Source: Nitrosomonas sp. Nm132 (GTDB lineage: Bacteria; Pseudomonadota; Gammaproteobacteria; Burkholderiales; Nitrosomonadaceae). Taken from it: 64,000 nucleotides of DNA. Shown piece by piece: positions 1 through 64,000 of this stretch; position 1 is the stretch's first letter, and the number at the start of each line of letters is the position of its first letter. The notes beneath the pieces are model-generated. The model ran no database searches. It was not told where the DNA came from and saw only the letters and a list, made by a program, of their open reading frames with translations. The DNA is taken from the NCBI RefSeq assembly GCF_900100485.1, contig NZ_FNDH01000010.1, forward strand, positions 1 through 64,000. The letters are read 5' to 3'. A program made the translations under genes and the position numbers.

Positions 1-2
1 GT

Positions 3-128
3 TTGCACCACAGCGCACGCGCACATACTGATGAGGTCATCGCTAAGCTTTGCGAGGAGCTCAATGCTACTGAAACCTTCTTTCCTCGATCTGGACTTCG
101 TCTGATCTTTAAATTGGGGTCATCTTAA
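3..128 (+). pseudogene. C-terminal remnant of an unidentified ORF (possibly a transposase)
   Basis: An open frame enters from the left edge and ends in TAA at 126-128, giving 41 residues that include LCEELNATETFFP and LRLIFKLGSS. There is no start in the window. The ending is of the kind I associate with some IS transposases, and other transposase debris follows at once, but I cannot name the family. It could also be the true 3' end of an intact gene lying outside the window. Confidence 0.35.
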
Positions 129-237
129 AATCGTCGGGATCAGGTGGTCTGAAATTTAAGCAGTCGATCACCCTATGTGTCAGGATACCTTTCGCCTCAT
201 TTAAAACCTAAAAACTTCAAGGGCGAAGCGAGAGGAG

Positions 238-348
238 ATGATGCAAAAGAGCTATTCAAAAGAATTCAAGAAATCATTAATCAAGAAGATGACGCTACCC
301 AATTCGGTATCTGTTCCACAATTGTGTAAACCCAAATTCCGCGATTGA
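238..348 (+). pseudogene. N-terminal remnant of a transposase orfA (helix-turn-helix protein)
   Basis: A 36-codon ORF starts at ATG 238 behind a good ribosome site (AGAGGAG). It begins MMQKSYSKEFKKSLIKKM and continues NSVSVPQL. This resembles the first helices of small HTH transposase subunits, which usually run to about 90-100 residues. Here the frame stops at 346-348, just where the helix-turn-helix would follow. I infer a truncated copy; the IS family is not certain. Confidence 0.45.
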
Positions 349-423
349 ATTTTTATCTTCCTTTTTTAGTGTGCAAAGGGATGCATATGAGAGTGGAAAC
401 AAGGAGAAATTGGTAGCTTTTAA

Positions 424-585
424 CCCGAATATTTCATATATTCGCGTGATGATCACGCAAGATCTTGATTAATAGGGAAGTTTTGAGAAGGAGTGGTGTG
501 GTGATTCATACACTCGACTGAGCAAAATCTTTCTTATTAATCAAAAGACAAGTGAGGGCACGTGCCAATTTATGAAATATTCGGG
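424..585 (+). mobile_element. MITE copy 1 (162 bp), nested in an IS1380-type remnant
   Basis: Both ends carry the inverted terminus CCCGAATATTTCATA / TATGAAATATTCGGG (the left end has a small variation, CATATATT). The element is flanked by TTAA at 420-423 and at 586-589. Inside are the inverted pair TTGATTAATA / TATTAATCAA and a central hairpin around GGTGT...ACAC, so the whole element can fold on itself. It carries no ORF. It lies in the 3' end of the transposase remnant to its right, which now reads into the MITE and stops there. Same orientation as copies 2, 3 and 5. Confidence 0.9.
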
Positions 586-589
586 TTAA

Positions 590-1768
590 TACGTATGTCC
601 CGGAACAACTTGGCGAACTCGGCAGCGATCTTGAGCGTTAGCGTGCGGGCATGCTGCACAAGCTTACCTGGCAGATGGAATAGTCGCCAGCGTACTGTGG
701 CCACTCGATGACGTTGCCAATTGCCACCCGGTGCAGAATGCTTGAACAGGACAAACAAATTATGAGCGATTACGCCAATACGAAAAAAGGCGGCATTCGC
801 TTCGAACTGCCCGCAAGGCATGCGCTCCATGCCAAAGCCGATTTTTAGCTCCTTGATGCCATTCTCGGAGACTTCGCCGCGGCTTCGATACCAGATCAGG
901 GTGTCTGCCGTCGACTCAACCCGATTGCTGGCGATCACGTGATACTTGGGCTGATCATCGAACAATTCAGCCTGGTATTTGCACTTGACTACGATCAGGC
1001 AAAACGCCTTGTGCGTGGCTTCAGCTATGGCGCAATCGGCATAATGCTTCCAGTCTGATTCAGGGATAACTTCGATGGCCTTAAGGGTCGGCTCATCATC
1101 CATGCGGACATGGGCGATTCGATGCCCCTTGGGCAGGTAAGTTTCACAATCCTTGATGAATTCAAGATTTTTACTGGCCAGAGCAATGTTGCCTTCACGA
1201 AATTCATCATGAACCACTACACCTGCCTCAGCCAGATGGCCAATCATCGGCATATAGCCTTGTTCCCCTTGGTAGGTAAAGCGCGCCGCTTTCTTCTCGG
1301 CGATAATTTGTCAAACATCCCCATCCAGCGTATGAGCAGTGAGGCCAGTTTGCCGAATTCGCGTAGCAACGATCCGTCGGTTGGATAGCGTGAAAGACCC
1401 ATCAGCCCCTCTCCAGCACCCGTACGGCGCAACCAATCGCCCACAGCATCTGGTGTCGGCAGTATGCCCAGTTTCAGCAAGCGGGATAGCGCAGAGTCGC
1501 TCTTGAAGGTACGCATGTCCTCCAATGATCGTCCGCCATCATTGAGCATGAGTACCAGGGAAGTGACGTAGGCAACCGCATGATAGCTATGCCCACTTCC
1601 AGGCTTGGGCATCTCCTGCCGTAACCACCGCTCCAGCCCCAGGCCACAGACAAATTCCCCAAATAACACCAATCCAGCATTTGCTGTCAATGACTCGTCC
1701 GTCGCCTCTACCCTGAACGGAAGCACCATTTGTGCCAAAGCTCTCATCGCATCAACCTCTTTCATCAC
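590..1768 (-). pseudogene. Decayed IS1380-family transposase
   Basis: Two minus-strand frames together give most of an IS1380-type DDE transposase, a family normally about 430-460 aa. The N-terminal part (1244-1768) has VLFGEFVCGLGLERWL and GILPTPDAVGDWLRR. The C-terminal part (590-1253) has YMPMIGHLAEAGVVVHDEF, RSRGEVSENGIKELK and RHRVATVRWRLFHLPGK. A frameshift lies around 1345-1385, and the frame carrying QIIAEKKAARFTYQG has an in-frame TGA at about 1311-1313, near the first catalytic Asp. The end of the protein is replaced by MITE copy 1. No matching terminal repeat is visible upstream of 1768. The element cannot make a functional transposase, but the family is a plausible mobiliser of the MITEs. 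Confidence 0.85.
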
Positions 1769-1967
1769 CCAATAGGTGAGCGTTTCGATGATACTAATTC
1801 TACCGGATCGATTGTGGGATGCGGCATCCCTTTGCTTTACAATCTTTGAATCACGGATCTTGGGAGGTTAAATAACTAAGCAAAGTGATTCTTAATAATT
1901 CCGTTTAATTTCTCTGATTATCTCCAAAAATCTGTACATTTCCAGCAAAAAAAGCCATAATTTTGAA

Positions 1968-2420
1968 ATGACATCTAGAAATATATCGGCTAAAAATATT
2001 CTGGTTATCCATGGGCCCAATTTGAATCTTCTGGGTATACGAGAGCCTGGGATCTATGGAAAAACGACATTGGATGATATTAACAGAAAATTGTATGAAA
2101 TATCGCTAGCTGCTGAAGCAAGACTGGAAGTTTTTCAAAGCAATAGTGAGGGTGAATTAATAGGTCGCGTGCAGCAGGCTATGCGTGATGAAACTGATTT
2201 CATCATTATCAATCCCGCAGGTTTGACTCATACCAGCATCGCTTTACGTGATGCCCTAGCCGCGACAGGCTTACCTTTTATTGAAATACATCTTTCTAAT
2301 ATCTATGCACGTGAGGCATTTCGTCAGAAATCTTACTTTTCTGATCTTGCTATCGGAGTAATCAGTGGTCTAGGGGCGAAAGGTTATGAACTGGCATTAC
2401 AGTCTGCTTTAAGTGAATGA
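1968..2420 (+). CDS. aroQ: Type II 3-dehydroquinate dehydratase
   Basis: This 150-residue protein has the size and motifs of type II dehydroquinases, which remove water from 3-dehydroquinate to give 3-dehydroshikimate in the shikimate pathway for aromatic amino acids. Visible motifs are the N-terminal [16 protein letters not shown] with the catalytic Tyr, [27 protein letters not shown] and [14 protein letters not shown]. The enzyme is a cytosolic dodecamer in characterised members. It lies directly upstream of accB-accC, the usual order in beta- and gammaproteobacteria, but the 282-bp gap to accB is long enough for accBC to have its own promoter. The ATG at 1968 has only a weak ribosome site. 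No disrupting mutation is seen. Confidence 0.97.
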
Positions 2421-2702
2421 TGATTTCCTGATCAATCCTTCAATCGCTAGCGCATGACTTGATTAAGCATTAATCCAATTAACCTGATAGAAGACCAAAG
2501 ATAAAGAATAATACAAGGAATTGATAATATGTAGTAACATGCCGCCGCCACTTACTGAGGTATTCCTTGATGCATCACTTTATTAGCAAGCTACATAAGT
2601 TCTATTTTGTTTTTAACTGAATCTCGCAAACCTTAATGATAGATAATGTCTCAGGTTTGATTTTAGATTACTCGTGAACGGGATGTTCCCGGGAGACTGT
2701 AT

Positions 2703-3173
2703 ATGGATCTAAGAAAGCTAAAGAAACTAATTGAATTAGTTGAAGAATATAATATCGCCGAATTAGAAATTACTGAGGGCGAAGAAAAAGTTCGCATCAA
2801 CAAATCTGGTTACTCATCACAAAATTATGCGGCTATACCCCAGCTTTACCAAACAGCTACTGCCCCAACAGCAAATGTGCCTACCAATATAGCTGAGACT
2901 ATTTCGACAGAAGCAGAAATAAAACCAAGTTTACCGGAAGGCCATATCGTAAAATCACCTATGGTAGGTACTTTTTATCGTTCTTCCGCACCGGGTGCAA
3001 AACCTTTCGTAGAAATCGGGCAGACCGTTAAGGCGGGCGACACCTTATGCATTATTGAAGCGATGAAGCTTCTCAATGAAATAGAAGCTGATAAAGCTGG
3101 TGTCATTAAAGCTATTTTGCTTGAAAATGGACAGCCAGTCGAATATGGCGAGCCTTTGTTTGTGATCGGATGA
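2703..3173 (+). CDS. accB: Biotin carboxyl carrier protein of acetyl-CoA carboxylase
   Basis: This 156-residue protein carries biotin and shuttles carboxyl groups between biotin carboxylase (AccC) and the carboxyltransferase, the first committed step of fatty-acid synthesis. The N-terminal domain begins [20 protein letters not shown], followed by a flexible Ala/Pro/Thr-rich linker (about residues 45-75). The C-terminal biotinyl domain has [14 protein letters not shown] and the modified lysine in [11 protein letters not shown]. The start at 2703 has GGGAG just upstream. It is followed after 60 bp by accC, so the pair is almost certainly co-transcribed. The 5' region 2421-2702 is AT-rich without an ORF and probably contains the accBC promoter. 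Confidence 0.98.
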
Positions 3174-3233
3174 TTTTTCAATCATCTATTTCTGCGATGT
3201 TATCCTCCAGACTTCACCTCAAATACTTCAACT

Positions 3234-4601
3234 ATGTTTGAGAAAATACTTATTGCCAATCGTGGCGAAATTGCGTTGCGCATCCAGCGTGCATGCCGTG
3301 CCCTGGGGATTAAAACCGTTGCAGTTCATTCTGAGGCCGATGCTGAAGCAAAATATGTCAAGCTCGCTGACGAATCTGTGTGTATCGGCCCTGCACCGTC
3401 TTCACAGAGTTACCTCAATATACCAGCCATTATCAGTGCAGCAGAAGTAACAGATGCCGAAGCCATTCACCCCGGCTATGGCTTTCTTTCTGAGAATGCT
3501 GATTTTGCTGAACGGGTAGAAAAAAGTGGCTTTGTTTTTATTGGCCCCCGTCCAGAAACCATACGGTTGATGGGTGATAAAGTCAGCGCAAAAAATGCGA
3601 TGAGACAAGCAGGTGTGCCCTGTGTTCCTGGTTCAGATGGTGCATTACCGGAATCGATAGAAGAAATTAAGAAAATTGCTAAGTCGATAGGCTATCCCAT
3701 CATTATCAAAGCGGCTGGAGGTGGAGGAGGTCGAGGCATGCGCGTGGTGCACACCGAGGCCGCACTCTCGAATGCGGTCATTACAACGCGGAATGAAGCT
3801 CAAGCAGCCTTCGGAAACCCAACGGTTTATGCAGAAAAATATCTGGAGAATCCAAGGCATATTGAGATACAGGTACTGGTTGACGAGTATGGCAATGCTG
3901 TTTACCTGGGAGAACGGGATTGCTCCATGCAACGTCGTCATCAGAAAATTCTTGAAGAAGCTCCAGCACCGGATATCTCTCCACGATTACGCGACAAAAT
4001 TGGCGAGCGTTGCACAGAAGCCTGTCGTCGGATCAATTACCGTGGTGTAGGAACCTTTGAATTCCTTTACGAGAATAATGAATTCTATTTCATTGAAATG
4101 AATACTCGTTTGCAGGTAGAGCATCCTGTGACCGAAGCTGTTACTGGCATTGATCTGGTACGAGCACAGATTCGTGTTGCCGCAGGAGAAAAACTCTTGT
4201 TACGGCAAAAAGACATTGTGATAAAAGGGCATGCGATTGAATGTCGTATCAATGCAGAAGATCCCTATAAGCTAACCCCGTCGGCAGGTCGTATTACCCA
4301 GTATCATGCTCCGGGTGGTCCGGGTATCCGGGTTGATTCTCATGTCTATCATAACTATATGGTACCTCCTTATTATGATTCCATGATCGGCAAAATTATC
4401 GCTTATGGAGATGATCGAGATGAAACCATTGCCAGAATGCGTATTGCCCTTTCAGAAATGGTAGTTAGCGGCATCAAGACGAATATTCCACTACATCTTG
4501 ATCTGCTATCCGATAGCAATTTTCTTAGTGGTGGTGTTTCGATTCATTATCTTGAACACAAGCTTGCCTTGCATAATAAAACAAATAAGGAAAATGATTG
4601 A
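3234..4601 (+). CDS. accC: Biotin carboxylase subunit of acetyl-CoA carboxylase
   Basis: At 455 aa this matches the usual AccC length (about 450). It uses ATP and bicarbonate to carboxylate the biotin on AccB. The N-terminal domain begins [20 protein letters not shown]. The ATP-grasp domain contains the glycine-rich loop [40 protein letters not shown] and [14 protein letters not shown]. The C-terminal domain has RINAEDP and [10 protein letters not shown]. It sits between accB and prmA in a compact plus-strand operon (60 and 31 bp gaps). No unusual features. Confidence 0.98.
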
Positions 4602-4632
4602 GCGATCTTATTGAGGTCACCTGCAGTTAAAT

Positions 4633-5550
4633 ATGTCCTGGGTATCCCTTAACATTGAAGTCAATGCAACGTATGTTGAAATTTTAAGTGATAAGCTCTT
4701 TGAGATAGGCGCATTATCTGTCGATATCCATGATGCTGCTGCTGGCACCGAGCAAGAACAGCCTTTGTTTGATGAGCCTGGCGAATTCACAGGCGAAGTC
4801 TGGACAAAAGCGGCCATCACTGCACTATTCGAGCAAGACGCAAATATCCCAGCAATCATGCAAACGATTACTCGGATACTTCAGCTTGCAACCCAACCTG
4901 AATACCGTTTATCTCGCATACCAGAACAAGATTGGGTCAAACTGACGCAAGCACAGTTCGATCCAATCGACATATCACCACGATTATGGATTGTTCCTAC
5001 TTGGCACGAGCCCCCTGACTCAACAGCAATCAATCTGATTCTTGATCCAGGACGCGCTTTTGGTACCGGCAGTCATCCGACGACTCAACTTTGCCTCTTC
5101 TGGCTGGACAAGAATATACAGTCTGGTGAGACTGTGCTCGATTACGGATGTGGCTCAGGCATACTGGCAATTGCTGCATTAAAGCTCGGCGCGAGTAGCG
5201 TGTTAGGCGTCGATATCGATGCTAATGCTATCGCAGCGAGCCGTGACAATGCAGCACTCAACCGTTGCGATCCAGAAAGAATAATTTTCTCAACAACATT
5301 GGGTTCATCCCAAAGCAACACGAAAGAAAACGGACAAGTAGATAGGATCGTCGCAAATATCCTGGCTAATCCATTAATCATGTTGGCGCCCATATTGATG
5401 AATGCCGTACGAACAGGTGGCTCTATCGCGCTTTCTGGCATACTTGAGGAACAAGCTAGCGAAGTCATCAATACTTATCGTCAATGGTTTGAAATGGATA
5501 TTGCTGATAAAAAAGAAGGTTGGGTGCTGTTGACTGGGATAAAGAAATAA
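4633..5550 (+). CDS. prmA: Ribosomal protein L11 methyltransferase
   Basis: This 305-residue protein matches PrmA, which uses S-adenosylmethionine to trimethylate several amino groups of ribosomal protein L11. The N-terminal substrate-recognition domain (about residues 1-95) precedes a Rossmann methyltransferase domain with the SAM-binding motif LDYGCGSGILAIAALKLGA. ILDPGRAFGTGSHPTT and the catalytic-loop VANILANPL are typical of the family. It follows accC by 31 bp, an arrangement common in proteobacteria, and is followed after 19 bp by the zinc-ribbon gene. The ATG at 4633 is used because the domain begins directly with SWVSLNIEV. Confidence 0.96.
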   Translation: MSWVSLNIEVNATYVEILSDKLFEIGALSVDIHDAAAGTEQEQPLFDEPGEFTGEVWTKAAITALFEQDANIPAIMQTITRILQLATQPEYRLSRIPEQDWVKLTQAQFDPIDISPRLWIVPTWHEPPDSTAINLILDPGRAFGTGSHPTTQLCLFWLDKNIQSGETVLDYGCGSGILAIAALKLGASSVLGVDIDANAIAASRDNAALNRCDPERIIFSTTLGSSQSNTKENGQVDRIVANILANPLIMLAPILMNAVRTGGSIALSGILEEQASEVINTYRQWFEMDIADKKEGWVLLTGIKK

Positions 5551-5569
5551 CGACTTTTTACTGATAGCA

Positions 5570-6349
5570 ATGGCACTGGTAACACGATGTCCCGGTTGTA
5601 ATTCAATTTTCAGCTTGACCATTGCTGAATTGCAAGCCCATGATGGTAAAGTGCAATGCGGACAATGCACTCAATTGTTTGATGCCCTCGTCATGCTTAT
5701 TACCGTCCCGGAATCACTGATAACGAAATCACCCTTAGAAGCTAAAGTAACTCAGGCAAACAAATCAAAGCTCCCTTCTCAGAATGAACTGACACCCCCT
5801 GCTTTTAGCATTCAGGATCAGGAAAAAGAAATCCTCGCTGCGGTCGATCAGTTTGATGTTCAGTCAGCACGCAAAACTTCACGACATTGGCTTTTTGCCA
5901 GCTTACTGATGATATTTATCTTAACTGTACAAGGTATCTATTTTTATCGCACTGAACTTTCTATCGCCATACCCGGTACCAGACCTTTTTTGGAAAATTA
6001 CTGTGCGCTTTTACAATGCACGATCAAGTCACCCAAACATATCGCTTTGTTAAGTCTTGAATCATCTGATTTACAGGCAAATCCAGCGCATCAACCCGGG
6101 ATCCTCACCCTTATTGCCACGATACGTAATCACGCCCCATTTCCGCAGGAATTGCCTGCATTATTACTCACATTCACCGACATGGATGACCAAACACTAG
6201 CCAGTCGCCTTCTTACCGCGCACGACTATTTGGATAAAGAAAGTGATCCCCAGGTTTTTGCGGCAAATAGCGAAATCGATATCAAGCTTTATTTTGATAA
6301 CAGCGATCTGAACGCAATGGGCTACCGGTTGCTGCTGCTCTATCCCTGA
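5570..6349 (+). CDS. Zinc-ribbon / DUF3426 single-pass membrane protein
   Basis: This 259-aa protein begins with an MJ0042-type zinc ribbon: CPGCNSIF and CGQCTQLFDAL give two CxxC pairs within the first 40 residues. A variable linker follows. One membrane segment lies at about residues 106-127 (WLFASLLMIFILTVQGIYFY), then a C-terminal DUF3426 domain (about residues 130-259) likely in the periplasm. In proteobacteria this protein is regularly found next to prmA, but its role is unknown. It probably ends the accBC-prmA transcript. A stem-loop lies just downstream. Confidence 0.88.
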   Translation: MALVTRCPGCNSIFSLTIAELQAHDGKVQCGQCTQLFDALVMLITVPESLITKSPLEAKVTQANKSKLPSQNELTPPAFSIQDQEKEILAAVDQFDVQSARKTSRHWLFASLLMIFILTVQGIYFYRTELSIAIPGTRPFLENYCALLQCTIKSPKHIALLSLESSDLQANPAHQPGILTLIATIRNHAPFPQELPALLLTFTDMDDQTLASRLLTAHDYLDKESDPQVFAANSEIDIKLYFDNSDLNAMGYRLLLLYP

Positions 6350-6365
6350 TTCTCCTCATAAAAAA

Positions 6366-6398
6366 GAAGGTGGAAGCAATATCTTCTCTACCACCTTC
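6366..6398. terminator. Stem-loop after the DUF3426 gene
   Basis: GAAGGTGG at 6366-6373 pairs with CCACCTTC at 6391-6398. On the plus strand there is no T-run after it; on the minus strand the hairpin is followed by six T residues. It may end plus-strand transcripts poorly or block minus-strand ones. Function uncertain. Confidence 0.4.
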
Positions 6399-6428
6399 CC
6401 AAAGGGAGCTACAGGAGTTATGTATTAC

Positions 6429-6445
6429 TTAACCCGAATATTTCA
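6429..6445 (+). repeat. Solo MITE terminus
   Basis: TTAA followed by CCCGAATATTTCA repeats the target-site motif and the first 13 bp of the MITE end found elsewhere in the window. The following sequence is unrelated and no partner end is seen nearby, so this is a truncated or decayed copy. Confidence 0.6.
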
Positions 6446-6592
6446 GATTCAGACAACGGGGACAATTTTATTGTCAAATAGACACAGCATAGCGTATGCA
6501 TACTTTACATTGTGTTTATGTCTTGATGATTTCAATTTTGTTAACTTTTCTTGAAGGTCACTTCATCAGGCCATGATGCAGTGACCATAGGG

Positions 6593-6598
6593 TATAAT
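6593..6598 (+). promoter_or_regulatory. Probable -10 box for metH
   Basis: A perfect TATAAT lies about 37 bp upstream of the chosen metH start. No good -35 box is visible at the usual spacing. I see no convincing cobalamin or SAM riboswitch in the roughly 285 bp between the previous gene and metH. Confidence 0.45.
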
Positions 6599-6634
6599 CA
6601 GTTACTTTGTATTTACCGGAAATACCATTCCAAC

Positions 6635-9600
6635 ATGACTCATCATCGCACTACTTTGCTGGAGAATTTGCTTGCTCAACGCATTCTGCTTCTGGATGGA
6701 GCAATGGGAACCATGATCCAGAGCTACAAATTGAGCGAGATCGATTATCGAGGAACCCGTTTCGCAGACTTTCCTCATGACCTCAAAGGCAACAATGATT
6801 TGCTGACGCTGACGCAACCGCAAATCATCCGTTCGATTCATGCGCGCTACCTGGAAGCTGGTGCCGATATCATTGAAACCAACACTTTCAATTCCAATGT
6901 GCCTTCGATGGCTGATTACCATATGCAGGATTTGGTATATGAGTTAAATTTCGCCGGAGCAAAATTGGCGCATGAAGAAGCGCTTGCGATGGAAGCTAAA
7001 ACACCAGACAGGCCCCGCTTTGTCGCAGGTGTCATCGGGCCTACAACCAAAACGACTTCCATTTCACCGGATGTGAATGATCCTGGTTTCCGCTCGATCA
7101 CTTTCGGACAACTTGTCACGGATTACTCGGAATCCATACGCGGATTAGTTGAGGGGGGGGTCGATATTCTGCTGGTTGAAACCATTTTTGACACCCTGAA
7201 TGCCAAGGCTGCACTGTTCGCGATAGATCAATACTTTGAAAGACATCAGATTCGCCTGCCTGTGATGATTTCGGTAACAATTACCGATGCTTCCGGGCGT
7301 AATCTTTCTGGACAAACCCCAGAAGCTTTCTGGAATTCAGTCAAACATGCACAACCCATCTCAGTAGGCATTAATTGTGCACTAGGCGCCGAATTAATGC
7401 GTCCTTATGTGGAAGAACTTTCCAATGTTGCTGAGGTATATACCAGCACTCACCCCAATGCGGGCTTACCGAATCCCCTATCAGAAACCGGCTATGACGA
7501 ATCGCCCGAATACACCGCAGGCCTGATCAAGGAATTTGCCCAGTCTGGCTTCGTTAATATTGTGGGTGGCTGCTGTGGCACGACACCTGCCCACATTAAA
7601 GCTATTGCCGAGGCAGTACACGGTATTGCGCCACGAAAAATCCCGGATATCACCAAGAAACTCCGCCTGTCTGGCCTGGAACCGCTTAATATTGGTGATG
7701 ACTCGCTGTTTGTAAATGTGGGCGAACGCACCAACGTTACCGGCTCGAAAGCCTTTGCCCGCTTGATACTTAATGATAATTATGCGGAAGCGTTAAGTAT
7801 TGCACGCAGCCAGGTAGAAAATGGCGCACAAATTATCGATATCAATATGGACGAGGCCATGCTGGATTCGCAAAAAGCCATGGTCACTTTCCTCAATCTC
7901 ATTGCAGCGGAGCCAGATATTAGCCGGGTGCCTATTATGATCGACTCCAGCAAATGGTCAGTCATTGAAGCAGGTCTGCAATGCATTCAAGGTAAAGCCA
8001 TTATCAACTCCATCAGCATAAAAGAAAGTGAAGAAGAATTCATTTATCATGCCAAGCTTGCACGCCGCTATGGCATGGCCATCATCGTGATGGCATTTGA
8101 TGAGAAGGGGCAAGCCGATACGATGGCGCGCAAGGTTGAAATCTGTACGCGAAGTTATCGTGTATTGGTCGACAAGGTTGGCTTCCCGCCGGAAGATATT
8201 ATTTTCGATCCAAATATTTTCGCGATCGCAACAGGGATTGAAGAACATAACAACTATGCGCTGGATTTCATCGAAGCCATCAGTATCATCAAACAAACCT
8301 TGCCTTATGCCAAGATCAGCGGTGGCGTTTCCAATGTTTCCTTTTCTTTCCGTGGAAACGAACCGATCAGAGAAGCCATCCATACCGCGTTCCTGTATCA
8401 CGCCATCCAGGCTGGCATGACTATGGGTATCGTTAATGCAGGTCAATTAGGGGTGTATTCTGATATTCCCAAAGATTTGCTGGAGCGGGTTGAAGACGTG
8501 CTGCTTAATCGCCGCCCTGATGCCACCGAGCGTCTGGTTGAATTTTCCGAAAATTTCAAAGGACAAAAAAAGGAGCTAGTCGAGGATCTCGCCTGGCGTA
8601 ATGAACCTGTTCGTCAACGATTAATACATGCGCTGGTCAAAGGAATCGGCACCTACATTACTGAAGATACCGAAATCATTCGGCAGGAGATTGAAAACAG
8701 CGGTGGGCGCCCAATTGAAGTGATTGAAGGTCCCTTAATGGATGGCATGAATGTGGTAGGTGATCTGTTTGGCGCCGGAAAAATGTTCCTGCCGCAAGTC
8801 GTCAAATCCGCACGTGTCATGAAACAAGCAGTCGCTTATCTGCTACCTTACATCGAAGCAGAAAAAAGAATTTCCGGCGATGCTAAGCCCAAGGGAAAAA
8901 TCGTTATTGCGACAGTCAAGGGTGATGTTCATGACATTGGCAAGAATATTGTTACAGTCGTCCTCCAGTGTAATAACTACGAAGTTATCAACATGGGCGT
9001 GATGGTGCCAAGTGCGCAAATTCTGGAAATGGCACGCAACGAAAAAGTCGATATTATCGGTTTATCTGGCTTAATCACCCCTTCACTGGAAGAAATGGCG
9101 CATGTCGCCAAAGAAATGGAGCGTGAAGGTTTTACCATTCCACTGTTGATTGGCGGCGCCACTACTTCACGAGTGCATACTGCCGTTAAAATTGCACCAC
9201 ATTATAGTGGGGTCACGGTATGGGTACCCGATGCAAGCCGAGCTGTAGGCGTATGCAGTCAATTGATGTCCCGGGATCAGCATATTGCGTATAAGCAGGA
9301 AATCAAGGCTGAGCAAGAAAAGGTCCGCGCTCAGCAGAAAAACAAAAAAGGACCGGCACAATTACTCTCTCTCGCTCAAGCACGCGCCAATGCATTGAAA
9401 ATAGATTGGCAGAGCTACGCTCCCACAGAATCGAGTTTCCTGGGCATCCGAACTCTGAAGAATTATCCTCTTGAAACACTGATTCCTTACATTGACTGGA
9501 CGCCCTTCTTCCAGGCGTGGGAATTGTCAGGACGCTATCCGGCTATCCTAGAGGATGAAGTGGTGGGTGAAGCTGCCAGCAATCTGTTCCGTGATGCACA

Positions 9601-10345
9601 GATCATGCTGAAGAAGATCATTGAACAAAAGTGGCTCACAGCCAATGCAGTCATCGGTCTCTTCCCAGCCAATTCAGTCAATCATGACGATATCGAGATT
9701 TATTCGGATAAGTCTCGTACCAAAGTGTTGATGACCTACCACACTTTACGACAACAAACAGTCAAGCCAGCAGGACGCCCCAATTTGTGTTTGGCCGATT
9801 TCATTGCACCTAAGGAAAGCGGCGTCATCGATACGATTGGATTATTTGCTGTCGGAGCTGGTTTTGGCATCGACGAGCACGTAAAAGCATTCGAAGCTGC
9901 CAATGATGATTATAGTGCCATCATACTGAAGGCTTTAGCTGATCGCTTAGCTGAGGCGTTTGCCGAGCACATGCATGCGCGCGTGCGGCGGGAATTCTGG
10001 GGTTATGCCAAGGATGAAACTCTAACCAACGAACAACTCATCAATGAAGAATATCAGGGAATTCGTCCGGCACCGGGCTATCCGGCCTGCCCTGATCATA
10101 CCGAAAAAGGACCCCTATTTGCCTTACTCGAAGCCGAAAAACGAGCCGGCATCATTATCACTGAATCTTACGCTATGGTCCCCACCGCGGCCGTATCCGG
10201 TTTTTATTTTTCGCATCCGGAATCTACTTATTTCGCCGTGGGTAAAATTGGTAAAGATCAAGTGGAAGATTACGCTAGAAGAAAAGACTGGACGCTTGAT
10301 GAAGCAGAAAGATGGCTCGCCCCCACATTGGCATATGAACGCTGA
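6635..10345 (+). CDS. metH: Cobalamin-dependent methionine synthase
   Basis: This large cytosolic enzyme moves the methyl group of 5-methyltetrahydrofolate to homocysteine through bound methylcobalamin. From the ATG at 6635 it is 1236 aa, close to the family length (about 1200-1250). The domains in order are: homocysteine-binding barrel ([11 protein letters not shown] near residue 20; zinc ligands in GINCALG and GGCCGTTP), pterin-binding domain ([11 protein letters not shown]), cobalamin domain with the B12-binding [11 protein letters not shown] and the SGLITPS loop, and the C-terminal activation domain that binds SAM ([12 protein letters not shown]). A TTG codon at 6551 would add 28 residues but these do not resemble the family. 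The gene stands alone, convergent with the diguanylate cyclase gene. Confidence 0.97.
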
Positions 10346-10465
10346 GTATTCAACTCATACAAATCGAGAATTGGATAGGCCCTCCCTGGAAATCTTACCA
10401 GGCTATCTACAAACCTATGATACGGTAACAGTCAGGGCAGGTCTCCGTTAGAACGATTCAAATCA

Positions 10466-11272
10466 TCAGGCAATTTCTATTCGAGACTTTCCGGTATTTT
10501 TTGCGCGAGATAGCGCTTCTTCAGCACGCCTCATCACCGAATACTGATGCTCATAGGCTTGACGTAATGCTATCCCGCCACTAAAAGTGATCGATACCGG
10601 TTGATTATTTGTATTTAGCATAGCCCTACTCACTAAGGTATGCTGCACCCGCTGCATTACCCGAACCGCCTCATCTGTACGAGTATCAGGCAACAAAATA
10701 ACGAACTCTTCACCACCATAGCGCGCAACCGCATCGCTTGGACGCAGCGTATCCTTCACGATCCTCGCAAAATGGATCAAAGCACTGTCACCAAACCGGT
10801 AACCATAAATTTCATTAATTTCCTTGAAATTATCCAAATCAATCAGTATGGCGCATAATTGCCCCTTGTTTCGGTCTGCACGTGCAGCTTCGCGCGTAAA
10901 ATGCTCATCCAGCCCACGCCGGTTAAACAAACCAGTCATCTGGTCTGTCTGCACTAGCCCTCTGATGAGCTCCAGCTCATGTCTTAGAGATTCAATTTTC
11001 TGCACTGCGTAAAGAATTTGTTCCCGGGAGCTGGACAACTCATTGTTATGATGCAATTCCCTAATTTCAGACAAGACGGTATCCAGAATGCTAGTAATCT
11101 CTCCAATATCATGAGTCTTCCGAATTCTCTGGGCATACCATTCTACACGCTGATAATATTTATCAATAGTAAGCAATGACTTACCATCTTTCTCACTTCC
11201 TACATTTTTCTCTCCACCCCCAGATGATTTAACCAATTTTAACTGCTTCTTACTTGAAGTCTGCATGATCAT
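10466..11272 (-). CDS. GGDEF-domain diguanylate cyclase
   Basis: This 268-aa protein is a probable cyclic-di-GMP synthase. The C-terminal GGDEF domain (about residues 100-268) carries the intact active-site motif as GGEEF in RYGGEEFVILLP, plus the family marker DQMTGLFNRRGLDEHF and the metal-binding Asp of LIDLDNFKEIND-type sequence (here LIDLDNFKEINEIYG). An upstream RxxD inhibitory site is not obvious. The N-terminal 95 residues are helical, without membrane segments or a recognisable sensor domain, so it is likely cytosolic. The start is supported by AAGGAG at 5-6 bp. It is convergent with metH. With the neighbouring flagellar remnants, a role in surface attachment is only a guess. Confidence 0.93.
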   Translation of the reverse strand: MIMQTSSKKQLKLVKSSGGGEKNVGSEKDGKSLLTIDKYYQRVEWYAQRIRKTHDIGEITSILDTVLSEIRELHHNNELSSSREQILYAVQKIESLRHELELIRGLVQTDQMTGLFNRRGLDEHFTREAARADRNKGQLCAILIDLDNFKEINEIYGYRFGDSALIHFARIVKDTLRPSDAVARYGGEEFVILLPDTRTDEAVRVMQRVQHTLVSRAMLNTNNQPVSITFSGGIALRQAYEHQYSVMRRAEEALSRAKNTGKSRIEIA

Positions 11273-11642
11273 GTAATCTCCTTTTAGTCACACCATGAAA
11301 TGGATGCTTATTCCAGACAAGCCTAGATTGATTGAATTGGGGAGGAGAAGCTATCTAAGAATAATCTACCATGACCAGTAGATTAACAAATCCAGTGTGA
11401 TTCAATAAATGAAATTAGAATGAAAATCTCGCTTTGTTCTAAATTTACCCTGATCTCGGTCAGAAGCAAGAATAGTTTCAGATTCTTGGCAGGATAAATT
11501 AAGTCGAACGTTATAATCAAAGAAGCACCCAAGAAACCCCATAACCATTAACTGGCAGGGAGCGTCGTCAGCGAACTACTGGAATGCGGATCAGCAAGTG
11601 ATAACTTTAATCCGTATTTACTCAGATCAACTCTGGGTTAGT
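11273..11642. other. Intergenic region without a recognised gene
   Basis: About 370 bp upstream of the diguanylate cyclase gene. It is AT-rich near the gene and I see no ORF with coding character, no RNA gene and no clear repeat before MITE copy 2 begins. It presumably holds the promoter of the minus-strand cyclase gene. Confidence 0.6.
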
Positions 11643-11646
11643 CTAG

Positions 11647-11808
11647 CCCGAATATTTCATAAATTCGCGTGATGATCACGCAGGATTCTGATTAATAGGG
11701 AAGTTTTGAGAAGGAGGGGTGTAGTGATTCATACACCCGACTGAGCAAAATCTTTCTCATTAATCAAAAGACAAGTGAGGGCACGTGCCAATTTATGAAA
11801 TATTCTGG
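11647..11808 (+). mobile_element. MITE copy 2 (162 bp)
   Basis: Same element as copy 1. The left end is CCCGAATATTTCATAAATT; the right end has one change (TATTCTGG). It is flanked by CTAG on both sides (11643-11646 and 11809-11812). It lies one base beyond the stop codon of the response-regulator gene (stop at 11814-11816), so the folded element would lie in that gene's 3' untranslated region. Confidence 0.9.
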
Positions 11809-11813
11809 CTAGA

Positions 11814-12446
11814 TTAGTCAACCAAATTGTGCTTAATCGCATAACGTACCAATTCAGAATTATTCGTTAGCTTAAGTTTTTCCATAAGACGGGCACGATA
11901 GACACTGATTGTTTTGGGACTCAGACACAAACTGGTTGAAATCTCCGCAAGTGACTTACCTATCGCAATCAAGCATAGTGTCTGGTATTCACGGTCAGAT
12001 AAACTAGTATGTAATGGCTGTTCAGTGTCTAATGTGATTGCGTTAGCCAGTTCCTGTGCAAGGGTCGGGGTAATATACTTGCGCCCCGCTGCGACCTGAC
12101 GAATCGCTGTCACCAGTTGCATGGGTGCACTTTGTTTGTTCAGATAACCTGCCGCACCCGCCCTGATTGCACGTATCGCGAATTCACTTTCGTTATACAT
12201 ACTGAGTATTAATACCGTTAAGTTAGATTGATCTTTTTTAATCTGCTTGAGCACTTCGATGCCATTTCTATCAGGCAATGAGATATCCAGCAGGATCACA
12301 TCAAAAACTTGCTGGCGTGCGATCATGATCGCTTCAATCCCGCTTTCCGCTTCACCAGCTACACTGATATCGTCCGTTTCACCCAGAATCTGCTTCAGAC
12401 CCCGGCGCACAATAGCATGATCGTCGGCAATCATCACACGTATCAT
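11814..12446 (-). CDS. NarL/FixJ-type response regulator
   Basis: From the ATG at 12446 the protein is 210 aa, the standard size for this family. A receiver domain (about residues 1-120) has the acidic pocket IADDHAIVRRG, the phosphoacceptor Asp in DVILLDISLPDRNG, and the conserved Lys in YLNKQSAP. The C-terminal LuxR helix-turn-helix reads LSDREYQTLCLIAIGKSLAEI and LCLSPKTISVYRARLMEKL. The chosen start has GAGGAAAG at 6-7 bp; the longer frame to 12515 overlaps the kinase gene without a better ribosome site. It follows the kinase gene by 43 bp and is probably its partner. Targets are unknown. Confidence 0.94.
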   Translation of the reverse strand: MIRVMIADDHAIVRRGLKQILGETDDISVAGEAESGIEAIMIARQQVFDVILLDISLPDRNGIEVLKQIKKDQSNLTVLILSMYNESEFAIRAIRAGAAGYLNKQSAPMQLVTAIRQVAAGRKYITPTLAQELANAITLDTEQPLHTSLSDREYQTLCLIAIGKSLAEISTSLCLSPKTISVYRARLMEKLKLTNNSELVRYAIKHNLVD

Positions 12447-12489
12447 TTTATCTTTCCTCGCCTGCTTATTATTCGATACTTGATACTGC

Positions 12490-13986
12490 CTACAAGGCAT
12501 ACTGCTCTTTACCATTGACTGGAATCTTGATTATTACGCAAGTTTCTTTTTCGGGTATTCCGCTAACGCGAAGATCTCCTCCTAATTGATGGCAGCGCTC
12601 ACGCATCCCCCGGATTCCAAAGGACCCTGGTTTGTTCATATCCGCCTCCCTAATTCCACGTCCATTATCAGTCGCCTCCAAAAATATCCAACCATCTGCC
12701 CCAAACAGTTTGACTCTGACATTCTATGCGCCTGCATGTTTATAAATATTAGTCAATATTTCCTGAAAAATTCGGAAAATTGCAGTAGCTAAATCTGCAT
12801 CCAGAGGAATATCTTCACTGTCACAATAAAATTGACAAGGAATTTCCGTGCGTTTGCTAAATTTCCTTGCTTGCCACTCAATTGCCGCCACAATACCAAA
12901 ATCCAGTATACCTGGCCGCAAATCCATAGATATTCGGCGTGTGCTGTCAATCACATAGTCGACCAGTTTTTCAATAGACGCCGCTTTCTGCTGATAAAAA
13001 TCAGGCTTCCTCGGTTTAGTATCCATAAAGGGCACTAGCTCACACTTGATCGCTGTCAAGGTCCCACCAATATCATCGTGAATTTCTCGGGCAATTTTTG
13101 CGCGTTCATGTTCCTTGATTTTCTGTAGATAAGAAGAAAGTTCAGCTAATTGCGCATGTGAGCGAGCAATTTCAATTTCTGCCAGCTTATTGCGTGAAAT
13201 ATTCATCACTATCCCATCCCATAAAACAGCGTCATTGAGCGGTCGACGTGGTGTTGCGCGCAAACTGACCCACTTGATATCTGGATCACCTTTGACCTGA
13301 ATGCGTCCCTCCCAATTCCAAGTAGAAAAATGCCTGGCTGATGTTTGCATAAGTTCATCATAAGTAACCCTGTCTTCAGGCAAAATCAAGTCGGTAAATA
13401 AATCCGGCTGCTCTATTAGTGCTGTTGGCAAAATTCCCAGCAGCATTATTGACCCTTCGCTCACATAAGGAAAGCTTTTGGAACCATCCCGGTTCAGCAA
13501 AAACTGGAATACCAGGCCAGGCAAATTGGAGGCGATTGCACGAAAGCGTGCCTCGCTTTTCTGCAATGCAAGCTGTGCTTCACAGATATGATGAAGAGCT
13601 TCCATTTGCTTCAGACTGCGTTGTATCGCTGGAATTAACCTCACCATGCAAGCCATTAATATGAAATCCTGAGCTCCTGCTTTCATAAAATGAACTGCTG
13701 ACTCATCGCTTCCCTGGCTGGATACTACGATCACAGGAATAGTCAAATGATGCATGGCAAGATAAAATAATACCTGCTCAGCACCCAAATCAGTCATCGC
13801 ATCGGACAAAATGACATCCCACGAGCATTCAACCAGCGCCTTTGAAAAGGCATCAATGGTATTGATACATTCTGAATTAAAGTATAAATCACCTTCCTTG
13901 AGCGTTCTGCAGATACGCTGGGCATCCTCGGCCGAGTATCCTACCAGCAGCATATTGAGCGTTTTGACCAACACTGTCCTCAACAC
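12490..13986 (-). pseudogene. Hybrid sensor histidine kinase interrupted by an in-frame amber codon
   Basis: The frame reads as one kinase of 498 residues if a TAG at 12724-12726 is ignored. In order: a receiver-like domain (about 10-125, with DVILSDAMTDLG), a PAS domain (about 145-270), a HisKA_3 dimerisation helix with the phospho-acceptor His in AREIHDDIGGTLTAIK, and a HATPase domain. The amber falls between NIYKHAGA (N box) and NVRVKLFG; beyond it the ATP-binding motifs DNGRGI and GSFGIRGMRER are well preserved in the same frame. A protein ending at the amber would lack the ATP-binding G boxes. The GTG at 13986 or the ATG at 13953 could be the start; neither has a strong ribosome site. 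Either a recent nonsense mutation or suppression would explain this. Confidence 0.8.
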
Positions 13987-14230
13987 TTATTTGGGAAATG
14001 AAATCAGCATATTATATAGCTACCCAATAAAGCAGAAATATTTCTGAGAAGATTTAATCCTGCCCAACTAATTATATAACCAACGCATTATTTTGATGAG
14101 GGGCGCAGGCCGCAACATAGCGACTCGGTTAGGGCATTTCTCATCATTCCTCTTAAAAACTGAGGAAGTAAGCGGAAAATACAGCAATACAGTCATGGAT
14201 TGCTCACAGGTTTTTCTCATTTTACCCAAC

Positions 14231-14273
14231 CTTTACTTAACATTTACTTAACATCTATTTAACAATCTATTAA
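14231..14273 (+). repeat. Four 11-bp direct repeats upstream of the flagellin remnant
   Basis: Four units of about 11 bp follow one another: CCTTTACTTAA-like, CATTTACTTAA, CATCTATTTAA and CAATCTATTAA, with a weaker fifth unit just before. The spacing is one helical turn, as in binding sites of OmpR/PhoB-type regulators that load in tandem. The site is about 30 bp upstream of the sigma-28-like promoter. The regulator is unknown. Confidence 0.55.
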
Positions 14274-14302
14274 ATTTTTTTCCATTCTGTCCGATTACCC
14301 CT

Positions 14303-14330
14303 TAAATAGCGGCTTTATAGACCCGAATAA
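14303..14330 (+). promoter_or_regulatory. Sigma-28-like (FliA) promoter remnant
   Basis: TAAATAGC at 14303-14310, then 11 bp, then CCCGAATAA at 14322-14330. The FliA consensus is TAAAGTTT-N11-GCCGATAA, so the match is good apart from one extra base in the -10 part. It lies 17 bp upstream of the flagellin remnant's start, where a flagellin promoter belongs. Confidence 0.55.
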
Positions 14331-14347
14331 GAATAAGAGCTCCTCAA

Positions 14348-14633
14348 ATGCTCCAAGCTATCAACATTAATACTACCTCGTTGAATGCACGAGATAACCA
14401 GAATGTGCCGAGAAATATGCTTGAAGTCAATTCAGAATGCCTAGCATCCGGTTTCTGCATCAATTATTTCAGAGCATGCGGCATGACCAACGATTTCTAG
14501 ACGCATGACTTCACAAATCGGGGGGTTCAATCAAGTTTTACAGAATACCAATGATAGCGATGATATACCTACAAATATTGGAGTAATTAATTCCAGTTCT
14601 TATACCGCTGATTTTAGTTCTAATACTGCTTAA
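14348..14633 (+). pseudogene. fliC: Decayed flagellin gene (N-terminal fragment)
   Basis: ATG at 14348 opens a 50-codon frame starting MLQAINI..TTSLNARDNQN and continuing LEVNSECLASGFCIN. This matches the conserved start of flagellins (usual form INTNxxSLNAQRNL ... LERLSSGLRIN). The frame stops with TAG at 14498-14500. After a +1 shift, RMTSQIGGFNQVLQNTNDS (from 14502) matches the next flagellin segment (usual form RMTSQIRGLNQAxRNANDG), then runs into unrelated sequence and ends at 14631-14633. A stretch corresponding to the DDAAGLAISE motif is scrambled and the rest of the roughly 280-500 aa protein is missing. It lies directly before the fliT-like gene, a natural flagellar neighbour. Confidence 0.75.
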
Positions 14634-14663
14634 ATACATACCAAATAAATAACGATAAATAAT

Positions 14664-14966
14664 ATGGACGAAGCACAAATAATTTCTACGTATAAAGCAA
14701 TATTGGCCATCACTCACAAAATGCTAAAAGCTGCCCAGGAAAACGATGGGAAGAAACTGTTCTCACTGGAACAGGAGTGCAAAAAATTAACTCATGCATT
14801 GATTGCCAATCCTCCACAACAACCATTAAGCGCAGAAATGCAGAAAAAAAGAATTGAGATCATTCATCAGATATTGGCCTGTGATGCCAAAATCAGGGCC
14901 ATTACTGAGCCCTGGATGACGCATCTACAAAATTTGCTGACTCATGCTCACAAGCATATCAACTGA
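14664..14966 (+). CDS. fliT: FliT-like flagellar export chaperone
   Basis: A 100-residue, almost wholly helical protein with the size and pattern of FliT, the chaperone that holds the filament cap protein FliD before export. Identifiable stretches are YKAILAITHKMLKAAQENDG near the N-terminus and CDAKIRAITEPWMTHLQNLL near the C-terminus. The gene is intact although the flagellin gene next to it is destroyed and no fliD or fliS is seen. It may be a survivor of a deleted flagellar cluster. FliT is short and poorly conserved, so the family assignment rests partly on context. Confidence 0.65.
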   Translation: MDEAQIISTYKAILAITHKMLKAAQENDGKKLFSLEQECKKLTHALIANPPQQPLSAEMQKKRIEIIHQILACDAKIRAITEPWMTHLQNLLTHAHKHIN

Positions 14967-15271
14967 ATCAAGTCTATTGATAGGCAAGAGAATCCCAGCG
15001 CGCAATCAATCCAATCAAAGAATCATCAATTTTCATAAATATGCAGATGACCACATGGACATCACTCAGAAAAGTAATTAGGTTAGCTGGAAACCCAGAC
15101 TATAGATCAAACCCTATTCCAAGTCGAGGGTAATAAACAAGCCCTTATCGCACGTGGAAGCAATGATGGGAACATAAGGAAACGAACACAAGAACTCGAC
15201 AGATATCACTGAACATGTTGGAATGTCTACTGATAAGAAATAACCATCACTTCTAATCCACAAAGTAAATC
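14967..15271. other. Intergenic region without a recognised gene
   Basis: About 305 bp between fliT and the DUF4139 gene. Short frames are broken by stops and I recognise no protein, RNA or repeat. Given the flagellin remnant upstream it may be further decayed flagellar DNA, but nothing in the sequence proves it. Confidence 0.5.
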
Positions 15272-16771
15272 ATGATGATGAAATGGCTAAGAAAGGCGTG
15301 TTTAGTCGCAAGAAGAAAATACTGTCATCAACAATCTTTTTGTGTAACGATTCTTGCAATAACGCTGATAAGCAGCAGTCCTTTAAGTTATGTTGCTGCG
15401 TCGACTGGCGAAAGAATTACTACATCCCAGGATCAGAAGAACATTGTCGTTACAATTTATAATGAGGATCTGGCGCTGATAAAAGACTTGCGTAGCGTTG
15501 TGCTGGATCAAGCTTTCAACAAGCTGGCCTGGCGTGAGGTATCTGCGCAGATACGTCCTGAAACTGCACTTTTACGCAATCTTACTCATTCTTCAGGATT
15601 CCGCTTACTGGAACAGAATTTTGATTTCGATCTACTCACTCCAAGAAAACTGCTAGAAAAGTACTCGGGTAAAGAAGTTATCGTCATTCGCACCAGCCCT
15701 GCGACAGGTTCCGAGACTAGCGAGACAGCTACAGTTCTTTCGACTAATGAAGGAACTATCCTGAAATTTAATGACCGTATCGAAAGTAGCGTCCCTGGAC
15801 GTATTGTATTCCCTGGAGTACCAGAGAATCTGCGTGACAAACCCACATTGCTCATTTCACTGACCAGCCCCTCCCCAGGCAAGCATGATCTTGAGCTTTC
15901 CTACCTCACATCGGGATTATCCTGGCATGCGGACTATGTGGCTGCCTTGAGCGAAGATGATAGCCGACTTGATCTCAATGGACTGGTGACGTTAACTAAT
16001 CAAAGCGGCATGATCTATCATCATGCCAATTTGCAATTGGTAGCAGGTGATATCCATCGAATTTACCCTGAGCAGCGTCTACCCAGAAAAATGATGGCGA
16101 TAGCACCAGAAATGGCTGATGCAGCACAAATGAAGGAAGAATCACTTTTTGAATATCATCTCTATACACTACAACAGCCTACAACACTAGCTGAGAACCA
16201 GACCAAGCAAGTTGCGCTCATGTCCGCAACCCATATTCCTGTCAGTAAGGAATATGTGCTGCAAGGTGCGGATTATTACTACTCAGGGAAATACGATGCG
16301 ATCAGCCAGAAATTAAAAATAGGCGTACTCATCGGCTTTCTTAACAAAGGAGAGGGTCTGGGAATTCCCCTGCCGAAAGGAATTATTCGGGTCTATAAAA
16401 AAGATAAGCAAGGAAATAATCAATTTATTGGTGAAGATCAGATCGATCACACCCCGCAAAATGAGCTGATTCGTCTCAGACTGGGTAATGCCTTTGATAT
16501 TACCGCTGATAAGCTACAAACCGATTTTCAACAAATTGCTGGCACGCCACGACATGCCAGTATTTTTGAAACGGCTTATCAAATCACACTCAAGAATGCC
16601 AAGAAAGAAGCGGTCACGGTACAAGTGCGAGAACCTATCCCGGGGGACTGGGACATATTATCCGAATCATTGCCCCACACCAAACTATCGGCTAGCATGG
16701 TTGAATGGAAAATACCCCTCCCAGCCGAGAGCGAAGCCACGCTAACCTACCGGGTGCGCGTAGAATACTAA
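15272..16771 (+). CDS. Secreted DUF4139-domain protein
   Basis: A 499-aa protein with a long N-terminal signal region: a basic stretch (WLRKACLVARRKYCH) then a hydrophobic core ending near SYVAAS at about residue 43. The mature part starts with ITTSQDQKNIVVTIYNEDLAL and has the DUF4139 hallmarks LEYLTSGLSWHADYV-type sequence (here LSYLTSGLSWHADYVA, about residue 205) and a C-terminal half ending in TYRVRVEY. Members of this family are exported beta-rich proteins of unknown function. There is no obvious operon partner. A run of three ATG codons at the start leaves the exact first residue open. Confidence 0.8.
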   Translation: MMMKWLRKACLVARRKYCHQQSFCVTILAITLISSSPLSYVAASTGERITTSQDQKNIVVTIYNEDLALIKDLRSVVLDQAFNKLAWREVSAQIRPETALLRNLTHSSGFRLLEQNFDFDLLTPRKLLEKYSGKEVIVIRTSPATGSETSETATVLSTNEGTILKFNDRIESSVPGRIVFPGVPENLRDKPTLLISLTSPSPGKHDLELSYLTSGLSWHADYVAALSEDDSRLDLNGLVTLTNQSGMIYHHANLQLVAGDIHRIYPEQRLPRKMMAIAPEMADAAQMKEESLFEYHLYTLQQPTTLAENQTKQVALMSATHIPVSKEYVLQGADYYYSGKYDAISQKLKIGVLIGFLNKGEGLGIPLPKGIIRVYKKDKQGNNQFIGEDQIDHTPQNELIRLRLGNAFDITADKLQTDFQQIAGTPRHASIFETAYQITLKNAKKEAVTVQVREPIPGDWDILSESLPHTKLSASMVEWKIPLPAESEATLTYRVRVEY

Positions 16772-16858
16772 AAAATAGCCACTTCATGTGTAAAAGTTTG
16801 GACGGTCGTCTGTTGAAAAAGCTGTTTTTATCCCAGATTTTCCATTAGAACCAATTAA

Positions 16859-17020
16859 CCCGAATATTTCATAAATTCGCGTGATGATCACGCAGGATTT
16901 TGATTAATAGGGAAGTTTTGAGAAGGAGGGGTGTAGCGACTCATACACCCGACTGAGCAAAATCTTTCTTATTAATCAAAAGACAAGTGAGGGCACGTGC
17001 CAATTTATGAAATATTCGGG
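16859..17020 (+). mobile_element. MITE copy 3 (162 bp)
   Basis: Complete element with CCCGAATATTTCATAAATT at the left and TATGAAATATTCGGG at the right, flanked by TTAA at 16855-16858 and 17021-17024. It interrupts the 3' end of a small minus-strand ORF (next entry): without the insertion that ORF would end three codons further on as FNWF and stop. Confidence 0.92.
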
Positions 17021-17217
17021 TTAAATTTAACAGGAAGATCGAACGTTTTAGATTGATTCCAAAGGCCATCAATCCAGTCACGTTGTTGCATAGCAACGGC
17101 CAGGTTAATAATCTTTTTTCGACCCTCATGAGTAATGTAAACCAGCCTTGGCAAAGAGCTTATAACGAAGTGTTTTGAGGGTGTGTTGGGTATCAGTTTT
17201 ACCCGAAACCATGTCAC
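17005..17217 (-). CDS. Small unidentified ORF ended by MITE copy 3
   Basis: A 70-codon frame containing LPRLVYITHEGRKKIINLA and AVAMQQRDWIDGLWNQS. It ends NPNIS and stop, residues supplied by the inserted MITE. I do not recognise the protein, there is no clear ribosome site, and it could itself be a fragment of a larger gene. The surrounding region 16772-17426 otherwise holds no gene. Confidence 0.3.
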   Translation of the reverse strand: MTWFRVKLIPNTPSKHFVISSLPRLVYITHEGRKKIINLAVAMQQRDWIDGLWNQSKTFDLPVKFNPNIS

Positions 17218-17426
17218 TTCTTAATACCGCCCTGGCGAAACAAACTCATCACATTTCCAGTCGCCCAGGAATCTCTGAGATTAAAGCTCTCTCCGCCAAA
17301 ATCATATTTCATTCCAATTCTCAATAGAAAGAGGAACAATTATATTAGTATAACTTCTTAAATACAGAGAGTTACGTATTAAATATATTTACGTTTCTAT
17401 CGAGAATTGGAATAAGGAGAACATGC

Positions 17427-17906
17427 TCAAGGATTAATCTCAATAGGTGTTCCCACCGCTACCCGGCCAAATAAATCCAATAAATCGTTATTATGCATGC
17501 GAATACAACCGATCGAGCCAGGCTTACCCATCTCTGCACTATCGGGACTGCCATGGATATAGATATAACGACGCATGGTATCAACCAGACCCAGCCGATT
17601 AAATCCGATCTCACATCCTGATAACCACATGATGCGCGTCAAAATCCAGTCCCGACCAGGATAGCGGCTAGCCAGCTCGGGCGTATAGATTTCTCCAGTC
17701 GGGCGACGCTTGACGAAGACGGCATTAATCGGTTGATTCTCTCCAATTTTGGCACGGATAATATGCATTCCCAATGGCGTACAAAAACTACCCCGCTGCT
17801 GACCGACACCTTTTCTGGCTGAAGATATCAAATAGCTGCTGATAACTGTATTTTCATCATTCAACAAATCGAGTTGCTGCCGGTCGATACTGATATGGAT
17901 TTTCAT
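17427..17906 (-). CDS. L,D-transpeptidase (YkuD) family protein
   Basis: A 159-aa protein consisting of a single YkuD domain. The catalytic signature is present: the conserved His in YIYIHGSPD followed by GSIGCIRMHNNDLLDLF with the nucleophilic Cys. Family members cross-link peptidoglycan or attach lipoproteins to it in the periplasm. No signal peptide or membrane segment is visible at the N-terminus (MKIHISIDRQQLDLL), so its route to the cell wall is unclear. The start codon overlaps the tadA stop (ATGA at 17903-17906), so the two genes are translationally coupled. Confidence 0.88.
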   Translation of the reverse strand: MKIHISIDRQQLDLLNDENTVISSYLISSARKGVGQQRGSFCTPLGMHIIRAKIGENQPINAVFVKRRPTGEIYTPELASRYPGRDWILTRIMWLSGCEIGFNRLGLVDTMRRYIYIHGSPDSAEMGKPGSIGCIRMHNNDLLDLFGRVAVGTPIEINP

Positions 17907-18373
17907 AATAAAACGATCTTGTCAGGATTTCGCTTTCTGATAAAAAATTGTTTTAATAGCCCACTTGCCTCATGGGCCAGCACACCGCCGGTGACTTCTA
18001 GATGATGATTAAGCCTTGTCTCCGCCGGTAAATTTAATACGCCGCCACAAACACCTGTTTTGGGATCTGCAGCGGCATACACAAGGCGCTTGATCCTAGC
18101 ATGGAAAAGGGCGCCGATACACATGGTGCAAGGCTCAAGGGTTACGAACAACGTACAATCCAGTAGACGATAATTGTGTAAATTTTGAGCTGCATCACGC
18201 AGTGCAGTTACCTCTGCATGCGCCGTAGGATCCATCGCCACGATGGAACGATTGTAGCCACGGCCTATGATTTCGCCCTTTCTAACGATGACAGCACCCA
18301 CTGGCACTTCTCCCAGCTCCTGCGCCTTGAACGCAAGGTCAAGTGCTACCCGCATAAAATATTCGTCATTCAT
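17903..18373 (-). CDS. tadA: tRNA-specific adenosine deaminase
   Basis: A 156-aa zinc deaminase that converts adenosine 34 of tRNA-Arg(ACG) to inosine. The active-site signatures are visible: HAEVTALRDAA (zinc ligand His and catalytic Glu) and LEPCTMCIGALFHARI (two zinc ligand cysteines), with the TadA-typical YAAADPKTGVCGG after them. Length is normal for the family. It overlaps the YkuD gene by 4 bp on the minus strand and is divergent from prmB with about 100 bp between them. Confidence 0.95.
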   Translation of the reverse strand: MNDEYFMRVALDLAFKAQELGEVPVGAVIVRKGEIIGRGYNRSIVAMDPTAHAEVTALRDAAQNLHNYRLLDCTLFVTLEPCTMCIGALFHARIKRLVYAAADPKTGVCGGVLNLPAETRLNHHLEVTGGVLAHEASGLLKQFFIRKRNPDKIVLL

Positions 18374-18472
18374 GGATATTGTTCATAAGATGGGTTAATC
18401 GAATAATTTGAGCATCAGCCTATCTTTTATGCTACATTCGTATCGCATGCAAATATTCTTCTATTGCCAGAT

Positions 18473-19399
18473 ATGGTGACTCCTTCCCAAGAACCCAGAA
18501 TTCCAGTTACCGACTACGCCAGGAATGAGCTGCGCACACTGCGCGATCTGTTGCGTTTTGCCGTAAGCTATTTTAACCAAACCGGCTTGTTTTTTGGCCA
18601 GGGATTTCCCACGGCTTACGATGAAGCCGCTCATCTAATTTTACATGCACTACATCTTACGCCAGACCAATTAGATCTATTCCTGGACGCACACCTCACC
18701 CAGCCTGAACGCGATCAGATATTTCATTACATTGAACAGCGCGTAGCCGAAAAGATCCCAGCAGCTTATCTGACGAATGAAGCCTGGTTAGGTGACTTCA
18801 GTTTTTACGTCGACAAACGCGTTATCATCCCTCGATCGTTTATCGCTGAATTATTGCAAACTCGATTGGCACCCTGGATCAAGCATCCTGACGACATCCA
18901 TTCTGCATTGGATCTGTGTACGGGTTCTGGCTGTCTGGCTGTATTACTGGCTCATGCGTTTGAGTATGCAAACATTGATGCAGTTGATATTTCAACTGAA
19001 GCATTGGAAGTCGCTCATAAAAATATAACTGGTTATGCCCTATCGCATACTATCAACCCTATTCACTCCGATCTATTTAGCGAATTAACTGGAAAACGCT
19101 ATGATGTGATCATTAGCAATCCGCCCTATGTCAATGCCGAATCGATGGCAGCACTCCCTGAAGAGTTTCGCCATGAACCACACATTGCACTCTCAGGCGG
19201 TTCGGATGGATTGACCATAACACGTACAATACTCAACGAAGCTGCCAATTATCTGACTGAAGAAGGCCTATTGATCGTAGAAATTGGCCATAATCGCGAT
19301 GCCCTTGAACAATCCTTCCCACGTATGCCTTTTACCTGGCTGGAAACAAGCGCAGGCGATCAATTTGTTTTCATGTTGAAGCGCAGCGATCTAATTTAA
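18473..19399 (+). CDS. prmB: Ribosomal protein L3 N5-glutamine methyltransferase
   Basis: From the ATG at 18473 the protein is 308 aa. It is a class I methyltransferase with the SAM-binding [16 protein letters not shown] and the glutamine-methylating catalytic motif [12 protein letters not shown]. The N-terminal region [22 protein letters not shown] is typical of PrmB and separates it from its relative PrmC (release-factor methyltransferase). A TTG three codons upstream (18464) is possible but has no better ribosome site. The gene end overlaps the convergent rluB gene by 9 bp. Confidence 0.92.
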
Positions 19400-20263
19400 C
19401 TTACTGTTTTTTCTTGCTATAGCACCAGAAGACGGAACACCATTAACCAACTCCAGCAAGTACTTGATTTCACTCTCATCCAGTTCGTGCCACATGCCGC
19501 GCCTCAATCTGGGAGATAGATTAATCGGGCCAAATCGTACACGAATTAATCGACTGACCACTAAGCCCAATGCTTCAAAAATACGTCTCACTTCCCGATT
19601 CCTGCCCTCTTTTAATATCACGTGATACCAACGATTGGTGCCCTCCCCTCCTTGTTCTGACAAATCACTGAATTTTGCCAGACCATCTTCCAGTTCAACA
19701 CCTGCCAATAATTGGCTTTTTTGTTCCGGGGTCAGGCGACCAACAATTCTGACCGCATATTCACGTTCGATTTGAAAACGTGGGTGCATCAGCCGGTTTG
19801 CCAAAACACCGCTTGTGGTAAATATCAGTAATCCACTGGTATTGAAATCTAATCTACCAATAGCAATCCACCGCGATGATTTCAATTGCGGCAATTTATC
19901 AAAAACAGATGGACGCTTTTCGGGATCATGACGACTCACAATTTCACCTTCCGGTTTGTGATAGAGGATCACGCGTGGTAAACGCTCGCTGGTGTTGATC
20001 CGTATAATCCGTTTATTTACACGCACCAGATCTCTGGACCCCACCCGATCTCCCAATTTCGCGATCTTTCCATTGATACTGACCTGACCTGAGGCAATCA
20101 GGTCTTCCATCTCACGCCGGGAACCCAGACCGCTTTGCGCCAGCAACTTATGGAGCTTGTGGGTAACCATTAAATCAGGTTTGGCGGAAACACGGTTACT
20201 CATCGGTGCCAGAGTCTGCTTTTTCTTTGAATTTCTTGGATTGAGTGGTCGCTTGATGCGCAT
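19391..20263 (-). CDS. rluB: 23S rRNA pseudouridine synthase of the RluB family
   Basis: A 290-aa protein with an N-terminal S4 RNA-binding domain ([18 protein letters not shown], about residues 38-95) and an RsuA/RluB-type catalytic domain. The catalytic Asp lies in [34 protein letters not shown] is the family's C-terminal motif. RluB isomerises uridine 2605 of 23S rRNA in E. coli. The first about 33 residues are basic and Lys-rich, as is common in these proteins. RluE or RluF cannot be fully excluded, but the length and S4 domain fit RluB best. Confidence 0.9.
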
Positions 20264-20361
20264 TTACTTTACTTCACAACGAGGATAATTTGAGAAGGCA
20301 CTGAATACTGATAAACAGAATAAATAATCCTATGCTTAATTCGATACCATTGATCCGTTAT

Positions 20362-20688
20362 TCAGAAAGGCAGTTTCATCCCTGGGGGCAAACCCAGTCC
20401 ACCGGTCAAACCAGCCATTTTTTCCTGCGTGGTTGCCTCCACTCGACGCACAGCATCATTAACTGCCGCAGCAATCAAATCTTCCAGCATTTCTTTGTCA
20501 TCACCCATCAAACTATTATCGATATTGATACGCTTGACATCATAGCGACAGGTCATCACAACTTTGACCATACCTGCTCCTGACTGACCCTCCACTTCTA
20601 TCGTCGCCAACTGCTCTTGCATGGCTTTCATATTCTCCTGCATCTGCTGCGCCTGCTTCATCAAATTGCCTAAATTAGCTTTCATCAT
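20362..20688 (-). CDS. ybaB: YbaB/EbfC-family nucleoid-associated protein
   Basis: From the ATG at 20688 (GGAGA at 7-8 bp) the protein is 108 aa. It starts [20 protein letters not shown], forms the usual long helical ends with a central beta sheet, and has [19 protein letters not shown]. Family members form dimers that bind DNA. It lies immediately downstream of dnaX, the standard dnaX-ybaB order; recR, the common third member, is not here. A longer frame to 20709 overlaps the dnaX stop and lacks a ribosome site. Confidence 0.94.
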
Positions 20689-20705
20689 TATTTTGTCTCC
20701 ATTAT

Positions 20706-22322
20706 TCAATCTTCAATCGGTTTAATCGAAGAAACGATTAGTTTTGCATCAAAATTTTCTACCAATTCTCTTACAAAAGGATCGGCTTCAATTGCCGCAA
20801 TCGTTTCAGACTGTTTTGCCTGTTTTTCACGATCCTGCATGACTGCTGACGTCATACCGGTAATACTGCCTATCGAAAATACGACTTTAACAGGTTTCTC
20901 AAAGTAGTGCTCTAACGCAGCTTTTAACTTATCCTGATAAGTTTTTTCTAACAAATATTTGTGTATTTCTGGCACACACAATTCAACCTGATCAGCCGAG
21001 AAATGCCTTGCCTCGCAATGTTGCGCCAGCATCTTCGCCATACCATTCAGTTTCAATTGATTTACGGCTGCCAGCCAGTCTTTATTGGGAGAACTAGAAA
21101 CTTCGCTCTCTTTTTTCTGTATTGATCGACTGTTATCTTTAGCCTGATTCATCACTTGAACCGATTCCCGTGCGCTATTTCCATTCTCTCCAGAATTCTT
21201 AGAAATCTCCCCTGGAAACATCTGGTCGGGTATAAATGCCAGCATCCGCATCAATGTCATCGTGAAGCCAGCATATTCATCCGGCGCCAGATTCAAATCA
21301 CTGCGCCCATGGAGTGCGATCTGGTAAAACAATTGAACATCTTCGGAGGTAAAACGCTTAGCCAAGGCAAATATTCGCTCACGTTCAGGCAATGTCTCAT
21401 CAATCGCCTGGGGCGCGATTTGTGCTAATGCAAGACGATGAAGTATGGTTGCCAGATCTTGTAAAGCAGTATCAAACGATAAACTGCGCACCTCCATCTC
21501 ATCAGCAATCAATAATATCTTCGCGCCATCTTTTTCAGCTAACGCTTCAAGCAAATCATAAAGATATTCCTGATCTATTACACCCAGCATGGCACGTACA
21601 TCAGCTTCTTCAACAACACCATTACCATAGGCAATTGCTTGGTCGAGTAAACTCAGCGCATCTCGCATGCTACCTTGTGCAGCTCTTGCCAATAATCGCA
21701 AGGACGCAACATCCGATGTAACCTGCTCTTGAGACAATATGTTCTCTAAATGTGCTGCAATCAAAGGGGGAGGAATCTGCTTCAAATTGAACTGAAGGCA
21801 ACGCGAGAGCACGGTGATAGGAATCTTCTGTGGGTCAGTAGTCGCCAGTATGAATTTGACATGTTCAGGAGGCTCTTCCAGAGTTTTGAGCATGGCATTA
21901 AAAGCCGCTCTGGAAAGCATGTGCACTTCATCAATCAGATACACCTTATAGCGGGCAGCAGTAGGGGCATAGCATGCGCTCTCCAGAAGCTCGCGCATGC
22001 TGTCAACTTGGGTATTGGATGCTGCGTCCAGTTCAACCAGATCAACAAAGCTTCCTTTATCAATAGCTACGCAAGCCGGACATTCTCCACAAGGCGTGGA
22101 TGTCACGCCAGTTTCACAATTCAGTGCTTTGGCCAGGATTCTGGCAATCGTTGTTTTACCGACACCGCGTGTGCCCGTAAACAAGTATGCATGATGCAAC
22201 CGATTCTGCTCAAGTGAATGGGTGATTGCTTTAACGATATGGTCTTGCCCAGCCAACTCAGAAAAGTTTCTTGGGCGCCATTTCCGAGCAAGAACTTGTG
22301 TTTGGGACACGATATTTGTCAA
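20706..22322 (-). CDS. dnaX: DNA polymerase III gamma/tau subunit
   Basis: A 538-aa clamp-loader ATPase. The N-terminal AAA+ domain has Walker [15 protein letters not shown], a four-Cys zinc module ([16 protein letters not shown]), Walker [13 protein letters not shown] and the sensor [12 protein letters not shown]. Domains II-III follow to about residue 365, then a less conserved tau tail. Whether a shorter gamma form is made by frameshifting cannot be judged by eye. The 538-aa frame starts with TTG at 22322; a GTG four codons later gives the usual start [11 protein letters not shown], and neither has a clear ribosome site. Confidence 0.95.
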
Positions 22323-22329
22323 ATGAAGG

Positions 22330-22362
22330 AAAAAGAGCAGATGATTATCAATAACCTATCTG
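22330..22362 (-). terminator. Intrinsic terminator of ffs
   Basis: On the minus strand CAGAT..GGTTAT pairs with ATAATC..ATCTG (22338-22362), followed by CTCTTTTT. It starts 8 bp beyond the end of the SRP RNA and lies just before dnaX. Confidence 0.65.
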
Positions 22363-22369
22363 TTAGGGT

Positions 22370-22465
22370 GGCGAGCCGAACCCCCGGCACTTGCAAAAAA
22401 TAGCTGTGGCTGCTTCCTTCCGGATCTGACCAGGTTCACTACCCTGCAATGCGGGGAGGCCCGCC
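22370..22465 (-). ncRNA. ffs: Signal recognition particle RNA (4.5S type)
   Basis: The minus strand contains the universally conserved SRP apical-loop segment GGTCAGATCCGGAAGGAAGC (with CAGCCA after it). The flanks GGCGGGCCTCCCC and GGGG..GGCTCGCC pair to close the long hairpin, giving about 96 nt. This is the small bacterial SRP RNA that binds Ffh and its receptor FtsY for co-translational membrane targeting. Its position next to dnaX is common in beta- and gammaproteobacteria. The exact ends are placed by the pairing and could be off by a few bases. Confidence 0.93.
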
Positions 22466-22473
22466 ATAAGACA

Positions 22474-22479
22474 ATTTTA
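22474..22479 (-). promoter_or_regulatory. Probable -10 box of ffs
   Basis: Minus-strand TAAAAT lies 8 bp upstream of the first base of the SRP RNA. The -35 region is weak (around ACGAAT). A short palindrome (ATCAGC..GCTGAT) sits between. Confidence 0.4.
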
Positions 22480-22585
22480 CATCAATCAGCGTTGCTGATT
22501 CGTAAATAACCATTACTCGGTCAAAACTCTTTCAAACTACTCAGAAGCGCATATCTATTCATTACTTCTGGTGCCAATGATCTCA

Positions 22586-22618
22586 TTAAAAAGTCCTTTG
22601 CTGGATCCGCAAAGGACT
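22586..22618 (-). terminator. Intrinsic terminator of the hydroxylase-acyltransferase operon
   Basis: On the minus strand AGTCCTTTGC pairs with GCAAAGGACT across a 7-base loop and is followed directly by TTTTTAAT. It lies about 235 bp downstream of the ornithine monooxygenase stop. Confidence 0.65.
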
Positions 22619-22686
22619 CGAAAAATCCTGGAATCAGCTCCCGAATAACCAAGCCCGTATCCAGTGATTACAGGAGCTGGATTTAG

Positions 22687-22731
22687 CCGCAATCTTACAC
22701 CAGTTCGCATCGGGATTGTGCGGTTTTTTTT
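22687..22731 (+). terminator. Strong plus-strand terminator without an annotated gene
   Basis: CCGCAATC pairs with GATTGTGCGG (one bulge) and is followed by eight T residues. It supports the small-RNA candidate ending here. Confidence 0.65.
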
Positions 22732-22853
22732 GCAACATCTAAAAAAGAAGTTGAAATTTATAAAAAGAATCGCATTCTGTAGATCGATCGTTCTTCCGTG
22801 GTAGCTTGTAAAGATCTGTATGATTGAATCAATGACCGAAGTTAAGAGAAATT

Positions 22854-24164
22854 CTATCTAGAATAAACAAGCGCGGAAGATATCGCGCGCTTTGCTTGCA
22901 CGGCGGTCGTTTGATTGGGTAAGCTCATGAGCGCCTGGGTTATTTCGCTCGTGCGTACCGCCGTCACTGACAACAAGGTATCGCTCAAACCATGACTTGA
23001 TTCACAGGTACCTTGAAGAAAAACTGCTGGCTTGAAATGGGGTGTACTGCATAATCGATATTGACGATCCACAGTTAAATTATTGAAATAAGGAGTAAGC
23101 GGCGCTAATAAAGATTTATGGTGATCCCGGTTATAGCCCGTCGCAAGCACCACCGCATCATAGGTTATCGTTCGCTCACAATTTGTATTCAGATCATGCA
23201 AAACAAACTGAATGCCGTCAGGCCGAGAGATTGCTTTCCTGACTTCATGGCGCCGCAGAAAACGATGTCGCTCGATACCGGAAACTTTTTGCTGATAAAA
23301 CACCTTAAAGATTTGCTCGATCAAAACCAGATCCGGTGCAGCATAGTTGGTATGCCAGAATTCATTGAGGATTTCAGTCCGTTGTTGATCAGAGCTATTG
23401 AAAACATAATCCGTGAAATCAGTATTGAAAATCTCATTGACGAAAGGGCTGTCATCTGATGGCTTGATGGAACGCGCACGCATAATCAAATCGACCTCAG
23501 TCGTATGAGAGCGATGATGCAAATCCATAAAAATTTCTGCTGCACTTTGCCCACCCCCTACTACCGCAATCTTGTTTGCATGAGCATGCTGTTGAATCTC
23601 CTTGAGATAGCTGTTTGAGTGGAACACACGCGAATCTCCTCTCAATGACGAAAAGCAATCTGGAATTCTCGGTTGGCCACCGATACTGATCACCAGATTG
23701 CGGGCCAGTCGCTCATGAATGACTTGTTCACGATCACGTGAACGTATGCGCAGCAGCACAATCTCATCACCATGTTTCTCTGGCAGCACCTCGATCACCT
23801 CTTCGCCATAAGCACAGCAATGATCGAAATGTGCTGCCGCCCATGCCAGATAATCATTGAACTCATGACGACTCGGAAAGAAAGTCTTGAGATTGATAAA
23901 ATCCTGTAGCCGGTTCTTTTGGTGAAGATAATTGATAAACGTGAAATGACTCGATGGATTGCGCATTGTGGCCAGATCCTTGAGAAAAGAAACTTGCATA
24001 TGCGCGTTATCCAACATCATGTTTACGTGCCAGGCAAAACTGGGCTGCCTCTCAATAAAAAATGACTCGACGCCGTAGCCAGCTTGTTTTTTTTCTTCGA
24101 GCGTAATGGCGAGTGCAATATTGGAGGGACCAAAGCCAATGCCGATCAAATCATAAATTTTCAT
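22854..24164 (-). CDS. pvdA: L-ornithine N5-monooxygenase (siderophore)
   Basis: From the ATG at 24164 (GAGGA at 7-8 bp) the protein is 436 aa, as for PvdA-type enzymes. These flavoproteins hydroxylate the side-chain amine of ornithine using FAD, NADPH and O2, the first step to a hydroxamate iron ligand. The FAD site is GIGFGPSNIALA near the N-terminus, the NADPH site VVGGGQSAAEIF, and the C-terminal LATGYNRD is the family's ATGY motif. FINYLHQKNRLQDFINLKTF resembles ornithine (PvdA) rather than lysine (IucD) enzymes. It lies 10 bp after the acyltransferase gene in one operon. The longer frame to 24323 overlaps that gene and is not family-like. Lysine as substrate is possible but less likely. 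Confidence 0.92.
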   Translation of the reverse strand: MKIYDLIGIGFGPSNIALAITLEEKKQAGYGVESFFIERQPSFAWHVNMMLDNAHMQVSFLKDLATMRNPSSHFTFINYLHQKNRLQDFINLKTFFPSRHEFNDYLAWAAAHFDHCCAYGEEVIEVLPEKHGDEIVLLRIRSRDREQVIHERLARNLVISIGGQPRIPDCFSSLRGDSRVFHSNSYLKEIQQHAHANKIAVVGGGQSAAEIFMDLHHRSHTTEVDLIMRARSIKPSDDSPFVNEIFNTDFTDYVFNSSDQQRTEILNEFWHTNYAAPDLVLIEQIFKVFYQQKVSGIERHRFLRRHEVRKAISRPDGIQFVLHDLNTNCERTITYDAVVLATGYNRDHHKSLLAPLTPYFNNLTVDRQYRLCSTPHFKPAVFLQGTCESSHGLSDTLLSVTAVRTSEITQALMSLPNQTTAVQAKRAISSALVYSR

Positions 24165-24174
24165 GACGAAATCC

Positions 24175-25281
24175 TCAGGATAAAGAGACAGAATGGGGTG
24201 GCATCGTATTGCGCGGCACCCAGAGTTGTTCAGCAAAAAAGCGCTCTCGTAGCAACATGCCGAGCATGGCGCGTTTATGTGAAAAATCGAATTCCTTGAG
24301 ATGGGCATAACCGCATTGTGCAAGATTCCGGATTATTTTGTGATTGTCAGCGCGGGGTTCAATGACGATACGCTGAGTTCTGTCATCATCAAGAAATAAA
24401 TAATGGGAAATTGAGGGTAACCAGGCGGTCACGAAAGGTTTACCACGCAAATGGGGCTCTCCAATCAATACATGCCAGCCGCGATCAAAATCATACACAT
24501 CGTAGTAAGGCGCAATCCGATCCTCCTTGGCCCAATATATTTCGAAATAGCCAAATGGTTCGTCATCCAGACAACCGATGAGGTTAATCACATGCGGGTC
24601 AGCCCGGATACCTTCGAGGTAGGTGCGATGCTTGGAGAGATCGCCCGTTTCTTGCCAGAACTCTGCTACCACGGGGTCATTCATCCAGCGATTGAAGCAA
24701 CCGAGATCGGTATCAACATCAACTGTCCGAAGTGCCAAGGTACGGTCCAACCACGTGATATAACGCTGATAAACGATACCATTAGGCTTGGGCGGCCGCA
24801 GCGGGTGACGTCGCCCATGGCTGAAGGTAGAATAAATTGGGTACGCTTGAGATCGGGATGAAGAAAGCCATACTCTGGATTGCTGCCAGAAAAGCTCCAC
24901 ATAGACTACGTATCGGCCATCTTCCGTTTTAACCAGAGCGCCTGAATCGAATAACCCGGCAAGCTGTTTGGTTGGTGCAGACAAGTACAATTTCTTCTGG
25001 TGGGGATAGTTGACAAATGAAGCTTCCACTGCTGCCAGGAATTCGGTCGCTTCAGGTTGTTCTGAATAGGAATCGACCCATTCCAGCATTAGCTGATCAG
25101 ATTGCTGGTATAAATGCCAAATCGTTGTCTTTTCATTTTCAACATCCTGTACCTTTAACGTTCTGCCTTCATAGATGACAAGATAGCGAGTTTGCTCTGG
25201 GTAAGATAATAAGCTCACTGGGAGCATCGACTGCTCCACTAATGACTCACAAGATTGATCATTTAATCGATATAGATTCAT
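24175..25281 (-). CDS. GNAT-type N-hydroxyornithine acyltransferase (IucB-like)
   Basis: A 368-aa protein with an N-terminal domain of about 165 residues and a C-terminal GNAT domain of the IucB/RhbD/MbtK type (about residues 185-350). Typical segments are RWMNDPVVAEFWQETG, the acceptor-binding EIYWAKEDRIAPYYDVYDFDRG, and GEPHLRGKPFVTAWLPSISHYLF, which precedes RIVIEPRADNHKIIR. Such enzymes acylate (commonly acetylate) the N-hydroxyl amine made by the monooxygenase to complete the hydroxamate. The operon position, 10 bp upstream of that gene, fits the role. Ribosome site GGGGA lies 5 bp before the start. The acyl donor cannot be told from sequence alone. Confidence 0.9.
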   Translation of the reverse strand: MNLYRLNDQSCESLVEQSMLPVSLLSYPEQTRYLVIYEGRTLKVQDVENEKTTIWHLYQQSDQLMLEWVDSYSEQPEATEFLAAVEASFVNYPHQKKLYLSAPTKQLAGLFDSGALVKTEDGRYVVYVELFWQQSRVWLSSSRSQAYPIYSTFSHGRRHPLRPPKPNGIVYQRYITWLDRTLALRTVDVDTDLGCFNRWMNDPVVAEFWQETGDLSKHRTYLEGIRADPHVINLIGCLDDEPFGYFEIYWAKEDRIAPYYDVYDFDRGWHVLIGEPHLRGKPFVTAWLPSISHYLFLDDDRTQRIVIEPRADNHKIIRNLAQCGYAHLKEFDFSHKRAMLGMLLRERFFAEQLWVPRNTMPPHSVSLS

Positions 25282-25336
25282 ATGTCCCCAAAAAATTTTG
25301 ATTTTGGTATTACCCTTATCTCACTGATTGAAGACG

Positions 25337-25349
25337 AATGAGAAGTATT
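25337..25349. promoter_or_regulatory. Fur-box-like site between divergent siderophore genes
   Basis: AATGAGAAGTATT followed by GTTATT resembles the AATGAGAATCATT core of gamma/betaproteobacterial Fur boxes. It lies 56 bp upstream of the acyltransferase start and about 230 bp upstream of the exporter, in an otherwise gene-free 298 bp. Iron repression of both directions is inferred. Confidence 0.45.
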
Positions 25350-25579
25350 GTTATTTATAAATTTTCTTCTCCATAAAATTTTTTCTGATTATCTGCTGAC
25401 CATAGACAAGAAAATGAAATATGGCTATGTCGTTGATAAACAGCATTTAATTCCCTATCAGAAGAAGTGACCGGAGGGATAGCTCAGCCATTGAGGAATA
25501 CTGAAGGCATTACTCCAGCAGAGTAAATATTTATGCTTGCTATTCGTCTCTCTTGATATACATTTTAAATAGGTAAACC

Positions 25580-27250
25580 ATGCTGAAGTATCTTATTAAA
25601 CAATCCAAGCCGCTGCTTTTGAGCGCATCGTTTGCCAGCATATTGCATGGTATTTGCAGCGTTCTGCTGCTTGCACAAATCAGTTCAGCGCTGACAGCGA
25701 CAGAATCTGATCGCGAAGAGATGGCGCTCATTTTTGCGGGAACGGCGCTGTGTGTCATGCTCAGTTATATGATGGCGGCGATTTTATTCGAACGCTTAGG
25801 ACAACGCGCCCATTCTGAGTTACGCAGCTTTATCGCGCAAAGAGTGATTGTGGCCGATTACCGGCAACTCGAACAACTTGGCGCTGCACGCATCCAGTCC
25901 GCCCTTTCCGAGCACTGCACCCGGGTGGCCGAATTTTTTGTGAGTTTTCCAGTTATTCTCACCAATGCCGTGGTCGTTGCCGGCTGTCTGGTTTACATGG
26001 CGTTGCTATCATGGCAAGTTTTCCTGCTCGCAATCCTCGTCATCGGTTTCGGTTCACTGGGATATCATCTTGCCCATCTGCGCGCTATCCGGCATCTGGA
26101 TATTGCCGCCCAGGAGCAGGATAATCTATTTACCTATTTCCGCTCACTTACTGACGGCGCCAAGGAGTTACGCCTTAACCGGGATAAACGTACCACTTTT
26201 TACGATGATGTGCTCAAACAATCTATCGAGAAAGTACGTAAAGAACGAACCTTTGGTATGTCTGTTTTCGTAGCCTCGGCAAGTTGGGGTAATTTCTTGA
26301 TTTACGCATTCATTGGCATGGTGCTGTTCCTGCTAGTCGGCGACGTGCCTGACCGAGCATTGATCATCACAGGTTATGCATTGGTTTTCGTTTATATGGT
26401 AGGGCCGCTCGAGGCGCTGCTATTAAATATCCCTCGCGCTAACCTTGCACAAGTATCAGCTGACCGGATCGATGAGATTACGCGCTTGATGTCCTCTTCC
26501 GAATCTCAAACAGAGAAAGCCGAGCTACCGCCGCTGCAATCTATCGTGTTACAGGGCGTGTTACACCGCTACTATCATGAGCAAAAAGATGAAATGTTTA
26601 CGCTGGGACCAGTTGACTTGCAGTTCCATCCCGGAGAAATCACTTTTCTGATTGGGGGCAATGGCAGTGGTAAAACCACATTAGCAAAATTGCTTGTGGG
26701 ACTCTATCCCCCGGAAGAAGGCAACATCACGCTCAATGGCGTCATCATCAATGATACCAATCGTGATAACTATAGACAGTTTTTTACGACCATTTTTTCT
26801 GATTTTCATCTTTTTGACCGATTGCTTGAAACAGGGCATGGCAAGGATCTCGATGAAAAAGGAAACCAGCTTTTAGCCAAACTCCATCTGCAAAACAAAG
26901 TAAAAGTCCAGAATGGCGCCTTTACCACACTGACCTTATCGCAAGGACAACGCAAACGTCTGGCTTTAGTGGTCGCTTACCTGGAAAACCGCCCCTTCCT
27001 GGTATTTGATGAATGGGCAGCGGACCAGGATCCAGCCTTTAAAGAGATTTTCTATTATGAGGTACTTCCCGAATTGCGCGCGATGGGTAAGGCAATCCTG
27101 GTCATTTCGCACGATGACCGTTATTTTCATTTAGCCGATCGTCTCATCCGCATGGAAAATGGCCGGTTACTCTTTGATCCTGTAAAATCGCCAGAGACTA
27201 ACCCGAATATTTCACAAATTGACACGTGCCCTCACTTGTCTTTTGATTAA
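25580..27250 (+). CDS. Cyclic-peptide/siderophore ABC exporter (SyrD/PvdE-like), C-terminus replaced by a MITE
   Basis: A 556-aa fused exporter with an N-terminal membrane domain of about six helices (residues 1-300) and a C-terminal ATPase. Walker A is GGNGSGKTTLAKLL, the signature motif LSQGQRKRLAL, Walker B FLVFDEWAADQD and the H-loop VISHDDR. It belongs to the cyclic-peptide exporter group that includes PvdE and SyrD, so it most likely moves the siderophore or its precursor across the inner membrane. The last 18 residues, from NPNIS onward, are encoded by inserted MITE copy 4. Without the insertion the frame continues through 27506 for a further 46 codons. All ATPase motifs lie before the break, so activity may persist. 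Ribosome site AGGTAA precedes the start. Confidence 0.9.
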   Translation: MLKYLIKQSKPLLLSASFASILHGICSVLLLAQISSALTATESDREEMALIFAGTALCVMLSYMMAAILFERLGQRAHSELRSFIAQRVIVADYRQLEQLGAARIQSALSEHCTRVAEFFVSFPVILTNAVVVAGCLVYMALLSWQVFLLAILVIGFGSLGYHLAHLRAIRHLDIAAQEQDNLFTYFRSLTDGAKELRLNRDKRTTFYDDVLKQSIEKVRKERTFGMSVFVASASWGNFLIYAFIGMVLFLLVGDVPDRALIITGYALVFVYMVGPLEALLLNIPRANLAQVSADRIDEITRLMSSSESQTEKAELPPLQSIVLQGVLHRYYHEQKDEMFTLGPVDLQFHPGEITFLIGGNGSGKTTLAKLLVGLYPPEEGNITLNGVIINDTNRDNYRQFFTTIFSDFHLFDRLLETGHGKDLDEKGNQLLAKLHLQNKVKVQNGAFTTLTLSQGQRKRLALVVAYLENRPFLVFDEWAADQDPAFKEIFYYEVLPELRAMGKAILVISHDDRYFHLADRLIRMENGRLLFDPVKSPETNPNISQIDTCPHLSFD

Positions 27251-27363
27251 TAAGAAAGATTTTGCTCAGTCGGGTGTATGAATCACTACACCCCTCCTTC
27301 TCAAAACTTCCCTATTAATCAAAATCCTGCGTGATCATCACGCGAATTTATGAAATATTCGGG
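27202..27363 (-). mobile_element. MITE copy 4 (162 bp), inverted orientation, inside the exporter gene
   Basis: Complete element in the opposite orientation to copies 1, 2, 3 and 5, flanked by CTAA at 27198-27201 and 27364-27367. The left end differs by one base (TTTCACAAATT). Its insertion adds 166 bp with the target duplication, shifting the exporter frame and giving a new stop at 27248-27250. Confidence 0.93.
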
Positions 27364-27506
27364 CTAAAGTAAATACAGCCACGCCGGCCATAATAACAGC
27401 GAATAGTGTTCCTGATGTTATAGAAAACCCCACCGACTCCGCGATATCAGCTGATATCAGGATCATTCTTCAGCGTGCCATTGCAAAAAGCCCAGAAAAG
27501 AAATGA
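27364..27506 (+). pseudogene. Displaced 3' end of the exporter gene
   Basis: Joining the sequence on both sides of MITE copy 4 at one CTAA gives an uninterrupted continuation of the exporter frame: TKVNTATPAIITANSVPDV and later ILQRAIAKSPEKK, stop at 27504-27506. It is now separated from its gene and has no start. The segment is not part of the recognisable ATPase fold, so its original role is unknown. Confidence 0.6.
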
Positions 27507-27695
27507 AAACATTCCATGAGGCTATGGTATCGATGGCGTAGCGTTATAGGATTGTTAGTCGCAGGGGCTGATGAGCGATTGGCAGCCCACTTCGCACTAA
27601 TAACTGCTGATATCGACTTGGCGCGGGATGAGCCAATTGTCCCGCCATCATCCCGCGTCCTGGTTAAATATCCGGCTAGCCTGCCGGTTTCAGCA

Positions 27696-29186
27696 TCATC
27701 CCCGAGTGACGTGGATGGAATAGGGTCCTGTCCCGAAAGGCGAGTAGTGCCTTATACGGACGAAATACTCACCAGGCGGGAGCTGGCGGCGAATCCGGGC
27801 ATTGAAGGAAACTCCCTCATCGTCATTGCTAGCAATTTCCGGTATCTGGCTATTTGGTCCATGCAAACTCATAAAGGTATCCGTAGTCCCGCTCGTCTGA
27901 ATAGTATAGGTATCTTCAGTTGTTATATTAAATCGGTACACATCGCTTTCATTTGCTGCAGAAATAGCCGCATTGATGCTTGCGCCATCTACAACGAGAT
28001 CAGGGATGGGGGTGGGGGTGGGAGTGGGACTGGTACCAGCAGCGCGCACACCGACCGCATAATTTCCTGCTGCGCTCGCACTATAAAGGCGAATATGCAG
28101 ATAGTAGGTTCCTGCCGAGAGATTCCGCGTGATTTGTGAATTAAGATTTTCGCCTGCATCATCATCTGAGGTCACTTCGATATTCGGATCATTGGGGCCA
28201 AAGAGGGTCATGAAAGTATCGGATGGCCCAGTAGTGTACATCGTATGCGGGCCGAAGGACGAGACTTCAAACCGGAATACGTCAATTTCTCCTGGTGTTC
28301 CGATATCAGCCGACGTTGGATTGGCTCCGACAACAATGAGCGGTATCTGTGGTTGAGGCTGAGGGGCCGCACCGTCATAGATAATACCCAGAGCATTACT
28401 GTCAAGAACATCAATCGGGCGCGAACCGATCCGCCCTGAAGGGGTGTTATTCATTGGATCGGTCAAGTTCTGTCCAAAAGGACCACCGCTTGTTGGCAGG
28501 TAGCCTTGATTCGGAAAGCGTAATTGCCACTCATGCCAGATCTTATCGACCATGCAATGATGCATGAAGAATACCGGATCATTCGGAGAGGTCATTGGCA
28601 GCATGGAGCCGCCAACCCAGACATGACCACGATTGTGGAGATTAGGACCCACCCAGCCTTCAAGTTGATTACGGAAACTTGGATTGCTGTTCATATTCCA
28701 TGGAGGGACATCGTACGGCGTGACCGCTATGACTTGATTGATTTCCGCTTGAGTGGGTAAGGTTGGCAGGCCATTTTGACCAAATGCTCGCATAAGTGGG
28801 CCAGCTGGTAATCCGCTGGAATTGACGACTGTCCATTGACCGGCCCGGAATGGTCCGGTCCGGACGACTCCACCGGCATCTCCATCTCCTCCAAGTAAGT
28901 CATCATTCCACATGGAGGCATTGGCTCCTCCCGAAGGCCAGTTCCAATAGGGTATTCCGAGATTCGGGTTGCCTGAGACACGCTGCAGTTCCAGCTCGAG
29001 ATCAAAAATAAAACGGCGGTGCCAGGGCAAGAAGGCAGGAGCCCGATGAATGGCGCTCATGATGGCATTTGCATGCCTGAGAACAAATTGGTCATAAATG
29101 CCTTCGGCTTTCAAAGCTACGATGGCGGCAACGAATTCTGCCCGTTCAGCAACCGTCAGGGTATTTGCATCTTTTCTGATAGCCAT
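27696..29186 (-). CDS. Tyrosinase with two C-terminal PPC-like domains
   Basis: A 496-aa type 3 copper protein that would oxidise phenols or catechols with O2. The CuA site lies in HANAIMSAIHRAPAFLPWHRRFIFDLE-type sequence (His residues in HRAP and LPWHR visible), the CuB site in LHNRGHVWVGG and DPVFFMHHCMVDKIWHEW. From about residue 280 come two related beta domains of the bacterial pre-peptidase C-terminal (PPC) kind: IDVFRFEVSSFGPHTM with FMTLFGPND, and SDVYRFNITTEDTYTI with FMSLHGPNS, joined by a PTPTPTPIP linker. No signal peptide is visible. Ribosome site AGGAGG at 7 bp. It follows the 71-aa ORF by 32 bp. Substrate and link to the siderophore genes are unknown. Confidence 0.9.
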   Translation of the reverse strand: MAIRKDANTLTVAERAEFVAAIVALKAEGIYDQFVLRHANAIMSAIHRAPAFLPWHRRFIFDLELELQRVSGNPNLGIPYWNWPSGGANASMWNDDLLGGDGDAGGVVRTGPFRAGQWTVVNSSGLPAGPLMRAFGQNGLPTLPTQAEINQVIAVTPYDVPPWNMNSNPSFRNQLEGWVGPNLHNRGHVWVGGSMLPMTSPNDPVFFMHHCMVDKIWHEWQLRFPNQGYLPTSGGPFGQNLTDPMNNTPSGRIGSRPIDVLDSNALGIIYDGAAPQPQPQIPLIVVGANPTSADIGTPGEIDVFRFEVSSFGPHTMYTTGPSDTFMTLFGPNDPNIEVTSDDDAGENLNSQITRNLSAGTYYLHIRLYSASAAGNYAVGVRAAGTSPTPTPTPIPDLVVDGASINAAISAANESDVYRFNITTEDTYTIQTSGTTDTFMSLHGPNSQIPEIASNDDEGVSFNARIRRQLPPGEYFVRIRHYSPFGTGPYSIHVTRG

Positions 29187-29218
29187 GAGAATTTCCTCCT
29201 TCTCTCAGTCTGTTTAGA

Positions 29219-29434
29219 CTATTTTTTTACGTTGGAAAACTCAACAGTGTGCTGAGCAATTGCTCTTGCCAGTTCCAATAACGAATCATATTGGGTATAG
29301 GGTAGATATTTCGAAGACCACTTATTTTTTGCCTCATCATGCTCGTAATGAATTTCCTTTCCGTTAATCGACAGATTGATATCGTCTTTTATTTCAATAT
29401 CGCAGCCTTCAAACATTTCTTTATGATGCGCCAT
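29219..29434 (-). CDS. Small ORF upstream of tyrosinase
   Basis: A 71-aa acidic, soluble-looking protein beginning MAHHKEMFEGCDIEIKDDI and containing YDSLLELARAIAQHTVEF. It has GGGAG 8 bp before its ATG and ends 32 bp before the tyrosinase, so the two are likely co-translated from one message. Streptomyces tyrosinases need a small partner (MelC1) for copper loading; this protein shows no resemblance to MelC1 that I can see, so a similar helper role is only a hypothesis. Two His and one Cys lie near the N-terminus. Confidence 0.7.
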   Translation of the reverse strand: MAHHKEMFEGCDIEIKDDINLSINGKEIHYEHDEAKNKWSSKYLPYTQYDSLLELARAIAQHTVEFSNVKK

Positions 29435-29560
29435 ACTGTGAACTCCCTTTTGAGTGATGAAAAATTGATCCGCCCTTTGCCTTTGTATAAAAAAGAGTTT
29501 CTACTGTGTTACTCACTACAATATTTTGACAAACCAGTAAAGGGGTAGCCATTTGCTGCC

Positions 29561-30037
29561 CTATTCATCCACCTCGCATTGCAGTTTCGAGGTAATGATA
29601 TTTTCTGTATGACGTCCACGCTCACGAATCACGGCAGATATGTCAATAAAGTATCCATCCAGCCTGTCATAATTTAAATTGGCAAACCCAAGCGTTCTCG
29701 GAAAATCTGATGCCGTATCTGCCATCCCCGTTGTTTTTGTAGTCAGGAGCTCAAGGCTCATCGTTTCCTTAAAACGGGATACCTGATATCTCCCCGATTT
29801 TGTAACCTTCTCAACCATGAAACATCCCTCGTAGTGAGCCTTCAGTTTAAAAGCACCCTCTTTCGAAATAGTCAGCACCCCGGAATGAAGCGTGGGTATT
29901 CCTGTGCAACCATTTGTATCTGCTGATGCAATGTGGCAAGTCATATTCTTTAAATCGAAAGGTTCCTGTGACATTGCGGTGGAGCTCATCTCGACAAGAA
30001 TCGCCATACCCATGAGAATCACAGCAATTGGTTTCAT
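29561..30037 (-). CDS. Secreted protein of unknown function
   Basis: From the ATG at 30037 (AGGAAAGG upstream) the protein is 158 aa. A signal peptide MKPIAVILMGMAILVEMSS ends near AMSQ (about residue 23). The mature protein has four cysteines (MTCHIASADTNGC, YEGCFMVEK, KLQCEVDE), so two disulfides are possible, and looks beta-rich. I do not recognise a family. It lies between the 257-aa secreted protein and the 71-aa ORF on the same strand. Confidence 0.7.
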   Translation of the reverse strand: MKPIAVILMGMAILVEMSSTAMSQEPFDLKNMTCHIASADTNGCTGIPTLHSGVLTISKEGAFKLKAHYEGCFMVEKVTKSGRYQVSRFKETMSLELLTTKTTGMADTASDFPRTLGFANLNYDRLDGYFIDISAVIRERGRHTENIITSKLQCEVDE

Positions 30038-30213
30038 GGCGCCTTTCCTCGAGAACGCGCTGTGAGTGCGCAATGATTGCACTCCTTGCTATCAGCAGCA
30101 TGCACACTCACTGCAATTTGTACAAATCCTCCAATTAAGTGCTTAACTCAACAAAACAGGAACCACCCCGCTGCTGCATTCCTTGCAGCAACTATTTTTA
30201 CGCTTACTTGCGG

Positions 30214-30987
30214 TTATTTCACACAGATACCTGCACAATCAGCATCACCTTTAGTAGGGTCGCAATCATCTGAAGGATCATCCACACACTTCATGCCTTC
30301 AGGACATGGAAAACCGGCAATTCCTCCACACATTTGTTTTGGTTTCTGATCATAGTAAGCAGAGCTTCCCTTGGGTGGATAATCAATGCGTTTTCCTTCC
30401 CCCGGTTTGGTGAGCTCTGTTGGCCCCAGCTTAACGGTATCGTGCGCTTTTCGCGGCTCAATTGTTTCAACATCTATGGACTCAACCTCCCCGTCGGTAT
30501 GCCGAGCGGTATATACGCTCACAACATCCAGTGGAACAGGGCTTTTCACAACCAGAAATCCTTCCAGGAAGGCGAAATCCACACAAACACCATCAATCGG
30601 ACAAAAGTAGCCTGCAATGTCAAAGCAGTTTACTCCAACCGCCCCGTCTGGCTGGAGAACAATGCCCTTGAAAGGCGTAATATCGAAGGGACCTGGCTCG
30701 GAGCCAAGCTGTGTTGCAAGCGCCACCTTGGCTGCAATGGTAATTTTCTTATTGGTAGGGTTGTGAATATTGACGATTGTGCGGTAAGTGCCTCTCGCCA
30801 AGGTGCCATCCTGGTGCGCCAGCAACATCGAGCAAGCGACTTTTGCGGCATATTGATACTCGGTTTTGATCGTTTCTGGGTATTTCGCTGTTTCTGCCTG
30901 AGCGATTCGCTGGATGCCGATAAAGCCGAACCCGCACCATAGTCCAAGCAAAATGGAGAAAAACTTGATCGTATTGAGTTGTTTCAT
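30214..30987 (-). CDS. Secreted protein with a C-terminal cysteine cassette
   Basis: From the ATG at 30987 (AGGTG at 7 bp) the protein is 257 aa, with a signal peptide MKQLNTIKFFSILLGLWCG ending near IAQAE. The central 170 residues contain YRTIVNIHNPTNKKITIAAK and CFDIAGYFCPIDGVCVDFAF; no family is recognised. The last 40 residues form a six- to seven-cysteine cassette, CGGIAGFPCPEGMKC then DDPSDDCDPTKGDADC and GIC, shared with the Kazal lipoprotein upstream. The longer frame to 31086 lacks a ribosome site. Confidence 0.75.
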   Translation of the reverse strand: MKQLNTIKFFSILLGLWCGFGFIGIQRIAQAETAKYPETIKTEYQYAAKVACSMLLAHQDGTLARGTYRTIVNIHNPTNKKITIAAKVALATQLGSEPGPFDITPFKGIVLQPDGAVGVNCFDIAGYFCPIDGVCVDFAFLEGFLVVKSPVPLDVVSVYTARHTDGEVESIDVETIEPRKAHDTVKLGPTELTKPGEGKRIDYPPKGSSAYYDQKPKQMCGGIAGFPCPEGMKCVDDPSDDCDPTKGDADCAGICVK

Positions 30988-31177
30988 AACAGTCACCTCA
31001 CTTAATTTTGCGCCCTCAATGGAAAGCGTTTTCTTGGCTGTATCGCATCCACGCGGGGCTAAGGCAGGCCACTTCATCTTGTTCAACTTGAAAAACAGAG
31101 CAGCCCTTCGCGTTAACTACAAAATATTTTTTGTACTTCAACAAATCATAATGATGCGATTAATCACGCAAACAAAT

Positions 31178-31660
31178 TCAAACATCTCCCATCGGGTCCT
31201 GCTGGGTTGTGCATATCCCTGGGCAGTCTGCTCCTCCTTGAGTGGGGTCGCAGCTATCACTCGGATCATCAATGCAAGTCTGGTCTTCCGGACATTTGAT
31301 TGCCGCAATGCCACCACACGCTTGAGGCTCTGCTGGCTTACATTCACCCGTGTGATCAATGGAAACCCCTGCTGCAGCTGCCTCACATGCATTACCATAG
31401 GTCTTGCCGTCGCAACCACAGACTGGATTGAATTCCCTTGTGCAAATCGTGGGTTTAGTCTTGCAGACACCTTGTGCATCAGCGACTTTGCATTGACCGA
31501 TTCCAAGATCGCAGTACTGCTCATCAGGACATGTCAATCCCTGGATCGTGCCACATACCATTTCTGAAGGTTCAGGGGCTTGTGGTGGCTTGCTATCTTT
31601 GCAACCTACCAGCACAGAGGAAATAGAAAAAGCAACTAACAACGCGGTAAGTGCATTCAT
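31178..31660 (-). CDS. Kazal-domain lipoprotein
   Basis: A 160-aa lipoprotein. The signal ends in the lipobox LVGC at Cys19 (SSVLVGCKDS). Three cysteine-rich units follow: CGTIQGLTCPDEQYC with DLGIGQC (about residues 37-65), a Kazal-type protease-inhibitor domain (about 68-108) with CTREFNPVCGCDGKTYGN and ACEAAAAGV then HTGEC, and CGGIAAIKCPEDQTC with DDPSDSCDPTQGGADC (about 113-152). Kazal domains bind serine proteases; the reactive residue is not certain. A strong ribosome site (AAGGAGG) precedes the start. It is probably the first gene of the minus-strand block that ends with tyrosinase. Confidence 0.85.
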   Translation of the reverse strand: MNALTALLVAFSISSVLVGCKDSKPPQAPEPSEMVCGTIQGLTCPDEQYCDLGIGQCKVADAQGVCKTKPTICTREFNPVCGCDGKTYGNACEAAAAGVSIDHTGECKPAEPQACGGIAAIKCPEDQTCIDDPSDSCDPTQGGADCPGICTTQQDPMGDV

Positions 31661-31866
31661 GATATTTAACCTCCTTCTTAATAAATAGATTGCTGATTTA
31701 TCAAGTTATTTGCTTGATCAGCGCTTTCAACTTAAATCCACCACCCCAGAAGTTACTCTTTCTTGAAGAAAATTAAAATAAGCAAAAACCTTAATTTGAT
31801 CTCAGGATAATGCTTGAAAAAGCAAAAACAGGAAATTTTGCACATTGATGGAACCAGGCTTTGAAC

Positions 31867-32027
31867 CCGAATATTTCATAAATTCGCGTGATGATCACGC
31901 AGGATTTTGATTAATAGGGAAGTTTTGAGAAGGAGTGGTGTAGTGATTCATACACCCGACTGAGCAAAATCTTTCTTATTAATCAAAAGACAAGTGAGGG
32001 CACGTGCCAATTTATGAAATATTCGGG
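31867..32027 (+). mobile_element. MITE copy 5 (161 bp)
   Basis: Complete element, one base shorter than the others (a single A missing in GGGAAG), flanked by TGAA at 31863-31866 and 32028-32031. It lies about 60 bp beyond the stop of the last megasynthase gene and would fold in that transcript's 3' region. It is inverted relative to copy 4, so the two frame the tyrosinase block. Confidence 0.92.
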
Positions 32028-32090
32028 TGAAGTATCTATCCTGCTTTCCAAAGAAATTCGATCGACTGCCAAACAATTAAATAGTCATCG

Positions 32091-35000
32091 CTAAAGATTT
32101 TCTTTTACGCAGACATTCTCTTTACCATCAGTAGAGCTGGTCAAGACAGTCGTCAATAGAGACTGAATCCCCAATAGCAAAGACCCAGCACGCACGATAT
32201 CAAAATGATCCACGTCGATTTCAATCGAGCGTATCTCGGCCGGTTTGATTTGCTGTTCGAGTGTAAGCCGGTCACCTACCTCTCGGGTCGCTGCCCACCA
32301 GCACGTTGTCTGGCTTCTCAAGGGACGCAGTGCGCCCACCCGCAACGACAGCGTTTTTAAATGGCGAGCGACAAGGAAGATATGCGCCAGTTCCTCCACG
32401 CCCATATCGGCATAGCCCTGGATTGCCGTTTGCCCGCTCGTTTGGCTCTCAGCTTGCTTGATGGCTAACATCCTCTCCAGTAAATCGGCGATGGCCTGTT
32501 TCGACACCACTCCTGCAGATTGGCTGGATAACGCCGCCTTCAAGGCATCATCGGGCTCGCCCCCGGGAATCGCCACCGAAATAAAATCAAGAAAATCTTC
32601 GCGCCAGTCATCTCGCTGCAGCGGCGCCGTTCCGGGAACGTAGGGATCGATCAGGCCCAGAAACGCTACGGTTTGCCGGTTTGCTTCCAGCAAATCGGCC
32701 ATCATGACAGCCAATGTTCCGCCTAATGACCAGCCCAGCAGATGATACGGTCCTTCCGGTTGAACAGAGCGAATCATGCTGCAATAGTCTTCTGCCATCT
32801 GCCTCAAGGAAATATCCTGGTGCGCAGGATCGGCCAGCATACGGCAAGGCAATCCGTAAACAGTCCGCACACCTTGCAATTGCCGCGCGAGCGGCTGGTA
32901 ATCGAATACCGTACCCAGTCCGGCATGGATGCAAAATAATGGTTTTCTTTCCCCGTTCCCGCTAGGTTGGTTTAGCGCTAATAACCCGCTCGCACTTGCT
33001 ATCGTTCGTTTATCCAATCCCAGGAGGCTTGCGATGGTTGGCCGCTGTATCAGATCCCGCAACTTAAAATCCAGTTTCACATCGGTCAGGTTGCGCATGC
33101 GCGCCATAACCTTCAAGCTCGATAAAGAATCACCGCCGAGTGCAAAGAAATTATCCGTCTCCCCGACTTGCTCGACACCCAGGACTTCCTGCCATATCTC
33201 TGCAATCAATCTGGCTTCAGGAGTCGAAGGTGCTTGATAACGCTCTCCTGGCAAGCAATCGGGTTCCGGCAACGCCTTGCGATCGAGCTTGCCGCTCGGT
33301 AAACGCGGCAGCGCAGTTAACGTCATAAAGTGAGCCGGCAGCATGTATTCGGGCAATCGCTTGGCAAGTGTTAGCTTCAATTGCGCTATCAGGTTCTGCG
33401 CTGATTGCCCGGTGACAGGCGCAACGGGAACGATGTAGGCCACCAGCTGGGCGCCGATTGCTCCTTGGTGAACCGTAACAGCTGCTTCTGCGATACCGGT
33501 TACCTCGCGAATACGGGCCTCGATTTCGCCCAATTCGATGCGGAAACCCCGTATCTTCACCTGATGATCAGCGCGGCCGACATATTCGATATTGCCGTCC
33601 TCCATCCACCTTACCAGATCGCCAGTGCGGTAGAGGCGACCACCATGTTCGTCGAAGGGATCGGCAACGAAGCGTTCAGCAGTCAATCCGGCGCGTCCCA
33701 GATACCCTCGCGCCAATCCATATCCGCCGATATAAAGCTCGCCCACGATACCCATTGGCACGAGCTGCATATCGACATCCAGGACATACACGACTCGTTC
33801 ACCCACAGGACGCCCAATCGGAGCATAAGCACATTCGAAGCTATTGCTGGCGTCCGTTTTCCAGATCAAGGGAGTTACCACAGTTTCAGTGGGTCCGTAA
33901 CCATTAATCAGCGTGCGTGGCCGTAACGTTTTTCGAACTAAATCATAGGAAGCTTTCGGCATGGCTTCGCCGCCAAATACATAAAGTTCTACGGGGGGCG
34001 GATCGTTGCGCGGCACGGCCCATTCCGCCACCTGACCGAGATAAGCGGGCGGAAACGCGGCATTGGTAATTCCGTAATGATGCAGCGCATCATAGGTCTG
34101 CTCGGCGGTCCATAATTCCTGATCGCGCACCGCGAGCCCTGCGCCTATGGTGAGCGCAGTCAGCCAGCGTTCATGCGCGCCGTCGAACGAAAACGACATA
34201 AACAGCAGCTCGCAGGAACGGGGGCTCATACCGTAAATGTGCGCCGTCGCCTGGCAGTGCATGGCGAGCGGACCATGCGTGACCGCCACGCCTTTTGGCA
34301 GCCCGGTCGACCCTGAGGTGTAAATCACATAAGCGAGATTATGCTCATGCACCGCAATTGCCGGATTCGACGTCGGCTCAGCCTCAAGCTCGAGGGTATC
34401 CATAACGAGCACAGGCACAGCACTATTGAATTCGAGCTTTGCGAGCACCTTGCTTTGCGTGATCAACAGCGATAATGCGCTGTCTTTCATCATAAACGAG
34501 AGCCGGCCAGCCGGATAATCCACGTCAAGCGGTACATACGCTGCGCCAGATTTGAGAATAGCGAGCAGCGTTACAATGATATCCAGGGAACGTTCCATCG
34601 CGACGCCGATACAGATCTCCGGCCCAGCACCCAGCCGGATCAAGTGGTGTGCAAGCTGGTTTGCGCGCCTATTCAGTTCTGCATAGGCCATTTCCTGCTC
34701 GCCCATCAGCAGCGCGATGGCATCCGGTTGATGCGCGGCATTTCGCTCGATCAAATGATGAACGGGTTGATAGGCGCGAGACAAGGTATCGCTTAAATTT
34801 GCATCACCGCGCAGCAGAAACAGTTGAGCCAGCCTCTCCTTCCCCACTCCCCCCAACTCTCCCACTACCCGTTGCGGGTAAGTCATCATTTCCCGCATCA
34901 GGCATTCCATGTGACTGCGCAGTTCCAGTACAAACTCATCGGTAAAATCGTTGCATCCATAGGCATATTCGATTTCCAGCGTATCGCCGACCGTCACCTG

Positions 35001-38000
35001 CAAATCCATTGCGTAACCGGTCAATCCCTTGCCTGCAATGTCCCCGAAACGCAGACCATACAGCTCATTACTGCGCAAAGCAGCATTAATCGGATAGTTT
35101 TCGAAGACAACGATGCTGTCAAACAGCGGCTGCCCAGGAAAACCGGCCCAGCGCTGAATATCGGCGAGCGCAGTATGTTCATAATCGCGTAACCTGGCAT
35201 TGGTCTCCTGCAACGAAACCAAATATTCACTCACCGTCAATTCGCTGCGGCGCGCAACAGGAATAGGAATCATATTGATAAACAACCCAAGAATCTCATC
35301 TGCTTGCGGTAAGCTGGGCGGACGGCCGGCAACCGTGGCACCGAAAATGACAGTCTGTTTTCCGGTATAACGTTGCAACAGCAGCGCCCAGGCTACCTGG
35401 ACAAAAGTATTCAAGGTCACGTGCGCTTGCTGGACAAACGCCTGCAAGCGACGCGTTTCGTCAGAACTCAGATGCGTATAAATCTGAGCAAAGTCTGACC
35501 GTTGCTCTTTTTTCACCCCCTTGCCGACTGATTCCGCTAACAGTGTCGGACCGTCAATGTGATCGAGTTCAACTTGCCAGAAATGCTGGGCTGCCTGAGC
35601 GGTTTGTTTCGCCAGCCATCGCACATAAACGCCATAATCCGGCCCTGGTTGCGCCAGGGTCTCACCGTTATAGCAGCGTAGCCAATCACTGATCAGCATG
35701 GAATCGCCCCAGCCATCGAGCAATATGTGATGCTTAGTCCATACCAGCTGATGGCGGTTCTCGCCTATCTGGATCAAGCTCAATCGAGCTAAGGGAGGAT
35801 TAAGAAAATCGAATTCACGCTTCAGCTCTTGATCGGCATAAGCAATGATGCGTTCTTCGAGACGATCCTTACCCCGCCAATCCAAATGGCTAACTGGCGC
35901 CTCGACTTGCTTGAAGACGATCTGTGAAGGACGCGCCAGACCTGCCCGCCATAAAAACCCCGTACGCAGCACCGGATGCCGGGCAACCATCGCCTGCCAG
36001 GCCTGCGTCAGCCGCGCGGCATCGAGACCCTCGACTTCGACGCTGATCTGATTCACATACAGTCCGGTGCCGGGCGCTTCTAGGGTATGAAATAACATCC
36101 CTTCCTGCGTCGGTGACAGCGGATAGATATCTTCGATCTCACTATTACCAAATGGCAGCGTAGCGATGATTCCAGCATCAAGATAGTCTTGCAGCTGGGC
36201 TTTCTTGAGTGATAACTCCTCGGTGACCGGCTCTGCCATGGCTTCTGCCGCCCTCGCGAGCGCAGCGATGGTTTGCCGTTCGAACAATTGCCGCGGTGTG
36301 ATCTTCCAACCTGCACGGCGTGCTTTGGTCACAATCTGCAAACTGAGAATGGAATCTCCGCCCACTTCAAAGAAGTTATCGTTACGCCCTACCTGATTGA
36401 TGCCCAGCACTTCCGCCCAGATCGCCGCCAACGCTTCCTCCACTTCGCCATGTGGTGCTTCATATTGGTCCGCGCTGACAAATTCCGGCTCGGGCAGCAG
36501 TTCACGGTCCACTTTGCCGTTCGCGTTCAGTGGCAAGCTCTCTAAAACGACCATCGCCGATGGCATCATGTAATCCGGCAAAGCTGTTCCTACCGACTCA
36601 CGCAACACAGTGGTATCCAGCGTACTGCCTGCGTGCAGCGAGATATAGGCCACCAGCCTCGCCCCACTGGGCCCTTCCTTGGCGATTACCACCGCTTCTC
36701 TCACTTCAGGTTGTAACAACAACTGCGCTTCAATTTCACCCAGCTCTATGCGGAAACCTCGTATCTTGACCTGATGATCCAGCCGCCCTAAATATTCTAT
36801 TTGCCCATCCGAGCGCCATCTTGCCAGATCGCCTGTACGGTAAAGCCGTCCACCCTTGTCATCAAAAGGATCTGCGATAAACCGTTCTGCAGTTAACTCC
36901 GGCCGGTTCAGATAGCCGCGTGCGAGCAGCTCTCCGCCAATGCAAAGCTCACCAGGAATTCCAGGCATAGCAAGCGCCAGATTAGCGTCAAGCAAATAAA
37001 TACGGCGCGCTGGCAGCGGCTTTCCGATCGTCACTTGTACTGATCCCGGACCACTATCCGGATAATTCCCGCCGCAATCAGCGACCGTGGCGGTGACAAT
37101 CGCTTCTGTCGGTCCATAGGTATTCAGCAGGGTAATCGCATTCATGCCGGCTTGCCGCCAAGCTTTGATGCCTTCAGGCGACATGGCTTCACCCCCTGCG
37201 TGCACTTGCCGCAACGCACCATAATCGCGCGGCCCCAACTTGGCAAAATCCTGCACGAGCAAAAACCAGTAGGCTGTTGTAAGATCGGCAACTGTTATCC
37301 GTTTATCCATCAGTTCACGGTAGAATGCTTCACTGTCCCATAGCATCGGGCCGCGTAAAACAATGGCCGCGCCTGCGCATAACGGAGGGAAAAGCTGTTC
37401 GACGAAGCCATCGAAGTTAATGGTGGAAAATTGCAGCATCCGGTCTGTGCTGCGTAGTTTAAAGAAATCAATGGCAATATAAGCATGCTCAACCAGCGCG
37501 TGGTGCGCAACCCCCACCCCTTTGGGTTTCCCGGTAGAACCGGAAGTGTAGATGATGTAGGCCAGATGCTCGCCGTGCAGGCTTACATCAGGATTGTTCT
37601 CCGGCCAGCCAACCCAATCCTGCGCATCCAATTCCAGAACATGGCATCCCTCAACGTGCGGAATCCGCGCCCGCAGCGGGCTTTGTGTCAGCAGCAATTC
37701 AATCGCACTGTCCGCCACCATGTGATTTAGCCGCTCCCGTGGATAGTCCGGGTCGAGCGGCACATAGGCTGCACCTGCCTTGAGCGTCGCCAGCAAGCCA
37801 ATTACCATATCGATCGAGCGCTCCACCGCAATCCCGACCCGGCTCTCTGGTTTGATTCCCAGCGCGATCAGCCGGTGCGCCAAGCGGTTTGCCTGCCGGT
37901 TCAGTTCCGCGTAACTGAGCTCCGTTTCGCCAAAAATGAGTGCCGTCGCATCAGGATGCGCAATCACTTGCCGTTCAATCAAGCGATGCACCGGTTCAGC

Positions 38001-41000
38001 ATTCGCGTAGCGCCGCTCATTGATACCCCATGCTTTAAGCTGATGCCATTCTGCTGCATTTAATAGCGCGATATCGCCCAGGCATTTGACTCCATCTCGG
38101 GTGATCTCGCGCAGCAATTGTTCAATGTGCACTGCGATACGATGGACGGTTGCTTCTGAGAAATACTTGCAGGCATAGCCATATTGCAAGGTAAGTCCAT
38201 TATTCTCTACCACCGATACGGTCATCGGATAATTGGTCGCTTCCCGGCCTTTGATGCCAGAGATGACGAGCCCGCCCGGCGTATGCTGTTGCAATGCTTC
38301 ATCGATGGGATAGTTTTCAAACACTAAAATACTATCGAACAGCCCCTGCCGGCTTTGCCCCGCCCAACGCTGGATTTCATACAATGGCGTGTATTCATGC
38401 TCGCGAGAAGCCAAATTCTGCATTTGTAAATCACGCAGCCATGCGCCGATGGCAAGTTCAGGCTTAAGTGCAATGCTCACTGGCAAAGTATTAATGAAAA
38501 GTCCGAGCATCTGATCCGATCCCGGCAAATCTGCCGGCCGGCCCGCGACAGTCACCCCAAAGGTAACTGTCTGCTGACCCGTATAATGGCCAAGCAGCAA
38601 AGCCCACGTAGCTTGTATTAAGGTATTGATCGTAACGTGTTCATGTTTGCAGAAATGGGCCAAATCACGGGTCAAGGTCCGATGGAGTGGATGAATAGAT
38701 TCTCCATAGCCTTCATTTGTTGCGGGCGCTGCAACCACATCGGCTAACCGGGTAGATTCAGTGATATGGCGTAGCCGCTCCTGCCAATACATTTCCGATG
38801 TTTTCTGATCGCGATCACTTAACCATGCAATGAAATCCCGGTAGCGAGTACGCGGTGATGGCCCTATCGCACCACCATACTGCCGCAGTACTTCACCCAG
38901 CAATTGCGAAGTGCTCCAGCCATCCAGCAGCAGATGATGGATCATCATAATGACGTGATATCGATCATCGGTGAGGCGCACCACGGCAATCCGGAGCAGC
39001 GGTGGTTCTTTCAGATTGATACCTGCCGTGTGCTCGGATAGCGCGAGCGTATCAAGATCCTGCTTCCGATGGGTTAAAGGATAAGCATCCTGATTACGCC
39101 AGTCGTACACGATGAAGGGTAATTCAGCCGTTCTGGCTACCCATTGCAAAGGCACTTTTCCTTCCTGCACGAAACCGGTGCGCAATATCTCATGACGATC
39201 GATCGCAGCCTGCCAGGCAGCCTTGAACCGCTCGACCGACAGATGCTCGATATCAGCGCTCAGTTGAGTGAGATACATGCCGCCATCCCTATCAAACACG
39301 CTATGGAACAGCATGCCAGTCTGCATCGGTGAGAGCGGGTAAAGATCCTCCAGTTGCCCAACGGGAATCGGCAAACTATCCAGTTCATCCTGAGTGATCT
39401 GAAGCAACGGAAAATCAGTAGGCGTCACCCCGCGAACACCCTTCCTGCAATGACCAATAACCGCTTTAAGTTCAGTCAGCAACGTAGCGATAAATGTTTC
39501 GATCGTTTCTTTGGCATAGCGAGCTTCACTGTAGCTGACTTCCAGACAGAGCTCCCCCTTGTAAATGTGGCTGTTGATTGAGAGATCATGCTGCTGCACA
39601 ACGCCTTGATCCATCAAATCACCTATTGGTTCATCGGCCAGTATCCAGGGGGTTTGTTCTTCGAAGCTGGTATCAAATTGCCCCAGATAATTGAACACCA
39701 CTTGCGCTTTGGGAAGACCATCGATCACCTTCCGTTGCGCCGCAGTGCCATAGTATTTAAATAAACCATAACCCAATCCTTTATTGGGTATCTGCCGCAG
39801 ATTCTCTTTAATATGCTTGATTCTTTGCGGCAAATCACCCGATGGATCGAGGATGACTGGAAACAGCGCAGTAAACCACCCGATCGTTCGCGACAAATCG
39901 ATATCCGAATAAAGATCTTCCCGTCCATGACCTTCCAGGTCTACCCGAATCTTCTGATGTCCGCTCCATTGACATAAGGCGCTACCCAATGCAGTAAGCA
40001 GCAAATCGTTAACTTGTGTGCGGTAAGCGGCGGGAGCGTCTTTGAGCAACGCCTGAGTCTGCGCCTGATCAAGCCTCGCCGTAATACGGGTACGATTAAA
40101 CACACTGTTGGAGCCTTCTGGAAAATCACAGGGAAGGGAAACAGGCACATTCATCTGGTTTTGCCAATAGGCAAACTCGGCTGCATGGCTATCAGGATAC
40201 TGTTGCAGTCGGTGAGTCCAGGCAGGGTAGCCGGTGATCACTTCGGGCAATCTGATGGCTTCATGGTTCTTCGCCTGGTGATAAGCGGTTTCAAGATCCT
40301 CAATCAAAATACGCCAGGAAACGCCATCAATCACCAAATGATGCACAACCAGCAACAAACGCTGGGATTGATCCGCCATCTCGACAAGCATGGCGCGTAT
40401 CAGCGATCCTTGCTGCAAATTCAAACTACGCTGCGCTTCATTGCATAGTGTCAATAACTGCTCAGCATCTGCCGCCTGCCGAACCCACAACACATCCTGC
40501 ATGCTCGATTTAATGGCAATTTGCTGCCATTGATCGTTCGTTTGCTTGCTATAACAGAAATGTAACGCGCTATGATGTTGCGCAACAACCTGCAGTGCCT
40601 GATCCAGCCATGCCGCATGTAAAGGTTGGCAGCTTTTCAGCAGTACCGCCTGATTCCAGTGATGCCGCATAGGAATTGCTTGGTTAAAAAAATCAAGCTG
40701 GATCGGCAGCATGGGAATAGGCGCTGTGATATCCGGCAAGTCATTTTGTTCATGAATAGTTTTAGCAGCTTCCTCCAGCGGCCTGGCAACACTTGCCAGC
40801 GCAGCAATGGTTTGCCGTTCGAACAATTGTCGCGGCGTAATCTTCCAGCCTGCACGGCGTGCTTTGGTCACAATCTGCAAACTAAGAATGGAATCTCCCC
40901 CTAGTTCGAAGAAATTATCCTGGCGGCCGACTTGGCTGATTGCCAGTACCTCTCTCCAGATTACTGTCAGCGCTTCTTCCACCTCACCCTGCGGCGCCTC

Positions 41001-44000
41001 ATATGGGCACTCGCTGATAAACTCCGGTTCAGGCAATAGTTTGCGATCGACTTTACCGTTTGCATTCAGCGGCAGACGCTCCAGTATGACGATCGCCGAA
41101 GGCACCATATAATCCGGCAAAGCTTTCCCTATCGATTCGCGCAATACGACAGTATCTACCGTGCTGCCCGCATGCAGCGAGACATAAGCCACCAGCCTGG
41201 CGCCACTGGGCGCTTCCTTGGCGGCCACCACGGCTTCTCTCACTTCAGGGTGTGACAACAGCTGCGCTTCAATTTCCCCAAGCTCTATGCGGAAACCCCG
41301 TATCTTGACTTGATGATCCAATCGTCCCAGGTAGTCAATCTGCCCATCGGCGCGCCATCTCGCCAGATCGCCAGTCCGGTACAGCCGTCCGCCCTTGTCA
41401 TCAAAGGGATCCGCGATAAATCGCTCGGCGGTCAAACCAGGTTTGTTTAGATAGCCGCGAGCTAATCCTACTCCCCCTAGATAAAGCTCCCCAGCAACTC
41501 CCAGTGGAACCAGATTAAGTTCTGAATCAAGAACATAAGCAACGCGATCTCCGACAGGATAACCGATGGGCATATAAGCTGACTCGAATCGAGTACCCGG
41601 ATAGGCTTTCGAAATTAAAGGTGTGATGACCGTCTCGGTAGGACCATAGCCGTTAATGATGCGCGGAGGTTGCAGTGTTTCCTGAATAAAATCAAAGCTG
41701 GCCCGGCTCATTGCTTCGCCACCGACTGTGTAGGAACGAATCGGTAAACTCCGGCCTGCACTGCCCGTCAATTCAGCCAGTTGCTGCAGATAACCCGGTG
41801 TGAAACAGGCGATGGTGATGCGATGTTGGATAATCTCGGAGACGGTACGGTCAACAGACCAGAAATCGTTGTCCCGCGGCATTAATGCCGCGCCAAAGGC
41901 CAGCGGCACCAGCCAGCGTTCATGCGCCCCGTCGAAATTGATCGAGGCAAACTGCAGTTCCCGGTCTGCAGGCGTCATACCGTAAAGCTTACCGATTGCT
42001 TGGACATGCATTGACAACGGTTCATGAGTGACCGCTACCCCCTTGGGTTTTCCGGTGGAACCGGAAGTATAGATGAGGTAAGCGAGATGCTCGCCATGCA
42101 GACTCACCTGCGGATTGTTCTGCGGCCAATCTGTCAGATCGAGTGTGTCCAGTTCCACAACCTGGCACCCTTCGGCATGCGGGATCCGCTCTCTGATCGC
42201 GCTTTGCGTCAACAGCAACGCAATGGCGCTGTCCCTCACCATGTAATGCAGACGCTCCCGCGGGTACGCCGGGTCGAGCGGCACATATGCACCGCCCGCC
42301 TTGAGGATCGCCAGCAGACCGACGATCATCTCGATCGAGCGTTCCGCTGCAATCCCCACTCGGGTTTCCGGTGTAACCCCCAATGCAATCAACCGGTGCG
42401 CCAGCCGGTTGGCCCGGCGGTTTAATTCGGCATAGCTGAGTTCCGTATCGCCAAAGATCAGTGCAATCGCTTCCGGTCGCTCGGCTACCTGCCGCTCAAT
42501 CAGGCGGTGCACCGGCTCGGTATCGGCATAGCGCCGTTGGTTCACCCCCCATGCCTTAAGCTGCGCCAGCTCCGCTTCACTCAGCAGAGCAATGTCGCCC
42601 AGCCTGCATTCCGGATGCCCGGCCAGCTGTTCAAGGAGGTGCAGATAATGCGCTCCAAGGCGCTGGATGGTGGCCGGCTCGAATAACTCGCCAGCATAGG
42701 TGAAGCGGGCGCTAAACTGCCCATTTGGCTTTTCTACGGTATCCAGCGTCAATTCAAACTGGGCTGTCTGGCCGCTCAGTTCATATTCCTCTACCTTAAG
42801 CCCTGGCAATTGCTCCAAGGCGCGACGATCCAGGCGCAGGTGATTGAACATGACCTGAAACAGCGGCTGTTGCGTTAAACTGCGCTCCGGCTGCAAAGCT
42901 TCCACCAGTTGCTCAAACGGCAGATCCTGGTGCATCTGGGCAGCCAGCGCGGCTTCACGGGTCTGTTCGAGAATGAGGCTGAGCGGAGTGCGTCCGTCGA
43001 TGCGGTTACGCAATACCTGGGTATTCACGAAGAAACCTACCATATGTTCGATTTCCACCCGGTGGCGATTGGCGATCGGCACGCCGATACGGATATCGTT
43101 CTGGCCGGTGTAGCGTTGCAGCAACGCCTGGAAACCCGCCAGCAATGCCATGAAAAGGGTCGCCCCCTGGCGCTGCGCCTGCTGCTGCAGGCGGGCAATC
43201 AGTAGCGCCGGTAACGCAAAGTCATGCCGCGCGGCCCGATAATGGGCGCTGGCCAGGCGCGGGTGATCGGTGGGCAGTTGCAGCACCGGCTGATTCTCCC
43301 CGAGCTGCTTGCGCCAGTAACTCAGCTGGCGCTCTTTTTCGCCCGCTTCCAGCCAGTTGCGCTGCCACATGGCATAATCCGCGTACTGAATCGTGAGCGC
43401 CGGCAGTGAAGGTTCCCGGCCCTGCAGCCGCGCCCGGTACTGGGCCGCGAATTCTTCAATGAGTATGTGGTTCGACCAGGCATCCGAGATGATGTGGTGC
43501 ATCACTACCACCAACAGGTGCTCTTCCGGTGTGATGCGGATCAGCGCCAGCCTCAGCAGCGGGTCACGGGTGAGATCGAACGCGGCCGCATTGATCCGCT
43601 TGGCGGCTTCCTGCGCGTGCCTCGCGCGCTGCTCCGCTGGCCAATCGCACAGATCGATCAGGGGGATTTCCAGCTTGCGTTCTGCTTCTACCAGCTGCTC
43701 TGGCAATCCTTGCGCATTCACCCGGAATACCGTGCGCAACGCTTCATGCCTGGCGACCAACGCCTGAAAACTCGCCTGCAATACCTCAATATCCAGCTTC
43801 CCCACCAGACGCAAGGCGCCGCTCAAATGGTACGCAGTACTCAGCGGCTCCAGTTGCCATAAAAACCATTGACGTTGCTGCGCGTAGGAAAGTACGCTTC
43901 GGTTCTGCGGTGGCTGTTGAATAATCGGGAGAAGAGAGAAGTCGATCCCTCGTTGTTTCAATCCACTGAGGAATGCTTTTTGTTTCTCACGTGAGAGCGC

Positions 44001-44033
44001 AGAAAATCGCTCGGCAATATCCTGTTTATTCAA
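32091..44033 (-). CDS. Trimodular NRPS with thioesterase (C-A-PCP-E-C-A-PCP-C-A-PCP-TE)
   Basis: A 3980-aa synthetase. Approximate landmark residues: C1 HHIISDAWS 181; A TSGSTGKPKG 660; PCP GGDSI 1046; epimerisation domain HHLVIDGVSW 1232; C2 HHLLLDGWS 1699; A 2163; PCP GGDSI 2560; C3 HHILLDGWG 2769; A 3239; PCP GGDSL 3630; thioesterase GWSLGG 3768 with His in DHFDIV 3942. Specificity residues read by eye: first A DGECTGGITK, second DGEDHGTVTK, third DGEAVGGVTK. The first and third are alike; the Glu at the third position suits a basic side chain such as (N-acyl-)N-hydroxyornithine. C2, after the E domain, is expected to take a D-residue donor. C1 has DA instead of DG in its active-site motif. 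The start is TTG at 44033, 6 bp after the previous stop. This protein ends the chain and releases the product. Confidence 0.95.
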   Translation of the reverse strand: MNKQDIAERFSALSREKQKAFLSGLKQRGIDFSLLPIIQQPPQNRSVLSYAQQRQWFLWQLEPLSTAYHLSGALRLVGKLDIEVLQASFQALVARHEALRTVFRVNAQGLPEQLVEAERKLEIPLIDLCDWPAEQRARHAQEAAKRINAAAFDLTRDPLLRLALIRITPEEHLLVVVMHHIISDAWSNHILIEEFAAQYRARLQGREPSLPALTIQYADYAMWQRNWLEAGEKERQLSYWRKQLGENQPVLQLPTDHPRLASAHYRAARHDFALPALLIARLQQQAQRQGATLFMALLAGFQALLQRYTGQNDIRIGVPIANRHRVEIEHMVGFFVNTQVLRNRIDGRTPLSLILEQTREAALAAQMHQDLPFEQLVEALQPERSLTQQPLFQVMFNHLRLDRRALEQLPGLKVEEYELSGQTAQFELTLDTVEKPNGQFSARFTYAGELFEPATIQRLGAHYLHLLEQLAGHPECRLGDIALLSEAELAQLKAWGVNQRRYADTEPVHRLIERQVAERPEAIALIFGDTELSYAELNRRANRLAHRLIALGVTPETRVGIAAERSIEMIVGLLAILKAGGAYVPLDPAYPRERLHYMVRDSAIALLLTQSAIRERIPHAEGCQVVELDTLDLTDWPQNNPQVSLHGEHLAYLIYTSGSTGKPKGVAVTHEPLSMHVQAIGKLYGMTPADRELQFASINFDGAHERWLVPLAFGAALMPRDNDFWSVDRTVSEIIQHRITIACFTPGYLQQLAELTGSAGRSLPIRSYTVGGEAMSRASFDFIQETLQPPRIINGYGPTETVITPLISKAYPGTRFESAYMPIGYPVGDRVAYVLDSELNLVPLGVAGELYLGGVGLARGYLNKPGLTAERFIADPFDDKGGRLYRTGDLARWRADGQIDYLGRLDHQVKIRGFRIELGEIEAQLLSHPEVREAVVAAKEAPSGARLVAYVSLHAGSTVDTVVLRESIGKALPDYMVPSAIVILERLPLNANGKVDRKLLPEPEFISECPYEAPQGEVEEALTVIWREVLAISQVGRQDNFFELGGDSILSLQIVTKARRAGWKITPRQLFERQTIAALASVARPLEEAAKTIHEQNDLPDITAPIPMLPIQLDFFNQAIPMRHHWNQAVLLKSCQPLHAAWLDQALQVVAQHHSALHFCYSKQTNDQWQQIAIKSSMQDVLWVRQAADAEQLLTLCNEAQRSLNLQQGSLIRAMLVEMADQSQRLLLVVHHLVIDGVSWRILIEDLETAYHQAKNHEAIRLPEVITGYPAWTHRLQQYPDSHAAEFAYWQNQMNVPVSLPCDFPEGSNSVFNRTRITARLDQAQTQALLKDAPAAYRTQVNDLLLTALGSALCQWSGHQKIRVDLEGHGREDLYSDIDLSRTIGWFTALFPVILDPSGDLPQRIKHIKENLRQIPNKGLGYGLFKYYGTAAQRKVIDGLPKAQVVFNYLGQFDTSFEEQTPWILADEPIGDLMDQGVVQQHDLSINSHIYKGELCLEVSYSEARYAKETIETFIATLLTELKAVIGHCRKGVRGVTPTDFPLLQITQDELDSLPIPVGQLEDLYPLSPMQTGMLFHSVFDRDGGMYLTQLSADIEHLSVERFKAAWQAAIDRHEILRTGFVQEGKVPLQWVARTAELPFIVYDWRNQDAYPLTHRKQDLDTLALSEHTAGINLKEPPLLRIAVVRLTDDRYHVIMMIHHLLLDGWSTSQLLGEVLRQYGGAIGPSPRTRYRDFIAWLSDRDQKTSEMYWQERLRHITESTRLADVVAAPATNEGYGESIHPLHRTLTRDLAHFCKHEHVTINTLIQATWALLLGHYTGQQTVTFGVTVAGRPADLPGSDQMLGLFINTLPVSIALKPELAIGAWLRDLQMQNLASREHEYTPLYEIQRWAGQSRQGLFDSILVFENYPIDEALQQHTPGGLVISGIKGREATNYPMTVSVVENNGLTLQYGYACKYFSEATVHRIAVHIEQLLREITRDGVKCLGDIALLNAAEWHQLKAWGINERRYANAEPVHRLIERQVIAHPDATALIFGETELSYAELNRQANRLAHRLIALGIKPESRVGIAVERSIDMVIGLLATLKAGAAYVPLDPDYPRERLNHMVADSAIELLLTQSPLRARIPHVEGCHVLELDAQDWVGWPENNPDVSLHGEHLAYIIYTSGSTGKPKGVGVAHHALVEHAYIAIDFFKLRSTDRMLQFSTINFDGFVEQLFPPLCAGAAIVLRGPMLWDSEAFYRELMDKRITVADLTTAYWFLLVQDFAKLGPRDYGALRQVHAGGEAMSPEGIKAWRQAGMNAITLLNTYGPTEAIVTATVADCGGNYPDSGPGSVQVTIGKPLPARRIYLLDANLALAMPGIPGELCIGGELLARGYLNRPELTAERFIADPFDDKGGRLYRTGDLARWRSDGQIEYLGRLDHQVKIRGFRIELGEIEAQLLLQPEVREAVVIAKEGPSGARLVAYISLHAGSTLDTTVLRESVGTALPDYMMPSAMVVLESLPLNANGKVDRELLPEPEFVSADQYEAPHGEVEEALAAIWAEVLGINQVGRNDNFFEVGGDSILSLQIVTKARRAGWKITPRQLFERQTIAALARAAEAMAEPVTEELSLKKAQLQDYLDAGIIATLPFGNSEIEDIYPLSPTQEGMLFHTLEAPGTGLYVNQISVEVEGLDAARLTQAWQAMVARHPVLRTGFLWRAGLARPSQIVFKQVEAPVSHLDWRGKDRLEERIIAYADQELKREFDFLNPPLARLSLIQIGENRHQLVWTKHHILLDGWGDSMLISDWLRCYNGETLAQPGPDYGVYVRWLAKQTAQAAQHFWQVELDHIDGPTLLAESVGKGVKKEQRSDFAQIYTHLSSDETRRLQAFVQQAHVTLNTFVQVAWALLLQRYTGKQTVIFGATVAGRPPSLPQADEILGLFINMIPIPVARRSELTVSEYLVSLQETNARLRDYEHTALADIQRWAGFPGQPLFDSIVVFENYPINAALRSNELYGLRFGDIAGKGLTGYAMDLQVTVGDTLEIEYAYGCNDFTDEFVLELRSHMECLMREMMTYPQRVVGELGGVGKERLAQLFLLRGDANLSDTLSRAYQPVHHLIERNAAHQPDAIALLMGEQEMAYAELNRRANQLAHHLIRLGAGPEICIGVAMERSLDIIVTLLAILKSGAAYVPLDVDYPAGRLSFMMKDSALSLLITQSKVLAKLEFNSAVPVLVMDTLELEAEPTSNPAIAVHEHNLAYVIYTSGSTGLPKGVAVTHGPLAMHCQATAHIYGMSPRSCELLFMSFSFDGAHERWLTALTIGAGLAVRDQELWTAEQTYDALHHYGITNAAFPPAYLGQVAEWAVPRNDPPPVELYVFGGEAMPKASYDLVRKTLRPRTLINGYGPTETVVTPLIWKTDASNSFECAYAPIGRPVGERVVYVLDVDMQLVPMGIVGELYIGGYGLARGYLGRAGLTAERFVADPFDEHGGRLYRTGDLVRWMEDGNIEYVGRADHQVKIRGFRIELGEIEARIREVTGIAEAAVTVHQGAIGAQLVAYIVPVAPVTGQSAQNLIAQLKLTLAKRLPEYMLPAHFMTLTALPRLPSGKLDRKALPEPDCLPGERYQAPSTPEARLIAEIWQEVLGVEQVGETDNFFALGGDSLSSLKVMARMRNLTDVKLDFKLRDLIQRPTIASLLGLDKRTIASASGLLALNQPSGNGERKPLFCIHAGLGTVFDYQPLARQLQGVRTVYGLPCRMLADPAHQDISLRQMAEDYCSMIRSVQPEGPYHLLGWSLGGTLAVMMADLLEANRQTVAFLGLIDPYVPGTAPLQRDDWREDFLDFISVAIPGGEPDDALKAALSSQSAGVVSKQAIADLLERMLAIKQAESQTSGQTAIQGYADMGVEELAHIFLVARHLKTLSLRVGALRPLRSQTTCWWAATREVGDRLTLEQQIKPAEIRSIEIDVDHFDIVRAGSLLLGIQSLLTTVLTSSTDGKENVCVKENL
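42037..43874 (-). repeat. Long near-identical repeat, copy in the trimodular NRPS gene
   Basis: About 1.84 kb covering the C1 domain and the first half of the first A domain is, as far as I can compare by eye, identical to 45364-47201 (offset 3327 bp). The protein sequence over about 610 residues is identical. Similarity breaks at the A-domain motif TSGSTGKPKGV and resumes around 41040-41480. Confidence 0.9.
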
Positions 44034-44039
44034 TTCTAC

Positions 44040-47000
44040 TCAGTTCCCTAATAAATCCAGTAATTCCGACATTTCGTGTAATGCGGTATTTTCTTTAGAT
44101 CGCAACGAATATTTATCCTGGATAACAGACGCCATATCCCTCAATACAGGATTCTCAAAATATAAATGTAGCGGCAACGAAATAGACAGGCGCTGCCGCA
44201 ATTTCTGCTGAACCTGCAGCACTGCCAGGGAGTGCCCTCCTGACATAAAGAAGTGGTCATTGCGTCCGACTTGGCTGATGCCCAGCACTTCCACCCAGAC
44301 TGCCGCCAACGTCTCTTCCACTTCGCCTTGCGGTGCTTCATAAGCATCCGCGCCGGCAAATTCCGGCTCAGGCAACAGCTTACGATCGACTTTGCCGTTT
44401 GCATTCAGCGGCAGACGCTCCAGCATGACGATCGCCGAAGGCACCATATAATCCGGCAAAGCTTTCCCTATCGATTCGCGCAATACGGCAGTATCTACCG
44501 TGCTGCCCGCATGCAGCGAGACATAAGCCACCAGCCTGGCGCCACTGGGCGCTTCCTTAGCGGCCACCACAGCTTCTCTCACTTCAGGGTGTGACAACAG
44601 CTGCGCTTCAATTTCCCCAAGCTCTATGCGGAAACCCCGTATCTTGACCTGATAATCGAGCCGCCCCAAGTATTCAATCTGCCCATCGGCGCGCCATCTC
44701 GCCAGATCGCCAGTCCGGTACAGCCGTCCGCCCTCGTCAGCAAAAGGATCCGCGATAAACCGCTCGGCGGTTAAACCAGGTTTGTTTAGATAACCACGCG
44801 CAAGCCCCATGCCACCAAGATACAATTCTCCCACCACACCATACGGCACCGGCTTCATTTCCGCATCGAGGATATAAAGCTGGGTCGCAGCAATAGGGTT
44901 ACCAAGCGAGATGGCTCGCTGATCGATCCTGCCGATAACCGACCAAATAGTCGTTTCTGTGGGACCATACATATTCCACAACTCGACATTCAATGCGCGC
45001 AACTGATCAACCAAGTCTATGGGCAACGCTTCCCCACCGCATAGACATTTAAGAGGAGGTTGATTCTCTTCTTCTGGTAAAGCCTGCCATCCACTTGCCA
45101 GCAACACCCGCCATCCAGCTGGAGTAGACTGGAGAATACTTACCTGGTAGGTCTGGAGTAATTGCGCGAGTATCGATCCATCATGACTTGCTGCCTGTGG
45201 CGCCAGTACCAGCCGCGCGCCGGCACTCAGAGGCAGATAAATCTCCAGGCCAGCAATATCGAATGAAAGCGCAGTGACGGATACCAAGGTATCCTTGACT
45301 GTCATACCCGGCAACTCAAGCATACTCATTACGAAGTGACTCAATGCATGATGGCGCACCATCACCCCCTTGGGTTTTCCGGTGGAACCGGAAGTATAGA
45401 TGAGGTAAGCGAGATGCTCGCCATGCAGACTCACCTGCGGATTGTTCTGCGGCCAATCTGTCAGATCGAGTGTGTCCAGTTCCACAACCTGGCACCCTTC
45501 GGCATGCGGGATCCGCTCTCTGATCGCGCTTTGCGTCAACAGCAACGCAATGGCGCTGTCCCTCACCATGTAATGCAGACGCTCCCGCGGGTACGCCGGG
45601 TCGAGCGGCACATATGCACCGCCCGCCTTGAGGATCGCCAGCAGACCGACGATCATCTCGATCGAGCGTTCCGCTGCAATCCCCACTCGGGTTTCCGGTG
45701 TAACCCCCAATGCAATCAACCGGTGCGCCAGCCGGTTGGCCCGGCGGTTTAATTCGGCATAGCTGAGTTCCGTATCGCCAAAGATCAGTGCAATCGCTTC
45801 CGGTCGCTCGGCTACCTGCCGCTCAATCAGGCGGTGCACCGGCTCGGTATCGGCATAGCGCCGTTGGTTCACCCCCCATGCCTTAAGCTGCGCCAGCTCC
45901 GCTTCACTCAGCAGAGCAATGTCGCCCAGCCTGCATTCCGGATGCCCGGCCAGCTGTTCAAGGAGGTGCAGATAATGCGCTCCAAGGCGCTGGATGGTGG
46001 CCGGCTCGAATAACTCGCCAGCATAGGTGAAGCGGGCGCTAAACTGCCCATTTGGCTTTTCTACGGTATCCAGCGTCAATTCAAACTGGGCTGTCTGGCC
46101 GCTCAGTTCATATTCCTCTACCTTAAGCCCTGGCAATTGCTCCAAGGCGCGACGATCCAGGCGCAGGTGATTGAACATGACCTGAAACAGCGGCTGTTGC
46201 GTTAAACTGCGCTCCGGCTGCAAAGCTTCCACCAGTTGCTCAAACGGCAGATCCTGGTGCATCTGGGCAGCCAGCGCGGCTTCACGGGTCTGTTCGAGAA
46301 TGAGGCTGAGCGGAGTGCGTCCGTCGATGCGGTTACGCAATACCTGGGTATTCACGAAGAAACCTACCATATGTTCGATTTCCACCCGGTGGCGATTGGC
46401 GATCGGCACGCCGATACGGATATCGTTCTGGCCGGTGTAGCGTTGCAGCAACGCCTGGAAACCCGCCAGCAATGCCATGAAAAGGGTCGCCCCCTGGCGC
46501 TGCGCCTGCTGCTGCAGGCGGGCAATCAGTAGCGCCGGTAACGCAAAGTCATGCCGCGCGGCCCGATAATGGGCGCTGGCCAGGCGCGGGTGATCGGTGG
46601 GCAGTTGCAGCACCGGCTGATTCTCCCCGAGCTGCTTGCGCCAGTAACTCAGCTGGCGCTCTTTTTCGCCCGCTTCCAGCCAGTTGCGCTGCCACATGGC
46701 ATAATCCGCGTACTGAATCGTGAGCGCCGGCAGTGAAGGTTCCCGGCCCTGCAGCCGCGCCCGGTACTGGGCCGCGAATTCTTCAATGAGTATGTGGTTC
46801 GACCAGGCATCCGAGATGATGTGGTGCATCACTACCACCAACAGGTGCTCTTCCGGTGTGATGCGGATCAGCGCCAGCCTCAGCAGCGGGTCACGGGTGA
46901 GATCGAACGCGGCCGCATTGATCCGCTTGGCGGCTTCCTGCGCGTGCCTCGCGCGCTGCTCCGCTGGCCAATCGCACAGATCGATCAGGGGGATTTCCAG

Positions 47001-47369
47001 CTTGCGTTCTGCTTCTACCAGCTGCTCTGGCAATCCTTGCGCATTCACCCGGAATACCGTGCGCAACGCTTCATGCCTGGCGACCAACGCCTGAAAACTC
47101 GCCTGCAATACCTCAATATCCAGCTTCCCCACCAGACGCAAGGCGCCGCTCAAATGGTACGCAGTACTCAGCGGCTCCAGTTGCCATAAAAACCATTGAC
47201 GCTGCTGCGCGTAGGACAATAATGCGGGTTCCCGGGAATCTCGGGGTGAAATAACCGCTTCAGGTCGTACCAGATTACTCGCAGCAGCTGAGAGTCGCCG
47301 AGTAAGCTTACTGCGTTGCTCAGGCGTCAGGCGCGCCCGTCTTTTTGCAAGGTCGTCACTATTGGACAT
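44040..47369 (-). CDS. Single-module NRPS (C-A-PCP), glycine-type A domain
   Basis: An 1109-aa protein: C domain (HHIISDAWS near residue 184), A domain (TSGSTGKPKG near 661) and a carrier with GGHSL near 1044. The specificity residues read DILQLGMIWK, matching the known glycine code (DILQLGLIWK form) with one change, so glycine is likely. It accepts the beta-hydroxyacyl chain from the PKS and passes the product to the trimodular protein. Its C domain and the first half of its A domain are the second copy of the 1.84-kb repeat. The A-domain flank after the core is also nearly identical to the downstream module. It starts with ATG 75 bp after the PKS stop. Confidence 0.95.
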   Translation of the reverse strand: MSNSDDLAKRRARLTPEQRSKLTRRLSAAASNLVRPEAVISPRDSREPALLSYAQQRQWFLWQLEPLSTAYHLSGALRLVGKLDIEVLQASFQALVARHEALRTVFRVNAQGLPEQLVEAERKLEIPLIDLCDWPAEQRARHAQEAAKRINAAAFDLTRDPLLRLALIRITPEEHLLVVVMHHIISDAWSNHILIEEFAAQYRARLQGREPSLPALTIQYADYAMWQRNWLEAGEKERQLSYWRKQLGENQPVLQLPTDHPRLASAHYRAARHDFALPALLIARLQQQAQRQGATLFMALLAGFQALLQRYTGQNDIRIGVPIANRHRVEIEHMVGFFVNTQVLRNRIDGRTPLSLILEQTREAALAAQMHQDLPFEQLVEALQPERSLTQQPLFQVMFNHLRLDRRALEQLPGLKVEEYELSGQTAQFELTLDTVEKPNGQFSARFTYAGELFEPATIQRLGAHYLHLLEQLAGHPECRLGDIALLSEAELAQLKAWGVNQRRYADTEPVHRLIERQVAERPEAIALIFGDTELSYAELNRRANRLAHRLIALGVTPETRVGIAAERSIEMIVGLLAILKAGGAYVPLDPAYPRERLHYMVRDSAIALLLTQSAIRERIPHAEGCQVVELDTLDLTDWPQNNPQVSLHGEHLAYLIYTSGSTGKPKGVMVRHHALSHFVMSMLELPGMTVKDTLVSVTALSFDIAGLEIYLPLSAGARLVLAPQAASHDGSILAQLLQTYQVSILQSTPAGWRVLLASGWQALPEEENQPPLKCLCGGEALPIDLVDQLRALNVELWNMYGPTETTIWSVIGRIDQRAISLGNPIAATQLYILDAEMKPVPYGVVGELYLGGMGLARGYLNKPGLTAERFIADPFADEGGRLYRTGDLARWRADGQIEYLGRLDYQVKIRGFRIELGEIEAQLLSHPEVREAVVAAKEAPSGARLVAYVSLHAGSTVDTAVLRESIGKALPDYMVPSAIVMLERLPLNANGKVDRKLLPEPEFAGADAYEAPQGEVEETLAAVWVEVLGISQVGRNDHFFMSGGHSLAVLQVQQKLRQRLSISLPLHLYFENPVLRDMASVIQDKYSLRSKENTALHEMSELLDLLGN
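45364..47201 (-). repeat. Long near-identical repeat, copy in the single-module NRPS gene
   Basis: Partner of 42037-43874. At the far end the identity stops a few codons into the C domain (differences begin at 47202, GCTGCTGCGC versus GTTGCTGCGC just inside). Short unique N-terminal linkers differ between the two genes, so the repeat is internal to both. Confidence 0.9.
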
Positions 47370-47444
47370 AAAAATACCCTGAATTATTTTCCATTTTTAC
47401 TTCCCGCTATCCGATCATCGCTCACGCAAAACCCATCGGCACAA

Positions 47445-50400
47445 TTAGGAACACTCGGCTTCATCCAGTAGCTTTGTCTCAACTAATGCCGCCAGACCGG
47501 CGATGGTGGGTGATCTGAAGAAGTCTACCGGATGCAAGTCGACAGCAAAACTTGCCCGCACCCTGGACAGCAGCTGTATGCCCAGCAAGGAATCTCCTCC
47601 CAATTCAAATAAATTGTCATCCATGCCGATGCTCTCCATTCCCAAGAGACTCTGCCAAACCTCTGCGATATGCTTCTCCAATTCACTTTCGGGAGACCTG
47701 AACAGGGTCTGTAATGCAGGTCTTGGGAATCTCCCTGTCCTGACTGCGGGAGCGAATGCAAAGGGCTGGGTAACCAGCTCTTCCTGGGTCTGGCTGAGCC
47801 GCGTGTGCAGGTCAAGCGTAGAAACGATTACCTGCGCCCTTCTTTGACTGCTCACGATGCGTTCGAAAACCGCTGCCCCTTCTTTAGGAGCGATTCCCAC
47901 GCCATCCGGCATCGCCATATTTGCGGCCATACCGACTTCACGCCAGCTATCCCAATTAATCGAAATGACAGGAAATGGAGATGCACGATAGGCGGCGTGC
48001 GCGACGGCATCAAGATACGCATTGGCAGCACAATAATCGATTTTGCTGAGACCGCCTGCAATCGTCGCGAGCGAAGAGCATAAAATCATGAAATCCAGCG
48101 GCTTATCCTTAAATACAGCTCGCAGGGCACGCATTCCCTGCACTTTAGGGGCGAATATCCGGGTCATCGTTTCTTCCGTTTTCGCTGAAATCAAACCGCT
48201 GCTGACTTCACCTGCAGCGTGAATCACGCCGTCAATCGCGCCATAATGGCGGCGTGCCCGGGTCACAGCTGCCTTCAAGTCAGCCTGATTGGCCACATCC
48301 GCACTCACTACCAGCACATTGGCGCCCAGTGCTTCCAGATGCATGATTTTTTCAATTTTGTGCCGGGTGGCGTCTTCCTGACTGCTGGTTGACAGCACTT
48401 CTGGCCAGCATTCCCGTGACGGAAGAGGAGAACGCCCTAATAACACCAGTTTTGCCTGCCGGGTCTGGGCGAGATATTCGGCCAGCGTCAAGCCGATGCC
48501 GCCTAATCCACCGGTGATCAGATAAACCCCCCCTTGTTTAAGAGAAGTGCTGACAGGTTTAGCTAACTGGATAGGCTCAAAGGTTTGAACCCAGCGATGC
48601 GGGCCCCGATAGGCGACAATGGATGCAAGGGAATCGGTTTGGATCTCGGCAAGAATCTGTTTGATCAGCCGTGATCTGGCGCTACTCTCTGTGGGCTGGA
48701 ATTCGACGTCAATGATACGGCAACCGAGATAGGAATATTCCTGAGGAATCACTCTGCATGGTCCCAGTAGAAGCGCTTTCTCGGGATGCAGTTGCTCATT
48801 GCCGGTCACATCCGTCAACTGACTGGTGATGACCGTGATGGCTATCTTTTCCCCGGCAGGAATAAGCGCTTTAGTCCACTCCAACGCCTGGGCGAGATAG
48901 AACAGACTAAAGAAATTCCTCAGCTGGCTTTCACTTTGAGCGCGGTTTTGGTTAACCGTGGTCATGCTCCAGAAATGGAGGACATGGCCGATGGTTTTGC
49001 CATCATCGCGAATGCTGCGCAACAGATGATCATAATCAAGCCGCTCTCCAGGGCGAATGGTATAGTGATTTTTATCCTGCCGTCGAAACCGGGTACCCGC
49101 GACGATCACGATAGGCTCGATGCCATGCATGAGCAAATGGGCAGTGAGTTCTATCCCGAGAGGGTGCTTATCCCTGAAAATCAGCAGAGAGCCGATTTGC
49201 TTGGTCAAGATGTCATTAAGCGCCGTACCCTCGTCGCGCCGCCATGATGGCGCATAAAACCAGCTATCCAGCGGGCAAGCTTCTGATCGGACCTCCCTGT
49301 TGCGCTGCTGTATGCCGGCGTTATTATTGGGCACTTCAAGGTTTTGCCCTGCCGGCTGCACCCAGTAGGGCTGATGCTCGAATGGATACGTCGGTAATGA
49401 AACGCGGTGGCGGTGCTCATTTGCATAAAAATTCCGCCAGTTGATTGTCAACCCGCTCAACCAAAGCTTGCTGAGGCTAAGCGATAAATGTCTCTGAGCC
49501 AGATGGCCCTTGCTGGGATGCGGTAAAGATGAGAGCAGGAGCTGCTCAGGTTTTGCCTGAGGATGCCGTTGCGCCAGCGTGATCAGGGTTTCCCCTGGCC
49601 CCACTTCCAGAAGAATTTGCGCCGGGTTACTCAGCAGTTTATGTAACCCATCGCTGAAACGCACAGTTCCCCGCAGGTGCCGCCCCCAGTAACTCGCGTC
49701 GGTGGCCTCGCACGGTGTAATCCAGCTACCACTCAGATTGGAGATAAACGGAATTTTTGGTTGACGCAACTCAATTTGAGCAATCTTCTCAACAAAACCA
49801 GCGAGCATGGGCTCCACCATGGCAGAATGAAAGGCATGGGAAACATGCAGCCGCCGACTTACTATTCCCTTATTCGTGAGACTTTGCTCGACAGCTTCAA
49901 TGACTGCAGCCGGGCCGGATAATACACAAAGCTCAGGTCCGTTGATGGCTGCCAAATCGCAATTTGCAATCAGATAAGGCGTGAGCTCCGTTTCGGATAG
50001 CATCACAGCCAACATGGCGCCCGTTTCCATCTGCTGGAGCAAACGCCCGCGCATCGCGACCAGGCGCAACGCATCCTCCAGGGAGAAGACTTCTGCCAGG
50101 CAGGCAGCCACGTATTCGCCAACGCTATGGCCAATCATTGCTGTGGGTTGGATACCCCATGACTTCCACAGTTGCGCCAAGGCATATTCAATCACGAAAA
50201 GCGCGGGTTGCGTCACCTCCGTTTGCGCCAGCCGTGCTGCTGCTGCAACTTTGTCAGCTTCATCTGAACCAGGGTACAAGACGGTCAATAACTCAAAATC
50301 AAGATAGGGTTCTAACAGCTTGAAACAACGATCACATTCCTGGCGAAAAACGGGTTCACTTTGATACAGATCCCGCGCCATATCAACATACTGAGCCCCT

Positions 50401-52037
50401 TGTCCTGGGAAAAGAAATGCGACCGGGCGATTTTCGACTATCACTTGCTGCGTTAGAAACCGCTCCGTGTCCCGGTTTTTTAACAGACCCACTGCATCAT
50501 CATGGTCGCGGCATAACGCGATCGTCCGGTGAGCAAAGCCTTTTCTTCCGATCTGGAGGGTATAGGCGACATCGGCCAATGGTACCTCAGGATGCGCCAT
50601 CAGATGCTCCCTCAATCGAGTCAGCATCACCTCAAGCGCATGATGACTGCGCGCTGACAAGGTGAGCATTTGCCAATCGCGTGAAGGGCCGGAGGGATGA
50701 ATTGGCGGCGCTTCTTCGAGGACCACGTGAACATTGGTTCCACCAATCCCAAATGAACTGACCCCGGCACGCCGTGGCGTCGGGCCACTCGGCCAAACCT
50801 TACTGATCGTATTGACGTAAAAAGGGCTCGATGCAAAATCGATCTGCGGATTGGGTTGCTCAAAATTTAAACTCGGCGGCAGCATCCGGTGTTTCAATGA
50901 GAGTGCCGTCTTAATCAGACCCGCTACCCCAGCAGCCGCATCGAGATGACCGACGTTGGTCTTGACTGAGCCAATACCACAAAATCCCCGTCGCTCGGTA
51001 CTTTCCCGGAAAGCCTGCGTCAAAGCCGTAACTTCGATCGGATCACCTAGCGTCGTACCGGTCCCATGCGCTTCAATATAGCTGATGGTATCGGCAGATA
51101 TGCCTGCAATGGCCTGAGCAGCCAGGATGACTTCCGCCTGCCCTTCTATGCTGGGCGCGGTGTACCCGGCCTTGGCTGAACCATCATTATTGATAGCTGA
51201 ACCTTTAATCACGGCATGAATGGTATCGCCATCGGCCAGCGCATCGGCCAGCCGCTTTAAGACCACAATGCCCACGCCACTTCCTATCACCGTGCCAGCA
51301 GCCTTGGCATCAAAAGCACGGCAATGACCATCAGGAGAAAGAATGGCACCGGGCTGATAGTGGTATCCTCCCTCATGCAACAGGTTGATCCAGGCGCCCC
51401 CGGCAAGCGCCATATCGGCCTCATGATTGAGCAGGCCGCGGCAAGCCACATGGGTCGCTGCCAGCGAGGTGGAACAGGCCGTCTGAACGGTAATGCCGGG
51501 ACCGCGCAGATTAAGCTTATACGCGACAGTCGTCGTCATAGAATCCTTATTGTTGCCGTTCATTAGCCCCTGCAGGGAGGAAATATCCTGCCTGTCCGAC
51601 ATGCGTCCACTGGACAGCAGATTTAGCAGTAGATAGGTATCCACACCGCAACCCGCGTATACCCCGATGAGATCAGGATAGATTGATGCATCATAACCGG
51701 CATCTTCCAGGGCCTGCCAGGCGACTTCAAGGAAAAGCCGATGCTGCGGATCCGTCTCCGCCGCCTCCCGCGGGGTATAGCCAAAAAAAGCCGCGTCGAA
51801 GTGATCGACATTTTCCAGGTGAGCACCTGCTTTGATGTAGAGCGGATCATTCAATACGTCCGCAGGGACGCCGCGCGCCAGCAATTCCTCATCGGTAAAG
51901 AAAGTAATCGACTCCACTCCATCCCGGATATTGCGCCAGAAAGCTCCAATATCATTCGCACCGGGAAAGCGGCACGCCATACCAATGATGGCAATATCAA
52001 TGTCTGCGCGTTCTGGCGATTCTTCTATATTGTTCAT
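47445..52037 (-). CDS. Type I polyketide synthase module (KS-AT-KR-ACP)
   Basis: A 1530-aa module. KS active-site Cys is in TACSTSLAATH (about 189), with EAHGTGT and GSVKTNVGHLDAAAG later. The AT has GHSVGEY (about 638) and HAFHSAMVEPM; the HAFH form points to malonyl-CoA. The KR has GGLGGIG (about 1177) and the catalytic Tyr/Asn in DYCAANAYLD. The carrier Ser is in LGGDSLLG (about 1482). No dehydratase or enoyl reductase is seen, so the unit should stay a beta-hydroxy group. The start overlaps the upstream stop as TGATG (52035-52039), indicating coupled translation. It extends the acyl-aminoacyl chain by two carbons between the first and second amino acids. Confidence 0.95.
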   Translation of the reverse strand: MNNIEESPERADIDIAIIGMACRFPGANDIGAFWRNIRDGVESITFFTDEELLARGVPADVLNDPLYIKAGAHLENVDHFDAAFFGYTPREAAETDPQHRLFLEVAWQALEDAGYDASIYPDLIGVYAGCGVDTYLLLNLLSSGRMSDRQDISSLQGLMNGNNKDSMTTTVAYKLNLRGPGITVQTACSTSLAATHVACRGLLNHEADMALAGGAWINLLHEGGYHYQPGAILSPDGHCRAFDAKAAGTVIGSGVGIVVLKRLADALADGDTIHAVIKGSAINNDGSAKAGYTAPSIEGQAEVILAAQAIAGISADTISYIEAHGTGTTLGDPIEVTALTQAFRESTERRGFCGIGSVKTNVGHLDAAAGVAGLIKTALSLKHRMLPPSLNFEQPNPQIDFASSPFYVNTISKVWPSGPTPRRAGVSSFGIGGTNVHVVLEEAPPIHPSGPSRDWQMLTLSARSHHALEVMLTRLREHLMAHPEVPLADVAYTLQIGRKGFAHRTIALCRDHDDAVGLLKNRDTERFLTQQVIVENRPVAFLFPGQGAQYVDMARDLYQSEPVFRQECDRCFKLLEPYLDFELLTVLYPGSDEADKVAAAARLAQTEVTQPALFVIEYALAQLWKSWGIQPTAMIGHSVGEYVAACLAEVFSLEDALRLVAMRGRLLQQMETGAMLAVMLSETELTPYLIANCDLAAINGPELCVLSGPAAVIEAVEQSLTNKGIVSRRLHVSHAFHSAMVEPMLAGFVEKIAQIELRQPKIPFISNLSGSWITPCEATDASYWGRHLRGTVRFSDGLHKLLSNPAQILLEVGPGETLITLAQRHPQAKPEQLLLSSLPHPSKGHLAQRHLSLSLSKLWLSGLTINWRNFYANEHRHRVSLPTYPFEHQPYWVQPAGQNLEVPNNNAGIQQRNREVRSEACPLDSWFYAPSWRRDEGTALNDILTKQIGSLLIFRDKHPLGIELTAHLLMHGIEPIVIVAGTRFRRQDKNHYTIRPGERLDYDHLLRSIRDDGKTIGHVLHFWSMTTVNQNRAQSESQLRNFFSLFYLAQALEWTKALIPAGEKIAITVITSQLTDVTGNEQLHPEKALLLGPCRVIPQEYSYLGCRIIDVEFQPTESSARSRLIKQILAEIQTDSLASIVAYRGPHRWVQTFEPIQLAKPVSTSLKQGGVYLITGGLGGIGLTLAEYLAQTRQAKLVLLGRSPLPSRECWPEVLSTSSQEDATRHKIEKIMHLEALGANVLVVSADVANQADLKAAVTRARRHYGAIDGVIHAAGEVSSGLISAKTEETMTRIFAPKVQGMRALRAVFKDKPLDFMILCSSLATIAGGLSKIDYCAANAYLDAVAHAAYRASPFPVISINWDSWREVGMAANMAMPDGVGIAPKEGAAVFERIVSSQRRAQVIVSTLDLHTRLSQTQEELVTQPFAFAPAVRTGRFPRPALQTLFRSPESELEKHIAEVWQSLLGMESIGMDDNLFELGGDSLLGIQLLSRVRASFAVDLHPVDFFRSPTIAGLAALVETKLLDEAECS

Positions 52038-55000
52038 CAGTGTATCCTTTCTGCTTTTTGGGTACGTTGAATAAAAGCGCCTCGCTGCCGCTGGGCTCGC
52101 TGCTGGTGGCGCTGCAAAGACACGTGATCGGCGCTTCCCTGACTGAGAAATTTCACCAGACTCGCCACAGTGGGATATTTAAAGAGATCAACGATGGAAA
52201 TGGGCGTATTTAAGCGTTCTTGCAACCGGTGTTGAATCTTGATCAACAGCAGTGAATGACCTCCCAGATCGAAGAAATTGTTGTACAGTCCAACTCTGGG
52301 AACGCCCAACGTTTCGGCCCAGATTTCCGAAACCATGACCTCGATCGCATTAACAGGCGGCTCATAATCCGGTTGATCGAATTGCTCTGGGGAAGGAAGC
52401 GCCTGGCGGTCTATCTTGCCATTAGGGTTGAGCGGTAACGTATCCAGAAAAATGAATAAACTGGGAATCATGTAATCAGGCAGAACAGCACCCAATGCTG
52501 TTTTTAACAACGATGCATTGAGCAGCATTCCAGCATGGGCGGCTACATAAGCGATCAGACGCAGGCCATTTCGTCCCTCTTGCGCCACCACTACCGCTTC
52601 ACGCACTCCTGCCTGAGCTAGCAGCTGCGACTCAATCTCACCCAGTTCAACGCGAAAACCGCGAATCTTGATCTGATGATCAACCCGGCCGAGATATTCA
52701 AGCTGCCCATCACTTCGCCAGCGGACTAAATCCCCGGTCCGGTAGAGGCGGCCTCCCCTTTGCGCAAAGGGGTCAGGAATAAAACGCTCGCTGGTCAATG
52801 CAGGACGATCAAGATACCCCCGCGCCAGCCCCTCTCCTCCTACATAAAGCTCTCCTGTGGTACCCGGAGGCACGAGATTGAGCTCGGTATCCAGCACATA
52901 CAAACTACGTGCGCCCACGGGTTGTCCGATCGGCGCATAATCTCCATCAACAGATGTTAGCGCATGTTCTTCAGAAGCATGACTAATCCAGGCTGTAGGC
53001 GTTATCACGGTTTCAGTCGGGCCATAGGCGTTTACCAGCCGGACGTTCTGGAAGGTAGCCTGGGTAGCTGCAACGTCTGTGGCATACCAGGCTTCTCCTC
53101 CTGCGATGCACAAGCGCACTGAAAGCGCTTTATTGTCCAGCAACGGCAGCAACATGCGCAAATAAGCGGGGGGAAGATGTAACGTTGTTACCTGGTGCTT
53201 TTCGATCAAATCGACAAAGCCCTTCCCTGCCAGATCATTTGCGGAAGACAAGACAATCGCCGCCCCCTCAATCAGGGGAGTAGTCCACTGCTCCACCGCT
53301 GCATCAAAATTCATGGAGAAAAACATCAACTCCCGATCCCCGGGCCGAACGTCGTAAACCTTTTTAATCGCAGTCAAATGCATGGCCAGCGGACCATGCG
53401 CAACTGAAACGCCCTTGGGGCGGCCAGTTGATCCAGAGGTATAGATGACATAGGCAAGATGATCCCCATGCAATCTCACCACCGGGTTAGTCTCTATTCC
53501 TGTACTTAGATCCAGCGCTTCGAATTCCAGAATTGTCAGTCCTTCCCTCTGCGGAATACGCGATCTGATATGAGTTTGTGTCAACAGCAACTGAATGCCG
53601 CTGTCTTCCAGCATGTAACTCAGGCGTTCTCCCGGATACCCCGGATCAAGCGGTACGTAAGCTCCGCCTGCCTTCAAGATCGCTAACAGACCCATGATCA
53701 TTTCAATAGATCGCTCCACTACAATCCCAACCTTAATTTCTGGTTTAACGCCAAGACTGATAAGCCGATGCGCCAACCGGTTTGCCCTGCGATTGAGCTC
53801 TGCGTAACTCAACTCAATATGACCCGAGATGACCGCGGCTAGTTGAGGGCATCTCTCTACCTGCTGTTCTATGAGCTGGTGCACAAACTGAGCAGCGGAT
53901 GCAGGTGGCACCGCCACACCCCAGTTTCTGAGCTGTAATACCTCCTCCTGATTTAACAGGTTAATGTCCCCTATCGCTCCTTCCGGGTTTTCCGCCAGTG
54001 CGCGCAGGATAGACACATAATGACGTCCCAGTCGCGCCATCAGGGAAGAATCAAAAAGATCAGCAGCGTAGATGAAACTAGCTCGTATGCGCCCATCCGG
54101 TGATTCGACTGTTTCCAATATCAGTTCAAATTGGGCTGACTGCTCAGGGAGAGGATAGTCTGTGATCGCAAGTCCAGAAATTTTCTGCAGTGCCTGGTCA
54201 TCTCTCACCAAATGATTAATGGTCACTTGGAACAGCGGACTATGGCGCACATCCCGCTGAGGATGCAGTGCTTCAACCAGTTGTTCAAACGGCAAATCTT
54301 GATGAGCTTGCGCCTCAATCGCCGCTTCCCGCACTTGCTCCAAAAGCTCAGCCAAGGTCATCCGGCCATGTAATTGACCACGCAATACTTGCGTATTGAC
54401 GAAGAAACCGATCAGACCAGCCGTTTCTACTCGATTGCGATTCGCTATCGGCACGCCCACACGGATATCGTACTGGCCTGTATGCCGGAACAACAATGCC
54501 TGAAAGGCGGTTGATAATGCCATGAAGAGGGTGGCGCCACGATCCTGGATGAGCTTGCGTAATTTGCTTAAAACAGCGGTGGGTAAGTCAAAGCGGTGTC
54601 GTGCCGCCTGATAACTGGTAAGCGGTTGCCGGGGGCGATCAGTAGGGAGCGTCAGAATCGGATGTTCGCTGCCCAAGTAATCTTGCCAGTAAGCCAGTTG
54701 CCTTTCTTTTTCCCCTGCCTGCAGCCACTTTTGCTGCCATAAAGTGTAATCCGCATACTGGATAGGCAAGTTATTGAGGGAAGCGGTTTCTCCCCGTAGA
54801 TGAGCCTGATAACGGGCGGCCAATTCATCAATCATGATCTGCATGGAAGCGCCATCAGAGATGATATGGTGCATGACGATAATCAAGATGCTCTCGTTCT
54901 CCGTCATCCGCACCAGCGCTACTCTCAATAGCGGACCTTGCGTGAGATCAAAGGGTATCGAGACCATACGCTGCGCTTCTGCTGCTGCCCGCGCCGTCCG

Positions 55001-57340
55001 CTCTGAAGCAGCCACCTCACCTAAATCGATCTGCGTCATCGCAAACTGAGGCAGCGGTTGAATCACCTGCTCAACCGATCCATCCGTGCCGATACAGAAA
55101 ATCGTGCGTAATGACTCATGTCGCTCGATCAAACCATGAAAGCTCGCATGCAATGCCTGGACATCGAGCAATCCTGCCAGCCGTAATGCATATTGAATAT
55201 GATAGGCAGTATTGGCGGGATCGAGCTGCCAAAGAAACCACAGCCGCTGCTGTCCGTAAGACAACGGGATTGAATTGACTCCGTGTTGAACAGGCACTAT
55301 GCGAGAATCAGCTGCCAGCGGGGAACAGCCAGCTGATAAAAGATGCTTAATTTCCGCTGCGCACGCATGCAGCCGGGGATGCTGAAACAGGCTGCGCGGA
55401 GAGAAATTGATCTGCCAATGATCTGAGATACGTGCCGCAACCTGAGCCGTAGCGAGTGAGTTGCCACCCATGGCAAAAAAATGATCTTCACGCCCCAGCT
55501 CGGTGTGATTTAACACAGATTGCCAGATGGCTGCCAACACCATCTCCGTTTCATCAGTCAATGCTTGCGGTGGTTGAGTGCTACCACCGATTACGAAACC
55601 GCCAAATTCGTAGATGGCATAGGCATCCAGCGTACGTTCACGCCATCCCTGACGGCAGGCCGCGCGTTGCAGTTTTCCACTCGAGGTTTTAGGCAAGGCC
55701 CCCGGATTCAGGAGCACCACTACAGACAACGGTTCTTGGCAACTGATACTGACCGTCTCATTTAATACGTTCACAAGGGTTTCGGCAGAAACGAGTTTCT
55801 GCATATTGCGCGATACCTCAACGGCAATACCGATTCCTTCACCATCTCTGGTTTCCACTGAAAATGCGGCAATCCGGCCTTTACGCACCGCTTCCACTTC
55901 TTCTTCGATCACCAGTTCAATATCCTGTGGATAAATATTCTGCCCACGGATAATGATGAGATCTTTACGCCGCCCCACAATATACAATTGCCCGGCGTGA
56001 ATAAAACCCAGATCTCCGGTACGTAACCAGCGCTTGCCTTCATAGGTCACGAAGGTTTCTGCCGTCTCCTGCGGGCGTTGCCAGTAACCACACGCGAGAC
56101 TGGCTCCATCTGTCCAGATTTCACCGACATTGCCATCCGCCAAGGGAATCAACTTCTCTGGATCAACGATGGCTATCGAATGATGAGATGCGGGAAAACC
56201 GCATGCCACTAGGGATGTCCCAGACGCTGCTACCTCGGCTTTGCCTTGCGCCAGCTTCTCGGTAGAAAAGTCATGGGCTTTCATCCCCTCTCCACGCACG
56301 CCGCCAGTCACAAATAACGTCGCCTCAGCCAAACCATAACACGGGTAAATCGTCCCAGCAGAGAAACCGACTGAGCTAAAACGTTCGATGAAAGCCCACA
56401 TTGTGTCTCTGCGCACCGGCTCGGCGCCCGAGAACGCAACGCGCCAGCTCGATAAATCGAGCTCCTGTAATTGTGCGTTTCTTACGCGCTCGACGCATAG
56501 CTGGAAAGCGAAATTGGGAGCGCCACTGACTGTAGCGCGGTAGCGCGAAATGACTTCCAGCCAGCGAACCGGCCTTTCGACAAAAAAACCAGGCGTCATC
56601 AGGACCACGGGAACACCGCGATGAAGAGGCTGCAACAGACCGCCAATCAGGCCCATATCATGGTAAAGCGGCAACCAACTCACGAAGATATCATCTGAAT
56701 CAATCGACATGCCTTCTTCAAATACCCGCGCATTGATCATCAAATTGTGGTGACTGACCATGACTCCTTTGGGCGTGGAAGTTGATCCCGAGGTATATTG
56801 CAGGAAAGCGATCTCATCTTTCTCCGGCAGGCGCGCATGCCATGCGGGCACCTTATTTTGCTCACTACTTTGAGTTAGGGTATCGACAGTCAGGATATCA
56901 GCGCCAGCTAACTGAGCGATCGCTGCATCATTGATCAGCGGCAAAAACTGGCTGGCCGTGACAATGCACCTCGCCTTGGCATCCGCAGCAATCGCGAGCA
57001 ATCTTGCCAGATGCTGTTCCCGGATGGACTCTGGTGGAAAAGCAGGGACAGCGATCATGCCTGCATAAAGGCAGGCAAGAAAACCGATCACGTAATGCTC
57101 ATCGTTATCCATCAGCAATAACGCCCGTTCACCCCGCATGAAACGATCTTGCAAAACAGCGGCAACGACCCTGACGTGCAGATCGAGCGAAGCATAATCT
57201 AATTGCTTGTCAACAAGCTCGTCACCGGCTGCACTCACGACAATCAGCGCAGGGTCCGCTGGTCGTTCCCGTGCCAACCTTTGCAGATGGCTAACGATGT
57301 TGTCAGGATAACTGCGAGAGGGAATCAGTCTTGTATTCAT
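52037..57340 (-). CDS. Loading NRPS: fatty acyl-AMP ligase-ACP-C-A-PCP
   Basis: A 1767-aa protein. Residues 1 to about 585 are a fatty acyl-AMP ligase (LQYTSGSTSTPKGVMVSHH, WLPLYHDMGLIGG, SGAPNFAFQLC), which activates a free fatty acid as acyl-AMP. Next come an ACP (GGNSL about 627), a C domain (HHIISDGAS about 823), an A domain (TSGSTGRPKG about 1305) and a PCP (GGHSL about 1693). Specificity residues read DAEHIGAITK; the Glu suggests a basic amino acid, identity open. It therefore starts the product as an N-acyl amino acid. A similar FAAL-NRPS/PKS start occurs in lipopeptide siderophores of Burkholderiales (cupriachelin, taiwachelin and variochelin types). It is the first and longest-reaching megasynthase gene of the operon. 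Confidence 0.95.
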   Translation of the reverse strand: MNTRLIPSRSYPDNIVSHLQRLARERPADPALIVVSAAGDELVDKQLDYASLDLHVRVVAAVLQDRFMRGERALLLMDNDEHYVIGFLACLYAGMIAVPAFPPESIREQHLARLLAIAADAKARCIVTASQFLPLINDAAIAQLAGADILTVDTLTQSSEQNKVPAWHARLPEKDEIAFLQYTSGSTSTPKGVMVSHHNLMINARVFEEGMSIDSDDIFVSWLPLYHDMGLIGGLLQPLHRGVPVVLMTPGFFVERPVRWLEVISRYRATVSGAPNFAFQLCVERVRNAQLQELDLSSWRVAFSGAEPVRRDTMWAFIERFSSVGFSAGTIYPCYGLAEATLFVTGGVRGEGMKAHDFSTEKLAQGKAEVAASGTSLVACGFPASHHSIAIVDPEKLIPLADGNVGEIWTDGASLACGYWQRPQETAETFVTYEGKRWLRTGDLGFIHAGQLYIVGRRKDLIIIRGQNIYPQDIELVIEEEVEAVRKGRIAAFSVETRDGEGIGIAVEVSRNMQKLVSAETLVNVLNETVSISCQEPLSVVVLLNPGALPKTSSGKLQRAACRQGWRERTLDAYAIYEFGGFVIGGSTQPPQALTDETEMVLAAIWQSVLNHTELGREDHFFAMGGNSLATAQVAARISDHWQINFSPRSLFQHPRLHACAAEIKHLLSAGCSPLAADSRIVPVQHGVNSIPLSYGQQRLWFLWQLDPANTAYHIQYALRLAGLLDVQALHASFHGLIERHESLRTIFCIGTDGSVEQVIQPLPQFAMTQIDLGEVAASERTARAAAEAQRMVSIPFDLTQGPLLRVALVRMTENESILIIVMHHIISDGASMQIMIDELAARYQAHLRGETASLNNLPIQYADYTLWQQKWLQAGEKERQLAYWQDYLGSEHPILTLPTDRPRQPLTSYQAARHRFDLPTAVLSKLRKLIQDRGATLFMALSTAFQALLFRHTGQYDIRVGVPIANRNRVETAGLIGFFVNTQVLRGQLHGRMTLAELLEQVREAAIEAQAHQDLPFEQLVEALHPQRDVRHSPLFQVTINHLVRDDQALQKISGLAITDYPLPEQSAQFELILETVESPDGRIRASFIYAADLFDSSLMARLGRHYVSILRALAENPEGAIGDINLLNQEEVLQLRNWGVAVPPASAAQFVHQLIEQQVERCPQLAAVISGHIELSYAELNRRANRLAHRLISLGVKPEIKVGIVVERSIEMIMGLLAILKAGGAYVPLDPGYPGERLSYMLEDSGIQLLLTQTHIRSRIPQREGLTILEFEALDLSTGIETNPVVRLHGDHLAYVIYTSGSTGRPKGVSVAHGPLAMHLTAIKKVYDVRPGDRELMFFSMNFDAAVEQWTTPLIEGAAIVLSSANDLAGKGFVDLIEKHQVTTLHLPPAYLRMLLPLLDNKALSVRLCIAGGEAWYATDVAATQATFQNVRLVNAYGPTETVITPTAWISHASEEHALTSVDGDYAPIGQPVGARSLYVLDTELNLVPPGTTGELYVGGEGLARGYLDRPALTSERFIPDPFAQRGGRLYRTGDLVRWRSDGQLEYLGRVDHQIKIRGFRVELGEIESQLLAQAGVREAVVVAQEGRNGLRLIAYVAAHAGMLLNASLLKTALGAVLPDYMIPSLFIFLDTLPLNPNGKIDRQALPSPEQFDQPDYEPPVNAIEVMVSEIWAETLGVPRVGLYNNFFDLGGHSLLLIKIQHRLQERLNTPISIVDLFKYPTVASLVKFLSQGSADHVSLQRHQQRAQRQRGAFIQRTQKAERIH

Positions 57341-57425
57341 GATTTACACCTAAAAATAAATTCGTGCTTTACCGGAAAAAATTTTGCGACCCAAACCTGT
57401 ATTTGGCACTTCATTGTTTTTGCGA

Positions 57426-58127
57426 CTAATCAGCATAGGAAAGACTGGCGCTGCATTCGTGCACTCGCGATTTACCCTGATGGGTCAACGCCAATGCCGC
57501 CGCGTAGTGCAGAGGTACGCCAATCGACCAGGCGTCGACTCCGGCCCATTCGCCTTGATCATGGATAATGCAGTAGCTGCCGTCATGATTTGGCCGTACG
57601 GTAATGGCTTGCAGGTATTCAGCAATCCCCCATCCCAGTGCTTTCAGTACCGATTCCTTCACTACCCAGAGCTCGATAAAATTCTGGCTTGACCAGATTC
57701 CCTCTGCATGTTCTACCGAAGAAAGCACATGCGCATCCAAATAGGCGACATCCCGTTGACGCTGCTCAATATCGATCCCAATCTCCCCCTGGGTGGAAAG
57801 TGCAATCAACGCAAAACTCCCTGCATGGGAAACATTGAACTCGATGCCTGGATGCGCTTGTAAATGAGGTTTACCAAAGGCGCCTGTTACAAAGTGCAGC
57901 TCATTTGGCGGCAACACCACCCGTTCCGCCAGCAAACGGCGCAGCGCCGCCCGCGTCGCTATAGCACGCACCCGATCCTGCTGGCGATGAAAGCGTTGCG
58001 CACGAGCCTGCTCGTCAGCGCTCAGCATCGCCCAGTCATCAGCAAGCCAGGTCGAATCGAAATCGAACTCGAGCAACCAGACTTCGATGCCAGCAGGAAT
58101 AGTCTCAGGCAGTGGCAAACGCTTCAT
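57426..58127 (-). CDS. Sfp-type 4'-phosphopantetheinyl transferase
   Basis: A 233-aa protein of the Sfp/Gsp type, which transfers phosphopantetheine from CoA onto the Ser of the carrier domains and so activates the megasynthases. The substrate and magnesium-binding motifs are present: GKPHLQAHPGIEFNVSHAG, GIDIEQRQRD and WVVKESVLKALGWG. The length is normal for the class (about 220-250). Its start overlaps the thioesterase stop by 23 bp and it ends 85 bp before the FAAL gene. Confidence 0.95.
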   Translation of the reverse strand: MKRLPLPETIPAGIEVWLLEFDFDSTWLADDWAMLSADEQARAQRFHRQQDRVRAIATRAALRRLLAERVVLPPNELHFVTGAFGKPHLQAHPGIEFNVSHAGSFALIALSTQGEIGIDIEQRQRDVAYLDAHVLSSVEHAEGIWSSQNFIELWVVKESVLKALGWGIAEYLQAITVRPNHDGSYCIIHDQGEWAGVDAWSIGVPLHYAAALALTHQGKSRVHECSASLSYAD

Positions 58128-58842
58128 GTGGCACTTCGATTAAACTTTCCGCCAAGCGTTTTATTAACGCGAGGAGAAATGCTTCTTCAGACTGCCGAAG
58201 AAAAAAATGACCCCCATCGAACCAGTCCAGGGTAAACGCCTGGGTACTTGCCAGCCGCCAATCATTCAGCTTCTCCGCTTCGATCTGATCCGCATGCCCG
58301 CCAAAAACATGGATGGGAATGGGCAGAGGCGATAACGGCACATGCCGGAAGCTCCCGCAAACACGGTAATCCATCCTCAATAAATCCAGCGTCATCGCCA
58401 GCAGTTCCGGGTTATCGAACACTTCTTCCGGAGTACCACCCTGTTTGCGTAAATCTGCGATCAATGCAGCCTGCCCCTGTATCCTGACGTAACGCTCGCT
58501 ATCCTGGCGATTCGGTGCTGCACAACCCGACACGAATAATGCAGCGGGTAGCGGCAATGTTCGAGCAGCCAGACCATGGGTGATCCCATAAGCAAGCAAA
58601 GCTCCCATGCTGTGGCCAAAAAAGGCGTAGTGTTCAGGCATTGTGGCTGCAAGCTCATCGCACAGCCTTTCGGTCAGCACTGCATAGTTTTCTTCCGGCA
58701 GCTCATCCATTCGACTGCCACGGCCCGGCAATTCAACGGGTTGCACCGTTATCCAGGAAGGCAGTAACCGTCGCCAGCGTAGATACATCGTTGCACTTGC
58801 GCCTGCACACGGCAAACAGAAAAGCGTTAATGGTTTCAACAT
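58105..58842 (-). CDS. Type II thioesterase
   Basis: A 245-aa alpha/beta hydrolase that frees stalled or wrongly primed carriers in NRPS/PKS systems. It begins LKPLTLFCLPCAGASATMY, has the oxyanion/PGRGSRMDE segment, the nucleophile in FFGHSMGALLAYG, the Asp in FGGHADQI and the His in FDGGHFFLR. It sits 12 bp after the MbtH gene and overlaps the PPTase gene by 23 bp. The separate stand-alone form is distinct from the thioesterase domain ending the trimodular NRPS. Confidence 0.95.
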   Translation of the reverse strand: MLKPLTLFCLPCAGASATMYLRWRRLLPSWITVQPVELPGRGSRMDELPEENYAVLTERLCDELAATMPEHYAFFGHSMGALLAYGITHGLAARTLPLPAALFVSGCAAPNRQDSERYVRIQGQAALIADLRKQGGTPEEVFDNPELLAMTLDLLRMDYRVCGSFRHVPLSPLPIPIHVFGGHADQIEAEKLNDWRLASTQAFTLDWFDGGHFFLRQSEEAFLLALIKRLAESLIEVPHEAFATA

Positions 58843-58854
58843 TAATACGCTGCA

Positions 58855-59070
58855 CTAGATGCGGTTATCCATGAAACGCCGCAGGCTGAGCGGCCGCATA
58901 TCTGTCCAGACTTTCTCAATATGATCCAGACAGGTCTTTTTGTCGCCCAGCACGCCGGTATCTTGCCAGCCACCCGGAATCGCTTTCCATTCCGGCCAAA
59001 CAGAGTATTGTTCTTCATGATTGACCAAAACACGAAACACACCCTCTTCGCGATCAAAACAGCTTGTCAT
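58855..59070 (-). CDS. MbtH-like protein
   Basis: A 71-aa protein of the MbtH family, small partners that bind and activate A domains. The family pattern is clear: [12 protein letters not shown], then IPGGWQDTG with the conserved Trp, then [18 protein letters not shown]. Ribosome site GAGGT lies before the ATG at 59070. It is the first structural gene after the sigma factor and is followed after 12 bp by the thioesterase. Confidence 0.95.
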
Positions 59071-59116
59071 AGCACATACCTCAGATTTACGAATAAATAG
59101 TTTTTTAATACTTATT

Positions 59117-59136
59117 AAAAAGAATGCTTCTTATTC
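59117..59136. promoter_or_regulatory. Possible Fur-type site upstream of mbtH
   Basis: AAGAATGCTTCTTATTC contains the inverted pair AAGAA/TTCTT in an AT-rich context about 50-65 bp before the mbtH start. The match to the Fur consensus is modest. The 217-bp gap between sigma factor and mbtH probably holds the megasynthase operon promoter, perhaps read by the ECF sigma factor. Confidence 0.3.
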
Positions 59137-59287
59137 AAACTAGACGAATCGGCCTATGAAGAATACAAAAAATAACCAGAAGCTTTTTGCAAACACCATA
59201 AATTCCTAATGAATTGAAAGAATTAAAGTATTAGCGAGCGAAATTGATCCAATTCGGAACGATCATCAAAAGCGAAATAAAAAACAA

Positions 59288-59818
59288 TTATTGCGGCACT
59301 GCAGAACAGGATTGGAGCGCATTTCTACAATGATTCGTTGTTTCGCGAATAAGGATATTTGCTAAGGAAGTGGAAATATTTAATTCATCGGCTATCATCC
59401 GATGGGTATACCCATCTATCCGGTAAAGCTCAAAAACCCGTTTGGTGCGTTCAGGGAGTTTAGCCAGCACCTGGATAACCAGCGCAATATGCTGGCGATT
59501 GATCGCATGCGTTTCAGGCAGGTCTGCCAGGGCCGGAACATGCAGTCCTTCTTCGTCTATTCCAAACAGTTCTGTCTCGAACACCATTCGCCGATAATGA
59601 TCAATAGCCAAATTACGGACGATCTGGAACATATAAGCCAACGGCTGCCTGATATCCTGAGCCGCTGTCATTTCAATTATCTTGATATAAGCATCCTGCA
59701 CTATATCGTCTGAACGCTCCCAATCACCCAGGATTTTGTAGGCAGCCCGGCGTAACTGCACACGGTTCGAAATAAATAATGTGTTTATTTCCTGAGTCCA
59801 TTTTTCTACAGGTATCAT
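59288..59818 (-). CDS. ECF sigma factor of the FecI/PvdS type
   Basis: A 176-aa two-domain sigma factor. Region 2 has RRAAYKILGDWERSDDIVQD and AYIKIIE with the core-binding and -10 helices; region 4 has LPERTKRVFELYRIDGYTH and the HTH IADELNISTSLANILIRE. FecI/PvdS-type factors drive iron-uptake and siderophore genes and are repressed by Fur. Here it heads the megasynthase cluster, with a Fur-box-like site about 47 bp upstream and GAGGT before the ATG. The usual FecR anti-sigma partner and a TonB-dependent receptor are not adjacent. Confidence 0.9.
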   Translation of the reverse strand: MIPVEKWTQEINTLFISNRVQLRRAAYKILGDWERSDDIVQDAYIKIIEMTAAQDIRQPLAYMFQIVRNLAIDHYRRMVFETELFGIDEEGLHVPALADLPETHAINRQHIALVIQVLAKLPERTKRVFELYRIDGYTHRMIADELNISTSLANILIRETTNHCRNALQSCSAVPQ

Positions 59819-59866
59819 CGTAAACCTCTTTATTTTTATTCTGTTAATAATAGTAATAATGCTAGT

Positions 59867-59885
59867 AATAATGATTCTTATTAAT
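59867..59885. promoter_or_regulatory. Fur box upstream of the ECF sigma gene
   Basis: AATAATGATTCTTATTAAT matches the 19-bp Fur consensus GATAATGATAATCATTATC at 13 positions by eye. It lies about 49 bp upstream of the sigma-factor ATG in a very AT-rich stretch, the right place to repress it when iron is plentiful. Confidence 0.65.
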
Positions 59886-60485
59886 AAAAATAAAATCTAA
59901 AATCTAGAAAATAGGCCCATCCCTTTAATAAGTTGTTATCTTGACCAATCGATCGATTGTCGCCCTAAAAATAACAGGCTTACTCAATGGGTAAATCCAC
60001 TACGTGATGTATTCACGATTTGACAGCGAACGCCAGCGCTTAGCGATTCAGCGCCGCTACAGTGACTGGATTTCTTACGGGCATAACCAGGTTTTAGCGC
60101 AACAGTTTCATCGAAGCTCAAAACAACGGAGTACTCGGCGACTAAATGTCCGGAGATCGAGTCATTCGTTACAGTTGATTTTGCTAAATTGGACTGGCTT
60201 GCGCGAACAGTAAGCGGTATCGATAAACAAACTGCCCACCCTCGATTTGAAACCCGTAAGAGGTGTCTTCTATTGTCAGCCAAGCTCTTTTTTTCGTACA
60301 TAAAGCCATTTCCTAGTCATTAATTAATGGCTGGCTGACATGCGATATGCGCTTTGTTGGCTGGCTGTGCAAAACTTCGTTTTGAGGGGTGATTGTGATG
60401 ATAGTGTTATTGCATATAGGAATGCTCGCACCACTCAAACTCTTTAAATCACACCCCAAGCCTGAATTTCTCCTAAAGAGATCTA
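59886..60485. other. Region with only decayed or unrecognised ORFs
   Basis: About 600 bp between the sigma-factor control region and an isolated Fur-type promoter. A 105-codon minus-strand frame (59984-60301, starting MYEKKSLADNRRHLLRV) overlaps a 69-codon plus-strand frame; neither resembles a known protein. Position suggests what is left of an iron-regulated gene, but no receptor or FecR motif is visible. Confidence 0.4.
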
Positions 60486-60486
60486 A

Positions 60487-60515
60487 ATGATAATGATTAT
60501 TATTTGCCTTGTAAA
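60487..60515 (-). promoter_or_regulatory. Fur-controlled minus-strand promoter without an intact gene
   Basis: Minus strand: TTTACA (60510-60515), 17-bp spacer, TATCAT (60487-60492). A strong Fur box overlaps it: plus-strand GATAATGATTATTATTTGC (60489-60507) agrees with the consensus at 15 of 19 positions by eye. The transcript would run toward 60300 into unrecognised sequence. Confidence 0.7.
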
Positions 60516-60575
60516 ATACTTATTGCTTATTTTCAGCAATGGCGCGCTCATCAGACACGCTGCAATTTAAAAAAC

Positions 60576-61247
60576 TCATTCATTTACTGGCTGGATCAGC
60601 TGCTCCCCCTGATTACTGATCCGTCCTACCGCAGGCGATACTGCCCAAAACTGCATCTTCTCGGAAGAACACGGTTTCAGAATAGACGATAAGGCGTCAT
60701 CAGGTAGCTGGGAAGGGGTCAACCAGTTATCCCAGGATTCAGGAGGGACGATCACTGGCATGCGATCATGAATGGAACGCATTAATGCATTACTGCTCGT
60801 AGTGATGATTGCACAGCTATCGATGACAACTTCATCTACCGTTGCTGTCTCCCATATGCCAGCGAATGATAATGGACTGCCATCTTTGGCCGAAATAAAG
60901 AAGGGCTGTTTACTTTTACCTTCTGCCAGGGGCTTCCATTCATAGAAACCTGAAGCCGGGATAAGGCAGCGTTGCCGACGAAACGCGTTTTTGAACAACG
61001 GCTTTACCGCAAGCGATTCAGCGCGCGCATTAAATAGCAAAGGCAGCTTTTTTGGGTCCTTGACCCAATGGGGAATCAACCCCCAGCGCATCATTGATCC
61101 TGCCCGGCCAGTGATGCTGTCACGAATGGCCACAATACCGGTCGTAGGCGCGATGTTATAACGCGGCTCGATCTCCGGCATCGCCGCCGCATGATACCAG
61201 TCGATCAGGCTGGAACGTGGATAAGCCAGGCAAAAACGTCCGCACAT
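60576..61247 (-). CDS. yedK: SOS response-associated peptidase / HMCES-like abasic-site protein
   Basis: From the ATG at 61247 the protein is 223 aa and starts MCGRF, placing the catalytic Cys at position 2 after Met removal. Further family motifs are EPRYNIAPTT, MRWGLIPHW, NARAESL, CLIPASGFYEW and SIHDRMPVIV with the active-site His. Family members cross-link covalently to abasic sites in single-stranded DNA and protect them. The longer frame (MNNND...) would bury the Cys and is rejected. The gene is on the opposite strand to the neighbouring exonuclease-GIY-YIG gene. Confidence 0.94.
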   Translation of the reverse strand: MCGRFCLAYPRSSLIDWYHAAAMPEIEPRYNIAPTTGIVAIRDSITGRAGSMMRWGLIPHWVKDPKKLPLLFNARAESLAVKPLFKNAFRRQRCLIPASGFYEWKPLAEGKSKQPFFISAKDGSPLSFAGIWETATVDEVVIDSCAIITTSSNALMRSIHDRMPVIVPPESWDNWLTPSQLPDDALSSILKPCSSEKMQFWAVSPAVGRISNQGEQLIQPVNE

Positions 61248-61380
61248 ACCGTCATTGTTATTCACTAAATGAATGTTTTATAGATGGCTCATAATGGACT
61301 AAAAGCGCCTGTCATGACAACCGTTGTTTCAGCAGGATGCGCAAATTTCAACGCGGATTGACACTCTTGGCTGTTGTTAA

Positions 61381-61435
61381 CCCGAATATTTCATAAATTC
61401 GCGTGATGATCACGCGAATTTATGAAATATTCGGG
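61381..61435. mobile_element. 55-bp perfect-palindrome MITE derivative
   Basis: Two 27-bp arms around one central base form a perfect palindrome. Each arm is the left end of the long MITE (CCCGAATATTTCATAAATT then CGCGTGAT). TTAA flanks it at 61377-61380 and 61436-61439. It lies 34 bp before the start of the exonuclease-GIY-YIG gene, so it would form a hairpin at or near the 5' end of its message. Confidence 0.92.
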
Positions 61436-61469
61436 TTAAGTTATTCAAGTTTAGCGTAGAATCCGGCCA

Positions 61470-62837
61470 ATGCAGCCTTTTGCTTTTGTCGATCTTGAAA
61501 CCACTGGCACCACGGCGTCTGTCGACCGGATCACCGAAGTCGGCATCATCCTGGTTGATGGCTCAAATATTCAGGAATGGAGCTCTCTGATCAATCCGGA
61601 GACACGAATCTCTGCGTTTATCGAGAGGTTAACCGGGATTACGAACCAGATGGTGGCAGAGGCGCCAACCTTTGCCGAGGTCGCCCAACGGGTATTCCAG
61701 ATGCTGGAGGGCCGTCTTTTTGTAGCGCATAACGCCCGTTTTGATTACGGGTTTCTGAAGCAATCATTCAAACGCCAAGGTTATGACTTCCAGGCAACGA
61801 CAATCTGTACCGTCAAACTTTCCAGGCGGCTATTCCCGGGACATCCAAGGCACAATCTGGATAGTCTGATTGAACGGCATGGCTTACAGGTCAATGGCCG
61901 TCACCGGGCGCTGGCGGATGCACAGCTCATCCACCAGTTCTGGCAAAAGATACAGCAACAGATTCCTCCCGCCAAAGTTGCCGCTGCGGTCAAAGCTCTG
62001 ACCGGACGCCCCAGTATCCCGACGCATTTGAACGAACAGATGCTGGATAGCCTCCCCCAGAGACCGGGGGTCTATCTGTTCTACGGAGAGAACGAGCTTC
62101 CACTTTATATTGGCAAATCCATGAACATTCGCCAACGGGTGCTTTCTCATTTCACCAGCGATGTTTCATCCGCTAAGGAAATGAGTCTCTCGCAGCAGGT
62201 CCGGCGGATTGACTATATCGAGACAGGCGGCGAAATCGGTGCGCTGCTCAAGGAAGCCGAGTTGGTGAAGAAACTTCAGCCGACGCATAACCGGAAACTT
62301 CGCCGCAATAACGAACTTTGCTCGATCTCGCTTAAGGAAACCGGAGCAGGTTTGCATATCAATGTGGCTTATGCCCGTGATCTGGATTTCGGCCGGCAAT
62401 CGAATCTGTATGGCCTATTCAAAAGCCTGCAAGAAGCGAACAAGGTATTGGCTAATCTGGCAGATGGGCATGAGCTTTGCAAGGCCATCATTGGACTGGA
62501 AAAGGTTAAGCCCGGCAAGCCCTGCTTTGCTCGCCAACTCAAAAGATGCCGCGGGGGATGCGTTGGCGAAGAACCGTTAGTGGCGCACTCGATGCGCCTG
62601 ATGGCGGCACTGTCTAGCCTGCGCTTCAATAGCTGGCCTTTTACCGGCCCCGCCTACCTCAAGGAAGATGGCGATCTGCTCGTCATAGATAATTGGGCTT
62701 ATCTTGGCACGGCCAAAACAGAAGATGAACTCTGGCAACTCCTGGACTCACCCAGACCCCAGTTCGACAAAGACTCCTACCGGATATTACAGAAAGCTAT
62801 CAAATCGCTGCAACCCATTATTGACCCAGCCAAGTAA
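61470..62837 (+). CDS. DnaQ-type exonuclease fused to a UvrC/Cho-like GIY-YIG nuclease
   Basis: A 455-aa fusion. Residues 1 to about 165 are a DEDDh 3'-5' exonuclease: FVDLETTGTT (Asp/Glu), VAHNARFDYGFL, and HRALADAQLIHQF. Residues about 190-280 are a GIY-YIG domain (RPGVYLFYGENELPLYIGKS, IRQRVLSHF, EIGALLKEAELVKKLQP), as in Cho, the UvrC homologue that makes the 3' incision in nucleotide-excision repair. The remainder (FARQLKRCRGGCVGEE and a C-terminal tail) resembles the Cho-related extension of this family. Such fusions are known in proteobacteria. A damage-repair role is likely. The palindromic mini-MITE sits just upstream. Confidence 0.9.
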   Translation: MQPFAFVDLETTGTTASVDRITEVGIILVDGSNIQEWSSLINPETRISAFIERLTGITNQMVAEAPTFAEVAQRVFQMLEGRLFVAHNARFDYGFLKQSFKRQGYDFQATTICTVKLSRRLFPGHPRHNLDSLIERHGLQVNGRHRALADAQLIHQFWQKIQQQIPPAKVAAAVKALTGRPSIPTHLNEQMLDSLPQRPGVYLFYGENELPLYIGKSMNIRQRVLSHFTSDVSSAKEMSLSQQVRRIDYIETGGEIGALLKEAELVKKLQPTHNRKLRRNNELCSISLKETGAGLHINVAYARDLDFGRQSNLYGLFKSLQEANKVLANLADGHELCKAIIGLEKVKPGKPCFARQLKRCRGGCVGEEPLVAHSMRLMAALSSLRFNSWPFTGPAYLKEDGDLLVIDNWAYLGTAKTEDELWQLLDSPRPQFDKDSYRILQKAIKSLQPIIDPAK

Positions 62838-63022
62838 AGCTTTAACTACAAAATTAAATTTGTCGTAATCAACTTCAAACTCCCCTGGTCGGGCCAATAG
62901 CCTCTATTGCTGCTGTTAGTCCAGTATTCTCAGCAGAAAATGATATGCTTCCTACCAGGAAAATTTAATGGATATCTTGGAAAAATACCTTTTCAGGAAC
63001 GACTAACTAACAGGGATCTGCC

Positions 63023-63265
63023 ATGTGGGGACTCAAGCTCGCTGTATGCATCGCCTATGACTTACTCGATCTCACATTGGGACGAACACTTTTCATCATG
63101 CCTTTTGGTGGAGAGATCGTAGGCTGTGCACTTTGCGCCGCGATGTTTGGAACAAATGGGCTTCTCTATGGATTAGAAGCGCTGGATGTGACAGAACAGT
63201 TTGATGGATTCATTCCAACCGCAACGATTATTGCACTGATGAACAGACCGAAATCCGCTGGTTAA
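63023..63265 (+). CDS. Small membrane protein of unknown function
   Basis: An 80-aa hydrophobic protein, MWGLKLAVCIAYDLLDLTLG at the start and IVGCALCAAMFGTNGLLYGL in the middle, consistent with two membrane segments, ending in a polar tail with PTATIIALMNRPKSAG. AGGGA precedes the ATG at 10-11 bp. I recognise no family. It stands alone between the exonuclease fusion and the restriction-gene remnants. Confidence 0.65.
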   Translation: MWGLKLAVCIAYDLLDLTLGRTLFIMPFGGEIVGCALCAAMFGTNGLLYGLEALDVTEQFDGFIPTATIIALMNRPKSAG

Positions 63266-63380
63266 CCCGCGGTATACGAGGTAGAAATGATCTGATTTTT
63301 TATCTGTCAGGATTTCTAAAAGCTTTAGCGTCTTTTTGAGGCATTCGAAATAACCATTACCCTCTCTCAACATAAAGCAG

Positions 63381-63415
63381 TTACCCACAGCCTTATCCAC
63401 GGAAATTGTGGATAA
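63381..63415. promoter_or_regulatory. Cluster of three DnaA-box-like 9-mers
   Basis: TTACCCACA (63381-63389), TTATCCACG (63393-63401) and, inverted, TGTGGATAA (63407-63415, complement TTATCCACA, a perfect box). The last two form an inverted pair around GAAATT. They lie in about 390 bp (63266-63652) that holds no gene I can support. No dnaA, dnaN or repeat array is near, so an origin is not implied. Confidence 0.5.
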
Positions 63416-63652
63416 TAGGTTTTAGCTAAAAATGCCAAACCAGGCAACATTGCTCTCGTCTGTGCCAGCAGTTCCTTATAAAACCCACTAAATAAAGGTA
63501 CCCCGAGAGAATTCATAACGAAAAAAGCATAAAATTGATGCGGCCATATATTTCCCATAGGTAAGCCTGATGGAAACAAATCACTACACGCGCGGTCAAG
63601 CAGCCCTTTCAAGAAATTGGAAAGTAAATGGATATTCAAAAAATCAGCATAA

Positions 63653-63784
63653 ATGATCAAATCTAACTTTTCAGTATTGAGCCAGCACGACGAGCAGTTG
63701 CTGCGTCTTGGTATGCTGGCTGAAAAGTATTTTGCAGATGATCCCCATACTTGCCTTCTCAAGCTGCGTCAATTCGCTTACTGA
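63653..63784 (+). pseudogene. N-terminal remnant of a type I restriction R subunit (hsdR)
   Basis: A 43-codon frame, MIKSNFSVLSQHDEQLLRLG then MLAEKYFADDPHTCLLKLRQF and stop. This matches the start of HsdR-like helicase-nucleases (the DUF4145-like N-terminal segment), normally about 1000 residues long. The rest of the gene is absent, so this is a deletion remnant or a decayed gene. Confidence 0.6.
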
Positions 63785-63834
63785 AATAAAATCCTATTAA
63801 CACCAACAAGAAATTTTGAAGACTAAAGCGAATC

Positions 63835-64000
63835 ATGTCGCGTTTTTATGAAATAGAACCAACTGCAGAAAATTATTGGCGTGCCATTATTCTTTTTGGA
63901 CGAAATTCTGCTTCGTACAAATTCGCTCTTGCAAAAACCCTTTTCGATTTTCAGTCATTGGGGAAAACACAAATCACCCTTGAAGAACTTGCAGTGCCAT
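63835..64000 (+). CDS. Partial gene at the right edge, possibly nuclease-related
   Basis: An open frame begins at ATG 63835 and runs off the window: MSRFYEIEPTAENYWRAIIL, FGRNSASYKFALAKTLFDF, and ITLEELAVP (55 codons visible). The start resembles proteins I associate with HNH endonucleases of restriction or defence loci, but no catalytic motif is within view. Its place beside an hsdR remnant fits a defence neighbourhood. No good ribosome site is seen. Confidence 0.5.
   Translation, partial: MSRFYEIEPTAENYWRAIILFGRNSASYKFALAKTLFDFQSLGKTQITLEELAVP

Follow-up and report, generated by a model that had tools for sequence, protein, structure and literature searches.

Two adjacent NRPS modules in Nitrosomonas sp. 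Nm132, here called M3 and M4, carry identical sequence on one side of A-domain cores that differ, which raises the question of which part has moved: the substrate-setting core or the sequence that flanks it. Both modules lie on the minus strand of the analysed window, the first 64,000 nucleotides of contig NZ_FNDH01000010.1. M3 is encoded by a single-module gene, and M4 is the first module of the neighbouring gene (about 40400-44033). The features are listed in Table 1. M4 is predicted to contain an E domain, since a fourth Condensation-family match in its gene directly precedes another C domain.

Table 1. Coordinates of the two modules, their segments and the surrounding gene cluster (positions in the window).
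Feature	Position	Strand	Evidence or remark
M3 gene, C-A-T single-module NRPS, 1109 aa	44040..47369	-	Pfam Condensation, AMP-binding, AMP-binding_C, PP-binding
M4-M5-M6 gene, C-A-T-E (E predicted), C-A-T, C-A-T-TE, 3980 aa	32091..44033	-	Pfam 4 Condensation, 3 AMP-binding, 3 PP-binding, Thioesterase
M3 copy of putatively converted tract (C + N-terminal part of A, to A3)	45364..47216	-	1,853 bp, 1 mismatch to 42037-43889
M4 copy of putatively converted tract (C + N-terminal part of A)	42037..43889	-	1,853 bp, 1 mismatch to 45364-47216
M3 A-domain core, glycine-like signature DILQLGMIWK	44796..45365	-	motif-anchored signature
M4 A-domain core, signature DGECTGGITK	41457..42038	-	motif-anchored signature
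M3 A-domain tail (A8 to A10), 95% identical to M4 tail	44379..44795	-	
M4 A-domain tail (A8 to A10)	41040..41456	-	
M3 carrier (T) domain and C-terminus, apparently unconverted, T 57% to M4	44040..44378	-	
PKS module KS-AT-KR-ACP, same cluster	47445..52037	-	
Loading region, then C-A-T module (M1)	52037..57340	-	translation; C domain at 53933-55273; M1 core
L-ornithine/L-lysine N-monooxygenase	22854..24323	-	PF13434, E 7e-124
GNAT acyltransferase, candidate N-hydroxyornithine acylase	24175..25281	-	PF13523, E 2.5e-58
Phosphopantetheinyl transferase, stand-alone thioesterase, sigma-70-family factor (ECF-like by size), adjoining cluster	57426..59818	-	

Cupriachelin and taiwachelin follow a lipopeptide siderophore logic of acyl loading, NRPS combined with PKS, and an ornithine hydroxylase. 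As judged from its genes, the Nm132 cluster looks like a pathway for a hydroxamate lipopeptide siderophore and may share this general logic. The loading region in front of M1 is presumably acyl-AMP-ligase-like, an assignment based on its motif for a protein outside the Pfam scan. The ornithine N-monooxygenase and acyltransferase genes (22854-25281) are separated from the end of the NRPS by about 7-9 kb. The PF13434 match is the strongest in the genome (runner-up E 2.6e-11), and the N-monooxygenase supports the predicted hydroxamate siderophore. Cupriachelin and taiwachelin are acylated betaproteobacterial siderophores according to the relevant part of PMC10484230. The activated-sludge Nitrosomonas genomes of PMC9765116 are described there as lacking NRPS clusters, unlike the genomes compared here. 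A literature search restricted to open-licence papers found, among the matches listed, no paper devoted to this NRPS cluster or its conversion.

A blastn comparison of M3 with M4 gave a single match of 1,853 bp with one mismatch. Within it, 1,838 bp are exactly identical (42037-43874 versus 45364-47201), a stretch that opens with the C domain and runs as far as A3, in agreement with the identity of about 1.84 kb over C and the first half of A reported in the first-pass annotation. Counted from one edge of the tract, the lone mismatch (43875 versus 47202) falls on base 15. In M3 the tract spans residues 52 to 669, with the C domain starting at residue 51 and A3 ending at 669. Searching the genome with the tract returned these two sites at 100%, and the next best matches reached 75% and 64%; 1,838 identical bp exclude chance similarity of the flanks.

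In consecutive 15-codon bins across and beyond TSGSTGKPKG, identity dropped from 100% to 76%, 42% and 29%; it recovered at GYLNKPG, so that the predicted sharp breaks at motifs were found. By segment, M3 and M4 were 99.8% identical in C, 100% in A-N, 40% in the core, 95.0% in the A tail, 57% in the carrier and 37% in the N-terminal linker. Contrary to the earlier claim, the core is thus not the sole difference, since linker and carrier differ strongly as well. The tail, described earlier as nearly identical, is indeed similar, and the M3 and M4 tails of Nm132 are mutual nearest in the tail tree; its 21 differences make it much older than the tract, however, as estimated from synonymous divergence (dS 0.145, versus under 0.01). 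The contrast of a glycine code in M3 with DGECTGGITK in M4 was reproduced by motif-anchored extraction, which rests on GrsA numbering. Over 25 M4 rows, the signature was DGECTGGITK in 21, DGECEAGITK in two and incomplete in two. DGECTGGITK is Orn-like according to the relevant part of PMC12283262.

The two-module organisation is present in both Nitrosomonas and Nitrosospira-type genomes. M3 T domains fell into one clade in 19 of 21 cases (support 100/100), and the remaining two (G007, G069) are copies of the T domain of their own M4. All 25 M4 cores formed one clade, a partly circular result because an M4-type core was the reason for picking 18 of the genomes and the M4 label itself came from a core motif; another batch of genomes was picked by likeness to M3. 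A motif scan found an M4-type core in none of the 21 single-module M3 genes, a count independent of the M4-core-based choice of genomes, with a scan that misses modules with unusual motifs (e.g., M5 of G070) and cannot read the N-masked G121 and G122. The paralogues thus predate the species compared, the cores and carriers of M3 and M4 have separate ancestries, and the proposed exchange of cores between M3 and M4 is not seen in these genes. The layout itself varies: at least one cluster, in G118, has no M4-type core, and G096 has an M4 gene with an M3-type N-terminus and no separate M3 gene in front.

The first-pass annotation had also offered a recent module duplication. If an entire C-A-T module had been copied and one of the two cores then replaced, this would explain the likeness of both the C-A3 block and the tail, and true module duplication exists in the family, as G134 and G138 carry tandem M4 copies with cores 96.9% identical. 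Such an event predicts near-identity throughout, which the linker, core, tail and T domain of Nm132 do not show; moreover, the T domains of M3 are ancient and tied to their position, and the two-gene layout is common to two genera. We therefore rejected a recent duplication as very improbable.

Gene conversion, the other process suggested, was supported by the comparison among genomes. The M3 and M4 C domains were sisters in 12 of the 17 genomes holding both, every pair being starred or identical in the unrooted DNA tree, and the A-N segments were mutual nearest in 11 of 19 genomes. A single clade for all M3 C domains was rejected (AU p = 4.5e-96, five sets of identical rows left free). The C trees omit the M4 of G007 and G069, which have unlike C types, and M4b of G134 and G138. 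In 11 of 17 genomes the near-identical block ended no more than 2 residues away from the end of A3; it stopped 11 residues before the A3 end in G029 and was internal and 986 bp long in G018. The two marks of concerted evolution, paralogues within a genome closer than orthologues between genomes and sharp tract ends, were both observed. In G010, G134, G135 and G138 the block was absent or under 300 bp and the identity between the C domains of M3 and M4 was only 70-83%, so conversion does not extend to all genomes. On the C sister pairs and the recurrent stop at A3, C-A3 of M3 and M4 would be under recurrent gene conversion, and we regard the explanation built on it, taken as a whole, as highly probable.

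The exact identity could in part be made by assembly, with one copy of a diverged repeat overwritten by the other, as the Nm132 genome is a draft of 135 contigs. The repeat is hard to assemble, since 9 of 24 examined contig ends of other drafts lie inside it or at its edge (G011, G027, G032, G073, G077, G080, G085, G107, G132). However, both copies are flanked by unique sequences within one contig, and the block recurs, its ends matching or almost matching, in the single-contig assemblies G029, G115, G116 and G129 and in the four-contig assembly G120. This recurrence in single- or few-contig assemblies of other species makes an artefact extremely improbable.

Conversion of the flank still leaves the choice of which part moved last in Nm132. 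In the AccC tree Nm132 belongs to the N. communis group (97/95), where G011 is its sister (96/93). The best relatives of its M3 Gly core are the M3 cores of G070, G018 and G107 (80-81% aa). To G107, G070 and G018, respectively, dS was 0.76, 0.78 and 0.96 for the Gly core, 0.74, 0.96 and 0.97 for AccC, and 0.59, 0.71 and 0.77 for DnaX. The C domain behaves differently. In a rooted protein tree it fell outside the clade of all other sampled Nitrosomonas C domains (26 rows, 99/99), and its placement with the N. communis group was rejected (AU p = 3.9e-5 without G107 and 3.7e-74 with G107). The unrooted DNA tree put the Nm132 C domains between Nitrosomonas and Nitrosospira-type genera; a grouping with Nitrosospira was weakened by the rooted protein tree, which puts Nm132 only outside the other Nitrosomonas rows. 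Core and flank thus have different affinities, as the annotation's own test had anticipated. Because divergence from the N. communis group is about at the housekeeping level for the Gly core but not for the C domain, the Gly core is probably the resident and the flank the later arrival.

A recent foreign core, either a glycine core in M3 or an M4-type core in M4, within otherwise identical modules is the competing reading of these data. Near relatives do differ in M3 core type, with Gly in G070, G018 and G107, Orn-like in G011 and G077, and Ser-like in G069, and the best relatives of core and flanks are not the same. Since the core, unlike its flanks, shows housekeeping-level divergence from the N. 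communis group, we consider it unlikely, although the placement of the core has only moderate support, that the last event in Nm132 brought in a foreign core. The Gly-core clade of Nm132, G073, G107, G070 and G018 had a support of only 87/90; grouping Nm132 with G070, G018 and G107 without G073 was disfavored (AU p = 0.039), and a position of the Nm132 core outside other Nitrosomonas Gly cores was not rejected (AU p = 0.106). Much of the remaining cluster in Nm132 (FAAL-M1, PKS, M5) also differs from G018 by more than housekeeping genes do; the cluster as a whole is thus mosaic, and the resident status of the core is to be read as our inference. Exchange of the M3 core for other core types probably did take place in the family, where by predicted signature the M3 core switches between Gly-, Ser- and Orn-like types, while the Nm132 evidence favors the flank as the replaced part. 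M3 flanks are non-orthologous between genomes owing to overwriting, and it is the core types that vary at the M3 locus.

In the process that we propose, M3 and M4 belong to one assembly line of siderophore type and have long been inherited separately. The C domain and first A half of each would make up one of two long direct repeats, about 3.3 kb apart, and homologous recombination (gene conversion) would time and again copy one repeat onto the other. This copying would halt where homology ends, upstream at the unrelated N-terminal linkers and downstream just past A3, at the start of the dissimilar cores. The A8-A10 tail may be a second, shorter tract that is converted less often. The layout of G096 and the tandem M4 copies of G134 and G138 would be further products of these repeats. 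Cores and carriers would stay distinct because they are too dissimilar for recombination and possibly through selection for substrate. Separately, over longer time, the M3 core would have been replaced by other core types, with changes of the predicted residue. The latest event in Nm132 would be a C-A3 conversion, probably from M4 to M3.

Both conversion and core exchange are already known processes, and M3/M4 is an unusually clear series of them. In the parts of Baunach et al. 2021 (PMC8097286) that concern A-core subdomain recombination, breakpoints likewise lie within A on both sides of the core, the C-A linker and the A-sub/T interface are left intact, and T_E-E-DCL blocks are exchanged together with A-sub, as here in G007 and G069. 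There the core moves, whereas in Nm132 the recent mover is the flank (C-A3) between two modules and the core stays. The sections of Medema et al. 2014 (PMC4256081) on concerted evolution of NRPS/PKS describe C and A domains that likewise branch by cluster, an effect of internal recombination from which functionally diverged parts are shielded; that homogenisation covers whole domains, in contrast to the halt inside A, at A3, seen here in 11 of 17 genomes. In the microcystin synthetases McyB1 and McyC, as treated in the pertinent part of PMC3640908, adenylation and condensation domains of two modules also recombine, but there recombination is tied to a switch in the amino acid that is activated, and M3/M4 conversion spares the substrate-setting core.

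A bolder reading, which we offer as speculation, is that M3/M4 is a standing core-exchange locus. Conversion would keep the C-A3 arms, and less often the A8-A10 tail, matched, so that M3 could accept any core of the family (Gly, Ser-like, Orn-like) by homologous recombination, with M4 fixed. If true, arm homogenisation and core diversification would be one coupled process yielding siderophore variants.

A module pair with different cores and identical flanks is easily mistaken for a recent core swap. Here the relatives indicate copying of the flank around a probably resident core, so a single-genome comparison can misidentify the moving part. Across the family, the locus occurs in converted, partly converted and unconverted form and also fused, duplicated or deleted, which makes it a natural series, and the junctions that persist in nature may guide the choice of fusion points in NRPS engineering. 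For the ammonia oxidisers themselves, the variable third residue of a probable siderophore would represent a testable chemical diversification.

A single contig of the 3.2 Mb host genome, assembled in 135 contigs, contains the window. The genome is a member of Nitrosomonas; its nearest named relatives by protein are Nitrosomonas communis Nm44 (G070; G-numbers denote genomes of relatives, L-numbers loci fetched from them) and Nitrosomonas sp. Nm34 (G018), and by AccC it belongs with Nm44 and related genomes, termed the N. communis group below. The N-monooxygenase, GNAT acyltransferase and ABC transporter, together with the ornithine-like signatures of modules M4 and M5, suggest that the predicted product is an acylated hydroxamate siderophore. 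Beside these siderophore-type genes lie a tyrosinase-domain protein with PPC repeats (27699-29186) and a small Kazal-type inhibitor protein (31181-31660). The genome paper of N. communis Nm2 names siderophore synthesis genes (PMC4714114). An activated-sludge genome study reports no NRPS clusters in its Nitrosomonas (PMC9765116), and the cluster is thus absent from some members of the genus.

Features of the NRPS cluster and associated genes in the window
Feature	Positions	Strand	Basis
Ornithine/lysine N-monooxygenase and GNAT acyltransferase	22854-25281		profile matches
ABC transporter	25580-27250		
Gene of 3980 aa: M4, M5, M6 and thioesterase	32091-44033	minus	
M3, single C-A-T gene	44040-47369	minus	
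KS-AT-KR-ACP PKS	47445-52037	minus	
Acyl-ligase-like loading region and C-A-T (M1)	52037-57340	minus	
Phosphopantetheinyl transferase, stand-alone thioesterase, sigma-70-family factor	57426-59818		

The first-pass annotation had reported identity over about 1.84 kb between two neighbouring modules, and M3 and M4 indeed share a single blastn match of 1,853 bp (42037-43889 versus 45364-47216), whose one mismatch, at the 15th base from the match edge, leaves 1,838 bp exactly identical. A search of the host genome established this tract as a two-copy repeat. Identity breaks along the comparison were sharp: 99.8% in the condensation domain (C), 100% in the A-domain part up to the A3 motif (A-N), 40% in the substrate-setting core, 95.0% in the A8-A10 tail, 57% in the carrier domain (T) and 37% in the N-terminal linker. 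The core had been named as the one part that differs, but linker and T are likewise unconverted. With a dS of 0.145 (C, 0.007; A-N, 0), the tail is older than the C-A3 tract. Because of this gap, at least two copying events between M3 and M4 probably occurred. The dS of T was 2.1, and core and linker were saturated at synonymous sites.

The order M1, PKS, M3, M4, M5, M6 was found again in Nitrosomonas and Nitrosospira-type genomes, indicating that M3 and M4 are older than the compared species. A family search of 125 genomes gave matches to the M4 core in 64 and to the M3 core in 74, many of them other A domains. Module alignments used clusters or cluster parts from 26 genomes, 8 of them re-fetched at greater length, and further stretches were taken from 17 additional genomes. 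Identity between M3 and M4 in C and A-N was 99.5-100% within the window's genome, G031, G070, G111, G114, G116, G129 and G131, and slightly lower or uneven (C/A-N) in G029 (99.8/96.5%), G115 (98.9/98.8%), G120 (100/96.6%) and G123 (92.5/97.9%). It was partial in G018 (94.6/81.6%) and 70-83% in NMNS01 (G010), Nitrosovibrio Nv6 (G134) and Nv4 (G138) and Nitrosospira Nsp14 (G135). In one compared set, the same C domain across genomes was 61-75% identical to the window's. M3 and M4 of the same genome were sisters in the C tree in 12 of 17 genomes, and a single clade of all M3 C domains was rejected (AU test); on this tree, each sister pair was homogenised after its genome had separated from the next sampled one. 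Of 19 genomes, 11 had the two modules as each other's nearest relatives for A-N, 6 for the tail (G007, G069, G120, G129, G131 and the window's) and 2 for T (G007, G069). The A-N parts of M4 and M5 were also homogenised in Nitrosospira-type G120 (96.3%), G123 (97.9%), G129 (95.9%) and G135 (97.6%; loci L137, L138, L139 and L142).

Tract ends were located in 17 genomes by scoring identity against mismatch. The block spans residues 42-52 to 667-671 in 11 of them, where C starts at 51 and A3 ends at 669. One of these 11, G123, holds 106 mismatches inside the block, which is older. The block of G029 ends at residue 658, and G018 has only an internal tract of 986 bp. By the same scoring, no block was found in G010 and G135 and only short ones in G134 and G138. 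The cleanest core island among the genomes compared is that of G129, on a single contig: its exact block reaches A3, and another of 648 bp (5 mismatches) extends from the core end into T.

The dS of the window's glycine-type M3 core to G107, G070 and G018 was 0.76, 0.78 and 0.96, respectively, close to housekeeping values (AccC 0.74, 0.96 and 0.97; DnaX 0.59, 0.71 and 0.77). The window's C domain differed from those of G070 and G018 by a pS of about 0.71-0.72 (dS > 2). In a C tree of 26 rows, rooted with Thauera, Variovorax, Massilia, Janthinobacterium and Aquabacterium sequences, it fell outside the clade of all other sampled Nitrosomonas C domains (99/99), and its grouping with the N. communis group was rejected (AU p = 3.9e-5 without G107, 3.7e-74 with G107). 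Hence, the flank departs from the genome's history and the M3 core roughly follows it; the flank, not the core, is probably the recently moved part. Much of the remaining cluster is likewise too divergent, which counts against a resident core. Support for the glycine-core clade was only 87/90; a group of the window's core with G070, G018 and G107 but without G073 was disfavoured (AU p = 0.039), and an alternative placement was not rejected (AU p = 0.106). The M6-thioesterase end (32091-36000) has a pS to G018 and G070 of mostly about 0.5-0.6, versus about 0.7 elsewhere in the cluster, which makes the cluster a mosaic. For copying of the flank, the sequences favour M4 as the putative donor and M3 as the recipient, since the window's M4 core falls together with those of Nitrosospira-type genomes (89/98) and the nearest relatives of its C domain by path are also on the Nitrosospira-type side.

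Among the 21 single-module M3 genes that were typed, none has an M4-type core. The 25 M4 cores in the tree all formed one clade (100/100), partly by construction, as 18 genomes were selected for carrying this core and the M4 label was assigned by core motif. The 21 M3 cores comprised 7 glycine-like (DILQLGMIWK, one with V and two with unread positions), 6 Ser-like (DVW...LIDK, which we take to denote Ser), 7 DGEDHGTVTK and 1 DADD type. Near the window's genome, the M3 core is glycine-type in G107, G070 and G018, Ser-like in G069 and Orn-like in G077 and in G011, the closest relative by AccC. One published account gives DILQLGMIWK as glycine and places DGECTGGITK and DGEDHGTVTK among ornithine-activating signatures (PMC12283262). 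G120 and G131 combine an Orn-like M3 core with a Ser-like M5 core, the reverse holds in G029, G069, G114 and G123, and a glycine-type core lies directly before M6 in G122, G124 and G133. Core exchange within the family is real, and because M3 and M5 core types vary among relatives, fast flank copying and slower core exchange overlap in space. Outside the family, in a 399-genome sample of the order, identity to the glycine core was 48-58% among the matches listed, and one M4-type core reached 77% (G467).

The T domains of 19 of the 21 M3 modules formed one clade. In the exceptions, G007 and G069, the M3 T is identical to the genome's own M4 T, and M3 and M4 are fused in one gene encoding about 5,500 aa (L049/L050 and L126, respectively) with tail and T 99.8-100% identical between the modules. 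In G069 the M4 C domain and the preceding stretch are 100% identical to their M5 counterparts, so that the entire inter-core block was apparently copied. In G096 (L130), M3 is absent between the PKS and M4 genes, and the latter opens with an M3-type N-terminus, as expected from recombination (deletion) between both C domains. The Nitrosovibrio genomes G134 (L141) and G138 (L143) carry a tandem M4 duplication with cores 96.9% identical, G118 is one module shorter and lacks an M4-type core, and G123 (L170/L171) has, upstream of M3, an extra single-module NRPS gene whose core is Orn-like. The M3/M4 repeat is hard to assemble, given that 9 of 24 contig ends examined in other drafts fall inside it or at its edge. 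Yet the same block also occurs in G029, G115, G116 and G129 (one contig each) and in G120 (four contigs), which makes an assembly artefact unlikely.

Earlier work has described exchange of A-domain cores (PMC8097286), concerted evolution among NRPS domains (PMC4256081) and masking through gene conversion (PMC9205934), and we rate M3/M4 as a clear example of these processes. The contribution of this case is that both processes, flank copying and core exchange, coincide at one locus across a series of species.
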